From Paralichthys olivaceus (Eukaryota; Chordata; Actinopteri; Pleuronectiformes; Paralichthyidae): 64,000 bases of DNA. The position numbers and the translations under genes are program-made. Position 1 is the first letter of the stretch. The number at the start of each line of letters is the position of its first letter. Of this stretch, positions 1 to 64,000 are shown one piece after another. The notes beneath the pieces are model-generated. The model did not search any database and was not told the DNA's origin. It saw only the letters and a list, made by a program, of their open reading frames with translations. The stretch is taken from positions 15,271,580 to 15,335,579 of the forward strand of contig NC_091104.1 of the NCBI RefSeq assembly GCF_024713975.1, given 5' to 3'.

Positions 1-149
1 CACTGCATTTATATTCATAGGCCTCAGTATTTATGAGAAGGTGTTAGCACTGGCGACTTTAGCATCAACAAACCACATGCAACTCTAAGATCCTGAAATT
101 GGAAAAGATTTGTTGATCTAGATCTGGATGACACAGGAGCAGTATGGAG

Positions 150-300
150 GCATTTTATGTTTTTTCAGTTTCTGGTCACCATTTACTTCAGTTGCATTGG
201 ATGTGGCTCAAACGCTTCACCCACCCCTCCATCGGCATAGTGGTGAGTAGATAATGAGTTTATTTCATTTAACCCTAACCCATGTGAACTATCCCTTTAA
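150..300 (+). repeat. Dispersed teleost repeat, copy 1
   Basis: The block contains a 'caccatttacttcagttg' core, then 'aaacgcttcaccc', and ends in 'gtgaactatccctttaa'. This is the layout of a non-coding repeat that I recognise from many teleost genomes. A second, more diverged copy with the same core lies near 25.1-25.2 kb in the same orientation, which supports dispersal. The class (MITE or SINE) cannot be decided by eye. Confidence 0.55.
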
Positions 301-1553
301 GCTGCTGGCTCCAGCTACATATTTACTGTGCAGACATGAAAGTGTCAATCTAATCCTCAACAAGAAAGTAAACTAGTAGTTTAGTGTGCTCCTGCTTTTT
401 TGTCAAGGAAACCTGAGCCTTGATGCACCTCCATGCATATTTCATTAAAATAACCCAGTCTTTTTTGGCTGCCATTCAGCATGAATGTCAACTCTCTCAT
501 GGTTCGGCGACCACAATCGAGAGCAGCCTCTTAAAAAAAAATGGTATCAAATGACAGGGATTCTGTCTAAACTGTGACTAAGGGGTCTAAGCTGTTCCAG
601 CTCAGCCACGGGTGAGGAATTATAGTCCTTTCAGGTCGCAATAACTCCAAGCTACCAACTCTATACAAACCTACTTATTGTTACTGACACTCTCCTAACT
701 TTTTCATGAGATGGATTTATGATTTATGACACAGGCAGAAAAAAACCCCACATTCAATCTCATCAGCACACGTGAAGAAAATATGAAATTCCATTTACAG
801 ACTTAAAAAAAAGGATGAGAGTGAAGGTAACTGGCTGCATGTCTCCATCAGTCTGTGTTGACAGAGCCGCTGAGGAGCCACTTGGTTACTTTGAAGTTGA
901 CTTTCTTTATATCAAACCTCACCACAGTGTCCAGCCACAATAACCGTAGTCTACAATTATTGAATCCAGACTGTCCGCTATTCACTATTGAAGTCACTCC
1001 CTTACTGTAATTTTTAATTATGCAAATTAAATAGGTGAATTCCCTTGGTGATGGAAGTTGTCTGCGCATTTTTTAATCATCTGCTGTCTAAATAATCAAA
1101 TCAAATGCATCAAAGGCGCTTTAAAAAAAATTTTGCAGACAGTAGCTCAAGGACATCATTTCAGGAAATGTAGTTTGTGGTTGAGCCTTGCACAACACCT
1201 CGTCAACTGGAATAGTAAAAGTAAAAGTATTTATAATTAGAATACCATCGCAAAGGATGTGTATAAAGGGTAATGCAGTCATATGTGTTCATGTTGCTCT
1301 TGAAATGAGGCAGGAGACCGAGACATGAAAGAGGAGAAAGCATGAAAAATATTAAATTGCTATAATTGGATGTGGATGTATATAGAAGAATCTCAAATTG
1401 TATTTTTTTTTATGCTGACCCAGTGATTTTGGCCCGAGAACAGAGTTGTGATGAAGCACAATGTGAAGGGAAAGTGCCTTCACCTTTACTGCAGGACATT
1501 TGGTAAGCAGGTTCCTTTAGACACAAACAGGAAAACACAAAAGCTGTCTGGCA

Positions 1554-1556
<3 letters not shown>

Positions 1557-1605
<49 letters not shown>
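1557..1605. repeat. (GT)n microsatellite
   Basis: About 24 uninterrupted GT units within the kif26a intron. It is a simple repeat, probably length-polymorphic. Confidence 0.97.
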
Positions 1606-1607
<2 letters not shown>

Positions 1608-3237
1608 AACAGTGAACTTTCCCTCCACTAGACTTCATGTATGAAAGCACATTCTCTCAACCCAAACAGTCTTCCTTGAATTTTTATCTACTCGCTACTA
1701 CTACTGTATTCAAACAATAAGTTGACGGGCAGTGTGAGGGGGGAGAGGGATGTCTGGGGACCAAGCCGACTTCCTCTTCATTAAAAAAAAAGAAGTCTGG
1801 CGGATGGGGAGGGAGGGGAAGTACGACCTCGGGTAAACAGTCTCCGCTTTTTTTCCCATGACAAACGCAGACACAACACTGGCCGGACCCTTGCAGGTAT
1901 AGCATGATCCCAGACACATCCAGCGGGCCACCTGAGTCCCCGCTTGACCTTGTTCACTCTGCAGAGGAAGCAATTTGGAAACGATCGCCCACAACTGCAT
2001 TCATCCTATGAAGCCTAACAGGTGAGCAGCCGAAACTCACACAAAGACAATGGGTTTATTATCCCCCAGCTGGAGGAGACCATACCATAACCCTGGGACA
2101 ATAACAGCCACCCCAGAATTAAGGCTCAATTTAGCCATCAACAAGTGTGAGGTAGGGGAGGGAAAGGGGGCCGCTCTCCTCTCTTTCTCCAACACTGAGC
2201 ACCTGGTGAAGGCCACAAAGTACTGCTGGAGGGTCCCACACTAAAAAGGGGAGGTCGGTTCTCATGGCAGATAATAGCAGCTAAGGGGAGGCTTAATGTG
2301 TTCCCGGGGTGGACTTACCTGATACCTGAATATAGATCTGATATGCTCGGAACAAAGATTAGACCACACATACAGAAGTCTCAAACGCAGAGACCCAGGT
2401 GCTTCAGAAATGCCCCCTTGTCCCTGATATGTACCTGTTCTTGTACCAAAGTCAGGTGCCGTAGGGTTTGGGGGGAACCTTGGAGAGCTGTAATCCAATC
2501 TGAAGTGGAGACTCTCTAAAATGGGACAACAAAGGAGGACCGACCCCAGGGCAGACCCAGACCTCGCCACAACAACAGCAGGTCTGAGGGCCTATATTTA
2601 ACAGCGGTGGGAATTGTTGGAGCAGCCGCACAGGAACACTTTCAATGCACAGCGAAGGTCGACTGGGACTGGACTTCCTCCACAGTCTCCCAACGTAAGC
2701 CGCTAGCCTCATTTTCAAGCCCCCCCTCCTCCCTCCTCCCTCGACCACCGACGCCCACACACCCCACCCCACCCCCACACCCAACAGCAAAAATAAAGAG
2801 ATAAGCATTGTTTGGCCAAACAATGGGCCACTTTCAAAGTCCCAAAAGCTTCCATTTTCACATCCAAGGCCAGCATTTGAAGTTGAGTATGGCAATAAAC
2901 AACTTTTGCAAGTGGATGGCGAGAGGTTTCTGGGTTGGAAACAATCAGGTGGATGTTCATGGATGGAAAGGTCAACGTTAAGAGCAGGTGCAGGTGGGTG
3001 AGAGAAGCCTGAAGACACAAGCAGCTCTACAGAAATGCTCCATCAGAAGAGTCAACAGTGACTTTAACTTTCCCACCTGTTGACTTTCTTGACTATTTCA
3101 TCAATAAATACTGTAGAACCACGAGGCTCCTCGTGTGATCTCAGTATTTCAAACTGTAAGGTCTCAGGAAATGCAAATAAAAGTTGGGTTTTCAGATAGG
3201 GATTGGCCTGAAAGGAAGAAAAAAATATTTCACCAAC

Positions 3238-3759
3238 CTTCAGTGAGTTCTGGTCAGCCAGTGCCAGCGCTTGCCGCCTCAGCTCAGACACTTTCTTCTC
3301 ACACTGCGGGCAGAAGCCTCCCTTCTCCTCCGACTCGCTGATGGAAACCGACCCGGCGCCCTCGGGGGGAGGCCGGCTGCTGCACCGCGCGTCCTCCGCA
3401 GAGTGAAGCCTTTTCCTGGGGGTGACTGGGGACTCTCCACTCGGACATCCCTCCACCTTACAGCATGAACGGGTGAAAAGAAAGTTTGGTCATTAACAAC
3501 TACTACTCGGGTTGAAAGAACAGGGCCGCGTGTTGCTTCCTGGGTAGAAATTGTTTGTTTGCGTCTTGACAACCTGTCTGAGCACCTGTCCAAGAGCGCA
3601 CCGCACAGATTGTGGTTTTTTAAAGTTTGGAAACCAGCATGAGAAGCAAATCACCCTTCTTTTTTTTTTACACTCAATCACGTGTAAGACACTTACAGAG
3701 AACATGCGGTTGCTGGTGTCGCCTCCATCAGGAGCTGCGTTGCCCCCAAACGAGCTCAT
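3238..3759 (-). CDS. kif26a: Kinesin family member 26A, N-terminal exons (partial)
   Basis: Two coding exons are visible: 3759-3697 (21 codons, starting MSSFGGNAAPDGG) and 3456-3238 (73 codons). Both junctions are phase 0 (donor TCT|gtaagt, acceptor taag|GTG, donor AAG|gttggt), giving 94 residues. An in-frame TGA lies 15 nt before the ATG, which supports the start. The diagnostic block is FCPQCEKKVSELRRQALALA (residues ~68-87), like the CxxC...L+RQAL segment near the N-terminus of the KIF26 family. KIF26A is an atypical, ATPase-deficient kinesin that binds microtubules and, in mammals, dampens GRB2-linked GDNF-RET signalling during enteric neuron development (established knowledge). The motor domain lies outside the window. 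KIF26B shares this motif; the neighbouring mir203 and aspg, syntenic with human KIF26A, favour KIF26A. Confidence 0.8.
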
Positions 3760-4095
3760 TTCTCCTCCAGATCAAGGTCGTACCTTCGGGGGGGAACTCA
3801 AAGGTTTCGCCGGTGAAAAACGCGACGCGGAGCCATAGGCTGGATGGACCGAGGACCTGACTGAAGGTTACCGGTCATCTGTCAGACTGTGCTGGGAGCA
3901 GGAGCTGCTGGTCGAAGGCGACTGGAGAGTGTGTGATAAGTTTGCGCGCAGCGGAGGAGTTTTTTTTGGCACAGGAGAGAAGTCAGCGGTGCGGGGAGAG
4001 GAGGAGGTGTTACTGGAGGAATGGGAGGGCTGCAGCTGAGGGAAACTTTCCTGCGCACGGTGGTGGGACTACATGAGGGTTCAGAGTTGTTGTTT
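3760..4095 (-). promoter_or_regulatory. Probable kif26a 5' UTR and promoter region
   Basis: GC-rich DNA directly upstream of the kif26a start, with several CpGs and purine-rich GGAGGAG runs. No TATA box is evident. The transcription start cannot be placed from sequence alone. This is inference from position and composition. Confidence 0.4.
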
Positions 4096-5959
4096 TGCCA
4101 TGGATCAGTCTGAATAAGTAATGTAGTGCATTATGATAGAGTGTATTTCACATTAAATATACTTTTCTACACATTTCCTCCAGGAAAATCTAGTTTCACA
4201 CTATCTGACAATAGCCAAACCAATTTCTGCATCAGCTTTACCAAGCTCTTCAATGGAGCTGTGATGTTTACACTTCATCAAATGGAAACATCAGCTGTGG
4301 CTTGTGCGTAATTGTTTTGCACATTCCCCAAAATTCAGCCTGAAAGGTCTAATTTTTGGATTCCCACTAGGAATTAATGTTCTGTGGGTCTGAACATAAA
4401 CTCATCATACTCCCTGACATTTCCCGAACATTGTTTTGCATCAATGTGATGAAGATGATTAGATTGAGATCATTTAAATTCTATTAATTTTATTATCAGA
4501 ATTGGACATATCAGTTTACCTTGTAGAGAATTCAACAGTTTCAGTTTCAGGGCACATCAGCAACTGTTGCAGCACTGCCCCTTGTGGTTGTTAGTGGGAC
4601 TCTAGCACCATCCTCTGGCGAAACCACGGAATAGCACCTCCCTAAGTGGAAGGGTGCATGGAGGTACTCAGGTTAAATATTTAATTTGGTAAACTTTGAA
4701 TATTTCATGCGGATGATGTAAGCGACAGTGGCCACATGCGCTCCTGCTCTTGGCATCAGAGACGGGTTTGTCTCTCTCCCCTGCCCTGAATCGACCTAGT
4801 TTAGGGAAACCCACTTCAGGTTTAACTAAATTATGGACAAGGATGTTAAAGGAGTGAATTAAAAAGTCCACAAGATCCAAAAAGATGATAAATTCTCATT
4901 TAAAAGCAGTTTTTAAGGTGGGCTCAAAACAATCTTGATCCAAAAAAAAAGATGTATTTAAGATATGCAACGATCAACAAATGAACGAAAAAGATCACAA
5001 TTAAATAATAATCAAATAGTTCAAAACGTGTTTTCGCTTATATATACATTTATACTGCTTAATTAATTTCAGTTTCTGTCTTAATAACCCGATTTCTGGC
5101 CCATTTGCCTTTATGATGCATTTTGGCCAAATCCCAGCAAACATAAAAAAAAGTTTAGACTCTTCAATCCGCTTCAAATTGTTGCAGAAGTGTTGAATGC
5201 GTCAGATAAAAGATGAGTGAAATGAAGGGATGAAGTTTTAGATGAGAAGAAGAGATGGAGGATGCTGCACGGTGCGCCTCCAGGTCCTGAGCACCGGACA
5301 GGAGCCGTCAAACGCGCGTCATTTGTCGGACTTGTCACTGTTTCCCACTGATTTTACATTTACGCATGAGCTCATCCTTTGGAAAAGACGTGTTTCAACG
5401 ATCTCCGTGTTCTTACCTTTGTTTTTCTCTTCAGCAGGTGACTCGTAAATCCAAATATGATGTCGGAGTCAACGAAGATGGTCCCCAGGTCGATGACGCC
5501 GGGGTTGGGCTTCCCAGCTCCGAGGGAGCCAGGCGAGTTTGGCAAAGCCATGTGGGGTGCGCGTGTAGCCTAAGAGAAAAATATATTCCACTCCACAGGA
5601 AACCTATCTGAGCTGTACATCCATCTATCTCATATCTGTCGCGCCCTCCGACGAAAAGATCCGCAAGGCTTTTTAATCCGGACATCCAGTGAGATCACGG
5701 TGCGCGCTCGCACGTGTGCGTAAAACAACCCCTCAGGTTTCCAGCGGAGCGGAGCGCGGAGACAATGCAGCGATACAATCCATCCGTGCGCGCAGACAGC
5801 TTTACATCCACTCACACACTTGTTTCATGAAAGCCACTATGCATGGTGCAGGTCATGCTCTGATGTCTGCTGCAGGAGGCGCACCTTGTGCATCTGCTGC
5901 TTTCTCCCCTCTAGCCTCTCTCTCTTCTCCCCCCTCTCCCTCTCAGTCACTCATCCCCT

Positions 5960-5990
5960 CTCCCTCCCTCTCTCTCTCTCTCTCTCTCCT
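5960..5990. repeat. (CT)n pyrimidine tract
   Basis: Short CT microsatellite inside a longer, T- and C-only-like stretch from about 5.90 kb. Confidence 0.85.
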
Positions 5991-6899
5991 CAGCCCCCCT
6001 GTCAGCCTGTGATGACCTGCTCTCCCACCCGATTTGCTGGCAAGAAGATAACGCAACAAAACACAATGACAACCCAGGCAATATATATAACGACAGCGTC
6101 CCTGTAATATTCACACTGTGTGCGTGTGTGCACGGTAATGACCTCATCATGGCTTACTTTATGGTATCCCTGCCTCCTATGTAAAATTCCTGGGTGTATT
6201 TATTGCACTGTATTTTGCACAAGGGAATATCAGACAGCTGAGAGACACTTGATGTCTTATTTCTGCAACAGGGATGAGGCCTCTCCAATCAAATTAAACT
6301 GACTTCATTCGGATTGATTTTAATCTACTTTATTGCAGCAGGTTCCAGGAAAATCTAGTCAAACTAAATTTGACTTTTGAAACAATCATCCAACATTGAA
6401 CAAAATCCCATGTGTGACACCGGAGAAACGTGATGATTGAAGATGTTTGTGCCGCTCAATAATTCAACTGTTGTGGGGGATTCAGTCAGTGAGATCTCAT
6501 CAGTCTGGTCATTGAGGAGCCGTCACCATTTCCAGCAGGCTGAGGCTAATTATGCCATATTGACTGGTCGAGACCAGCAGGTATATTGTGCAAGATTCAG
6601 GAGAACCATCAGTTTGATAATGGCAGAACTAAAGAAAACCATTTGATGATGTTATCAGTGTTAAAAGTTGGTCTGGCTCTGAGTCCACAGAGCATTTTGT
6701 CTCCTCAGTTTTAATTCATGGAGTTGAACCAGTTTCTCCTGAAGCTGAGCAGCAGACTGATGAGGTGATGTCATCCATGTGGGACTGCACGTCGTCACAC
6801 TGTGGACTCATTGACTCAGTGGTGATGAGATTTTACTGAGACAAATGTTTCTGTTCTGATTCAAATGATTTTAAAAAGTGACAGCGCAAACGACAAACA

Positions 6900-7050
6900 G
6901 TATGTATGAACTATACTATACCATGCCACAATGCACTTACCATACTATGCTATACTATACTATACTGCACCAAATCACACTGTACTGTACCGCACTGTAT
7001 TATACTACACTATACTAAACTAAACTATACTATATTATACTTTGTATGAA
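6900..7050. repeat. Degenerate TACTATAC-type tandem array
   Basis: About 150 bp is built from variants of a 5-6 nt 'actat/actgt' unit (actatactatacc, actatgctatactatac, ctatactaaac). The unit drifts along the array, so it is an old, decaying microsatellite rather than a functional element. Confidence 0.75.
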
Positions 7051-7069
7051 CTACAGTATGAACCAGCAC

Positions 7070-7260
7070 TCTCTAGAGCATGTACCTCTGCCAGGGCCTA
7101 ACAGTCTCCTTGTAGTCAATCTACCTGCATCAAATTTCATGCACTCATTGATTTCAGGTCCTTAAATTCCCATCATTTTTTAATATGGATTCATTGATAT
7201 TTCCCAGGGAATTTAGTGACAGTGTATAATCTGGATCCACACCGAAACTGAACCTCCTTG
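7070..7260. repeat. SINE-like dispersed repeat fragment
   Basis: Contains 'gcctaacagtctcctt' and 'aaatttcatgcactcat', phrases that recur in a common teleost dispersed repeat. A related piece with 'cctaacagtccc' occurs near 40.37 kb in this window. Boundaries are approximate. Confidence 0.4.
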
Positions 7261-8850
7261 ATGTAGGTAACCAGAGTTAAGTGCTCTTGGATTAAAGGGA
7301 TATTCCTGTGATTTACACTTGGAGGACTCCCAACAGAAAATAACTTTTTGTCCTCGGGCTTTTAAAAACACAAGCCTGTTTGTTAGTGCATTTCTGCAAA
7401 TGTTCAGTTTCCAAACCCAAAGAGGAATATCCCTCGATGACACCACATCATCATTGTAATGTCCTTCACGTTTTTTTAAAGAATCTGTCACCAAAGCCAT
7501 AGAAAAGTGTTGTCACAGTCTGACCTGTGGCTGCTGCTAATGAGGAGTGAAATCGATGGAGTGGCCCTTCAGCTGAACAAAGAGAGAAGCTGCAGGCGGA
7601 TTATACTCAGGGTGGATTCTCACTTTATTCATTTCACACTGTTGGTTTGGTTTAATCCGCTGAAGCCAAAACATTCTATTAGAAGTTAGACTCAAGAGAT
7701 TGTGTAATTCATCCAATCAGACGGGTGTTTTGCAAACTTTAAAGTTGCACGTCCTTGAGCCAGAAAGACACGTTTTTTTATTCTTCAGCGGGTCAGAGAC
7801 GATCATTTAAAAATAAGACAATGATGCTGTGACGCCTGAGCAGAGGGGGGTAAATAATAAATATTCTAGGCATGAATAAATTACTTTTGATCCCACAAAC
7901 ACCTCACACACCACGCACGTCACCACCACCCCCTCCCTGTCTCACTCATACACACAAGGACAGACACACACACACTTTTTTAAGATAGGGTGGAGGCAGA
8001 GGGGGTTGTCTTGTCAGTGTAGACCAATAATTACAATCCATAGTAAAGATGATTTACCACGTCCGTCACCCAGCACTTCCCACTGGAGAAGGCCTGGGTT
8101 GGGTTGGGTTGGGTCTCCCCCCCCACCCCTCCAGCCGCTGATGAAATTCGGAGGACGTGGATCCCCCTGGGACGAGCAAGTGCTGCTACATCTGCTGCCC
8201 TTGTGCACGTACAGGGAAATCGCTCAGGGCATCTCATTAATGCCTCTCCTGTGTCTTATCCTCGTGCGTGTGAGACCTCTGCAGCTTCTCCTCGTGCACG
8301 GACCAGGCTTTGTGAGAAACGTTTAGCAAATATTGATAGTTCTCTGTGCACGGAGGGAGATCAAAAGGAGAAAAGGAGAAGGGGGCTGTCTAAAAGAAGG
8401 AGAGAGGGGGGAGTAATCGGTGCACGGTGCTTCCATGAATGATTTACGCAGTATTAAGTAGCCTGTGCTCCTTGGAAAAATAGGGCATTTGGATTTACTT
8501 GTAGAGGCTTTGGGTCAAGTTTTCCCACCAAACTGAATGTAAAGTTTTAATGCAGGTCTTTAAAGTTTAACTGAGTCCACATTTAGACTTTGAAGTGGCT
8601 CAGTAGAGAACAAGAGACAATATTTGTCATAAATCAAGTTAAAAGCACAGATATTTTCCCCAAGTTTCACTATTTATCCTCATTGACTAAAGAACAGTCA
8701 GTGCTCTCCTCTGGTTTGAAGCACAGGATGTAAAATGGCAGCAGGCGCAATGATTTTCCAGAGATTTAAGTTTCAGTACTTTGGACAGCAACCGTCCCCA
8801 CAGACTTAAAATCCACCAGCCCACACAAACTCAACAGAGACAAATGGTTT

Positions 8851-8856
8851 TTTATT
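8851..8856 (-). terminator. Poly(A) signal AATAAA for pri-miR-203
   Basis: A canonical AATAAA on the minus strand about 290 nt after the hairpin. It would end a ~640-nt primary transcript. The assignment is by position. Confidence 0.5.
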
Positions 8857-9145
8857 GACTTGTTTTAATCAGTACCTCTGAACAGTAACAACAGTAAAAC
8901 AGAGAGAAAAAACAGCAGCGTTAGTGCATCAGCAGGGCTGTTAAAAATTTTGTGTGCATGCCAGCAGAATGAAATTACTGAAGCCTGATGATTTTTTACA
9001 ACCCCAACACAGTGGCTGGGATGTAGCAGTGCAACACAAGGGGGCACAATGAGAGAGGAAGACAGAGAGAACACAACTCACAGTTTGACATGAAATGATC
9101 AGAATCCGGCCTTCTCAGATGTTTTCCGACAGCAGCATTGGTCTG

Positions 9146-9219
9146 GCTGGTCAAGTGGTCCTAAACATTTCACAATTTTCTCTAAGAACTGTTGAACTGT
9201 TGAGAACCACTTAATCAGC
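9146..9219 (-). ncRNA. mir203: miR-203 precursor hairpin
   Basis: The minus strand carries both arms of miR-203. The 3p arm at 9173-9152 starts gtgaaatgtttagg and ends accacttg, with the seed TGAAATG. The 5p arm at 9211-9187 starts agtggttctcaacag. The arms pair along nearly their whole length around a short loop (about 9186-9174), and the stem is extended by gctg...cagc at the base. The mature 3p sequence is, as far as I recall, the same as vertebrate miR-203a-3p apart from possible 3'-end variation. This is one of the firmest calls in the window. Confidence 0.96.
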
Positions 9220-9492
9220 GAGACTACACAACATCCTCTGGGTAAAAAGTCCGTCTTCCACACTACTGCTGAAAAAACAGAAGCTGGAATTAGACTCTGA
9301 GATCATCTGGTGGTTACAACACAATAAACAAATCAACACAACAGGTTTCGCCGACACAACGCAACTTACTTGCAAGAGAATAAGTCCACAGGAAAACAAA
9401 CTTCGGCTCTTTGTCCTGAGTGCTCAACTGGAGAAGGAGAGTCTTCCTTGGTGCCATCTCAGCCCAGACTGAGTGACTGCAGAGTTCCAGCT

Positions 9493-9501
9493 CTTTATAT
9501 A
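9493..9501 (-). promoter_or_regulatory. TATA box of the mir203 gene
   Basis: The minus strand reads TATATAAAG, a near-perfect TATA box, about 275 nt upstream of the hairpin. An initiator would be expected near 9465-9472. It suggests a sharply regulated promoter, fitting a tissue-specific microRNA. Confidence 0.65.
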
Positions 9502-9990
9502 GTGTTTTGGGGCTAGGTTCATACAAGCCTCTCATTCAGTCAGGAATGAGACCCATGCTGGTCTAACCGGACGAGCTGGGTTCCACCAGCTCCACAAGAG
9601 CACGAAGGGACAGCCGCCCTCAAGACAAGAGACTTCAAATACCAGGCTGAAAAAGTCACATGGACGCGAGGAATTTTATGTCATCTCTGATTTCTGGTTT
9701 AAACTCTTCATTAATCTCAGTGTCAGATTTGTAGGAGCTAAAACTGATGAGTGTAAAACCAGCTCCAGTTTGTGTCTGATGTGTTTCTGCTGAAGGCCCA
9801 ATGAAGCAATCCAATTATTATTCTGAACCCATTTCTGTGGAGAACACAAAAGACCTACAGAAGCGGCCTTCCACCATTGGGCGGACGTGCACTTATTCAT
9901 ATAGAAAATCACAAAGTCAGAAACTGCTCAGAAATCTTTAGCCAGGATGTGAGTTTCATACAACAGGAGACGGTGATTTCACACAAGAGA

Positions 9991-9996
9991 TTTATT
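9991..9996 (-). terminator. Probable aspg poly(A) signal AATAAA
   Basis: Minus-strand AATAAA followed by a GT-containing stretch (tcttgtgtgaaatc). It lies about 1.1 kb past the aspg stop codon, and I saw no clearer signal nearer to the stop. The segment 9997-11095 would then be the 3' UTR. Confidence 0.5.
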
Positions 9997-11095
9997 TTCC
10001 ATTGGAGAAACACACAACTGCTTTACACATGCATTTTTTAAACGCACAAAATTGGGACAATAACAGCACCTTTCAAGTAATTCATAAGTATTTGCAACTT
10101 AAAGTCACATGTAATTTTCTTACATCAAAGCGTGAAAACAAAATAACATTGATTGGTTTAGATTAAATTATGTCAAATCAGAGAGCAGCACTGTTAAACA
10201 ACACTTACTTGTACAAAAAAACAAGTCATGTTTGTGGTCACACACACAAATAGAGGAGAAAATACAAGATAGAAAACAGAAACTGTCGTGGTTTGACGTT
10301 GGTGTCGATTAAATTTCTTCTTTTACATTTCAAAAGAGAGATGTGACTCTTCCAGCTAAACGATCGGCACGAGAAACAGGCTGGATGAGTCTGGAAGGTG
10401 ACAGCAGGTTTTTGTTATTCCTGTTTGAGCAGACGGAAGTGAGAATCTCAGCTTCGATACTCGAGAAAACACTTTAGACCCGAGTCAAGTGATACAGTTG
10501 GTTCATATTCCAGAAAACATATTTTCTATAAAGATATTTCCATCATCTTACTATAAAAATAAGCATAAAAATAAGATCTGTGAAGGTACCCTGTGCTTCT
10601 TAAATGTCATTTATACATTGCTGTAGAACAGTACGACAATACTCAATTAAGTAATGTGCCCTTTTTAACTTTGTTTGCCAAAAAATTAATTTCATCGTCA
10701 TCCTTCGCTGTTCATGGGAAGTTTCAGCGGTCTCCATGATAGAACAGCTCAGGTGAAGCTCTGAATTCCCTGACAGGTCGTAACAATAACTGAGTCTGTT
10801 GTTCATGGACGTAAACAAATAAAAAAGTTAAAACATTCAGAATGATAATACATTTCCTACGTACAGTATGTACGTACACACACTTATGGTTGCTCTTCCT
10901 GGACAATGGTTAACTGGCTTTCGTGTGAGCAGTGATTGGCTTTCAATGGCAAAAAGATCAATTCAAAAATAGACATTCAAAAGTGAGTGCAACTGTGACA
11001 TTCAGCAGGAGGGTGGACAGCGTGTGCAGGACGGCTCGGGGAAGGAAGTGGTAGCAAACGCAGGACGGCTTCCTGTCGGTTGAGGCAGCGTCCCC

Positions 11096-14000
11096 TCACA
11101 GTGCTGACGGCCTGGCAGTGAACTCAATCACTCCGCCGTCCTGCCAGGGACAGGGAAACCAAATTAATATGAAACATTGGTGAGTGGAGAGGTGTTTCAG
11201 CACAAACACACAAACGTCACAGGTCACTTTTGGGGACATTACATTACAGAACTTTCCCTGGAGACTACGCTTAATCAACTACTGCAAAATCATCAGTTTT
11301 TAAATCTAAATTGTGTCCCCAGAAGTAGCCTATGACAGAAGCACACAAACACACACAGGTAAGCCTAAAGTGAAGCCAGCCGCAACGTACAGCATTCTCC
11401 GGCATTTGTGTGCAGCCATTAATTGTGACCAGATTTTTAAGAAAATATTTAAAGACCAGTAAAAATCTGTGACAAAGAAATTCAGTTTATTGAGCTTTGA
11501 AAAAGCAGAAAGCAGCAGGTCCTTATGGTTGAGGAGTGGGAAAAGCAGTAAATGCGTTTTTACCTTCACCAAGGACTACACAAAAACAAGGTTGTGGTAT
11601 GGGTCAGAGAAGAACATATCAAATTATAGTGTGGATCCAGGAATTTTCATTTTAATCTTCACTTATAGATTATTTTTTTTAAATTTTTTTTACTGCTTCC
11701 TTCCATTCTGTTTAAAAGCTCCTGCAAAACGGATTTATATTATTTGTTTATGTATATATTTAATATATTATTATTTATTCACATATGTCCTCATATAATA
11801 CTGACATTCCAATATCTACCTTGGAAGAGCTACTAGGTTGCTGAAATTATTCTCCCTCCGTTCATTTTAGCATAAGAGATGAAGGAAAACCTTGATCTGT
11901 GCTGACGTTGATTTTGTAAAAGATGAAGCTGCGACAGTCACTTCAGCCTAAAAACACTTTTGGAAATGGCTGCCTGAAATTTCTGCAGCTTTACAATCAC
12001 CTCTACATAGAGTGAGGAGCTCATTCAGTGTCACGTCAATATTGTGTGAAGACGTGAAGAATGTGAACAAATCTTTTTATACATTTTATTGTGTATTTTT
12101 TATGTTTTAGGTGAAATACAATGTGGGGGACTAGGGGGTTATCATGCAAAGCATGCAGCGGTACACTCAACACCTATACACCAAAAATGGAGGGACTAAA
12201 GGCTCGAAGTGATGTGTACAAAGAAGAATGGGAGCCATGCTTGTGGGGGTCACTATGGGAAATATATAAATAAGGAAATGCACAAATTCACACTGTCACA
12301 TTTACCTCCTCATCATCCTCATATTCATCATATGAATTAAATTCACCAAATACTGTCTGAAATTAAACAAGACAAACATGTAATTAAGAGGAAATTATAG
12401 AGAGAGAATCGTATCAAATGAGAGTTACAGTCAAGTTAAGAGGAAGTTGTTTGTGGAAGTTGCTTGTTTGTCATGAAAGAAGAAGATATGAAGGAGCTAG
12501 AATAGGAAACAGTGATCACCTGGTGTTTTTTGTTCAAGAGCTGATCTAAAAACGCCAATGCTTCAGTTCTGCCGACAGCCTGGGCCTGGTGAAGAAAGAG
12601 TAAGTGGTTTTAATCAAAAAATTGTTTAAGTTATTTTATTAACGAGGATTGTGTCCGCCCTGAACCTACCACTTGAAATGCCGTCTGTCCGTCGTAGCCT
12701 GGTCTAGTCAGGTCTGCTCCGGCAAGGCTCCAGATCTCCAGGCCATCCAGGTCACTGTTGGCTGCCAGACTGACACAGGAAAGGACAGAGTTATTACAGC
12801 AAAGGGTTCAGTTTCCTGACATAAGCATTATTAACACAATTAAACTGATACTGGGTGAAGGACAGGTTGTATAAAGAAACTTGTTTGAGAGACTGGGCAG
12901 CACATTAGGGAAAGAAATCAGTAACGTTGGTCTTCATGGGTCACTGACGTTTCACTTCTTTCTCAAAATTGACAGGAGCCAAATTTCTACCTTACAAAAG
13001 GCGTGTTTCTGATATGGTTCATTGGAACAGATTTGACTATGCTTGTTGAGTGTTTCATCCAGATAAATAACCGGGGCCAGCCAGCATTGTGTACTTGCCG
13101 AAAGTAGAGATGCAGAGCAGATCCGAAACTATGCTGCCTGGGAGCATTCCTGCTGTTTGTGTAAGAGTGGGGCGACTGGTTGTCAGCTATGTAGGATAGG
13201 TCACTGTGTGCACAGCCGAACAACCGTGTATGTGTGCGATTGTTTGGCGATATGCTTCCCGTGTGTCTCACCTGCACAGTTCTGCTCCTGCTTCCTCCAG
13301 CTTGTCTCTGGAGAAGTGAGCTCCGGTCTTTCTCAGAAGCTTCACAACTTCCTTGTGTCTAAATGAATTATTAGAGGACATGCAATGTAATATTACTGTA
13401 TATTTAAAACATAAAAACTAGCACCAAGTCACTCAGTTGATACCAGCTGATAAACCTGTTTAAGGAACTGTTCAGAAGCGTCACTTCAGTATCATGTTGT
13501 TTTCAAGCTTTTGAACTTCATCACATTCTAAACTATACTTTTAGATTTTCAGCTTTGATTGACAGAGTCAACATGGCAGTAGTGGCAGTTTGGCGAGTAG
13601 GAACAAGTTCCTTATCGCCCACAACGAACCGCCCACACAGAAGACACCTGCAGTGACATTTGCAGGAATAAACAATACAACAAAAAGGCCTCAAGATGTT
13701 GGTCCCTGAGCTGCTGCGTTTATCATTAAGAGCTGACCTAGGTCATTTATACAAGATGACAATTTAATGCTTGGCTGTTGTGAGGTGTGTAGAGTGATTG
13801 TGAGAGAAACTATAAAACGTTTAGTGTGTTCAGAAGCCAGTATCTCTCATCCGTGAAACTGGGAGTAGGCTGGTAGGACTGGTTTGGGGGACACTCCCCA
13901 CATTCGTTCCTTAAAACCTTTTCTCTCTCTCTCTCTGCCACCCCATATATGGACATCAGGCTACAGTCGCTAAAATGTCGGTGACAAGTGCGTCAGACAT

Positions 14001-17000
14001 TTTGACATTCTGGTAGCAACTCAAAACTCCAGTTGGGTTACTTTGTCTTATTTCGTTCAATACTTTTATGAAGGCCATAGTAAAGGGTTCACTGCAGGAA
14101 GTCTACCGACAGGTGTTAGTGTTAAGTGCATCCCTCTGCCATCGCAAGCGAAACAAGTCCACACTTGCAGTTAAGCCAACCGTTAAAATAGGACAACAGC
14201 CATTTGGCACAACACATACAACGTTTTCACCCTGTGGCTCCACGTAGTGTCATAGCAGAAACATTAAACATGGCTCTTAACGCATAGTCAATGAATGACA
14301 CAAATTTAAAATGAGCTTTGGTAAAAATAAACACAGTCTATATTGTGAGGTGACAATTAGCCTAATTAGTTTGTTGCCTGGCCTCTAAACTCCATTACGA
14401 GTTGCATCCCCTTGTTTCTCTCTCGCTCTCTCTCTCTCTCTGACAGCTGCTGCTCCCCTTCCTGCACATTTCCCACTTTCCAGCTCTTTTAATGAAGTCT
14501 CCTCTATAGGGGCCATTAACAACATGTTTGCAGGAAAACTCCGATGACTATGAGGAATAACAATGGTTGCTAATGGCAAAAAAAGGGGGATTTTAAATGT
14601 TGTGTTTGCAGCTTACTTGACATAATTACCTTAAGAGACAGATAAAAACCATCATCAGCTCTTACTGTTTCAAACACAGGGCAGGTTTACCTGAAGCGTA
14701 CAGCATTGCATAGGGGTGTATCCCCGTAGCGATCTTTAGCGTAGACTGTAGCTCCATGACTCAGAAGGTACTCCACCACATTTAGGTGGCCCTCACAGGC
14801 TGCGATGTGTAGGGGTGTACGTCCGTCATAGTCTCCGAGACACAAGTTGGTGCCCTGTGAGAAAGAAAAAGAAAAAAACACCACTTTATTTCATCTGGTT
14901 GTTAAAGAGCAGGTCTGGTGATGGTTCACATTTTGTTTATGATCAACAAACAATGATTTTATCCTATAAATAAGAACTAATAAGCTTTTGCTTCCATTAT
15001 CATTCTTAAACCATTTGACCCAAACTACTGCACTGGGTTTCATGTTCCTTTATTATTATTACATGTTCCTTTATAAGTATTAGAATGAAACCATCCCACA
15101 TACTGTCCTGCTGTAAATACAGACTGGTGTACCCTATCTGCAGTTTGAACAAAACCCTGCCGTGCAGAGCTGTTTAAAAGCAGCACTAGAATTTAAACTT
15201 AAAATGAAACTATGAAACCAACAATCTACCGAATGAGAAGCCTTTGGGTTAAATTCATCACAAATTGTAGGTTTGAAAGTGGCACATTTCGACAACAGAT
15301 TTCAGGATATCAAAGGAAGTATCATTAAATCAGTCACCACAAACTGTCTAAGCAGCGACTGCATACCAGTCAAGCCACATACAGGACATACATGTACATG
15401 TGACTGCTCGGATGACTCAGGGCCTGCCTTACCAGTCGGGCCTCATGTTTTGTTTCCCTGTGCACCTGTGTGTTTGCTCCGTCCTTCAAATACGGAGAGA
15501 GTGGCGCTGGAAATGCATCAGTGTAAATGTTGACATGAGGTTGAGACTGAAAAGCCAAGCATGCTTCAAGATAAGCTGCTCCACTGGTATAAACAATTAG
15601 CACTAAGCTGTGTTCAGACTGTCACAGCAAACACTGTGTTGAGCTCAGAAGGCAGATTAACCAGTTTTTGATGAGAGTAGGTTTAGGCTGAGGATATTTT
15701 TCTGTAAAACACTTTCCATTGAAATAAATCAAACTTATTTTAAGGTGTTTGTATGAGAGGTTTGTTAATACCAGTGTAGTTAAACTGGACATGCGTATGA
15801 AATGGACTGTAATGTTGTACCATTTCTTTAAGGGCTTCTAAAGCTTCTATGTCTCCAATCTTAGCGGCAGCACAAGCCAGTGGAGGAGTCAGAGCGTCAC
15901 GAATGGCTTCCAGCTCCTGGAGACATAACAAAATATCATCATTAAAGTGTTGAACAAGTTTTTAAATCCTTTTTTTTTTTTTTCAACATATGCATGAATC
16001 TAATAACGAAATTTCAAAGGAAATGTCTTCAATGCAAGTTAAGCTATAATGAAAAGAACTGCTCCGTTAGGACTCATTAGCTGTTGGGCAGTGGCGTCCT
16101 CACCTCCTTGCAGCTGACGCTCAGAGACTTGGCGACGGCCTGGATAAAGCGGCTGTCGCTGAGACACAGCTTGGCTCCCACTAAGTCGACGCTCATTTCA
16201 CCTCGCAGGTTCTGACCCATCAGCTGAGACAGAGTCACAAACATAAGCACACTTTTACTTCATTTTTTCTGATTCTCCAAAACCTGTATTTGGTTACGTA
16301 TGAGGACACAGACCTTTTTCTTGGCTTCTAGATCAATGTCCGTCTTGGCCAACACATAGGACAACTTTGACAGGGCAGCCTCTGGAGTCATATCACCACC
16401 AGCTATCAGCCCTGCTTCCATCAACACCTGAGAAATCATGAGAATGTGTAATCTGTTAAATTCTTTCTTTCTAAATGGTTTTGAGTCGCTTAACAGATCA
16501 GATTCTCTTATTTTTATTTGGAAAATGAATCACAAAAAACACAAAGGTTGTGTTTTTTGACCAAAAGGTGAACATGAACTACCATTCCAGTGGCGTATGA
16601 TGCGGACACGGTGCCCCTCAGACACTGAGTGCAGTTAATGATGATGACACCAGAGGCAATGGCCTTCTTCAGGTCCATTATCAGGTCAGGACGGTTATCG
16701 GGAGCGTTTCCGCTGCCATAGGTCTCCAGGACCACGCCCTTCATGGGCGGTTGCAGGAAAGCTCTCACCTGGAAACGGACACCACCACAGTTTCATATTA
16801 TAAACACCCACAATTTATGACTAGCTCAACTGGCCGCTCAACTGTGTAGAATCAAATTGAGGAATTAGTATTCCATGTTATTTTTCCTGCAGACCCTTTC
16901 AATCCAACGCATGCGACCATCCACTCCACTAAAAAGCCCATCTGGCACCATCTACGCAACCAATATCTCCATCACTGGTTGGCTGGCAGAGAGAGGCCCT

Positions 17001-20000
17001 ATACCACATCATTAGCCATGGCTTATGACTAGAATGGCAGATGACTGAAATTGCAGTAAGGAGAGCAATTAATCTGAAGGTGTTAGCAAGCATAAAGTCA
17101 CTTGGCAAGACCACGGCAGTTACCATAAAACGTGAGGAGAAGGTGACATTATCAGTGCCGGGTACAGTCTGTATTTTTTGATGTGATAAGCAGTTTGACA
17201 AGAAATGTTTGACGCAGATTACCAATGAAGCGCTCACAGAGCAGTGGCGGACGGGGAACAGGAGAGTCTGGTGCCTTATCAAAACAGTGCCTTACGAAGG
17301 CAGTTAAAAGCTGTAAGGAAGTCTTGATAGCCGAGCTGGGCAGCGGCAGCAGATTGAGACAGTAAAGTCGCCCTCCCAGCAGCCGCTGCAGGGGGAGGTG
17401 CAGCTAAATGTTACAGTATCTGTGCCAATCCTCCCTCTTTACAGGGTGATTGGTCACGGCCCATAACTCCTTCTCATCTTTCTCTGGGCTGAGCTTTGAT
17501 GGCAGTTTACATGACTGGCAAAGTAACAGAAGATGGGTAATAGCACAATTAAATTAAACTTAACTATATTTTATTGCAGTTTGGAGCAGTCAGTTGCCTT
17601 TGAAGAACATTTACTTAATTACGTTTTAATACTCAGGAGGGAAATTATTTCATTACAACACGCATGGATAAAAATATATGCATGACGCTGTTAAAGTCTT
17701 TAATGTATCCCTTTCATCATTCGACTCAATTTAATCTTGTGCTGACTTGAAACTGTATTTACACATAAAAAAATGGACACATTACTCGCAGTAGATGATT
17801 TGAAACTTCATGCAAATATCAAGGCAATAAAAAGCATGTGAACCCATTGGAACAAACTGATTTTCTGCATTACTTGTTCATGAAATGTGATCCGATCTTT
17901 ATCCGAGTCACATGTAAAAGACAAACACAATGTGCTTAAGCAAACATGCGAACAGCTCTAATCTTGTATTTTTTAACGGAACCATTTACACATCAACAGT
18001 GCTGGTGGAAAAAAGGAGATGGTAAACCTGTGGATTTCATTACTGGTCAAAACCTCCTTTTATATCAAAACAGGAGCTTCTAGTAGCTGCTGTCAGATAT
18101 GCAAGAGGTTCAGGAGGAATTCTCATTCTTCCCACAGAACGTTTTCAGCTCAGCCATATTCTTTGGAATCATGTCATTACCTCAACCAAGGAAAATGTTT
18201 TCATTTGCTTTTGTTTGTCTACTTGTTATTTAGCACGATAACACAGCTGAACTGATTTCCATTACGTTTTGTGGAGAGGTGAGGAATTTTCTGACGAAGA
18301 ACCCATTCTGTCTTAAAAAGGACTCAGGATTTTTTTGTAAACTTTCTTTTTTTAAACATTCTTTAATAATGGTGTGATAAGGCATTAACCTAAGCGGAGG
18401 TATGTGCTCTACGAGTGCCCTTCCAGTTTTGTAGTTATTGTTACTTCAGTGTTTAGTGACATTGTCCTGGTGCATCACCCAGCTTCCACTGAGCCTCAGC
18501 TGATGAACATCCACACTGTTCTGTTGGGTGATGCAAGGACCAAGCAGCTCTAAACATTATATGTGACAGACAGAACTAGAATGGCACTAAGTAGAGCACA
18601 TATCACACATATAACAGTTCTCTTTTTGAGACCACATTTGAATTCTCTACATTTTTCTTTGGACCTGCACTACATAGCACAAACTCATGAATATCCATCC
18701 CAAGAATGTGAGTTTTTTCAAGATCCATTAACTATTTTCTGAGAAATCAGTGACAATGTTGAAAAACACCTCACAATGTTAAAGAGAAAACAAGTCCTGA
18801 CTTACAGTGGCAGAAGTGATTCCTGGGAAGAGCCTGAGCAGGCCAACGTTACGGTTCAGCTCAGTGCTGACTTGAAACTTTACTTTGGTGCTTGGCCTCC
18901 AAACCGTATCCCAGTTGACTGTAGGAAAGATGGAGAAGACGAATAAGATAAAGTTTATCTGATTCCTAAAGACAGGCCCACTCTGATCCCTGGCTTACTT
19001 TTAATATCCACTTCAACAATGGCCAGTGGAGCAAGGTTAGGAGAGGAGAATGCGTTGAAACTCCCAGTGTCCACCTTGGTCACGCGATTCCCTCGGTAGA
19101 GTTTGTTATAGAAATACAGACACACCTGAACAGGGAGAAAAAAGATATTTAATGAGTCTATAAAGACAAAAATACCTTTAGACACAACATGGAAACCTGT
19201 GAACATGGTTTCATCAGCACTCAAAGTACATCGATTCAAATATGTCAGTTTGTTCTTAGTTTTCTTCTTTAATGCAGTAAAATCCAATAAAATACAAGAG
19301 ACACAAGTTTTACTGCACTTTGGTGTTACACAGATAAACACACAGTAGATAACACTGTTCTTCCTGTTCTGTTTGTTGTTCAGTATTGCGAAACACTGTT
19401 GTAAGATACAATTCTCATCAGAAAAGTTTTTGTAGACCATGTATCTTCTTAACATGTAAACAAATTATATATATATATATAGGTTTATAATATCAAAGGA
19501 TTAGTTCTTTCATTATTTCATTTATAGTTTTTTCATAATTCATTCATCAACACCATACATGATAAAAAAGGCAGAATTAATGGAAAGCTTTTAAAATTAG
19601 TTACTACAAGTGAATCATCTCTATTTCCTCACCTCAGGAATGACAAACTGTCCAGCGATCAGCAGCGCCCCCAGCAGGTTGCCCCTGCCATCGTTCCTCA
19701 TCTCATAGATAGGCACCTAAAGACAGAACATGCCTTATCTTAAGAAGACAGTACAGCCTTAAAATGCTACGGTAAAAGGTGTTTTTTGTGTTATTGTCCA
19801 GCAGCTCTCACCTGTGAGCCAGTGAGAACGATTGGTTTGCCCAGATGTTCACACATGAAGGACAGGGCAGAGGCTGTGTAAGCCATAGTGTCTGTGCCAT
19901 GAAGGATCACAAAGCCATCGTACATTTCGTAGTTTTTCTGGAGACAGACGAGACACAAAAAAACATCTATTTAAAAAAGCGCCACCATTAGTTAATTTTA

Positions 20001-21912
20001 CTCCATTTTATGTTATATCATGCGAACAATTGATATTATCTTAGCATCATCTGAGCACTTTCAAAAGTATACACGGTATTATTTGGAATCCAGCAGCAGA
20101 TACCTCAATGTCCTTTCCAATTCTCCCCCAGTCATCTGTGGTCATATTTGAGGAGTCCAGCAAAGGGCAGTACTCTAAGACAGTGTAGATGATCCTCTTT
20201 TTATCTTTAGATAACCTGGAAGATAGATTCAGTTTTAAGTCTATGAGATTCAGTGACTGTGTACAAAACTTGTCATCTACAGAAAATAACACAGAAAGAA
20301 CAAACAGTCCACATTCCGTGGTTTTAGTCATTAAGTGTTGCTGTTCACTCTAAACCACACAGAAGACACATGGTTAAACAAATGATTAGTATTGTCTTTA
20401 TTGTGATTACTGATTATTTGTGTTCATTCATTGGGATTATTTCATAAAAGGTGCATCACGTGCTGGTTAAGCTTTTAAGAATGTTTAAAGAAGGATGGGG
20501 ATACACTGAAAACTAAGCTGACTTTATGAAGTGTAACTAAGTGTATTTAGCTTTGTGTCTCAGCAGCAGGAAGCCAAAACCTGTTTCACACACACACAGA
20601 GGCATTTTAAGGAGTGTAGAAGGGAGGGGCATAACAGCTCTTTGCAGTGCAGCTTCAGAAAACACTCACATAGACAAACCAAATTGAATAAACATAAATC
20701 ATGAGAACGTAAGTGGTGCAAATAGTCACAATGTAACCAACACTGGATACAGTGTTTATTACATTTTTAGCTGCTAGTTTAACATCTGATAAATCCAGTG
20801 TAAGATCAAATCAGTTCTCTTTTCCCACTCCAAAAAGAGTTCAATAACATTACTAATAGTGTTATTTGGCAAAGAGAAATGTTTTATTTTAGTTTTAACT
20901 TTTAATACACAGTTTCATGTATAAGTCTCTTTAAATTTCTGTTTATCCAATTTGGAAATTGAGGTCAGCAGCGTTGCTGTGAAACCAAAGCAAAAAGCAA
21001 CAGAGAGAACAGAGTTGTCCGTGTTTCTAAAACAGAGACAGGTCTCACACAAAGTCACTGTTCTCCTGATTTGTCTGAAAAATGCCATTTGGTCATGTGG
21101 TGTATGACAGGATTTGCTGATTGTCCCCAAAAAGGTGGCGAGCAGCAAAATTCATGTGACGCAGAAATAGGAACCGTGTCGTCTCCTCTCTCAAGTTTCT
21201 GTCTGGGGTTACTGAAATAAGAGCTAATTTTCCAACACCCGACTTCAGTCAGTCTCTTTTCTGTATTTGCATGTATTTTCTAAACTTGCAGTGTGTTGAG
21301 TTTTCAGTGCCAATGATTAAAGTACTAATGTTTTTTGGAGCTATTGGATATTTGTGAATTATATATTAGACAACCCATTTCATATACCTTGAGGGTTATT
21401 TGGTAAGTCATCTCAGATTAGGTCAAACCTTGTGTCTTTCTTTTTCATTCCAATTACAAGGTAGGGAACCTTGTATTAAATCGGCTCTAAGTGGAGTTTA
21501 ACTCGGGCCGCCCCACCTGCGACACTGCGTATAAGGCAGCTTGACTGGCTAAACAACCATGGAAAGATTTTCTTTTTTAATCTCCCTTTTTAGAGAAACA
21601 GGGTGGAACACCCCCCCGCCACATTACCATAGGGCAGCCTCATAACACTGAGATATAAGATGAATGGAACAGCAGGGGGAAGGACTGGGAGGCAAGCCCC
21701 AGTCCACCCAACCAGACACTCTTCTATTTAGCCTCAAGTCCAGACACGACCCAAGAACGCATCACATTGATAATATTCAGACCAAAGTTCCCCCAGAAAA
21801 CACTATTCATATTACAAATCATATATCCATGTGGTGGGGCAGCCTGAGGTGGAGCAAAGCGACGCATTTGCATATATCCATGCTAAGATGCCTAATAGCC
21901 TAAGAATAATGA

Positions 21913-21966
<54 letters not shown>

Positions 21967-24900
21967 GAGGGACTCGAGAAGAAGATGGGTGGAGGTAGGG
22001 GGCAGGCGGCCTTGTGGCGTACCCTCGAAACATCGCATGAATAAAGCTTTTCAATAAATCAATAAACTAATTCCCTCCTCAGTAACATAAGCTTGGCAAC
22101 TGCATACTATCAACAGTACCCCCATAGACAGTATACACTAATGGATGAGCACAAGAAAGCTGCTGGAGGTGTGGACAATTTGTGAGGTTGAGAGCAGTTG
22201 CACAGTCCTCTGAAATATTATTATGAGCCTCAAAAACTGCTCACACGGCCTCAACTTCAGGTTTATGGAAAACAACTGTGTATATATCTTATCTTCACCA
22301 CACACTACACTCCTCCCTGCTGCTCAAACGCCTTGCATTGCAGCAGCCTACGTGAAGGGGGGTATGGAAATTTGCGAGGGAACGTACATTTCTGGCAGAC
22401 GCGGTGCCTACTATCACTAATGAAGACCCTACAGAGACTGTTGATCAGCTGGGAGCCCACTCACAAGGGGGCTTTCCGCTCACCGCTCCACAGCACATGG
22501 AGCAGACAAAAAGACAACGCAATGTTAAAAAAAAAAAAAATCTAACATGCAGTAGAGCAGATTAACCAGCAGGCAAACGGCAGCGCTTTACTAAATAAAC
22601 CTAAAACAAAACATCAGGCTATCCCAGCTGACTGAACCCACCCCCATGCTAAACTTTAAAGCAGATGGCTTGTTGGTGACGGAGATGACATTCACAAGTG
22701 CAGAGTTAGACACACAGAAATACTTCAGGCTGCGCATGCCGCTCTGTGCTCCTGTATCCTTCCTGCTATTTTCTCCTTATGCCAAAGGCCATGTTGGCAT
22801 GCATTTCCTGTCAGGCGAGCACACCCTAACATTTGCGCTTAAGGACAGCACAGGCTCACACCACTCTCAGGCACAGCGCAGGCACACACAATGCTACCAA
22901 TGCTACAGCACCCATGAAATGACTGTCCAGAATGAGATGTCAGCTTCCTGTTAAAGCAATAAAAGCAGTTTATAGTCATTAAACTCAGTGTTATTATTCT
23001 TATAAGGACAGTGAGTCATTTCTATTCAATCTCTGTTTCTTCAGATAGGAAATGGATCTTTCACTGATTAGTGACAATAACAAATATACTCTTGGGTACA
23101 TGTAATATTCATGAAGATGCAGAGTTTATCAATTCTAAATTGATTTAGCATATAGCAACAACCCGCCTTGCATGTCTATGATTCAATTTTCATACCAATG
23201 GTCTACACATACAGTAACTTAAGTATTTCAATACAAGCTACTCACAAAAACATTAGTTGTCAAGGACAATAACATTACAATACATGAATTGCATTTCTCG
23301 TTTCATTATGAAGACAGGTAATCCTTTGCCTTCTTGATCATTTGTTGTTTTTTTTTCTTTAAGCATATAATAAAAACAGTGATGAAATAAACTAAGAATC
23401 AACTATTGAATAGCCGTTGAAGATTTTACATTAAGTGATCATTTTCCTGTTGAATTGATTTTCATGGTCCTTTATACAACCACCAATACCTGCTGTTTCT
23501 GTGGTGTGACCTTACATGATGCTCACTTGAAGGACCATCAATAACATTCAACTGGTTTTAAATATCATGTAATATACAATGTATTTTTTACATGTACAAT
23601 CAAGATGTGATACTTGAGACTATACCGTACCAGACAAGAGCAGAACATACGTTATATTAGTTCTTCAAAATATTGATTAAGCAAGGAGGGTATGTGGGTG
23701 CACTTACGGCAGGACCAGGGTGTTCTCATAGGAATAGTAGTTATACATGTCAGTCTCATCGGCATACACCGCATCATGGAGGATGGGCAGCTTGCGCAGG
23801 CTCTTTACTAGTGCATTGGCTGTTGGTGCGAGCACTGTGGGATAAAGAAACAGAAAAAGGGGATCATGATAATCATTGATCACTAGGGAGAAGAGCACAG
23901 CGAACTGACCAAACATCAGTCTAATACTGAACCCTTGTGGCACATGTAAGAAACTGCATTTTTACAGTTGTTGAAAAAATCCATTCATTCTTCTTATCTA
24001 CACTGAGTTAATAGTATTTCAGCTATTGGTTAAAGGATAATTCTAATATAAATTATAAAAAGTGAATAATTGTGAATACACCACTGCTGCTGCTGTGGAG
24101 GAGATATGTGAATATGTGCACTGTGAATGAAAACCCAGGAGAAATTTTGCAGTACACCCTAAATGAGAGCCAACACGTGGCGGCTGACAGCCACGTGAGC
24201 AAAAGCCCTCAAGACATCAGGAGAGCTGCCATCAGAAATCCTGGCAGAAAGATAGGAAGCTTTTGTTAGAATGAGTATATGTCAAAGGTCCAAAGTTAAC
24301 TCCAACCATGACAAAGCTGAGTCAATTTCAAGATATTTAAGTGTTAAAGTGGCAGACTATACAATCATTACTGGCTAAAAAAATAATAATACAATTTAAA
24401 AACACTACTTGACTGAAGTGCAGCCTTTGACAGAGTAGACCACTGAATTCTTTTAGACAGACCTCAGGCTCATTGGTCTCACTTGTCTTACCGTATAGAC
24501 AGGGAATTTTCATCAGACTGTTGAATGCTCATCCAAAAGTTAAAAATACTTTGTGGTGTACCTCAGGGTTCACTACTAGGACTTTTATCCTTGACAGTCT
24601 GCCTCTTGGACACATCACCAGGAGGGACGTCATCACTTTCCATAGCACACACGCTTTACGTTGCTGTAACTTGAAGCGTCTTTCAACTGTATTTTAGACA
24701 TCAAGTTATGGATAGCAGAGAATTTTATAATCCTCAATCAGGACAAAGACCTCAAAGTCAAATCAAGAAGAGACATTTTTGACTCAGATCTCAGTTTTAA
24801 ACATGTATCAGAAATGTCACTAAGAATGCAGTTCAGCATCCAAAGAACATTGCCAGTGTGTGACTGTTTCTCTCTCTGAAACACTAATACATCTTTTGTA

Positions 24901-26275
24901 TCACCTGCAGGACTGACTATTGTTATTCTCTACTTTGTGGTCTCCCTAAGAAGAATATAATTAATCTCCAGCTGCTCCTTTTTGTTTGTTTGTTTTTACT
25001 GCATTTATTCTGAAAAGCAGTTCTATTGTTAGTAAGAAAAGGGCTATCAATAAAGTCTTATCTATATGTAGATACCTCAATGTTGATGGAGTGGTGGGTG
25101 AAGTGTGCACATTTGAAGTGGTCATCATTTACTTCAATTGTATTGGATTTGGCTGCAATACTGCTGAAACTGCAAAAGTGTTTTGTGGACTCAAACACTT
25201 CACCCTTCATAGTAGTGTTGGCATCAACTACTGATGAACAGCCTTGAAAAAGACCTGTTCCTGCTTGTACCTGCAGCTGGAAGGACATCTGAATGTTACC
25301 GTACCTAACCACATGCTCCAGATGTTGCCCAATACCTCGTGTAAACATCTAGTTATCCATTGAGAGGATAGCGTTTCTCTGAACTGCATTGTAACGGGAA
25401 CTGTTTGTCCTTACCATTGTCTGCGAGGGGGTACTTTAAGGTTGTTGAGGTGGTGGTGGGTGTAAGCCCCCACAATAATCATACCGTCACACAGAAAGAA
25501 AAATATTGACTATTATGAAATATACTGTATGCATGTATGTACACAGGTATGAACATGTAAATATTGTGTATTTTTCATATTCGTATTCTTTATATATTAA
25601 GGATCTTCTATATATATATATATATACACTTGTTGACTGTGTTAAGTGCCCTATTCTGGAACCGATAAAGTACATCTATATATTTCTATTACTTCTAAGG
25701 TGCATCAAGCCATTATTATTCGGTAAGAAATAATAATCTAAGAGTTATCCGGAGTATTTGACCTCACCCCTCCCGCTGAAATAAAAGTCCTTTAACGTGT
25801 GGTCTCTGAGGAGCCGGGGGAGGTGGAGTCATGGAGACAGTTAGCTCATGTGTGCGCTCCAACCTGGTGTCTCTTAGCATGCTAACTGCTGCACCCTTCG
25901 GCTTGTGTGGCTAAACTGTTTGCATTGTGGGACTAATTCTGGATGCGCTCACGTGTTGTTGACACGCACGCTCCCTCCTTATGTCACAGCTAACACGCGA
26001 TGACGCGAGCTCAGTGAGGCTCAGTTACCGTTATCGTGTATCGTCATCCCGATGGTTCCCCCGGTGTTGATGACCAGGACCCTCGCCTCGGTGGTGGCTG
26101 GAGTCGTTGGCCCAATGGTCTCCAGCGAGCTCTTACTCGACAACCTTCTCCTCCGGCATGGCTGCAGCTGAGCGCCGCGAGTGGGAGAAATGTCACTGAA
26201 CTCCCTCAGGTCCAGTGTAGGCTGCGATAAAGCCCGGGCCAGGGATGTCATGTTGTTGAGGCTGGAGTCCGCCAT
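11096..26275 (-). CDS. aspg: 60 kDa-type L-asparaginase with ankyrin repeats
   Basis: Seventeen coding exons join in frame to 654 codons: 26275-26029, 23834-23708, 20215-20104, 19937-19812, 19716-19633, 19125-18999, 18918-18806, 16768-16583, 16427-16314, 16223-16104, 15916-15821, 14854-14691, 13358-13272, 12769-12670, 12585-12520, 12356-12306 and 11140-11096. The enzyme hydrolyses L-asparagine to aspartate and ammonia in the cytosol. The expected catalytic set is present: TGGTIG with Thr74, HGTDT with Thr177 and Asp178, and Lys249 in NRVTKVD (matching T19, T116, D117, K188 of human ASPG). Residues ~450-630 form ankyrin-type repeats ([37 protein letters not shown]). The tail is acidic ([10 protein letters not shown]). 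Oddity: about 55-60 extra N-terminal residues, with [11 protein letters not shown], precede the domain compared with the human protein. No frameshift or stop was found. Confidence 0.95.
11141..12305 (-). other. aspg intron 16, no gene seen
   Basis: The last aspg intron. It is AT-rich, with no repeat family that I recognise and no exon-like frame. A stretch near 12.10-12.25 kb contains a small palindromic 'gcatgc' patch of no clear meaning. Confidence 0.6.
13359..14690 (-). other. aspg intron 12
   Basis: Intron between the two ankyrin-coding exons. It holds short CT microsatellites near 13.92 and 14.42 kb. No hidden gene is apparent. Confidence 0.6.
14855..15820 (-). other. aspg intron 11, no gene seen
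   Basis: Intron separating exon 11 (ending LKEM) from the first clear ankyrin exon. The short open frames on both strands have no family resemblance. Confidence 0.6.
16769..18805 (-). other. aspg intron 7
   Basis: Two-kilobase intron in the asparaginase domain. It contains a 117-codon open frame at 16929-17282 (minus) without recognisable motifs, a patch near 18.39-18.45 kb with 'gcggaggtatgtgctct' typical of a teleost dispersed repeat, and an imperfect inverted repeat at 18464-18541. Confidence 0.5.
18464..18541. repeat. Imperfect inverted repeat in aspg intron 7
   Basis: Arms 'gtcctggtgcatcaccca' and 'tgggtgatgcaaggac' are complementary over about 16 bp with a 2-nt bulge, around a ~43-nt loop. 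It may be the terminal remnant of a small DNA element. No target-site duplication was seen. Confidence 0.55.
20216..23707 (-). other. aspg intron 2
   Basis: The largest aspg intron, about 3.5 kb. It carries a (TG)n microsatellite at 21.91-21.97 kb. Open frames at 21.66-21.90, 22.2-22.55 and 22.65-22.95 kb look random in composition and have no splice context. Nothing else was recognised. Confidence 0.6.
21914..21965. repeat. (TG)n microsatellite
   Basis: About 25 TG units in aspg intron 2. Confidence 0.97.
24400..24980 (+). mobile_element. Decayed LINE (L2/CR1-clade) reverse transcriptase fragment
   Basis: The plus strand translates, across frame breaks, to reverse-transcriptase-like pieces in the right order: a 'cagcctttgacagagtagaccac' start resembling AFDx[12 protein letters not shown] near 24.56 kb; a remnant of the FHSYADDTQ region near 24.64 kb; and [19 protein letters not shown] near 24.91-24.97 kb, matching the conserved DYCNSLLxGLP block of L2-like elements. 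Several stops and indels show it is dead. It sits in aspg intron 1, antisense to the gene. Clade assignment is by recall of motifs only. Confidence 0.75.
25085..25235 (+). repeat. Dispersed teleost repeat, copy 2
   Basis: Shares 'atcatttacttcaattgtattgga' -like core and 'aaacacttcaccc' with the block at 150-300, same orientation, more diverged. It follows the LINE fragment within aspg intron 1. Confidence 0.5.
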
Positions 26276-26450
26276 GTTTCGCTCCCTTCCTTCACAGGTG
26301 CTCGATCAAAGTCTCCGGTTCTCAAGAGCTGTCAGCAGCCCGACCCACGGTGCACTTTCTCCGGCTGTGAGTGCAGAGCAGCGGCTGCCATGGTCATTAT
26401 GTAGAGCAGTAGACGGAGGGCGGGACCAAAGCCTATAACCTTGTGAATCC
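26276..26450 (-). promoter_or_regulatory. Probable aspg 5' UTR and promoter region
   Basis: CpG-bearing sequence immediately upstream of the aspg ATG; the GC-rich zone continues into coding exon 1. A CRE-like 'tgacgtca' lies slightly further upstream, at 26492-26499. No TATA box is evident, and the transcription start is not determinable by eye. Confidence 0.4.
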
Positions 26451-26589
26451 TGGAGTTCATTCAATTGAGCGTGTGTGGGTGACATCACGCTGACGTCACA
26501 CCCACAAACAAGTGCCTGTTTCACTGCACCAGTGGGGACACCTCATTGATATGGTGGTTTTTTATGTCATGAAAGTATTTCATCTGCCT

Positions 26590-26830
26590 TTCAGCATTTT
26601 TTTGCACCATAGACTATATCTATAAAAAGATGGATGATGTGTCTCCACTTCCTACCACTTTACAAGAATGATGCCAAAATATCCTGCATATGGGTGCTGT
26701 CATCTTGCAGTTTCTAAGTAATTAGATTTTAAGTAATTTGGGTCCCATGACCTGAGAGTACGATATGGCTCACCTTTCAGGAAGGCGGTGACCCAAAGCA
26801 TACAGGCAAGCCAATGGTGGAGTGACTGTT
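26590..26830. repeat. Possible dispersed teleost repeat
   Basis: The phrase 'tataaaaagatggatgatgtgtctccacttcc' region, followed by 'gggtgctgtcatcttg' and 'aggaaggcggtgaccc', resembles a common non-coding repeat of perciform genomes as I remember it. There is no second copy in this window to confirm it. Confidence 0.35.
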
Positions 26831-28791
26831 TTTGAGTTGCCCTGCTTGATTAACCTAAGCAGATTGACAGTTTCCCAATACTTCTCCTCGAACGACTGCT
26901 GGGAAAAAAGCCAATGCTATTTTTGTCTTGTGTTATGTTGTGTTATGAGTCTGGATGTTCTCCTCCAGGTCTTAGGCAATATTACGAAAAATGATGCTCT
27001 TCAATGTACTTTTATTTCTCGAAATTGTGATTCAGGAAGCTGGGGACACGTAGGCTTCTGTTTCTCTCAGTGAAAACAAATTTTTATTTTCATAAGACTT
27101 TTTTCAGATTTCTTTTGTTGTTATGGTTGTTGTTATGGACGCTTCCCTCGATGTGACCATATAGACCAACAGTCACATATAGGGCGACCACAGATTAAAA
27201 CTCCCAAACCGGGTCCATTGTGTCAATGCGCATGTCGTTGACGGGTACTTTGTGAAGGAATGAGTGAGCATCCTGGAGCTCTTTGGAAAACTTTCTCCTC
27301 AGCAGGACAGCTAACCGCTAGCATGCGTGTATTGGTCTGTCGAGCCTCAAGGCCATTTTATAGCAACAGGCATGAAAATGAGTGATTGACAGGCTTGCCA
27401 GCCAAATAGTATCACACTGACAGGTCCTGTCAGAAAGAGCTGCAAGCTCATAGGCTAGCAATAGCCTTGACAAAGATACATCATGGATTTACCAACACAG
27501 ACCAATCATTGTTGAATACATACACATGGTGTTTTGTTTACATTTTTTTTATTGGGTAATGTAACTAAAAGAACACCAGAACCTGCTAAACCTTCATGTA
27601 AGCACTGAAAACATATGTAATGCTAAATGTAATAGTTATTTTGATTCTGACTGAAACTGGGGAAATTAAGTGGTTAAAGTTGAAAACATTTTAGTGTTTT
27701 ATAGAAATCTATATCAGGAAACCAGAGCAGCCCCAAACAAACCGGGACGTCTGGTCATTGTACTGCCGACCATCCCCCTGGAATTATTCACCTCCCTGAG
27801 TTTTAGAGGGTTTTCTTCTGACTACCCAGTCAGGATGCTGTATGGCTGAACCAAACACTGCAGTGGATTGTACAACCGTCCCAGGAGAAGAGAGGGGAGA
27901 ACTGGAATAGTCTACGACAAACTTAGCTAAATAGGACATACTGTGAGAGCAAACTAGTGTATTTTGATTCAGTAAGTTAGCAATGATTTTCATCTACTTG
28001 TAATTCGAAAGATAGTACAGTATGGAGGTTTCCACCTGCTAATAAAGATAATATGGCCTCTGATGGATGTACTCTAATATTTCTTACTCTTTTCCCTTTC
28101 AGTTGAAATGCCAGACTCCACTTTGAAAACCTGCATATCTTCCTTTATGTTTACAAGTCTAATCTAACTAACATTCAAGTTACTTTCAGTCGACATCCTG
28201 GAACACATCAAAATGTATTTACCATGTCCTTAATCCTCATTTTTTTCCTTTGGTCCAGAAGTGGAGCTGTAGGATAAATAAAAGTGCGATATACAAAATA
28301 ACATTAGAGCAGTATAGTTTATGAAATATTTTCTTTAAACAACTCCATCAAACTTCACAATTGTGATATGTTGGAATGACACAAAAAGAGGATGTGGGAG
28401 TTCTGTGTAAGAGGGGAGGAAACATTGTACACCAGTAATATGTGCAACACCTAACTTTTAACTAACCTTGAATGAATGACACGATGCTTTATAAATAAAT
28501 TGTCTGGCCTTGCCTAGTTTTAGTAATTTGCACTCAGCTGTAGACTGCTGACAGCCAAAGGTTTGTCAATGTGTCTTCTTTGTGCACCAACACCCAGGTC
28601 TGACTCATTGGTCCCTGAAGACGAAACAATGTGTTGACGCTGCCCTGCTGCATTGCAGCATGATAAAAAATATGCTTTGAGAAACAGCTCAGGTAGAGTC
28701 GTTTTCCAGTAATTCAAGGTTTTATCCCCACTTTTTTCAAGCTGCGTGTTTGTGTGTCTGAGTGAGGTACTTGTTCTGTGCAACATGTAAA

Positions 28792-28907
28792 ACATGTGAC
28801 CACATAATTATAAAGAGCATCTGGGGGGGGGGGGTAAAGTCAAAACTGCAAACTCGTGTTTAAACAATACTTGGGGACTTTTCTTTGAGAGTCTGTGTGT
28901 CAGGATC
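28792..28907 (+). repeat. Left arm of ~115 bp inverted repeat
   Basis: This 116-bp block reappears as the reverse complement at 30917-31028, with only about six substitutions and a length difference in a G-run (12 Gs at 28823-28834). Shared landmarks include 'gtgaccacataatta', 'taaagtcaaaactgca' and 'tttaaacaatacttgggg'. Similarity stops abruptly at both ends. Confidence 0.93.
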
Positions 28908-29249
28908 GAGACTTTGTTCACACTGTCTATATTGATTATACTCCTTGCACAATGTGTGATGATACCTGAATACAAAATATCATTCAAAATCAAATCAAAT
29001 GAAAAATAAAGGACATACAAGAGATCTAAAGATGTGGTCTTCATCCTTCTGGATGTATATAAATCCCCTTTACTCATAAGTTGCTCTTATCCATTTATTA
29101 TTCCTGCTGAAAAGTCAATTCTTTCTGGTATTTGTCAGCCATTTTGCACCAGTTTTGTAGATTAGTGAAACTTAAAAGATTTAACATTTTCTAAAGGTAG
29201 GGCCGATGTTAATGACATATGACTTTTTGAGGAACACATATAAAATATA

Positions 29250-29255
29250 TATGCT

Positions 29256-29300
<45 letters not shown>

Positions 29301-29716
29301 TACTTTATTTGTATAGTACATATTATCAACATAAGAACATATTTAAATGACTTATGAAATAAAATAAATCCAATTGAATTTGAAAAATGTGTAAAGATGT
29401 ATAAGTGCGGGCAGGTGCAAGATCTAGTAAAAGGATAAAGCAAAAACAGATGTTTTAAGTTTTCTTTTAAAGACATTCACTGAACCAGCTTCTCTGATAT
29501 CCAGCTCCAGTCTGATCCACAACTTTGAAGCTTGATTTACAAAAGCTGCATCTCAGATTTTCTCCTGGCTGTGGTTGGGAACCTCTGACAGACTTGTTGC
29601 AGAGTGTTGAGGGGACGAAGTCAAGTAGAGAGTCAGCTATAGTTGGTCCTGTGGCCCAATCAGAGCCCTGTATGTCAGGAGGAGCGCCAGGGATCACACT
29701 TTTAATAAGCATGTAA
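29250..29716 (-). mobile_element. LINE 3'-end remnant (minus strand)
   Basis: Read on the minus strand, one frame gives IREAGSVNVFKRKLKTSVFA, matching the conserved C-terminal end of fish L2/CR1-like reverse transcriptases (D+xAxSVxxFKxxLKTHLF). An AT-rich 3' UTR follows, ending in 'actatacaaataaagtatatt' and a (ATT)n tail, the usual 3' end of such elements. The upstream part is truncated. Confidence 0.65.
29260..29301. repeat. (TAA)n microsatellite
   Basis: About 14 TAA units. They form the tail of the adjoining minus-strand LINE remnant. Confidence 0.93.
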
Positions 29717-29999
29717 TCACCACAGGGGGGCGATGTTACCCTTTGTATTTATCACACAGCACCTTTAAACGCGTCAGATGAGAATAGGAGACAACTGGAA
29801 TATAATCCTAAAATAATAACAACACAAATAATAATAAAGTAGGTTTTCATATGAATGTTGCCATTCCAAAGAGACATACAGCAAAACACACAGTCTGTGT
29901 AGAATAAAGCATCGTGTTCTAATCTAACACTAATTGCTGTTGTGTACAACATTAAGTAAAATGATATATATATAAATATATATGCGCAGTAATGAGGAG

Positions 30000-30480
30000 G
30001 TTCCGTGGATTTAATGACAGTTTGTGTTCTGCCGTTGTTTACCCTGTGGGGGTCGCGTGAGCCCCGGGCGGTGGGAGCAGCGCGCGGCGGCAGCAGCTGA
30101 ATGAAGCAGACGCGGAGGAAGTGGCGGTTAATGCAGCTCCACACCTTTCCGGTGTAGCAGCGCCGCGACCAGCTCCACTTCCCGGAGAGAGAAGAGCGCT
30201 GGTGGGGCTATCGAGGCAGGAGGGGGAGACAGGAGGTAAATCACTCGGCTTTATATTCACCCTTCAACCCGGGCGGACGCGAGCCCAACGTTGTTCCAGC
30301 GCCGCTTGATTTTTTATCGTCGGATAGGATCAGCGAAACGCCGCTAGCTACGTAGCACACGCTAGCTTGCTAGGCAACCAAGCTAGCTCGTGTTAGCCGT
30401 CTTTAGCAGCCATGAGCGGTAGCTGGGTAATTTGGCATGTCTGACCCTCCCTCTCTAAATCTCTTCACAGGGGGACCAGA
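30000..30480 (+). promoter_or_regulatory. arf6 CpG-rich promoter and non-coding first exon
   Basis: GC- and CpG-rich DNA about 0.7-1.1 kb upstream of the arf6 coding exon. A donor (ggag|gtaaat after 30235) could end a non-coding exon 1. A second acceptor-like site (ctcttcacag before 30471) suggests an alternative or extra 5' exon. ARF6 genes have a non-coding first exon followed by one coding exon (established), so this layout fits. Exact transcript structure is inference. Confidence 0.55.
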
Positions 30481-30916
30481 AGTGGAGTTTCACTAGTGGA
30501 CGCGGGTGTTGCTGAGTCACCGAGGATTGGTTTTCATTTCGAAGCGGGCCCCCTTCCAGCTCCGGTGTACGTACCCCCGGCTCGGTGGAGTAACCGCATA
30601 AAGCTGCTTTTTCTTGCGGTGAAGAGAACAAGGGCGCAGCCGGCGAGGAGGACACAAGCGCCAGAAGGAAGTCACAAGTACCGAGGCTTCTCTCCGGGCC
30701 TCGTTCACACTCACACACCGAGTCTGACATCTGCAGCTTTGACTCGCCACGGCCTGAGTGTGTGTCTGTCACGCAGCTTTGTGTAGATTTTGGTCCAAAC
30801 ACAATGAAAGTCAGGCAACAGCTGCTGCCGAGTTCTGAGTGTTAACCGAGCCATGTTGTGTGCAGGGCCTGACAACACTGTGGTACTCTGAACATAAATG
30901 TCCCAGCACTTCACTG

Positions 30917-31028
30917 GATCCTGACGCACAGACTCTCAAAGAAAAGTCCCCAAGTATTGTTTAAACATGAGTGTGCAGTTTTGACTTTACCCCCCCTAGA
31001 TGCTCTCTATAATTATGTGGTCACACGT
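30917..31028 (-). repeat. Right arm of ~115 bp inverted repeat
   Basis: Reverse-complement partner of 28792-28907, ending about 80 nt before the acceptor of the arf6 coding exon. The copy is therefore within the arf6 5' intron, or in 5' UTR if that intron is not removed. Confidence 0.93.
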
Positions 31029-31110
31029 AAGCCCTCTATCTAACTGAAGCTCTAGAGTTTAAGTGAATCATCATCATCATCAGCACTGTATCTGACATTT
31101 TTCTCGTTAG

Positions 31111-31668
<558 letters not shown>

Positions 31669-31702
31669 TGATTGAGTGCTGACTGTTTTAGGTCAAAACT
31701 GT

Positions 31703-31708
31703 AATAAA
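31703..31708 (+). terminator. Proximal poly(A) signal AATAAA of arf6
   Basis: Canonical hexamer 35 nt after the stop codon. It would give a very short 3' UTR and is probably minor, because ARF6 mRNAs normally have long 3' UTRs. Confidence 0.4.
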
Positions 31709-32702
31709 GTTGCAAGTAACAAATAACTTCTCAAAGTGAGTATGGTTAAGAAAAAGTTGATGATTTCCCCATTTATTTTTTAATACCTTTACCCCACGAC
31801 TAATTTATCTTAAACTGGGATTTCTGGCTTACAGTTTGCTTTTGCTCTGTAGCAAGCTTAAATCACATTCATTATTATATGGGGGCTTGCTTGATGAATA
31901 TTGGAATTGATCAGTCCAAATGTTAAAAGCCACAGTGTTCACCGCCTTTGCCTCTTCTTTTTCCTGTTTTATATAATTTTTTCTAACGAAGCGGAGGTTT
32001 TTATCTTTATTGAACTGCGGCTTGTTTCAAAGTTCTTGGGTCTCTGTTGCATTGAACTTGGATCTTTGTTCTTTTTCTTCTAAGGTGCAATCTTTCATGT
32101 CATGTAGCCTCCTTGGAAAGACTTTAATACAGTACTGTGATGAAAAATATTTCCTCTCAATGGTATTGACAGCAGCAAGGGAAAAAAATGAAAAAAAAAT
32201 TCACCATTGCTTAGATTTCATTGTAATCAGTCTTGACACCAGAGAGAAAAAATGACTTGGACATGTTTCTTTACCCCTCCCACTCCCCTTATGTGGGCCA
32301 TAGTTAACTGATTGACCTTTTGTGTCATGTCTTGATACCTATTTGTGCTGAATATTCAACAAATAGGCCTCCAGTAACTCTTAAACATGCTTGTTGGGAT
32401 GCATTTTTTATTTGGGTAACATGTAGTCGATGAGTCGACTCAATCTCTCCAAAGGAATGTCATTCAGCTCTGAGCGCTCTCAATCTGGAAACCACAGTTG
32501 ATTAGTCTCAGTATTGGGACATTATATGATAGCCTATATCTGTAGCATGAGTACGAAAGTACAGTAACCCTACATCAGAGTCCATCTGTCGTGCAGTCAG
32601 AGGGAGGACCGGTGAGATGTTGACTGAAACCATGTGTTGCAGCTCTTACTCCTATTTTGACTGAGGGGAACCATGTACAGAACAATGTCATTGTAATGTC
32701 TT

Positions 32703-32708
32703 ATTAAA
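32703..32708 (+). terminator. Distal poly(A) signal ATTAAA of arf6
   Basis: ATTAAA followed by T-rich DNA about 1 kb beyond the stop. The segment 31669-32725 is T-rich and gene-free, as expected for an arf6 3' UTR. Confidence 0.5.
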
Positions 32709-34127
32709 AAAGTGATTTTAAATCTTTTACGTCTCTGTTTTTTAAGATTAGAGGTAGTGTGCATAGTACGATCTGTGAGTCATTAAAATATTAGAAAGTT
32801 TGGCAAAAAGTACAATATAATAATTTAAAATATAAAAAAGAGAAAAGTAGCTTAATGTATGAGTAATTTAAAAACTGAACGATCAGACTTCAGAATGCTC
32901 ATAGCTCAAAGTCTGCAGTGTCAAAATTCTTGGTTTTAGTGATATTTAAAAAAAATAAAAAGGGTTTATGTCCACTCTCAGTTGCCTCGCCCACAAATAG
33001 GAAAATGTAGAAAACAGGAAGTCCAGCTGCTGGAACAACAGAGCCACATGATAGCCTGCATGAGCCTCAGAGGGGCAGCGAGAGAGATGATGTACAGCTG
33101 AATTGTGAATTCTTTTTCAATGTTGTATGTTGGTTGTGAGCCAGGGTTGAGCTGAGCTGTTGGCCGTTAACTTCCTGAGTTTGTACTGGCAGTAAAAAAA
33201 GTTGTTGGACAATTGCTAAATGTCAGAAATTGCAAACAGATGAAGAAGTCATGTTCTATAAAATGCAGATAAATAATAGATTTCATTATGGTGCATTTCA
33301 TTCAAACTGTTGGTGGGACCACTTTTTTACTGGAGTCACTCAACCATTTTAATAATAATAATAAATAATAATATCTAAAAAAAAAAAAAAAAAGTGACAT
33401 CTTTTGGTTTTTGTGTGTCCCCCTGTTCTACTTTACCGAAATACTACATTTCTTGCTGGTTTGATTTTAAACAACTATGTTACATCTTCATTGGAAATGA
33501 ATACATATAACATATAAGTTTGAAAGTTTTCATATAATTTAGTATTTTACTGCATTAGAAGTTGATGGAAGTTTGTCAGTTCACTAAAAGTGAATCTATC
33601 AGAGAGGCTGCACCACTGAGTCATAGAGAAAGAATGTTTTAGTTTCCGTTAAAGCTGATTAACGACTGTGTTTTCACTTCTGACAAAGACGGGATTGATG
33701 GTGACACGTAGCCTGACTTACTGTGTTTTGGGCTACAAAAGATTAGTTTGTATTATCCCACTGATTTCCAAAGTTTTTTTCTGTTTTACACATTTACAGA
33801 AAAACTGCCTCTGACAAGTTTTGATCTACAAAGCTGGGATGCGCTTGCTGTGTCTCTCATGCATACAACAAACAGATATATTGCACCATTCACAGACACT
33901 TGCATGTGTCTGTGCCCACGGACCGTTGTGGATCTTTAATCGTGGTAGCATTTTGCTGTGTGGAAAAGCTGGTGCTTAGCAAGTTGCTGCAGAGGCCTCA
34001 GGATGTTTGCTTTAGCACCGCAGAGGTTTCCGTCAGACAGGTCAGGTGACATTGACAGATATGTCTCCACAGCTATACAGAAGATGTTTCACAACCTATG
34101 CACCATCGTGCAGCCTATAAAAAAAGA

Positions 34128-34178
34128 CACACAGTGAAACTACACGCCACTGTTTGTGGCGTGTAGTTTCACTGTGTG
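34128..34178. repeat. Perfect 23-bp palindrome with 5-nt loop
   Basis: Left arm 34128-34150 and right arm 34156-34178 are exact reverse complements over 23 nt (cacacagtgaaac...gccac / gtggc...gtttcactgtgtg), separated by tgttt. A transcript would fold into an uninterrupted stem-loop. Confidence 0.98.
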
Positions 34179-36902
34179 GAGAAGGTGTCTGAGCTGAAAT
34201 CGTCACATTCAACGAGGGCTTTCTGTTAGACGCTAATAGCAGCTTAATTGGGCTGTAATGGTTCCCACCATTTCATTACAGCCATATGATTGTCAAGGCT
34301 TTATTGGGGGCAAGGACAGAAACCATAAGCAAGTTTTTATGACCTCTGCTCTGTAAAGACGAGACCTCCTGGCCCTTCTGTCAACTCCCTGTGCTGCTCG
34401 GCTGGAATACCTCACACTTCCTGAATGGAGAGGTTAGGACAGGTTTTCAGGTCATAGAAGGAAGCTCAGAAAAATGTACTCTGTGTAGTGATTCTCATAT
34501 TTCTCCCTTGTAAAGTGTAGCAAAGCAACAGGTACTTTAAGGCGGAAAATATTTTCAAAACATGTCTAATACATTTCTAAGACTTTTCTCTTGTGTTGTT
34601 CTGCAACATGGATCATCAATAACATGCGTTGCTGACACTGTTGTCTTTTCAAACGGCTGTCGTGCAGTTACATTTTCTATTTTACAATGATTCAACTGTA
34701 TACATGTGTAGAAAACATATTATTATTATCATATTATTCGAGCAATCTACAACAATTGTTGTCTCCCCCCCTTTTTACACCGGCATGAGTATTGACATGG
34801 ATTAAAACTCCTATAGAGTTTAAATGCGTGGATTGAAATCGTTTTAGCTTTTTTATCGTTTTTAAAATGTAGCATTATGGATGTAGCCTAAGTACTGTGA
34901 AAATACAAAAAGAAACAGGTTATGTCAAATTATTCCATGGGATGTACTGTACATGAGTTAGTCCTCAGAATATATCTTGTATGAGAAACTCTCCTTTAAT
35001 TCTCTTAATTCATTGATGCCATAATACGAAGGCCAACTGCTAAAACACTTCCAGTGGTTTGCACAATAATGTGTATGACAGATTTGTCTTAAGCAACCAC
35101 TGCACTTATTTGTTGGGGCCGTCCCCATGACAACGGCCTGATGGGATCTCTGCCAGTGTGGCCTGGTGTTTTTGGTATCACATAGGTGACTGAGTGGGCT
35201 GCAGGTTTTCCATTCAGTTCCTTTTAAAAAAGGAAGAGAGGAAAGAAATCGAAAGAGACGCCACTCTCTATGAGCCAAGTTCTGCAATGTTGATCGTGAG
35301 TCAACCCAACAAACATTGAAAAGAGCTCAGGGTTAACTTTGGTGAGTGGCCCAGCCGGGGGGTTATGTCTGTGGTTTTCAGGGGTGGGGTTTGTCTTCCT
35401 CTCGCATCTTCACTTCCTCTTCACTCCAGTTTCACAGTAAGTATTTAGTAGAGCAGGTATAAGATCACACTCACTTCTGACTGTGGGGCTGTGAGTACAG
35501 TCATCGCTGGGCCTAATGTGGGCCTATAGCCCGTGCAGCGGCAACACCCAGCTAGATAATTACTGTGGGATTTGTGTTGTGTGCAGACACATGTACGCTG
35601 GTGCACAGAGGCCAACACCGTTATTAAAGTGGTTTATTTATCTGGCGAATGGCAGGAGGAAACACCTCCTCTGCAAACCACAGTTCAGGGGCTGCTCACC
35701 CTCAAGGACAGCAGAGCAGCCTCTTTAGTAACGAAACCTCTGTCTGTTCTCAGAGAGGTTCACTCCTCTGCACCTCCAGTAGCCTCCTCCACTGAACTGT
35801 TAACAATGAACTCACGCAGAGCTCCGAATAAAACAGGTCCGGATGTGGTTGCAAGTAGTCTCAGGTTTCCTGCTGAAATACACGGTACACCCAACTGGTG
35901 GCCTTTACACGGATGCACGCTTTTCTGTCTGTACAGAAGGTGTGACTTGTTTTGTTTTGTGAGGTGTTTAAGAGTTTTAAAGTTTTAATAAAACAAGGCT
36001 TCACTGCAGCATGGACAAGCTGAATAAAAAAAGTGAGGCTGTGAAGTCCAAGGTGCACTCTGGGCATTGGTCCAAAATACATTCCATTCGTATCTGCGAC
36101 TGAAGGTCACTCGCTGTAGTGGAATTACACTTTCAGGCGACCCATAGATTATTATGAGGTGTTAAAAAGTCCAGATGGCACAACCAATTTGTCTTTTAAT
36201 GGATATATAAGGTGCTTGTACAAGTTTCAGCAGCTGATAATCTCCACTTGTTGTTTCACCACCTTCCAGTCCAAGTCCCATTACATTTTTTCAAACATCT
36301 AATATTTATTTTACATGATGTGAAAAACTAAACTGTGTCCACATGGATCCACTTGAGATTTGCAGCTGTGTGAGAGTGTGAAATATTTTGTCCCTGGACT
36401 CAGATGCTGTGTTTTTCCAGCTGTAACACACTGTGTAAAGAGGATCGTGGCAGAGTGACAACCATTGTACCTTCAGATGTAAGTAATATTTCAGTAAAGG
36501 AAAAGGAGGGGCTGGCGTTATAGCTGATGCTGCAGCTCAAGTCCTCCTGAGCCTTTTGGCTGCGAGGAATAGAAATCTAAGTGCATCTCATCGCTAAAGC
36601 AAAATGACATGCAGTATACTGCATGTTTCTGAGATCACTTGTTTGTTCACTGTATTTGCCCGAGGCTTATTCATACAGGACACAGATCACTGACCTCACC
36701 CTTGTGGCATCTGTCGTTTTGGCTTTTACACAACTTCCTCACAGAAAACTGAACTTGATTCTGATGGTGGAGTGCACAGTCATTTAAGACAGGAGTCTGT
36801 CAGCCAGCTGCATTTTCTGCCAGCCACATGGATTCACTCACACACACAGTCTGACAGAATGATGAAGATCCATGCAAAGTAACCTCGGAAGGAAGGCCTC
36901 CC

Positions 36903-36934
36903 CCTCCTCCTCCTCCTCCTCCTCCTCCTCCTCC
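36903..36934. repeat. (CTC)n microsatellite
   Basis: About ten CTC units. Confidence 0.95.
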
Positions 36935-37098
36935 AGCAGCAGCTTGCCACCGCACTGTCACGCTCCACAACCGGCTTCATCTTTGTATCCGACAAGATCA
37001 CTGTAATTACAGAAGAGTCAGTGTTTCGAGTGACAGTGTGTCTGGATTAGACAGAGACAGTTTGGGAGGAAATCTCAGATCCATAGGAAGTGCTGCTG

Positions 37099-37103
<5 letters not shown>

Positions 37104-37141
<38 letters not shown>

Positions 37142-37146
37142 ACACA
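37104..37146. repeat. (CA)n microsatellite
   Basis: About 20 CA units with one interruption near the right end. Confidence 0.96.
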
Positions 37147-37739
37147 GTCCAGATTCAGACTACTGAGAAGTAATGACTCAGGGAAAGAAATGCTACACAC
37201 ACATGCTGCTCCCCTCCCCTCGGTGCTGGGCCACCACACGTCCTGATAATAAATACATCGTTGCACTGGAACATGGCAGTCACAGGGAGTGTGGTATTTC
37301 TAGCAGTGTATTGATACACACATTTTTACAGATGCCATGATGGAGATAATCCCTCATTAATTACATTTGTGTGTGTACTTTAGGACCTTTTCCGGACTCG
37401 TAGATCTCATGTGATTTGTGGTTAGGTTAGGCATCAGGCATTAATGGTTAAGGTTAGGGATACGGTTTGGTTAGGCTGCCCACAATGAATGCAAGTCAAT
37501 GCAAAGTGCTTACAAACGTGTGTGTGCTTGTATTTGCTGCCTCTTCAGGATCTTTTCCAGCATAAACACTGACCTTGTGAAGACCAGCAGACCTCATGGG
37601 GACCAAAGCCTGGTCTGTCATGTGTGAGGTCCTGGATAATGACCCCAACCCCCTACACTCCTGTGCTCTTATACTTTTTTTATCACATTCTTTCTTTTCT
37701 GTTTTTATGCATATTTTTTTTATATAATTATTTTTATTT

Positions 37740-37925
37740 CCTTTCATTTCAAATGTCATTGTAACATGTTTTCATGTTTCTTAAAATCTGCTCTCTTCTT
37801 ATTTGAATTACATTTTAACATGTTTTTATTTTTATCTATATTATATGTAAAGCAATTTGAGCTGCATTTCTTTTATGAAAGGTGCTCTACAGATAAAGTC
37901 TGTTATTATAATATTGGGGTTAGGC
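37740..37925 (+). mobile_element. L2-like LINE 3' tail
   Basis: Contains 'taaagcaatttgagctgc', 'atttcttttatgaaaggtgc' and 'tacagataaagt', the near-invariant 3' end of many fish L2-like elements and of the SINEs that borrow that tail. No coding part was seen upstream. Confidence 0.65.
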
Positions 37926-40329
37926 ATTTAGTTGTGATAGTTAAGCTTATAGGGTAATGGAATACATTATACCAATGAGCGTCCTCACAAACATAGAAGG
38001 TTGTTTGTGTGTGTTTGTGAGTCAAGCTTTCACTGCTGACAGTGACTGATAGAAGTAGTCAGTGTTTGTGTTTTGTTTATTAATAAATGTCATTACTCAA
38101 ATTCTGTTTCAGCAAAACTGAAGGTAGTTTGTTTGATTTTCTCTCTGTGTTTAAAAGCCGTGGATATAATCAATTACACACATCTCATTGTGATGTTATT
38201 ATCTCATTTAGGGGAAATGGCAGAACGGAGCACGTGTGCGCAATATTATCACAGTACTGGGTTTGTGTCCCCTCTCAACTGCAGCACAGCTGTCTTAACA
38301 GCACCCCCGGCCTCCTCCTGTCTCCCTGCAGGGGGGGTTTGTGTGAATGGCAGAGGAGGGGGGGGCAAGGGTGGAGCCAGCATTGTGTTTCTATGAAGCT
38401 GGTTATCCCATCAGGCTTTGCTTCACTGGCACTGTACCAGCTCTTGCTCTCAAATCCACTGAAGAAGACGGCCACCAGTTATTAGCATGGCCGTGTCTCA
38501 TTACTGGAGATAGAGAGATGAGAAACAACACTAATCACATGCTCTAGTTTTGGAATGCACCTCTGGCCTGTTGTCTCTTAAAGTTCAGTTTGTCATGTGA
38601 CAGAGAGAAGGGCCATCTCTCTCTGTGCAGGATCAGAGGAGTCACACATTCATGCAGCCCGCGTTCTATATTTAATCAGCCCAGTTTGATGTCTATTCTT
38701 GAGCCACTCCCTAATAGTTAGTGAGCAAATGAGTCGCTCCTTTCTGGAACAGTGTCTCTCGGCTCCAGGCAGCGTGATGATGGCGACACAAAGGATCCTC
38801 TGTGTCACTTGGCCATGATGCATCAGAGTCGAGCACACACCATGCAGGGCAGGCTGCTGGAGTCAGGCCCTCCTCCGTCCCATCTGGTTTAAAGGGGGGG
38901 GGGGTGCACTGCTGCCTCATGTTATCTGGTTTTAAAGGAACCTGCGGGGGGGATGCAAAGGGGGGCCATGCAGATGTTTATGTGTGTAATGTGCTGACTG
39001 GAGTAGTGAATTGCACATGAAGCTCATGCGTGATCATAAAAAACGAATCACACACAATTTAATTATCCTGCAATGAACCGGCAGTGTTGCAGTAGAGCAC
39101 CCTACATGTTCATTCAGTTATTCCACTGTCTCACTCCTTCCACACAGGTAAGAGTTATATCCTCTAACAGCACCATCTGTTGGCAGAAACACCCCCATTA
39201 CCTTTCTCATATTTTCTATTTATAAGGGAAATACATATTTTCATCAAATTAGAAAGGATTAGATTAATGATGAAGGGCTTATAAAGGAAATTTGATAAGA
39301 TGTCAAACCCCTTCCTCAAATAAATAGGTGAGCTGGACAAAAATATCTATGAACCATTAATCTAATACTTAATAATCATTACATTTTGACATGGCAGACA
39401 ACCGAACAAACCAACTACCAAATATTGTTGTTCTCTGTATTTGTTATTGTTCTATAAAAACAGATTCTGGGGGGAAAAAAGGAAAATGAAACTCTGTCTG
39501 CATGTTTACAGAACATTTACCACATGTTAAGTAATGAATGTGTATGTTCAGAATCAACTATGAAGTGTATGATAACATTACAGAGAAGCTGCTGCTTCAC
39601 TACAGGCTGTCCTCATTTATTCCCTGCATTCCCCTGTAGTGGTAGCCTAATTATCCAACCTCAAGACTATAGCTACACAAGTTTAATTATCTTTGACGTT
39701 TAAGGCAGAGAAAACACCAGAGAGGCAGAGAAATAGATTCTAAAGGATCTGACTGGGAGCGCTTTGGGATGACAGAGGGATAAAATGTTAACATAGAATA
39801 TTATAGAGCTCATCTTTAACCCTCTAATCTTCACAATAACCCCTCTGGGTCCTGCCCCCACCTACTGGGGGACACAGACTTGATACCGGCTGTGAGACAA
39901 ATTAATTAGCTTGTCTTATCCTGGTCAAAGCCAGAGGAGACCTTAAGAGAAGGCCGATACCAGTGTGGCCATCCAGCTGCTCCACGCAGGAGTTGGAGGG
40001 CAGAGGAGGGAGTGATTATATGAAATGATCCTCTGCAGGTATTTGTAAAGTCTGTTTTTAAAAAGGCTCTTAGGCATTATCACAGACGGAAGCCTGCAGG
40101 GATGCATGCATCAGAACTGTATTTCACCCCAACCACACCTCAGTGTTTCTTCATTAACATTTCACAATCACTGTTGGGATATTGGTAAGTAATGAATCTA
40201 TTGGTTGGGCCAGGAAGTGTTGTATTTGTGCATGAATGTGCTTTTTCTGAATGGCATTGGATGACGGCTCTGATGTTTTATGTGAAGGATGGAATGTTGA
40301 ATAACTCATATGCATAATAAACTAGAATG

Positions 40330-40570
40330 GCCTTCAGGAGAGCTCATACCACTGCCCAGACCTAACAGTCCCCTCAGATTCATAAACTGAAAAACACAAA
40401 GTCAAAGAATGTTATAAAAATTCTTGGATCTGTGTGATCCAAGAATGTTCTTCCTTGACCCATACATGGAAATCTGTTCGGTGGTTTTTAGATCATTCTG
40501 CTGACAAACAAAATAAACGACAAACAAACTGACAGGGATGAAAACATAACCTCTTTGGCGGAGGTAAGAA
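40330..40570 (+). mobile_element. SINE-like dispersed repeat
   Basis: Shows 'gcccagacctaacagtccc', 'gttcttccttgacccatac', 'gaaatctgttcggtggttt', 'acaaacaaactgacaggg' and ends 'cctctttggcggaggtaa'. These are the standard modules of a widespread teleost SINE, in their usual order. An 11-bp inverted repeat (attcttggatc / gatccaagaat) lies inside, near 40.42 kb. Confidence 0.65.
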
Positions 40571-41607
40571 TCTTCTGCTCGTGATTAGACGCATTGAAAA
40601 AATATTTTTCATGGGTCTGAGGCAGCATTTTGTCACAAATGTCTCTGACAAGATCATTTTGTGCAAGTTATCTTTCTACTCCTGGATCCTTACAGAGAAA
40701 TGCAAGATCATTATTATGTTTAATAGATAATTAAACTTGTTTCCCATCATTCTACTATAAAGTGATCAGAGTATTCAAAGGGAGCTTCAGTGTTAACCCC
40801 ACCCCAGCCAACAACAGCATCAACATTTTTATTTGGTTGGAGCGTTGTAGGCCACCCTGCTCATTACACTGCAGCTCTACTGTGTATACAGAGAGCAGCA
40901 TGAAAGGCTGTGAGGGGCCCCTGCATGCCTGTGGGAGTGTGGGGCGTACTTCATGGTTTATGCCTGAAAAAGAGCCATAATCTTCCAGCTAATCTGGAGC
41001 TTGGGTTGGAATTCCCCCTGACATGGAGGGCCGTGGCTGACAGAAACAATTCTGGGTTCAATTGTTTTCATAAGTGAGTAATCGACGGAGACATATGGAT
41101 TGAGAATTTCAATCATGATTTATTGGCCCATCTCTTTCAAAGGGTTAATTGTTGTAATAATATTGTCTACAAAACTTAAGTTAATATTCAGTTGTAAACT
41201 ATCAGTGTGGTCTGAATATTAGTTATCTAATTGTAGTTTTATTGCACAGGCTTAACCTTTTTTTTTGTTTCGTTTTTTAAGCAACTGTCTCCCCCTAGTG
41301 CTGCAAATGGGTAATGTCGGAATTTACAAACCTCATTCACAAATCTGACTGCAACTTATCAGTCAGTACTTACTCCTTTCTGTGGGAGGGTCTCAGGAAC
41401 ATGTGGAAATATGTTCCACTTTTAATAAACATGATGTGCATATTATTATCACCCACTAAAGAGTGCATATGAAATTGTGCACAACAGAAAAATGGAAGTG
41501 CTCAAGCTCAGTCATGATTGTTTGAGTCCAGTGCAGTTAATTGAGGTGTTGACTCTGAATCAAGGAGTAGAGACCCATCCATCCTTCTCCAGCTTAAACA
41601 ACTCATT

Positions 41608-41613
41608 TTTATT
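41608..41613 (-). terminator. Probable vcpkmt poly(A) signal AATAAA
   Basis: Minus-strand AATAAA about 216 nt past the vcpkmt stop. Confidence 0.45.
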
Positions 41614-41828
41614 AAAGACAATCAGCCTGTCTGACACGTCTGTTTGCACATGGGCCACATGGCTGCCATCTACTGTGCCTTCACAGTCTTGCAACTACAC
41701 TTTTACTCCAATCACAAACCAGGACAGCATTTACTGATATATTAAAAATATTTAATGATTAAAAAAATAATGTAGAAATGAAGACACACAGAAAAGTCCA
41801 CCCACACACAAACGTCACCAGACAATAT

Positions 41829-43896
<2,068 letters not shown>

Positions 43897-46800
43897 ATGA
43901 TTCGCAGCAGCACAGAGGAGGTGACAACCGGCGGCGACGCCTCAGATAGCGGACCAACCTGCACGGCGTTCGCGGCGGACAGAGGCGGACTGAACGAAAC
44001 CACCTCACACGGTCCCCGCTCCACCTCCTCCGGTTCACCCGGTTCATCCCGTCAGAGCTTAGATAGAGGAAGTTCGAGTCCCAACCACAGACCCACACTA
44101 CCTCCGACCGGCCCAGGTAAAGTGATGGAGGAGTTAGCAGGTAGCTAACATTAGCATGAAACTGTCTCCTGCAGGGATGGAGCCAAATCCCAAATGCAAT
44201 GAGGCCAACAATTACATTAAGATCAGAACATTTCATATCAGTCGATGTTTCTAATTACTCATGTCAAATTATTATATCTGTTAAGTTTAAAAAAAACTAA
44301 TGTTTGCTCCTGAATAAAGGTTGTGGTTTTAAACCCTCCATTATTTTCAGAGAATGAGAAACACATTTAATATACAGCAGAACAGTTCACCAACCAGATG
44401 TAGACCAATATGTGTTCTACCTCCTCACTGTGTTTACACGATGTATAAACAATATATCCATATATGCTTTTTATTGCTATTGGTGAAATGTATAGATTAT
44501 TTTGCTGCCCAGCCCTAGTTTATGCTGTAATTGTGTATGAGTTCTCTAATAAACAATAAAACTTAAGGTATCTATCCATTCAACCACTTGTCCTTTCAGG
44601 GTCACATGGGGGCTGGAGCTAATCCCAGCTGACCTTGGGTGAGAGTGGGGGGGTTCACCCTGGACATGTTGTCAGAGCATCCCAGGGCTGACATATAGAG
44701 ACAAACAGTCATTTCATTTCAGATATCAAATTATCAGAGTCTTTTCTTTCAATGGATCATAGAACGATAGCAGGGACACATTTGTTCGACTGTTGGACTT
44801 GTCTCTGGTCAGGGCACTGCAGTTATAATTAATGACAAATGCCCTCTCCTTGTATTTCCTGTCAACACAGGTCAGTTTCATCATGGCTTCACATCAGGGG
44901 GGATAAATCCATCAGTCTTTGCAACCACTTCGGACAGCTCCTCCTTCCGCAGCCATGTAGGAACCCCCAGACTGAGAAGGACCCCTGGGGCTGCAGGCAC
45001 ACATCCTGCACAGACACCCCTTACTGATCACACTGGTACTTTATTTTTAATATGTGTGAAGTAAGGTGAATAATTAGCTGAGGCAGAGTTTCTCATTCAG
45101 TTTTCTCTCCTTTTTTACACAGCAACAAGTTGCTCCTCTGCGACTGCAGCCTCTGCTGCCTCTGTGATTGTAGCAGTTGTTGAAGGGCGTGGTTTAGCCA
45201 GGGGGGAGATCGGCATGGCCAGTCTCAACTTGAAATGTCCAGAGCTCGTACTTTGTCAGTTTGCAGACACTGGGACGTATGCCAAGGTAACCCATTCATT
45301 ATATTATATAATAAACCACTACACTACATAATCCCACAGCGCTCAGAACGGACTCTGACGCACAGGAAATTCACATCGCAGTCATGTATTTCTGTTTTTC
45401 AAAGGTCATAACCAAGATTCACATCTTGGTGCCTCTGGAGATACTGATGCCAGACACAGCGAGTGAGAAGGGGAAAGGGACCAAGCTGTTCAAACTCATC
45501 ACTGAGAACTTCCCGGTACCAAACCAGAATAGCTGTTATCAGTAAAACACCATTCTTTCACACAAATACCCATTATACCCATTTATTCTTACATCAAATG
45601 ACTGTTACCTGGTTAACGTGTATGCCATCTGTTGACATAGTGTGTCTTTGGTGTGAAGTAATATGTCTCATTCATTTTCTGTCAGTGTGTAGCTTTCACT
45701 GCGATCCAGAGGAAGTATTTTAATGAGAGAAAAGGACTGGAGTACATTCAGCAGCTGTGCGCTCCAGAATTTGGCACCGTTCTCATGGAAGTCCAGGCTA
45801 AGTACGCCGCTGTTTACAGTAATGCATATAAATAGTTATACTGTGGCATTATACTTTTTTTTATCGTTTTGATTTTTTCCCAGATATTATTGTCTGGCAG
45901 CTGCAGCTGCTTTGCTGAAATACTTAGAGTTCATCCAGAACTCTGTCTATGCTGCCAAGTCTCTTAAAGTGAGCTTTAAAGGGAGTGAGCAGACAACCAT
46001 GATAGACTCAGCATCTGCCACTAACTTGGAGTTGGTGGTCAATAACAGAGACCACAGGTAAGATGAAAAGCAATGGCAGGACCGTGAGAGAATTGTACTT
46101 ATAAGTAGTGTCTGTGTAATGATTGATAAATTCAGTCCACCTCTGTCGCTGCTTCTCTGTGTACAGGAGTGAACATTCTCTTTTAGGAGTACTTAACCAC
46201 ACAAAAACCCCTGGTGGTGCTCGAAGATTACGCTCCAACATTCTGGAGCCTCTGGTCGATGTGGACACCATTAACATACGACTGGACGCTGTACACGAGC
46301 TGCTACAGGACGAGGATCTCTTCTTTGGCCTGAAAAATGGTCGAGAAGAAGCACAAACACTTTTCAGTCACACATTAAATATTGTTACGTGAATGCATGA
46401 CCAGGAATTTGAATATCTGTTCTTTTACACCCTCCAGCCATTGGTCATTTCCTTGATATTGACCAGCTGCTCTCGGTTCTCGTCCAAATCCCAAAGCAGG
46501 AAACGGTAGGTGCAGCATTTGAATTAGTCATGACTGCAGAGGGTGGTTTCATTGCAGTGGAATGTCCTGAGGTGAATGAGTGAATTCATTTGCATGTACT
46601 TTAAAATGCTGAACTAACAAAAAGGAACAAATTGCGCACACTTGGAATATTGTTCTGTCTTTTTCTTTTTGCACACTTCACAGTATCTAATCTGGGTTTC
46701 TGCAGGTTCAAGTTGCTGAAGCAAAGATCACACATGTCATTCAGCTGAAACACACATTGGATCTGGTGCCAAGGTTAAGGGTCTGTATCTGTTGGTGTAC

Positions 46801-49387
46801 ATGACATCAGTTCAAAATCATACCTACTGTCATTTATGAAATAAGAAAAGAAGCTGTTTACAATACAAGAATGCTAACTCCTCTCAGATGGTGTTGAAGA
46901 ACTGCACCACAGCTCTACTTAAAGCATACAGCACCTCACTGGAAGACACCAGGTACTGAACCTTCTGCCTGTGAAGTAAAATAACTAATTTGGAACTGTC
47001 CTCACAGTGAAAGTCTTCACTGTGTATTTCTGTTTGTGTCCACCTCAGGTTTGACTTGATCCTAGAACAGATCAAGACAGTGATTAATGACGACACAACC
47101 TACCTGAAGGGGAGTCTCAACATGCGCACTCAGAAGTGTTACGCCGTGCGCCCCAATGTCAACGAGTTCCTCGACATTGCCCGCAGAGCTTACACTGAGA
47201 TAGTGGACGACATTGCCGGTAATAGTTTTGGTGCTCAAGCAGATATGTTTGTCTTTTCAGTGATGGAAAAATATTAAATATCATAGTGTTCCACAGGGCT
47301 TGTGAACCAAATGGGGGAGAAATACGGCTTTCCAATGCGAACCAGCTTCAGCACAGCTCGAGGATTTTTCATCCAGATGAAGCTTGAAGGTGTGGTCCTA
47401 CCTGGAGGGAATCTGCCTCCAGAGTTTATCAAGGTGAGGTCCAGTAGAGACACACAAAGATCACAGACCAACACAATAACAAAGAAAACTGATCAGCGGC
47501 TTTGAATGAATGAAGCTAAATTTCCCAGAAAGTGATCATAGTCTTTGAATCATAGAGTGAAGAGTGTTTCTACACTTGTCGCCTCAGGTAACCAAACAGA
47601 AGAACAACTACTGCTTCACAACTGCAGACCTGATGAAGATGAACGACCGCTGCGATGAGGCCCTGAGGGAGATCTTTCACATCTCTTATGTGTGAGGAGA
47701 TCATGATCCTGTGACTCACAAACATGCACAGTGATGTACCTTACACATTACACTGTGTGTGCAATAACACAATTTCTTAGCTGCGTAATCGCAGTATTAC
47801 TTTGAATAATTGATTAGTTGGGTTAGTCTGTTAAATTATTTGTGCGGTATTATTTTCTCGCCATAGATGGATGTGATTATGCAAAGGTATTCAAATGTGG
47901 AGCCTAATAATATTCAAAGTATATTTGAGTGTTTTTCTGTTGCCAGAGATGTGACGACCATTTCACAGAAATGACAGATTATAAATATAATCCACCAAAG
48001 TAATTTCTTGGTTGACAAAGACCAAAAAAATCAATTAGTCAGCTCATTCATTAAATATTGGTAAAATCTCTTTCTATTAAGTTTTCATCTTGAGAAGCCG
48101 GTCTTGATCAGTTCTTAAACTTCTTTTTGTCCACCAGAGGGTGCTCTATGTTTGCCATAATCTCTGTGTTGTTTTTTTTTCTCCTTCCCTCACCTCCCTG
48201 CATACAGGGTGATATGTCAACTGCTGAGCACCATCCACGAGCACATCCACTGCCTGTACAAGCTCTCTGATGCTGTCTCCATGCTGGACATGCTGCTGTC
48301 ACTGGCTAACGCATGCACCATCTCAGACTATGGTAAAAACCAAGATTTGCTTCTGGCCATCACCAAGTCAGTCAAACCGTGAAATTAACATTAAGGTGTG
48401 ATCTGTTGACTGGGGGAGTACTGTGTGCACATCAAGCCGTACCCAGCCAACATCACACATGACAGCCAGAAAGGTCTCTGCAGAGCTGGCCGCTCCTCTG
48501 GCTCCTTTTTTTTGTGTGCTGGTTGTGGACAGCACCAGCCCGATCAGCCACGTGGGTGGGGCGCTGGCCCTCAGCTGTCTGAAAGCATCTCTCCATAGAC
48601 ACGTGCTGACTGCCTGCCCCCTTCCATCGCTGCCAGCTTGTACTCAGATCACCCTTGTTACATAATTGTGCAATAGTGCGCTGACAACTCTTCCTAGCAG
48701 ATGAGGGAGCAGGATTTAAACACTGCACACTCATCTCTCTGTTGTTATTATACTGTGATACACCTCTTAGTTAAGAATTGAATTATATATTTGAAAGCAG
48801 ATACTGTAATTTGATATGTATTGTAACCAGCAAAGTAATTAGTGTCACAGTATATATCTATATAGGTAAGCTTTTTTAATCACAAAAAAAAACCAACTAA
48901 TAAATCAAGGTATATTTTGATTGATTTTCGTGTTTTGTTTTTTTCTGTTGTGTCTGCCAGTGCGTCCAGAGTTCACAGACACTCTGGCCATAAAGCAGGG
49001 TCGTCACCCCATACTGGAGCGAATGGCTGGACAGCAGCCTGTATCGAACAATAGCTACATCTCCGAGGGCAGCAACTTTGTCATCATCACTGGACCTAAC
49101 ATGAGCGGCAAGTCCACCTACCTCAAGCAAGTGGCGCTGTGTCAGATCATGGCTCAGATAGGTCAGCAGCAAACCTTTCAGCGTCACAAAGAAAACAAAT
49201 GTTTACTTAGCTTTTTGAGTAAATCTCCTTGCATCATTATTCCAGGCTCTTTTGTGCCGGCTGACTACGCCTCTTTTCGTGTTGCTGATCAGATTTTTAC
49301 CAGAATTGGTGTCGACGATGATTTTGAAACTAACTCTTCCACCTTCATGTTGGAAATGAAGGAAGTATGTGTCTTTCTTTCATTACA

Positions 49388-49439
<52 letters not shown>

Positions 49440-50512
49440 AAATCTTGAATTATCATTGAATGTACTATTCCTCCCCAAAGATCTCTTACATCATCCACAA
49501 TGTAAGTGACAGGTCCCTGATCATCATAGATGAGTTGGGACGTGGTACCAGTGCAGAGGAGGGCATTGGGATCTGTCACTCAGTGTGTGAGTTCCTCCTC
49601 AGTCTCAAGGTAAAGTTTCTGCCATTGTTGTCATGTAGCCACTCCTCTCTCCAGGACAAAAAAAAAACAAATTAGACGCCTGCTGTTTAAATCAATCATT
49701 GAACGTGTTATTATCTGATGTGGAACACCTCTTAGGTCAACAGTAAAGCAGAAATACAGGACTAGTGCACGTTGCCCTGTGTTTTATTCTTCAAGGCGTG
49801 TGCTATTTGCAGGCGTTCACCCTTTTTGCCACACACTTTCTTGAGCTGTGTCAACTGGAGTCTCTTTACCCAAACGTGGAGAACCAGCACATGGAGGTTC
49901 AGCACACGCGCAGTGTTGACAGTAGCGATGAGAGTGTCGTGTACACGTACCTGCTGAGTCGGGGATGCTCCGAGGAAAGACACTATGGTACAGAGTTGTT
50001 GAAATCAAAGTGCAAATCTGTTGAAATTGGTAATTAAAAAGTAAAAGAGCTTGTCTTTGCCTTTCTAGGTCTGAGAGCAGCAGAAATGACTGCCCTCCCT
50101 TCAGATTTAATCCAAGAGGCAAAGATAATTGCCTCGAATGTCAGCCAGCAGCTCTTGGTATGTTTCCATACATCACACTTTACCTCTTTTACCACTTTAA
50201 TTTAAGAGAAACTAGTCTTTGACAGATAGACCTCTTGTTTTATTTGTTCCATAAATAATCCTGGTTAATATCAGAGAAGTGCTGGACCCTAGGCGTGTGT
50301 CATTAATCTTTCAGGCCAAACATCATAGTGATCCAGAAACACAGAGGCAGAGAGCTGTGTACCACCTGGCCACCCGCCTCCTGCAGGCTGCCAGGAACTC
50401 CAGACTGGACCCAGACAGCCTGCGCATGTATCTGAAAGGCCTGAGGAAGCAGTATGAGGCAGAGCTGCAGGCCGCAGGGCAGCCAGAGTCCATGGACACG
50501 GAGGAGGAGTGA
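43897..50512 (+). CDS. msh4: MutS protein homolog 4 (meiotic)
   Basis: Twenty coding exons join in frame to 925 codons (human 936): 43897-44116, 44871-45035, 45123-45286, 45405-45515, 45686-45801, 45884-46057, 46167-46339, 46438-46505, 46706-46780, 46888-46952, 47049-47218, 47297-47433, 47588-47691, 48208-48332, 48961-49161, 49246-49364, 49481-49609, 49813-49987, 50069-50157 and 50315-50512. MSH4 pairs with MSH5 as a clamp on Holliday junctions and stabilises crossover intermediates in meiosis; it does not act in mismatch repair (established). Seen: low-complexity N-terminus (~1-130, no mismatch-binding domain I), [17 protein letters not shown], Walker [10 protein letters not shown] (667-675), ETNSSTF, Walker [12 protein letters not shown] (742-752), FATHF and the helix-turn-helix tail. 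All splice phases agree and no lesion was found, so it is probably functional. Confidence 0.97.
44575..44710 (+). repeat. Dispersed teleost repeat in msh4 intron 1
   Basis: Shows 'tccattcaaccacttgtcc', 'gggtcacatgggggctggag', 'atcccagctgacc', 'ttcaccctggaca' and 'cagggctgacatatagagac', in the order of a very common fish dispersed repeat. It is the 3' part only. Confidence 0.7.
49388..49437. repeat. Compound (CT)n(TA)n microsatellite
   Basis: A CT run followed by about 18 TA units in msh4 intron 16, starting about 24 nt after the exon 16 donor. The whole intron is only 116 bp, so the repeat fills much of it. Confidence 0.95.
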
Positions 50513-50861
50513 CTGACTCAGCTTTACAGGGGGGAGGGACAGTGACACAGCATCTGATGATCATCACTGGGCATTGATTTATATTGGCTGGATTTGACAT
50601 TAAAATAGATTTATTCGAAAGCCAGTTGTCATGTTTTGTTGTCATTATTACAATTCTAACAAATGTAGTAATATCATTTCGAAAAGTATCTATTTTTATT
50701 TGCATAAATTTGCTATTTTGTGTATATCTGTCTTTTTGTATAGTATATTATTTCAACAACTGCAGCATTGCATGCAGTTAGCATTGAGCAGTTCGCATCA
50801 CAACAAAGACAAACAGACGGACCGAATATATACTGTTCACTCTGTCATTTACATTTAACAA

Positions 50862-50867
50862 AATAAA
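50862..50867 (+). terminator. Probable msh4 poly(A) signal AATAAA
   Basis: Canonical hexamer about 350 nt past the msh4 stop codon, within T-rich 3' DNA. Confidence 0.55.
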
Positions 50868-50869
50868 AG

Positions 50870-52022
50870 CCCTCATATATTCACAGCAGGGAAGCCAGGA
50901 ATGAGGCTGGATTTTCCAACCCCAATAACTGGAGCTTTGCCAGGTACCAACAGACAAAGTTGGATTTTTAAAATAAACCCCCCCAGACGGTTACATGACA
51001 AAAAAGTAAAAACTGACGCAAATAATTAAATAAGCGGTTTAAATCAATTCACATCCACACTGAGTTATGTTGTACTACTGGCAACATGAGAATTAACAAC
51101 ACATCAAGCATCAGACACATATAAAAATTCTCTGAGCAATATTATGGCTTTTATTTTTACATACCAAGGTTGATTTTTTTTTCCCAAAGTGAGAGTCAGA
51201 TTGTTAATTGATGAGAATGACAAACAGAATAAATTGTACACTGTCACTGGTGTTTATGGAAAGAGGGGGACCAGAGAATATCTGCTTCTTAAAAAAAAAG
51301 AGAAGTTAATGTTCAGGTTTCCTGTAGTGACACAAGGAAATGTAAAGAAACAATAATTGCAGGGATCAACATGTTTCTTCATCCATGGAGAAATTTACAT
51401 TACCAGTTATTGTCCTGGGTCTATTTGTGTTTTTCATTTGGCAAAATGAGTTAGTCAAGCAATTGTTTTTTAAATCAATTAATCAATTTCATATATTTTT
51501 TCAAGTCGTTCCTTAATGTAACAATTAATTTTCAGATTATTATTTTTGATAATATTCTCATTATTTGATGAATCCTTCGTTATCCAAGCAATCAATAACT
51601 ATAACTTCTACAGTTAATATTTCAACAGGTTTTAAGTTAGACCCTTAACACAGACTGAGTTTATGTGGAGTCCTGTGTTTTGTGTTTCTGGTTTTACATA
51701 CAGCCCATGGTGACACGTCATGAGCTACTTTTTCTTCTTTGTTTGTTTTATTGGGAGGTGGCAACCAACGTCAAGGTGAATTAACGCCCCCTACTCTTTA
51801 AATCATGATGGTTGGCAAATGTTTATATAAAAACATTATAGACAATAACCAACACAAATGTGACTTTGATCTAATTCAACATTAAAGGAGTGGGATGGTT
51901 AGGAGTTCGAGAAATAGCTTGTTGAAGTTTCTTTGAACCTTTCTGCTACATACATGGGAACTGGCCGTGTCAGAGCATACGTGGCTTTGAGTCCAAATCC
52001 CTTCTTTCCTATTCTCCTGACA
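50870..52022. other. Intergenic between msh4 and HIPK-like gene
   Basis: AT-rich, with no gene or recognised repeat. A splice-acceptor-like 'tctcctgacag' just before 52023 may begin the coding exon of the next gene, in which case a non-coding exon lies further left, unplaced. Confidence 0.45.
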
Positions 52023-52059
52023 GGTGTGAGAAATTTAACAGGAGAATTGTTCTGTCACC

Positions 52060-54228
52060 ATGTATCGAAACAAGATAGATATCCACATGGGAGACCTGAT
52101 GTCCTCCTCCACTACACATTACGAGGTGCAGAAATTCCTGGGCTGTGGTACCTATGGAGTGGTCATCAAATGCAGGGATGTGACCAACAATGAAATGGTG
52201 GCTTTAAAAATACCGAGAAGGATAGAAAAAAGTCAGTTTATGAGGAAAGAGGAGGCCACCCTTAAAACCATGAAGGAGCTAAACTCAGACTGGTTCAACA
52301 TCGTCAGATTGAATGACTCATTCACCTACAAGGGACATTACTGTCTTGTGTTTGAGTACCTGGAAATAGATCTGCAGGAATTCATGCACTCCAGCCCAGG
52401 TCAGCACCTTCAGCTGAAGCAGATTCGCCCTATTCTGCAGCAGGTTTGTTTTTTCAACAGTTCTTATACTGACTGATTTGGTGAAGGGTGAACTAAATTG
52501 CGTCTGTTACAGTTTTTTATTGAAATAATGATAATAATAAAGTTAGGTTAAATAATGTCCTTAAAGACTAGAGGTGGTGACTTGTGGTGGATACATGGAC
52601 TCCTTCAGTTCTTCCAATCATCGTATGCACAATCACTAGTGCTAGGTCTATCACCAACAATTCTATTAATCTGTTCCTATAGTTGAGTGTACGACTTTGG
52701 AATATCTGACTAATACTCAGTTGTTTCTGTTTTTGCTGCCATCAATGAATACATGTTTTCATAGTTTTTGCTGATGAAAGGAACTCTGTAGTTCATGATT
52801 GTTATCATGTTATTCATGATTTCAGCTGGCTACATCCTTGGACTTTCTGAAAAGGGCAGGGATCATCCATTCAGATTTGAAGCCAGAAAACATTATGTTG
52901 GTGGATCCTGTCAGGCAGCCACTGAAAGTTAAAATCATTGACTTTGGCTTAGCCTGCAACAATCCTGAGGAATATATAGGACAGATCTTCCAGACCTTGC
53001 GTTACAGGTAAGTAACCAACAGCACATCTGTATACATGGGACAGCTGTGTTTGCTGTAATAAATGAATCAAGACCTGTAGTAATATATTTCTGTTTCTTC
53101 TTCTAAGATCTCCTGAGATTCTGCAGAGAGCTCCTTTCAACGAGGCCATCGACATATGGTCTCTAGGCTGCATTGTTGCTGAGCTGTCTATGGGCAGACC
53201 GCTGTTCCCTGCCTGGAATGAGACTGATTTGGTCAGTATCACACGTACTGCACTGAAAACACAACAAACAGGCCCATTTTCTCTGTGATATCATTTGTAT
53301 TTATAAATTGTTACACACTTGACTAGAATAGAGAGAGTTTCCATTCGAAGTTCACTCATTTCTACTATTTTATTAATGAGACAAACTACAGACACTTCAT
53401 CCATATGTCTCAGTAATATAAGTGCACCTGATGTACCTGATCAACACTGATGAGTTTGTTAACTTGAAGTTAACTCACTCTCACAACATTGTGTTTTCTC
53501 TACAGATGAGGCACATTATGCATACAAAGCCAGAGCATGAAAGAGACGTCACTCCATACTGGTTCTGGCCAAAATACTGGATGGAAAGCAGATTTATGGT
53601 AAGAAATTAGTTTACCACCACTTTGCTGTGCTTGTAGCTCACTAATTATAGTGACTTTCCTACAGTCTGTGTTTCTTTCCCCTTTTGTCATCCAATATCT
53701 CAATTAAACAATTCTTCATTTCAGGGAATAGTTTCAATTCTCATTTGTGATCAACAGCCTGGATGAATTTATAACAGCACAACATGACTTTTGAAAAAAA
53801 TAGAAATTGATTTCATAATCCAAACACAAGGACATGTAACAAACAATGTTTTTTTTCTCTTCTTGTTAAAGGCGACTCATAATCCATTCTGGGGAGAAGA
53901 CGTCCACGCTGAATTCTGGGACCTGGAGTGCTTTATCGATCTACTGACACAGATGCTGAAGATAAATCAGTTTGACAGAATTACCCCAGGACAAATTCTC
54001 CAGCATCCTTTCATCACGATGAGCCACCTTAGGGGTCACTTCAAAAACAGCTTCTAGTAAGTGTGTGCTTAGATGGTCTGTATAAATCTGTACTTATAGA
54101 TATAGGAACAAAATGTATGAGATATATGGAGATTAAGGTGTTTGGCTCAGCAGTTTCATTTGTCTTCCAGTTTGAAATCGTGTAAGGATCTAATGGACTT
54201 CAGGATCAGAGCTCTGACGACGATATGA
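52060..54228 (+). CDS. Short HIPK-family-like protein kinase
   Basis: Exons 52060-52443, 52826-53007, 53108-53231, 53506-53598 and 53872-54056, then probably 54171-54228, give 341 codons. If the last intron is kept, a TAG at 54055-54057 ends the protein at 322. The fold is a kinase domain alone: glycine loop GCGTYGVV (28-35), VALK with Lys50, [10 protein letters not shown] (143-152, catalytic Asp145), DFG (167-169), SPE (190-192), DIWSLGC. VDPVRQP after the catalytic loop is a HIPK signature, so it is placed in the homeodomain-interacting protein kinase group, of which fishes carry many short HIPK-like copies. Differences from HIPK1-3: Ser for Ala in HADLKPEN, loss of the STYLQSRYY activation-loop tyrosines (here [10 protein letters not shown]), and a shortened C-lobe between ETDL and the DLLTQML helix. 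It lacks the long regulatory tail. Substrates are unknown. All key catalytic residues are kept. Confidence 0.82.
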
Positions 54229-54539
54229 AGACCAGAGGATCCTGTAAATGTCCCTGAACGGGAGGCACAAGTGGGCAAGTGGGTCCACTAAAGTCCCAGA
54301 GGAAAAGAAAGAGGGGAGGCAGGAAATAGACTGAACTTGCTTTTTAGAAAACAGCAGTTTAAACAAGTCTTCTGACAAGCTAAAGACTGGAATGAGGACA
54401 CCAAGTCAATAGCTCAATGTGTATTAAAACGTGGTGTAAATCATTTCTCTGAGTCATGATTAAACTTAGGACCTGTTGTAAGGGAGCACAATTTCAGGCT
54501 TTTGTTGTACAACTCAACTAAAATCACAGCCCTACGATT

Positions 54540-54920
54540 GTATCCCTCTGCCAACCCATGCAGTTCCTGATAGATTAACAATAACATGAGGTCACCAGGA
54601 CTTTTGACCTTTGACCAATGAAATGTGATCAGTTATAAGGAGTCCAAGTGACAACTGATCAAAGTTTATGTAAATTCCTTAAAGGCAGATTTGAGATATG
54701 TGCAAGGGGCAAAAAAAACATGTTCTGTGAGGCCACAGTGACCCTGACCTTTGATCTCACACCTAATCAGTTCATCCTTGAGTCCAATTGAACGTTTGTT
54801 CCAAATTTGAAGAAATCCCCTTCTGGTGTTTTTGAGACATCGTGTTCACATGGGAGGAATGGATAACCTGAACAGTCACATATTCGTTGGCGTGGAGGCA
54901 AAAACAAAGTACAATCTGAA
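54540..54920 (+). repeat. Dispersed teleost repeat (~380 bp)
   Basis: Carries 'gtgaccctgacctttgatct', 'aatcagttcatccttgagtcc', 'gttccaaatttgaagaaat' and 'gagacatcgtgttcacatgg', in the order of a repeat abundant in percomorph genomes. The leading part has 'ttttgacctttgaccaatg', which repeats the same theme and suggests two tandem or nested modules. Confidence 0.7.
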
Positions 54921-55269
54921 GAGTGTATATTCTATATTCTAAAAAATGTGGCGATTTTGTTTGCCCATGTGGGATATGGCCATACGTTTAAATATATTAT
55001 TATTGTATATAGAAATCATAGAATAATGTGGTTGTTATTGCAGAACAAATACTGCCCTGGTGTCGCAAAAGAAAAAAAAAAAAAGAGCATTAAACCATTC
55101 TGCTATAATTGATATTGATAAATTGATATAAATTACATTTTAGATTTAAAAAACATTTGATTACGTAACTACTTACTCATCTTGTTCTATCTTGTTGATT
55201 CAGAAAACCAGATCGGGTTTTCTTTCTCAACTGTGTGTCTTTCTGTGAAGAAATATTAAAGCTGTGTAG

Positions 55270-55605
55270 TCACGTGTCTACAGACTTTGGGGAAGTGCGG
55301 TGACCGCTCCCCTGGTTGCTTTTGTCTATTTAAAATCTTTACACCGACGATGTCCCGTAAAGGCGGGGCTGTCGCTTTTCGCGTCGCATGTCTCCGCCCG
55401 GTGTACCTCGCGTTACAAAACAAGCGTCCCCTCGCCGTCTGACAATGACCCGCCCCTGCGAACCAGAAGCAGCAGATCCGGTGACGGACCGAGAACCAGG
55501 CAGGAGGTGCTGCTGCCCCGGGAAGTCAGCGGGCCGCCGGAGTCAGTCTACGCACGGCAACGCCATTTCACCTCTGGCTGCGGGAGCGTCACACTGAAGC
55601 TACAG
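55270..55605 (+). promoter_or_regulatory. ktn1 CpG-rich promoter and non-coding first exon
   Basis: A sharp switch to GC- and CpG-rich DNA at about 55.3 kb, continuing to about 55.86 kb. A clean donor (gctacag|gtatgt) follows 55605. The first coding exon of ktn1 has its acceptor just before the ATG at 60.2 kb, so a non-coding exon upstream is required and this is the best candidate. Open frames across it are by-products of GC content. Confidence 0.55.
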
Positions 55606-58600
55606 GTATGTGACAAGCAGCTGCTTCCTCCGACATTTTGTTTGTTTCCTTCTCAAATAGAAATAGCGGCGGCTCGTCCCGGTCTGAGCGAGGCTTTGTA
55701 TCCAGGCCTGGGAACGGCCCTCAGGACTCACGCGGAAGAAGAGAGCCGCGGAGCGGGTCAGAGATTTTAGGAGACGGGGAGGCTGGGTCACCGGCGAGAA
55801 GAGGCCCGTGTGGGGCAGCTGTCCACGCCTCCACGCGGCTCTCGAACCCGGAGGGGGGTGGACACAAACCTGGGCGTCCCTGTTAACATTTATATCGTTT
55901 ATATCACTTTTTCAATGGCTGGAGACTTTCTCTGTGCTAATAATTGAACTGGCCGGCTCACGTTATTTGGCTAGCATTGCTGTTAGCTAGCTCATTCATA
56001 GCGCCGACATGTAGCTCGTCTGAACTTGAGTGTCCACAAACCTTCTCCTGTGCGGATCCAACTATCGTTTGAACCACTTTCACACACGGCCACGTTGAGA
56101 CCCCAACGTTGAGCATTCAGTGCCGGGCCATGTTGGTGAAGTGAGCCCCCCCCCGTCGACATGTGGGTCTCATCTTTCGCTTTTTCATGCTTCGTTTCAT
56201 CATAACGTGTGACTTGGGAGCTAGCTGGGAAGCTAACCGAGCTATGAAGATTAGATCTTCTTTCCCAGTGATTACAGGCTGTATCTACAGGCAGTCTTTT
56301 CTCAGAGGAAGAACAGCTGCCATTACGTGTCAGTAGTCTCTGTAAGTCTGTACGAGGCCGAGGATCTGACACGACCTAGCATGCAGGGACATTTAGTTCT
56401 CAACCTGAGTGATAGGAACATTAAGTTAGTACATAGAGGAGGATCTCCCTCCCTCTCTCTCTTGGCATGCTGTCAGCTCTGACTTGTTGGAATTGTCCAT
56501 TTCCTTGATGTTTGTTTTAGATAAACTCTATCTAATCTATGGCGTCTTACTTAAATCAGTATCTCAGCTCCAAATGTCCTTGTTAATGCCTCATTAGAAA
56601 GATCAGAGCATTTCAGAGTTACACCTTGTAGTTAATGTTTTCCTCTAAAACCAGATGATGTCCTAATGTAGCTTGTCTGTTCACTTTATTACCTGGATAC
56701 TGATAAAGGCGATGTGTCAGATTATAAACTTTATAGTTCAACTATTTCATTTCCCAGTCGTCTTGCTTATCACTACAAACTAGATTACTTGTAGTTGCCT
56801 GTAATCCCTGAAACTATTTGGATTAAAGCTGCCAACAATATACAGTAAAAGTTGTTTCATAATTGATTTGGCACAAGAATCAATACAAGGTGATAGAGTA
56901 ATTACCATTGTAGTTCTTATTTGTCTTTATTTTTGTGCCAGGAAATAATCAATCGCCCAGGTGCTTGTCTGTAACAAACTAGTTTTGGTGACCCTTACAC
57001 TTTCTTAAGTTATTTACTTAGTCATAAACATCATTATCCTATTGACATGAAAGTTTATGTCGTGACCTAGTTTCCCCAAGTACTGTCTGTGCTGCTTTTT
57101 GGGTCCTGGTAATCATCAGGAGTTCCCTCTGTGTCCACGCCTGCCAAATCAGGAGGCCGGGCCAGCCAAGTGGCAGATTCCGGGGAGCCAACAGCCCGAG
57201 AGTGCTTTGTCTTCTGGGCTCATTCTGATGCTGGGACAAGGCTCGGGCTGCACAAGGAAACTCACACACCTTCCACTCTGAGCTCTGAAAGAAAGCAAGC
57301 AGGCTTCACATTTTTTACAGTTACTTACTACTTACTCCACCCATACTTTATATGCCAAGAGGCAATGTTGCTTTAGGAGTTATTTCACAGCTCCATTTGG
57401 TCTGAGATGGAAGTTTCCTAAACATATAGTAACTGTTACATAAGAAAATTATTTCCTGGTTTGGAAGCCAAGAAAAGTAACCCTTAACCAATTCAGTACA
57501 TACCGTTCTATAGCTGCTCTTTGTCATTGGTCCTGTTTCCTTATGTTTGCAAAGTGGTCTGGCTGGATCATGTGCAGGTATTAGACCATACAGGAAACTA
57601 AAAGGCTTTTTTTGGTTATTACATGCTGTCCAGTAGCATTAGTGTCTGGTTTATCTACTAACATGAGGCTGTATCATAGGACTGACACAACTTCTAATGA
57701 GGTCACAGATTAGAAGACACTATACAGCAGACAAGCAGATAATAAAAAAATAAAGTCTTAATTTATTCACATCCTCCTGAAACCCAAAGCTAGATCTGTG
57801 CTCACAATTAACATAATTATTATCATAATGTTGAGAAATACAAACAAACACCAAGCATTGACTGTAAAAAAAAAATCATAATGAACCAGTTAAAATTGAT
57901 GTGCGAGTCAAGGCTCTTCTGAAAATGTTATATAACAAAAACCATTGAGAGAAAGGTTTCATAAATGTTATGTAATTCAGACCTTGTAGTTTATGCTTAG
58001 AGGAAAAGCTAGAACTGGAACACTAACATTATAACCTGCCAAGTAAGTTTTTGATATTTAAAGGAAGATGTATTGATAAAGAGGTTTTGAAGGTGGGAAT
58101 GAAAAGAGTCAACATCAAACTATAGCCTTAGCCTTTCAGTCCTCAGGAAACCCTGCAGTAGAAAGTTATTCTTAAATGTATTATCATGGGTAATCTCCGT
58201 AATCCAAATTACTAATGAGGTCTGCTCGACGACAGTGAATCCCACGCCACTGGCACGTTTCTTGGGTATAGGACAGGATTGTGCCGCACGTCATCAGGTC
58301 ACTCACAGTTGCTGCCATTCTGTGTTGTTGACAACACAATGCTGCTGTGTTACCTAGAGCTTAATTTGCCTCCTTTTTCAAACCAGTGGTTTTTGTTTGT
58401 AATAAGTGTTTGTATGTGCGAAAGACACAAGTTACCCGGTGCATTGTTTTTGATTGTGAAAAAACTACAAGAACTGCGTCAGTGCTTGTAATCCAAACTT
58501 GGCATCTAGGGTGTGACCATGTTGATTAAAAAAGGGTTCAATTCAAAATGAGCATAATCCAACAGCTGCCATAGAAATCATATTTTTTGGGGCGGGGAAG

Positions 58601-60198
58601 TTTAGGGAAGTCATGATGACCAGGTTAAACCCTTTGAAAAACAAATGCACACAGAAAATAATGAATGATGAACACAGACAAATCTAAGAATACACAAACA
58701 ACACATTCTTTAAATAGCTGTTAAAGCTCAATTAAATAGAGTACCGTACAGTCACATTTCACTTTTGGGACTCCCCAGTGTGAAATATTGCAAATTGCTG
58801 ACATTTTCACTGGTTCTGAGCAACACTGCACAATCAGAAATCACTTCTTCTTCCCAGCCCTAAAACCAGTGCTTGCCAGTGACCATACAGTGCGAGTGCT
58901 GTATTGAAGAGAACAAGTTGTGATTTTAAGCAAAGGAAAATTGTAGATTTATCTGCATGATGCTACTTTTAATGATTTGGTATTGGATGAGTATATACAT
59001 TTGCAAACTCACCAATGCCTAACAAGGCATTTTCTGCAGTATCAGAGGGATTTCTGATCAGTATCTACAAATAAGTCCAGTTCATGTTAAGCCATTTTGT
59101 AGGATGTTTTTTTACTAGAAAATGGCAAATCATCAGAAACTGCTAATTCTTACAGTTGGTTGGTTTTATAGTGACTTTGTGTGAGCTATTAGACACATTG
59201 TGTGTTATATTATTTTATCTTTATCTGCACTGATACAATCCTAGTTCATTCTTACTTCGACTGTTTATGCCTGGAGGAGACAACACATCGTTTCTAAGAA
59301 TATCTTTGGCAGATGCTACACTGATGAAATCTCAGGACCTCTTGACTCTGTAAACTTTGCTTACGCTGGAAGAGGAACCTCTTCTCCCTTGGCTTGAAGC
59401 AGGCAGGGGCCCAAACTGCAGCTGCATCAGACCTCAGCGGGTGACACTTGCATGTGGGTGTATTTTTGCCTCTCGCAAATTCATCCTGATATGAGTTTGG
59501 AACACCACCATGTTGTCCTTGTGGGGGCTCAGGAGGAGAAGTGACTAAATGAGGCTGTGAGCTGTGTTCTTTTTAGCCTAGTTGCCTCTGATATGTTTGA
59601 CCTATTTAATACCCTTTAAGCCAATATGAGTGAAGTGGCTGGATTTTGTTATGATTTTTCAACTGTCTTACATGCCATGTTTCAAGATTCTGTGAACCTA
59701 TATAAAGGTAAAAAGGGGATTACGCTCTGTAGCAGGAGGAAGTGTTTTTTAAATCGATCATATCACTAAAAGAAGAAGGCGTGTCAGTGCGAGACCTCTC
59801 ACTTACACCCTGTGAACACGAGTGATGTACAGACACCTCCACCCCATCTCATACGTTGCTGAATAGCCAGGGCTAGTAACAGCAGTCTACCTGCAAATAA
59901 TATTCTCTCAGGAGCCTAGACAGGTTCAGCAGGATTTCGTTTGGATAGAATGCGAGCAGCAAGCTGAAATCACAGATTCATGTACAGTACATCAAAACGT
60001 TGGCTCTTATGTTCTTGTGGTTGCTGCATTTGAGAAGCCTTTGCTTGCTGAAATCTGTTGCCATAATGTCAAACACACGCTATATGTAAAATATTGGCAG
60101 ATGTATGTAATGGAATCAGGCAGATCTGCTTTATAACTGTTGGTGTTGACTGTGTGCTAAGTGGGTTCTCATTTCCCTGTCTGTCTTCTTTTATCTAG
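55606..60198 (+). other. ktn1 intron 1
   Basis: About 4.6 kb between the putative non-coding exon and the first coding exon. The left 250 bp is still GC-rich. No other gene, strong repeat or exon-like frame was recognised. Splice acceptor: ttttatctag before 60199. Confidence 0.5.
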
Positions 60199-60199
60199 A

Positions 60200-63100
60200 A
60201 TGGCGGTGGATATCTATGACTCTCAGTACCTGCTCATCCTGGCCCCTTCTCTGGTCATCGCCCTCATGTTCCTCTTCTTCTGGCTCTTCATGAAGGAAAC
60301 CTCCTACGATGAGGTACTGGCCAGGCAGAAACGTGACCTCAAGGTGCCACCATCCAAGCCAGACACTCGTAAGAAGAATGAAAAGAAGAAGAGCAAGAAG
60401 AAGGAAAGTACCAGCGGGGGAGGCAGTGGAGGCGGTGGAGGAGAGTCAGAAGAGGACATGCGGGACTTTGATATTGCTGATGGTGCCAACAGTTCCACTC
60501 TAGAGGGAGAGGAGGAACCTGCACCCGTGGCTACACCAGATCCTTCTCCACCAACACCTACTCCTTATGTTGCTGCTCCGGTGTCAACTGAGGCTCCTGC
60601 CGGTCTGAGGGAGAGAAAGAAGAAGGAGAAAAAGGCTGCCAGGGCTGCTGCAGCGGCCGCCGCCGCCGCCGCCGCTGCTGCTGCTGCTGGTGATGCAGCT
60701 ACAGCTCCCTCCTCTGAGGAGCCAGAAGTGAACGGATCCAAGCTGGTCACCCGCAAGGCAGAGACACCTCTGGCTGCGAGTAAACAGTCCAGCCCACCCT
60801 CTCCCCAACTTGAGGTTCAGGTCCAGGTCCAAGTTGCTCCTGTTCAGGCTCAGACACCTCCTCAGATCTCTGGGAAGAAGGAGAGGAGGAAGAAGCAAAA
60901 AACTGAGCCTGGTAAGAAAACAAGAGTGCAGTTTAAAGTCTGTGGTGCTGTGTTTCTTTTGGGGAAAAAATTCTAACTAGTTGCTTTATTCAATAAATAC
61001 ATAATCAAGTTACAGTGAGTTTAGCAAGAAAAACATGAGTAGCTGTATACAGGTTAAGAACATTTTATTTTCGTCACTCTCACGGTACACTGTCTGAAAC
61101 TGACAGTAACCTTCCCTTTTCCAGTGGATGAGCAGCAGCCAGAGGTTAAAGCAGAGCAGGCTCCCGCACCAGTCAAGAAGGAGGCCCCCATTGTGGCTGA
61201 AACCAAAGTTCTGGATGGTTCAACACCAACTGTTACTGCTGGCAAGAAGAAGAACTCTGCTAAGAAGCAAAAAACCGAGCCTGGTAATGGTGATAAGGAT
61301 ATTCCTCATGTTTACTTATGTCTCTGTTTCTTAAAGATATGTGCATGTTCTCAAATAGTAATCAGTTGTAATAAACCAGTTATTCTCAAATTCAGTAGAT
61401 GAAGCCCACGTTCTGGCTGATTCAGCAGCTTCTGCCAACCACCAGGCTGCTCAAAATGACGATGTACAGTCCAAAGGGTCTGGCAAGAAACAGAAGAATG
61501 AGACTGACAAAGGTAAGATTGAAAGAACAACTCTGATACACTTTGTTTCTTTTTTTGTTTTCTGTTCAGCCATATACAGGTCTGACTGAGTAACTCTCTC
61601 CTCTGTCTTTTGTGTTTTAACAGAGAACACAGAAGTGAAACTGAAGGAGCTGCTGTCTGGTCTGTCCAGCCTGGCTCTGTCAGAGGCTGAGGCCGTCAGT
61701 GTGATGGCCCTCCTCAGGGAGAAGAGTCCTGATGCTTTGGATGCCTGGCACAAAGTGAGACGTTCATAAGTGATTCATTTGAATCAGTTGTTCCTGTAAA
61801 ATGGCTCTATTTCCAATTGGCAGGAGACCTGGTAATTGTAGCTGAATATAATATGCCCACATTTTATTTTTCTGTTTATCACTACCAGTCTGCAGCCAGG
61901 CCTGACCCAGCTGCCCAGGAAAGAGAACGACTCCTAACAACTCTCCAGGAGGAGGCCTCCATTGCTAAGGACAAAGTGAAACAGCTCAGCCAGGTCTACA
62001 TCACCATGTTCTCTCAATGAAATGCACAATATGATGAATCCTCAATTTCCAGCTCATTCTTCATACCTCAACAATAATTCCTTAGCTTACAGCAATGTGC
62101 CTTACATGCTTTATTACCTTGTGCTGCAGGAGCTTCAGGTGGAGAAGCAAAAGACAGGAAGGGTGGAGGCCATGATGAGAGAGCAACGTGCAGCCATGGA
62201 GAAAGAACTTGGTGGAATGCAAGCCAAAACGCAGGGCAGCTACCAGGAGCTCCAGACCATGCAGATAAAGGTGAGGGCTTTAGTTTCTTGTTTATGTTTT
62301 GAGATTGATTCAGTTCTGGTTAAAAATGTGAATCACGTTCTTCTCAAGACTTTATGGAGACTGAACCTTATTGTCTGCATAGTTCCAGCAGGTGAGGGAG
62401 CAGCTGGAAAGCCAGATCACCCGCCTGCAGCAGGAGAATGGCATTCTGAGGGACGCGGTCAGCTCCGCCACCAACCAGATGGAGAGCAAGTCAGTGCCAC
62501 ATTATAATAGATACGAATCTACTGGTCATACTGTGTGATTCAATTGATATTAAAATTTCAGCTCATTGTCTTTGTATTCCTATTGTAACATTCAGATTGT
62601 GCCCTGGAAAGACTCTTTATAATGCAGACTATTATATTTTATAATTCATTATCTGCTTCTCTCTATAGAGCCGCATTAATCATTGTCAAAACACATTCTT
62701 GTGTATGTGTGTTGCTTAATAGGAATTCAGCAGAGCTGAACAAGCTGCGTTCTGAGTACACCGGTCTGATGAAAGAGCTGGCAGACAACAACAGCAAGCT
62801 GCAGCAGGAGGAGCACCAGAGGAAGTCACTGGAGGTCAGCTACAAGCAGAACGTGTCCCAGCTGGAGGTACGCTAATCCAGATGTACAATGTGTTTATTT
62901 AGCCCCTGCCTCAGTTTCCCCAGCTGAGACATAAACGAACTGAGCTACACAAAACCTGAGCATATCGCACTGCTTTTAAATCTGGTCGGCGGGTGTGGCA
63001 GCGTTACTAGGGAAAAGGGAGGAGGGTGTAGTGGAAATCCTGGGGAGGTTTGTGGGAAACAGAACCTGGGCTGGGAGGATTGTGTTGGCTTTGAAAGCAG

Positions 63101-64000
63101 GAATGTTTGAGGCTTTGTGCAGTGTATAAACAGCCCTTTCCTGCTAGACACCCACATCAGGCTTTCCTGTCTTTTCATTGACCACGATCAAAGATGGAAA
63201 TCTAAGTTGCTGGCTCGACACTGACGAGTCTCAGCAAAGAATATGGGATCCCACAGAGAGTCGGGTTGGGGAATGCTAAGAGTGAATTTAAGAAAAAGTC
63301 CACAAGATGATTTGAAATGCAGAGTTACCTCTAACTTAGGAAGACAATGGGAGCTCTGTTTGAATTCTTAAAAAAAAAAACTTACTAGAGATTCCTGGTA
63401 TTGTTGAACTTATCTCTGCATTTATGCAAATCAAGCTTCACCATTAACCTGACAGTGTTGGTTTTGTCAGTGAGAGAGAAGATGGAAATAATGAACTTAG
63501 TAGTCCAGTGAGACCACTGTGGGTCAAACACAACCAGTTTCATGGTTTAAGTTCCCCTTTAGCCACGTGTGCTGATATCTAATAGAAACTCATGTGTTTG
63601 GGTAATATATCTGAAGAGTCTCAGTGGTCCAAGTGATTCTTTTCCATTTATCGCTCCACCCTAAGGCCCAACTGCAGGATGCTAAGCGGCGCTGGGAAGA
63701 ACTGCAGAACTTCCTCCACAATGTCAACGCTGAGCGAGAGAAGCTTCAGGCCTCTAAACAAGGTATCAAAACATAATATCCCATCGTTGAGAATTCTAAC
63801 AAAACTTGTTAGAGTCAGATTTCCTTCAGCATCTCAATGTCCATGTGTGCATGTTTGCAGAGCTCCACAGCCAGATGCTGGCAGCCGAGACAGAGATGAA
63901 CAACAAGAACAAGGAGATCCAGACTCTACACAGCAGCCTGACAGATGCTATGGTCTCAAAGGAGCGGCTTGAGCAGAGAGTGAGGGAGCTTATGGAGATG
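60200..64000 (+). CDS. ktn1: Kinectin 1 (partial, N-terminal 618 codons)
   Basis: Coding exons: 60200-60911, 61125-61283, 61396-61512, 61624-61754, 61889-61993, 62130-62270, 62383-62489, 62723-62867, 63666-63762 and 63861 to the edge, all in phase. Kinectin is an ER membrane anchor for kinesin and the EF-1 complex (established). Seen: a short luminal N-terminus, one membrane segment (about residues 10-31, ending FFWLFMKE), the family block MKETSYDEVLARQKR (31-45), a Lys-rich stretch (~57-69), Gly- and Ala-rich low complexity, then coiled coil from about residue 355 (RDAVSSATNQMESK, SAELNKLRSEYTGL). These blocks match human KTN1 closely in order. RRBP1 shares the N-terminal plan but lacks these coiled-coil sequences and has decapeptide repeats not seen here. 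The remainder lies beyond the right edge. Confidence 0.95.
60644..60688 (+). repeat. GCN tract coding 15 alanines in ktn1
   Basis: Fifteen consecutive Ala codons (residues 149-163) with mixed GCT, GCA, GCG and GCC use. They follow RERKKKEKKAAR, which in mammalian kinectin lacks a comparable run as I recall it. Mixed codons suggest a tolerated, fairly stable tract. Confidence 0.92.
62868..63665 (+). other. ktn1 intron 8, no gene seen
   Basis: An 0.8 kb intron inside the coiled-coil region. No exon-like frame or recognised repeat. Confidence 0.6.

Follow-up and report, generated by a model that had tools for sequence, protein, structure and literature searches.

mir-203 is a well-known skin microRNA gene. 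In mouse, miR-203 is intergenic, with Aspg (printed 'Asp') 3.3 kb upstream of it and Kif26a 15.3 kb downstream, and its primary transcript bears a poly(A) signal and a tail (PMC4536367). The human gene is also classed as intergenic (PMC3123655). In HeLa cells, 5′ RACE located two starts of human pri-miR-203, of which the one near the hairpin is in line with earlier work; the same study predicts as promoter a 1-kb, GC-rich stretch that was aligned for human, mouse, rat, dog and cow (PMC4319761). More generally, a review of the features of 175 human miRNA promoters gives TATA box and initiator frequencies that are the same as those of mRNA promoters (PMC3224893), and spliced pri-miRNAs with exonic hairpins constitute an established small class (PMC3779153). 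Among zebrafish miRNAs, about 86% are classed as intergenic, and both miR-203a and miR-203b are listed (PMC2427041); a review reports that in this species miR-203 represses lef1 and blocks regeneration of the fin (PMC4159003). The available text of PMC5931597 and PMC4159003 yielded nothing on the miR-203 promoter.

Here, we analysed a 64,000-nt stretch of Paralichthys olivaceus DNA (the window), for which a preliminary description had claimed an unusual, self-contained mir203 gene with a TATA box, a splice donor and acceptor, both miR-203 arms and an AATAAA signal. Every one of these elements was recovered at the claimed place and on the claimed strand; the questions of how they would work together and how unusual the gene is are taken up below.

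The mir-203 hairpin

The minus strand carries the fish orthologue of mir-203, with the following features.

9145-9224, minus strand: mir-203 precursor hairpin (Rfam RF00696, 90.8 bits, cut-off 65)
9187-9211, minus strand: miR-203-5p arm region, the arm starting at 9211
9152-9173, minus strand: miR-203-3p, GTGAAATGTTTAGGACCACTTG, 22 nt
9132-9135, minus strand: CNNC motif (CTGC), 17 nt past the 3p end

The Rfam match spans the full family length (minus strand, 9224-9145), and this score, together with the location of both arms, bears out the claim of a mir203 gene. The fold of 9110-9260 beats 199 of 200 shuffles (z -2.78). A CNNC is expected around the distance found here as a Drosha-aiding motif; no basal UG is present at position -14 relative to the 5p cut. 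The seed of GTGAAATGTTTAGGACCACTTG is UGAAAU, as in zebrafish miR-203a and miR-203b (PMC2427041). A repeat scan of 8300-10500, of a kind that misses the mismatched mir-203 stem, returned four short two-copy direct families and no inverted pairs.

The plus strand at 9141-9220 also exceeds the Rfam mir-203 cut-off (65.7 versus 65). In human, mir-203b is an antisense hairpin to mir-203, and the plus-strand score would be compatible with transcription of both strands in the fish as well, with an antisense mir-203 being produced. However, the score is barely above the cut-off, as expected from a near-symmetric stem, and the sole plus-strand TATAWA in 8000-10500, at 9496, lies beyond the hairpin and overlaps the minus-strand TATA box, so that we regard an antisense product as distinctly improbable.

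Genomic setting and copy number

The preliminary description had invoked the ASPG-KIF26A neighbourhood of the human gene; candidate exons of the two genes flank the hairpin.

16514-16792, minus strand, upstream of mir-203: ASPG exon frame (Asparaginase_C 58.4 bits, cut-off 34.6)
16260-16529, minus strand: ASPG exon frame (Asparaginase_C 1.8e-6, 28.3 bits, under cut-off)
26021-26305, minus strand: probable ASPG first coding exon (Asparaginase E 0.037, under cut-off)
3064-3489, minus strand, downstream of mir-203: open frame, putative KIF26A 5′ exon

The ASPG side of this setting stands. The frame at 16514-16792 matches L-asparaginase 4r8k (5.2e-21), presumably the guinea pig enzyme, and '60 kDa lysophospholipase' 9s7y (8e-21), in addition to scoring above the Asparaginase_C cut-off. 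NCBIfam asparaginase models match the two middle frames below the whole-protein cut-offs, as expected of single exons, and the frame at 26021-26305, which we take to be the first coding exon of ASPG, has no PDB match at E 0.1. Thus, judging from these matches, ASPG lies upstream of mir-203 on the same strand, and that side of the ancestral gene order is in place.

The KIF26A side is probable. The frame at 3064-3489, taken here as a 5′ KIF26A exon, has no Pfam match, and a frame outside the window, in the neighbouring DNA, has a sub-threshold match to the KIF26A/B tri-helical family (E 0.0042; 17.7 bits, cut-off 27). The two frames align with each other only at E 3.8 and so lend each other no mutual support. 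Of four candidate frames for the kinesin motor, three have no Pfam match, the fourth being the KIF26A/B tri-helical one, and one frame is also without a PDB match. KIF26A likely lies downstream on the same strand, with matches that stay under the cut-off.

Elsewhere in the window, the plus strand carries a single-frame ADP-ribosylation-factor gene at 31111-31668 (Pfam Arf, 6.2e-80), which we take to be probably ARF6, and exons with Pfam matches to a MutS-type gene (48921-49448), a protein kinase (52039-52476) and a kinectin/ribosome-receptor-like protein (60161-60976).

The genome searched for further copies comprises 588 Mb in 25 contigs, with the window on contig 12. In the Rfam family search, only the two strands of the window locus scored above the cut-off among the 63 of 133,618 first-look candidates that were scored, a proportion at which a diverged mir-203 copy could be missed; a further match, on contig 24, reached 24.2 bits (E 1.18). 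The same search gave matches in 8 of 14 control genomes and exceeded the cut-off in none. The miR-203 pattern with one mismatch allowed occurs at 5 genome sites (1 exact, the window locus, and 4 with one mismatch), compared to 6 for the reversed control. The 4 one-mismatch sites and the 24.2-bit match were considered as a second mir-203 and rejected, none of the 5 loci having an Rfam match at the gathering score. The 672-nt stretch of the preliminary description matches its own place alone in the genome, and the exact 20-base miR-203 pattern occurs 0 times in a genome-contig collection and 0 times in a viral-contig collection. With a single mir-203 found, versus two in zebrafish, this genome may have lost a copy, or the search may have overlooked it.

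The predicted transcription unit

The signals surrounding the hairpin are arranged, in the order of transcription, as follows (a slash marks an exon-intron boundary).

9493-9501, minus strand: TATA box TATATAAAG (sequence match)
9466-9472, minus strand: initiator match TCAGTCT, putative start A at 9470
9370-9470, minus strand: putative exon 1, 101 nt, deduced from the start and the donor
9427, minus strand: first exon base of a strong acceptor (11.19 bits), usable by an upstream first exon
9269-9369, minus strand: putative intron 1, 101 nt, CAA/GTAAGT ... TTTTTTCAG/CAG
9289-9293, minus strand: CTAAT branch-like site in intron 1
8835-9268, minus strand: putative exon 2 with the hairpin, from the acceptor to a 3′ end estimated from the poly(A) signal
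8877-9081, minus strand: possible second intron, weak (donor ACT/GTGAGT 6.51 bits, acceptor TTCAG/AGG 6.70 bits)
8851-8856, minus strand: AATAAA poly(A) signal (sequence match, putative use)
8810-8835, minus strand: GT-rich downstream element (by inspection)

Each signal by itself is common. The sequence TATATAAAG occurs 3 times in the window (2 minus, 1 plus), and on both strands together there are 118 AATAAA and 27 GTAAGT, as well as 85 donors and 235 acceptors of at least 8 bits. The combination is another matter at the putative promoter, where the initiator A lies 31 nt downstream from the first T of TATATAAAG. Of the 49 TATAWAWR on the minus strand of the window, this is the only one followed by an initiator match at 28-33 nt. 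Over both strands, the window has 8 cases of TATAWAWR with an initiator at a distance of 29-33 nt, 1 of them on the minus strand and 7 on the plus strand, compared to a shuffle mean of 1.0; three of the plus-strand cases overlap within one TA repeat, at 19470-19474. The ordered set of TATA box, initiator, donor, acceptor and AATAAA in a span of 700 nt is found once across the two strands of the window and in none of 60 dinucleotide-shuffled windows, a descriptive figure given that the layout and thresholds were set after the site had been seen and that the splice-site matrices had been entered by hand, so that the ordered set is non-trivial, its degree of unlikelihood not being given by the test.

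Downstream of the putative start, the donor CAA/GTAAGT (first intron base 9369) scores 8.74 bits and the acceptor TTTTTTCAG/CAG (first exon base 9268) scores 10.14 bits with hand-entered splice-site matrices; the two strands of the window hold 59 and 64 sites, respectively, with at least these scores. Pfam searches of the open frames 9211-9423 and 9314-9535, around exon 1 and intron 1, returned nothing at E 1. With this intron, mir-203 would fall in the putative second exon, in line with the earlier claim that the hairpin is exonic rather than intronic. The pair at 9081 (first intron base) and 8877 (first exon base), with a CTAAC at 8924, may leave the 3′ splicing of the putative transcript in more than one form. 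It also invites a different reading, in which intron 1 is unused, or the 9081/8877 pair is used, and the hairpin is borne by an unspliced or otherwise spliced transcript; given that this pair scores below the sites of intron 1, we consider such a reading possible but doubtful. At the 3′ end, an ATTAAA, starting at 8869, is present in addition to the AATAAA, and TTGTGT, TGTGTG and GTGTGG are found at 8828-8826 (all minus strand).

The region ahead of the putative start is inconspicuous in composition. The GC content of 9900-9500 is 45.9% (46-47% for the putative promoter region), and the observed/expected CpG ratio is 0.43, the same as in the whole window. The preliminary description had put forward the TATA box as the conserved core promoter, a proposal to be set against the GC-rich promoter predicted in human (PMC4319761). 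Among 11 factor motifs sought by exact consensus in 9440-10000, CCAAT matches 3 times and ETS once, the single ETS match being downstream of the putative start; p63, AP-1, GRHL, IRF, KLF, BREu, E-box, GATA and AP-2 have no match in this interval.

The claim that the gene is self-contained calls for more caution, because the strong acceptor at 9427 may leave room for an upstream first exon. Indeed, the RNA could be a longer transcript initiated upstream, either between ASPG and 9.5 kb or by read-through from ASPG, and spliced into 9427 or 9268, with the TATA box minor or unused. The 11.19-bit score of this acceptor and the position of ASPG, upstream on the same strand, are compatible with such a transcript, as are the at least two 5′ RACE starts of human miR-203 (PMC4319761). 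However, the TATA box and initiator are at the textbook distance and form the sole such pair on the minus strand, and it is the human start nearer the hairpin that matched the earlier report (PMC4319761). We consider an upstream start unlikely. Distal control may also be involved, by analogy with human mir-203, which has been listed among putative long-range regulatory targets (PMC3123655).

Discussion

The arrangement of signals suggests that mir-203 is, quite probably, a transcription unit of its own, read by RNA polymerase II with a TATA-directed start near 9470, optional splicing and polyadenylation after the AATAAA. We favour this model because of the 90.8-bit hairpin, the sole minus-strand TATA/initiator pair, the fitting intron, the CNNC at +17 and the AATAAA accompanied by GT-rich DNA, and also because of ASPG being upstream on the same strand and of the intergenic mouse and human genes (PMC4536367, PMC3123655). 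Counted against it are the acceptor at 9427, the GC content of 46-47% versus a GC-rich human promoter, the absence of 9 of the 11 factor motifs and the lack of UG at -14. Under the independent-gene model, TFIID would bind TATATAAAG and transcription would start near 9470, yielding a transcript of about 0.63 kb from which the 101-nt intron would be optionally removed. Drosha would then excise the hairpin from exon 2, with Dicer yielding miR-203-3p, and the remainder would be cleaved and polyadenylated after the AATAAA at 8856. Like the use of these signals, expression in epithelium is what we would predict.

The fish locus resembles mouse Mir203 in its intergenic place downstream of Aspg and, probably, upstream of Kif26a; the mouse gene has its own polyadenylated transcript, whereas that of the fish is deduced (PMC4536367). 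It also would share independent intergenic transcription with human MIR203A but differs in the promoter, that of the human gene having about 70% GC, compared to 46-47% GC and a TATA box in the fish (PMC4319761); 'tata' occurs 0 times in the main text of that paper. In BIC/miR-155, pri-miR-146a and pri-miR-22, the hairpin is located in an exon of a spliced transcript, a layout that in the fish is predicted from sequence (PMC3779153). We found no layout like that of the fish gene in the literature on miR-203 promoters and fish mir-203, as represented mostly by titles and the opening parts of abstracts.

The comparison lends no support to the view of this compact gene as unusual: the mouse gene is reported to be polyadenylated and intergenic (PMC4536367), the human one has a start near the hairpin (PMC4319761) and TATA boxes are described as equally frequent in human miRNA and mRNA promoters (PMC3224893). 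Given these precedents and the known exonic spliced pri-miRNAs, the result is a good annotation rather than a surprise, and the mir-203 gene described here, though neatly laid out, is unexceptional among microRNA genes.

A more speculative possibility is that the spliced transcript doubles as an mRNA, such that splicing and export would lead to a small peptide, and Drosha cleavage would destroy the message while giving rise to miR-203. Peptides from pri-miRNAs have been described. In the joined exons (9470-8835, minus strand), the first ATG, which by inspection has a strong Kozak context, begins a frame of 85 codons, which spans the junction left by intron 1 and continues into and through the hairpin; unspliced, the same ATG opens 47 codons. 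A first-ATG frame of at least 85 codons occurs in 33 of 2000 shuffled transcripts, and any ATG frame of that length in 82 of 2000. The evidence from this frame is suggestive at most, and we consider a dual role very improbable.

If the gene model is not true, the locus is one more annotated orthologue. If it is true, this would be a very short mir-203 gene, some 0.7 kb long, and would allow its promoter, its splicing and its processing by Drosha to be tested together in fish skin.
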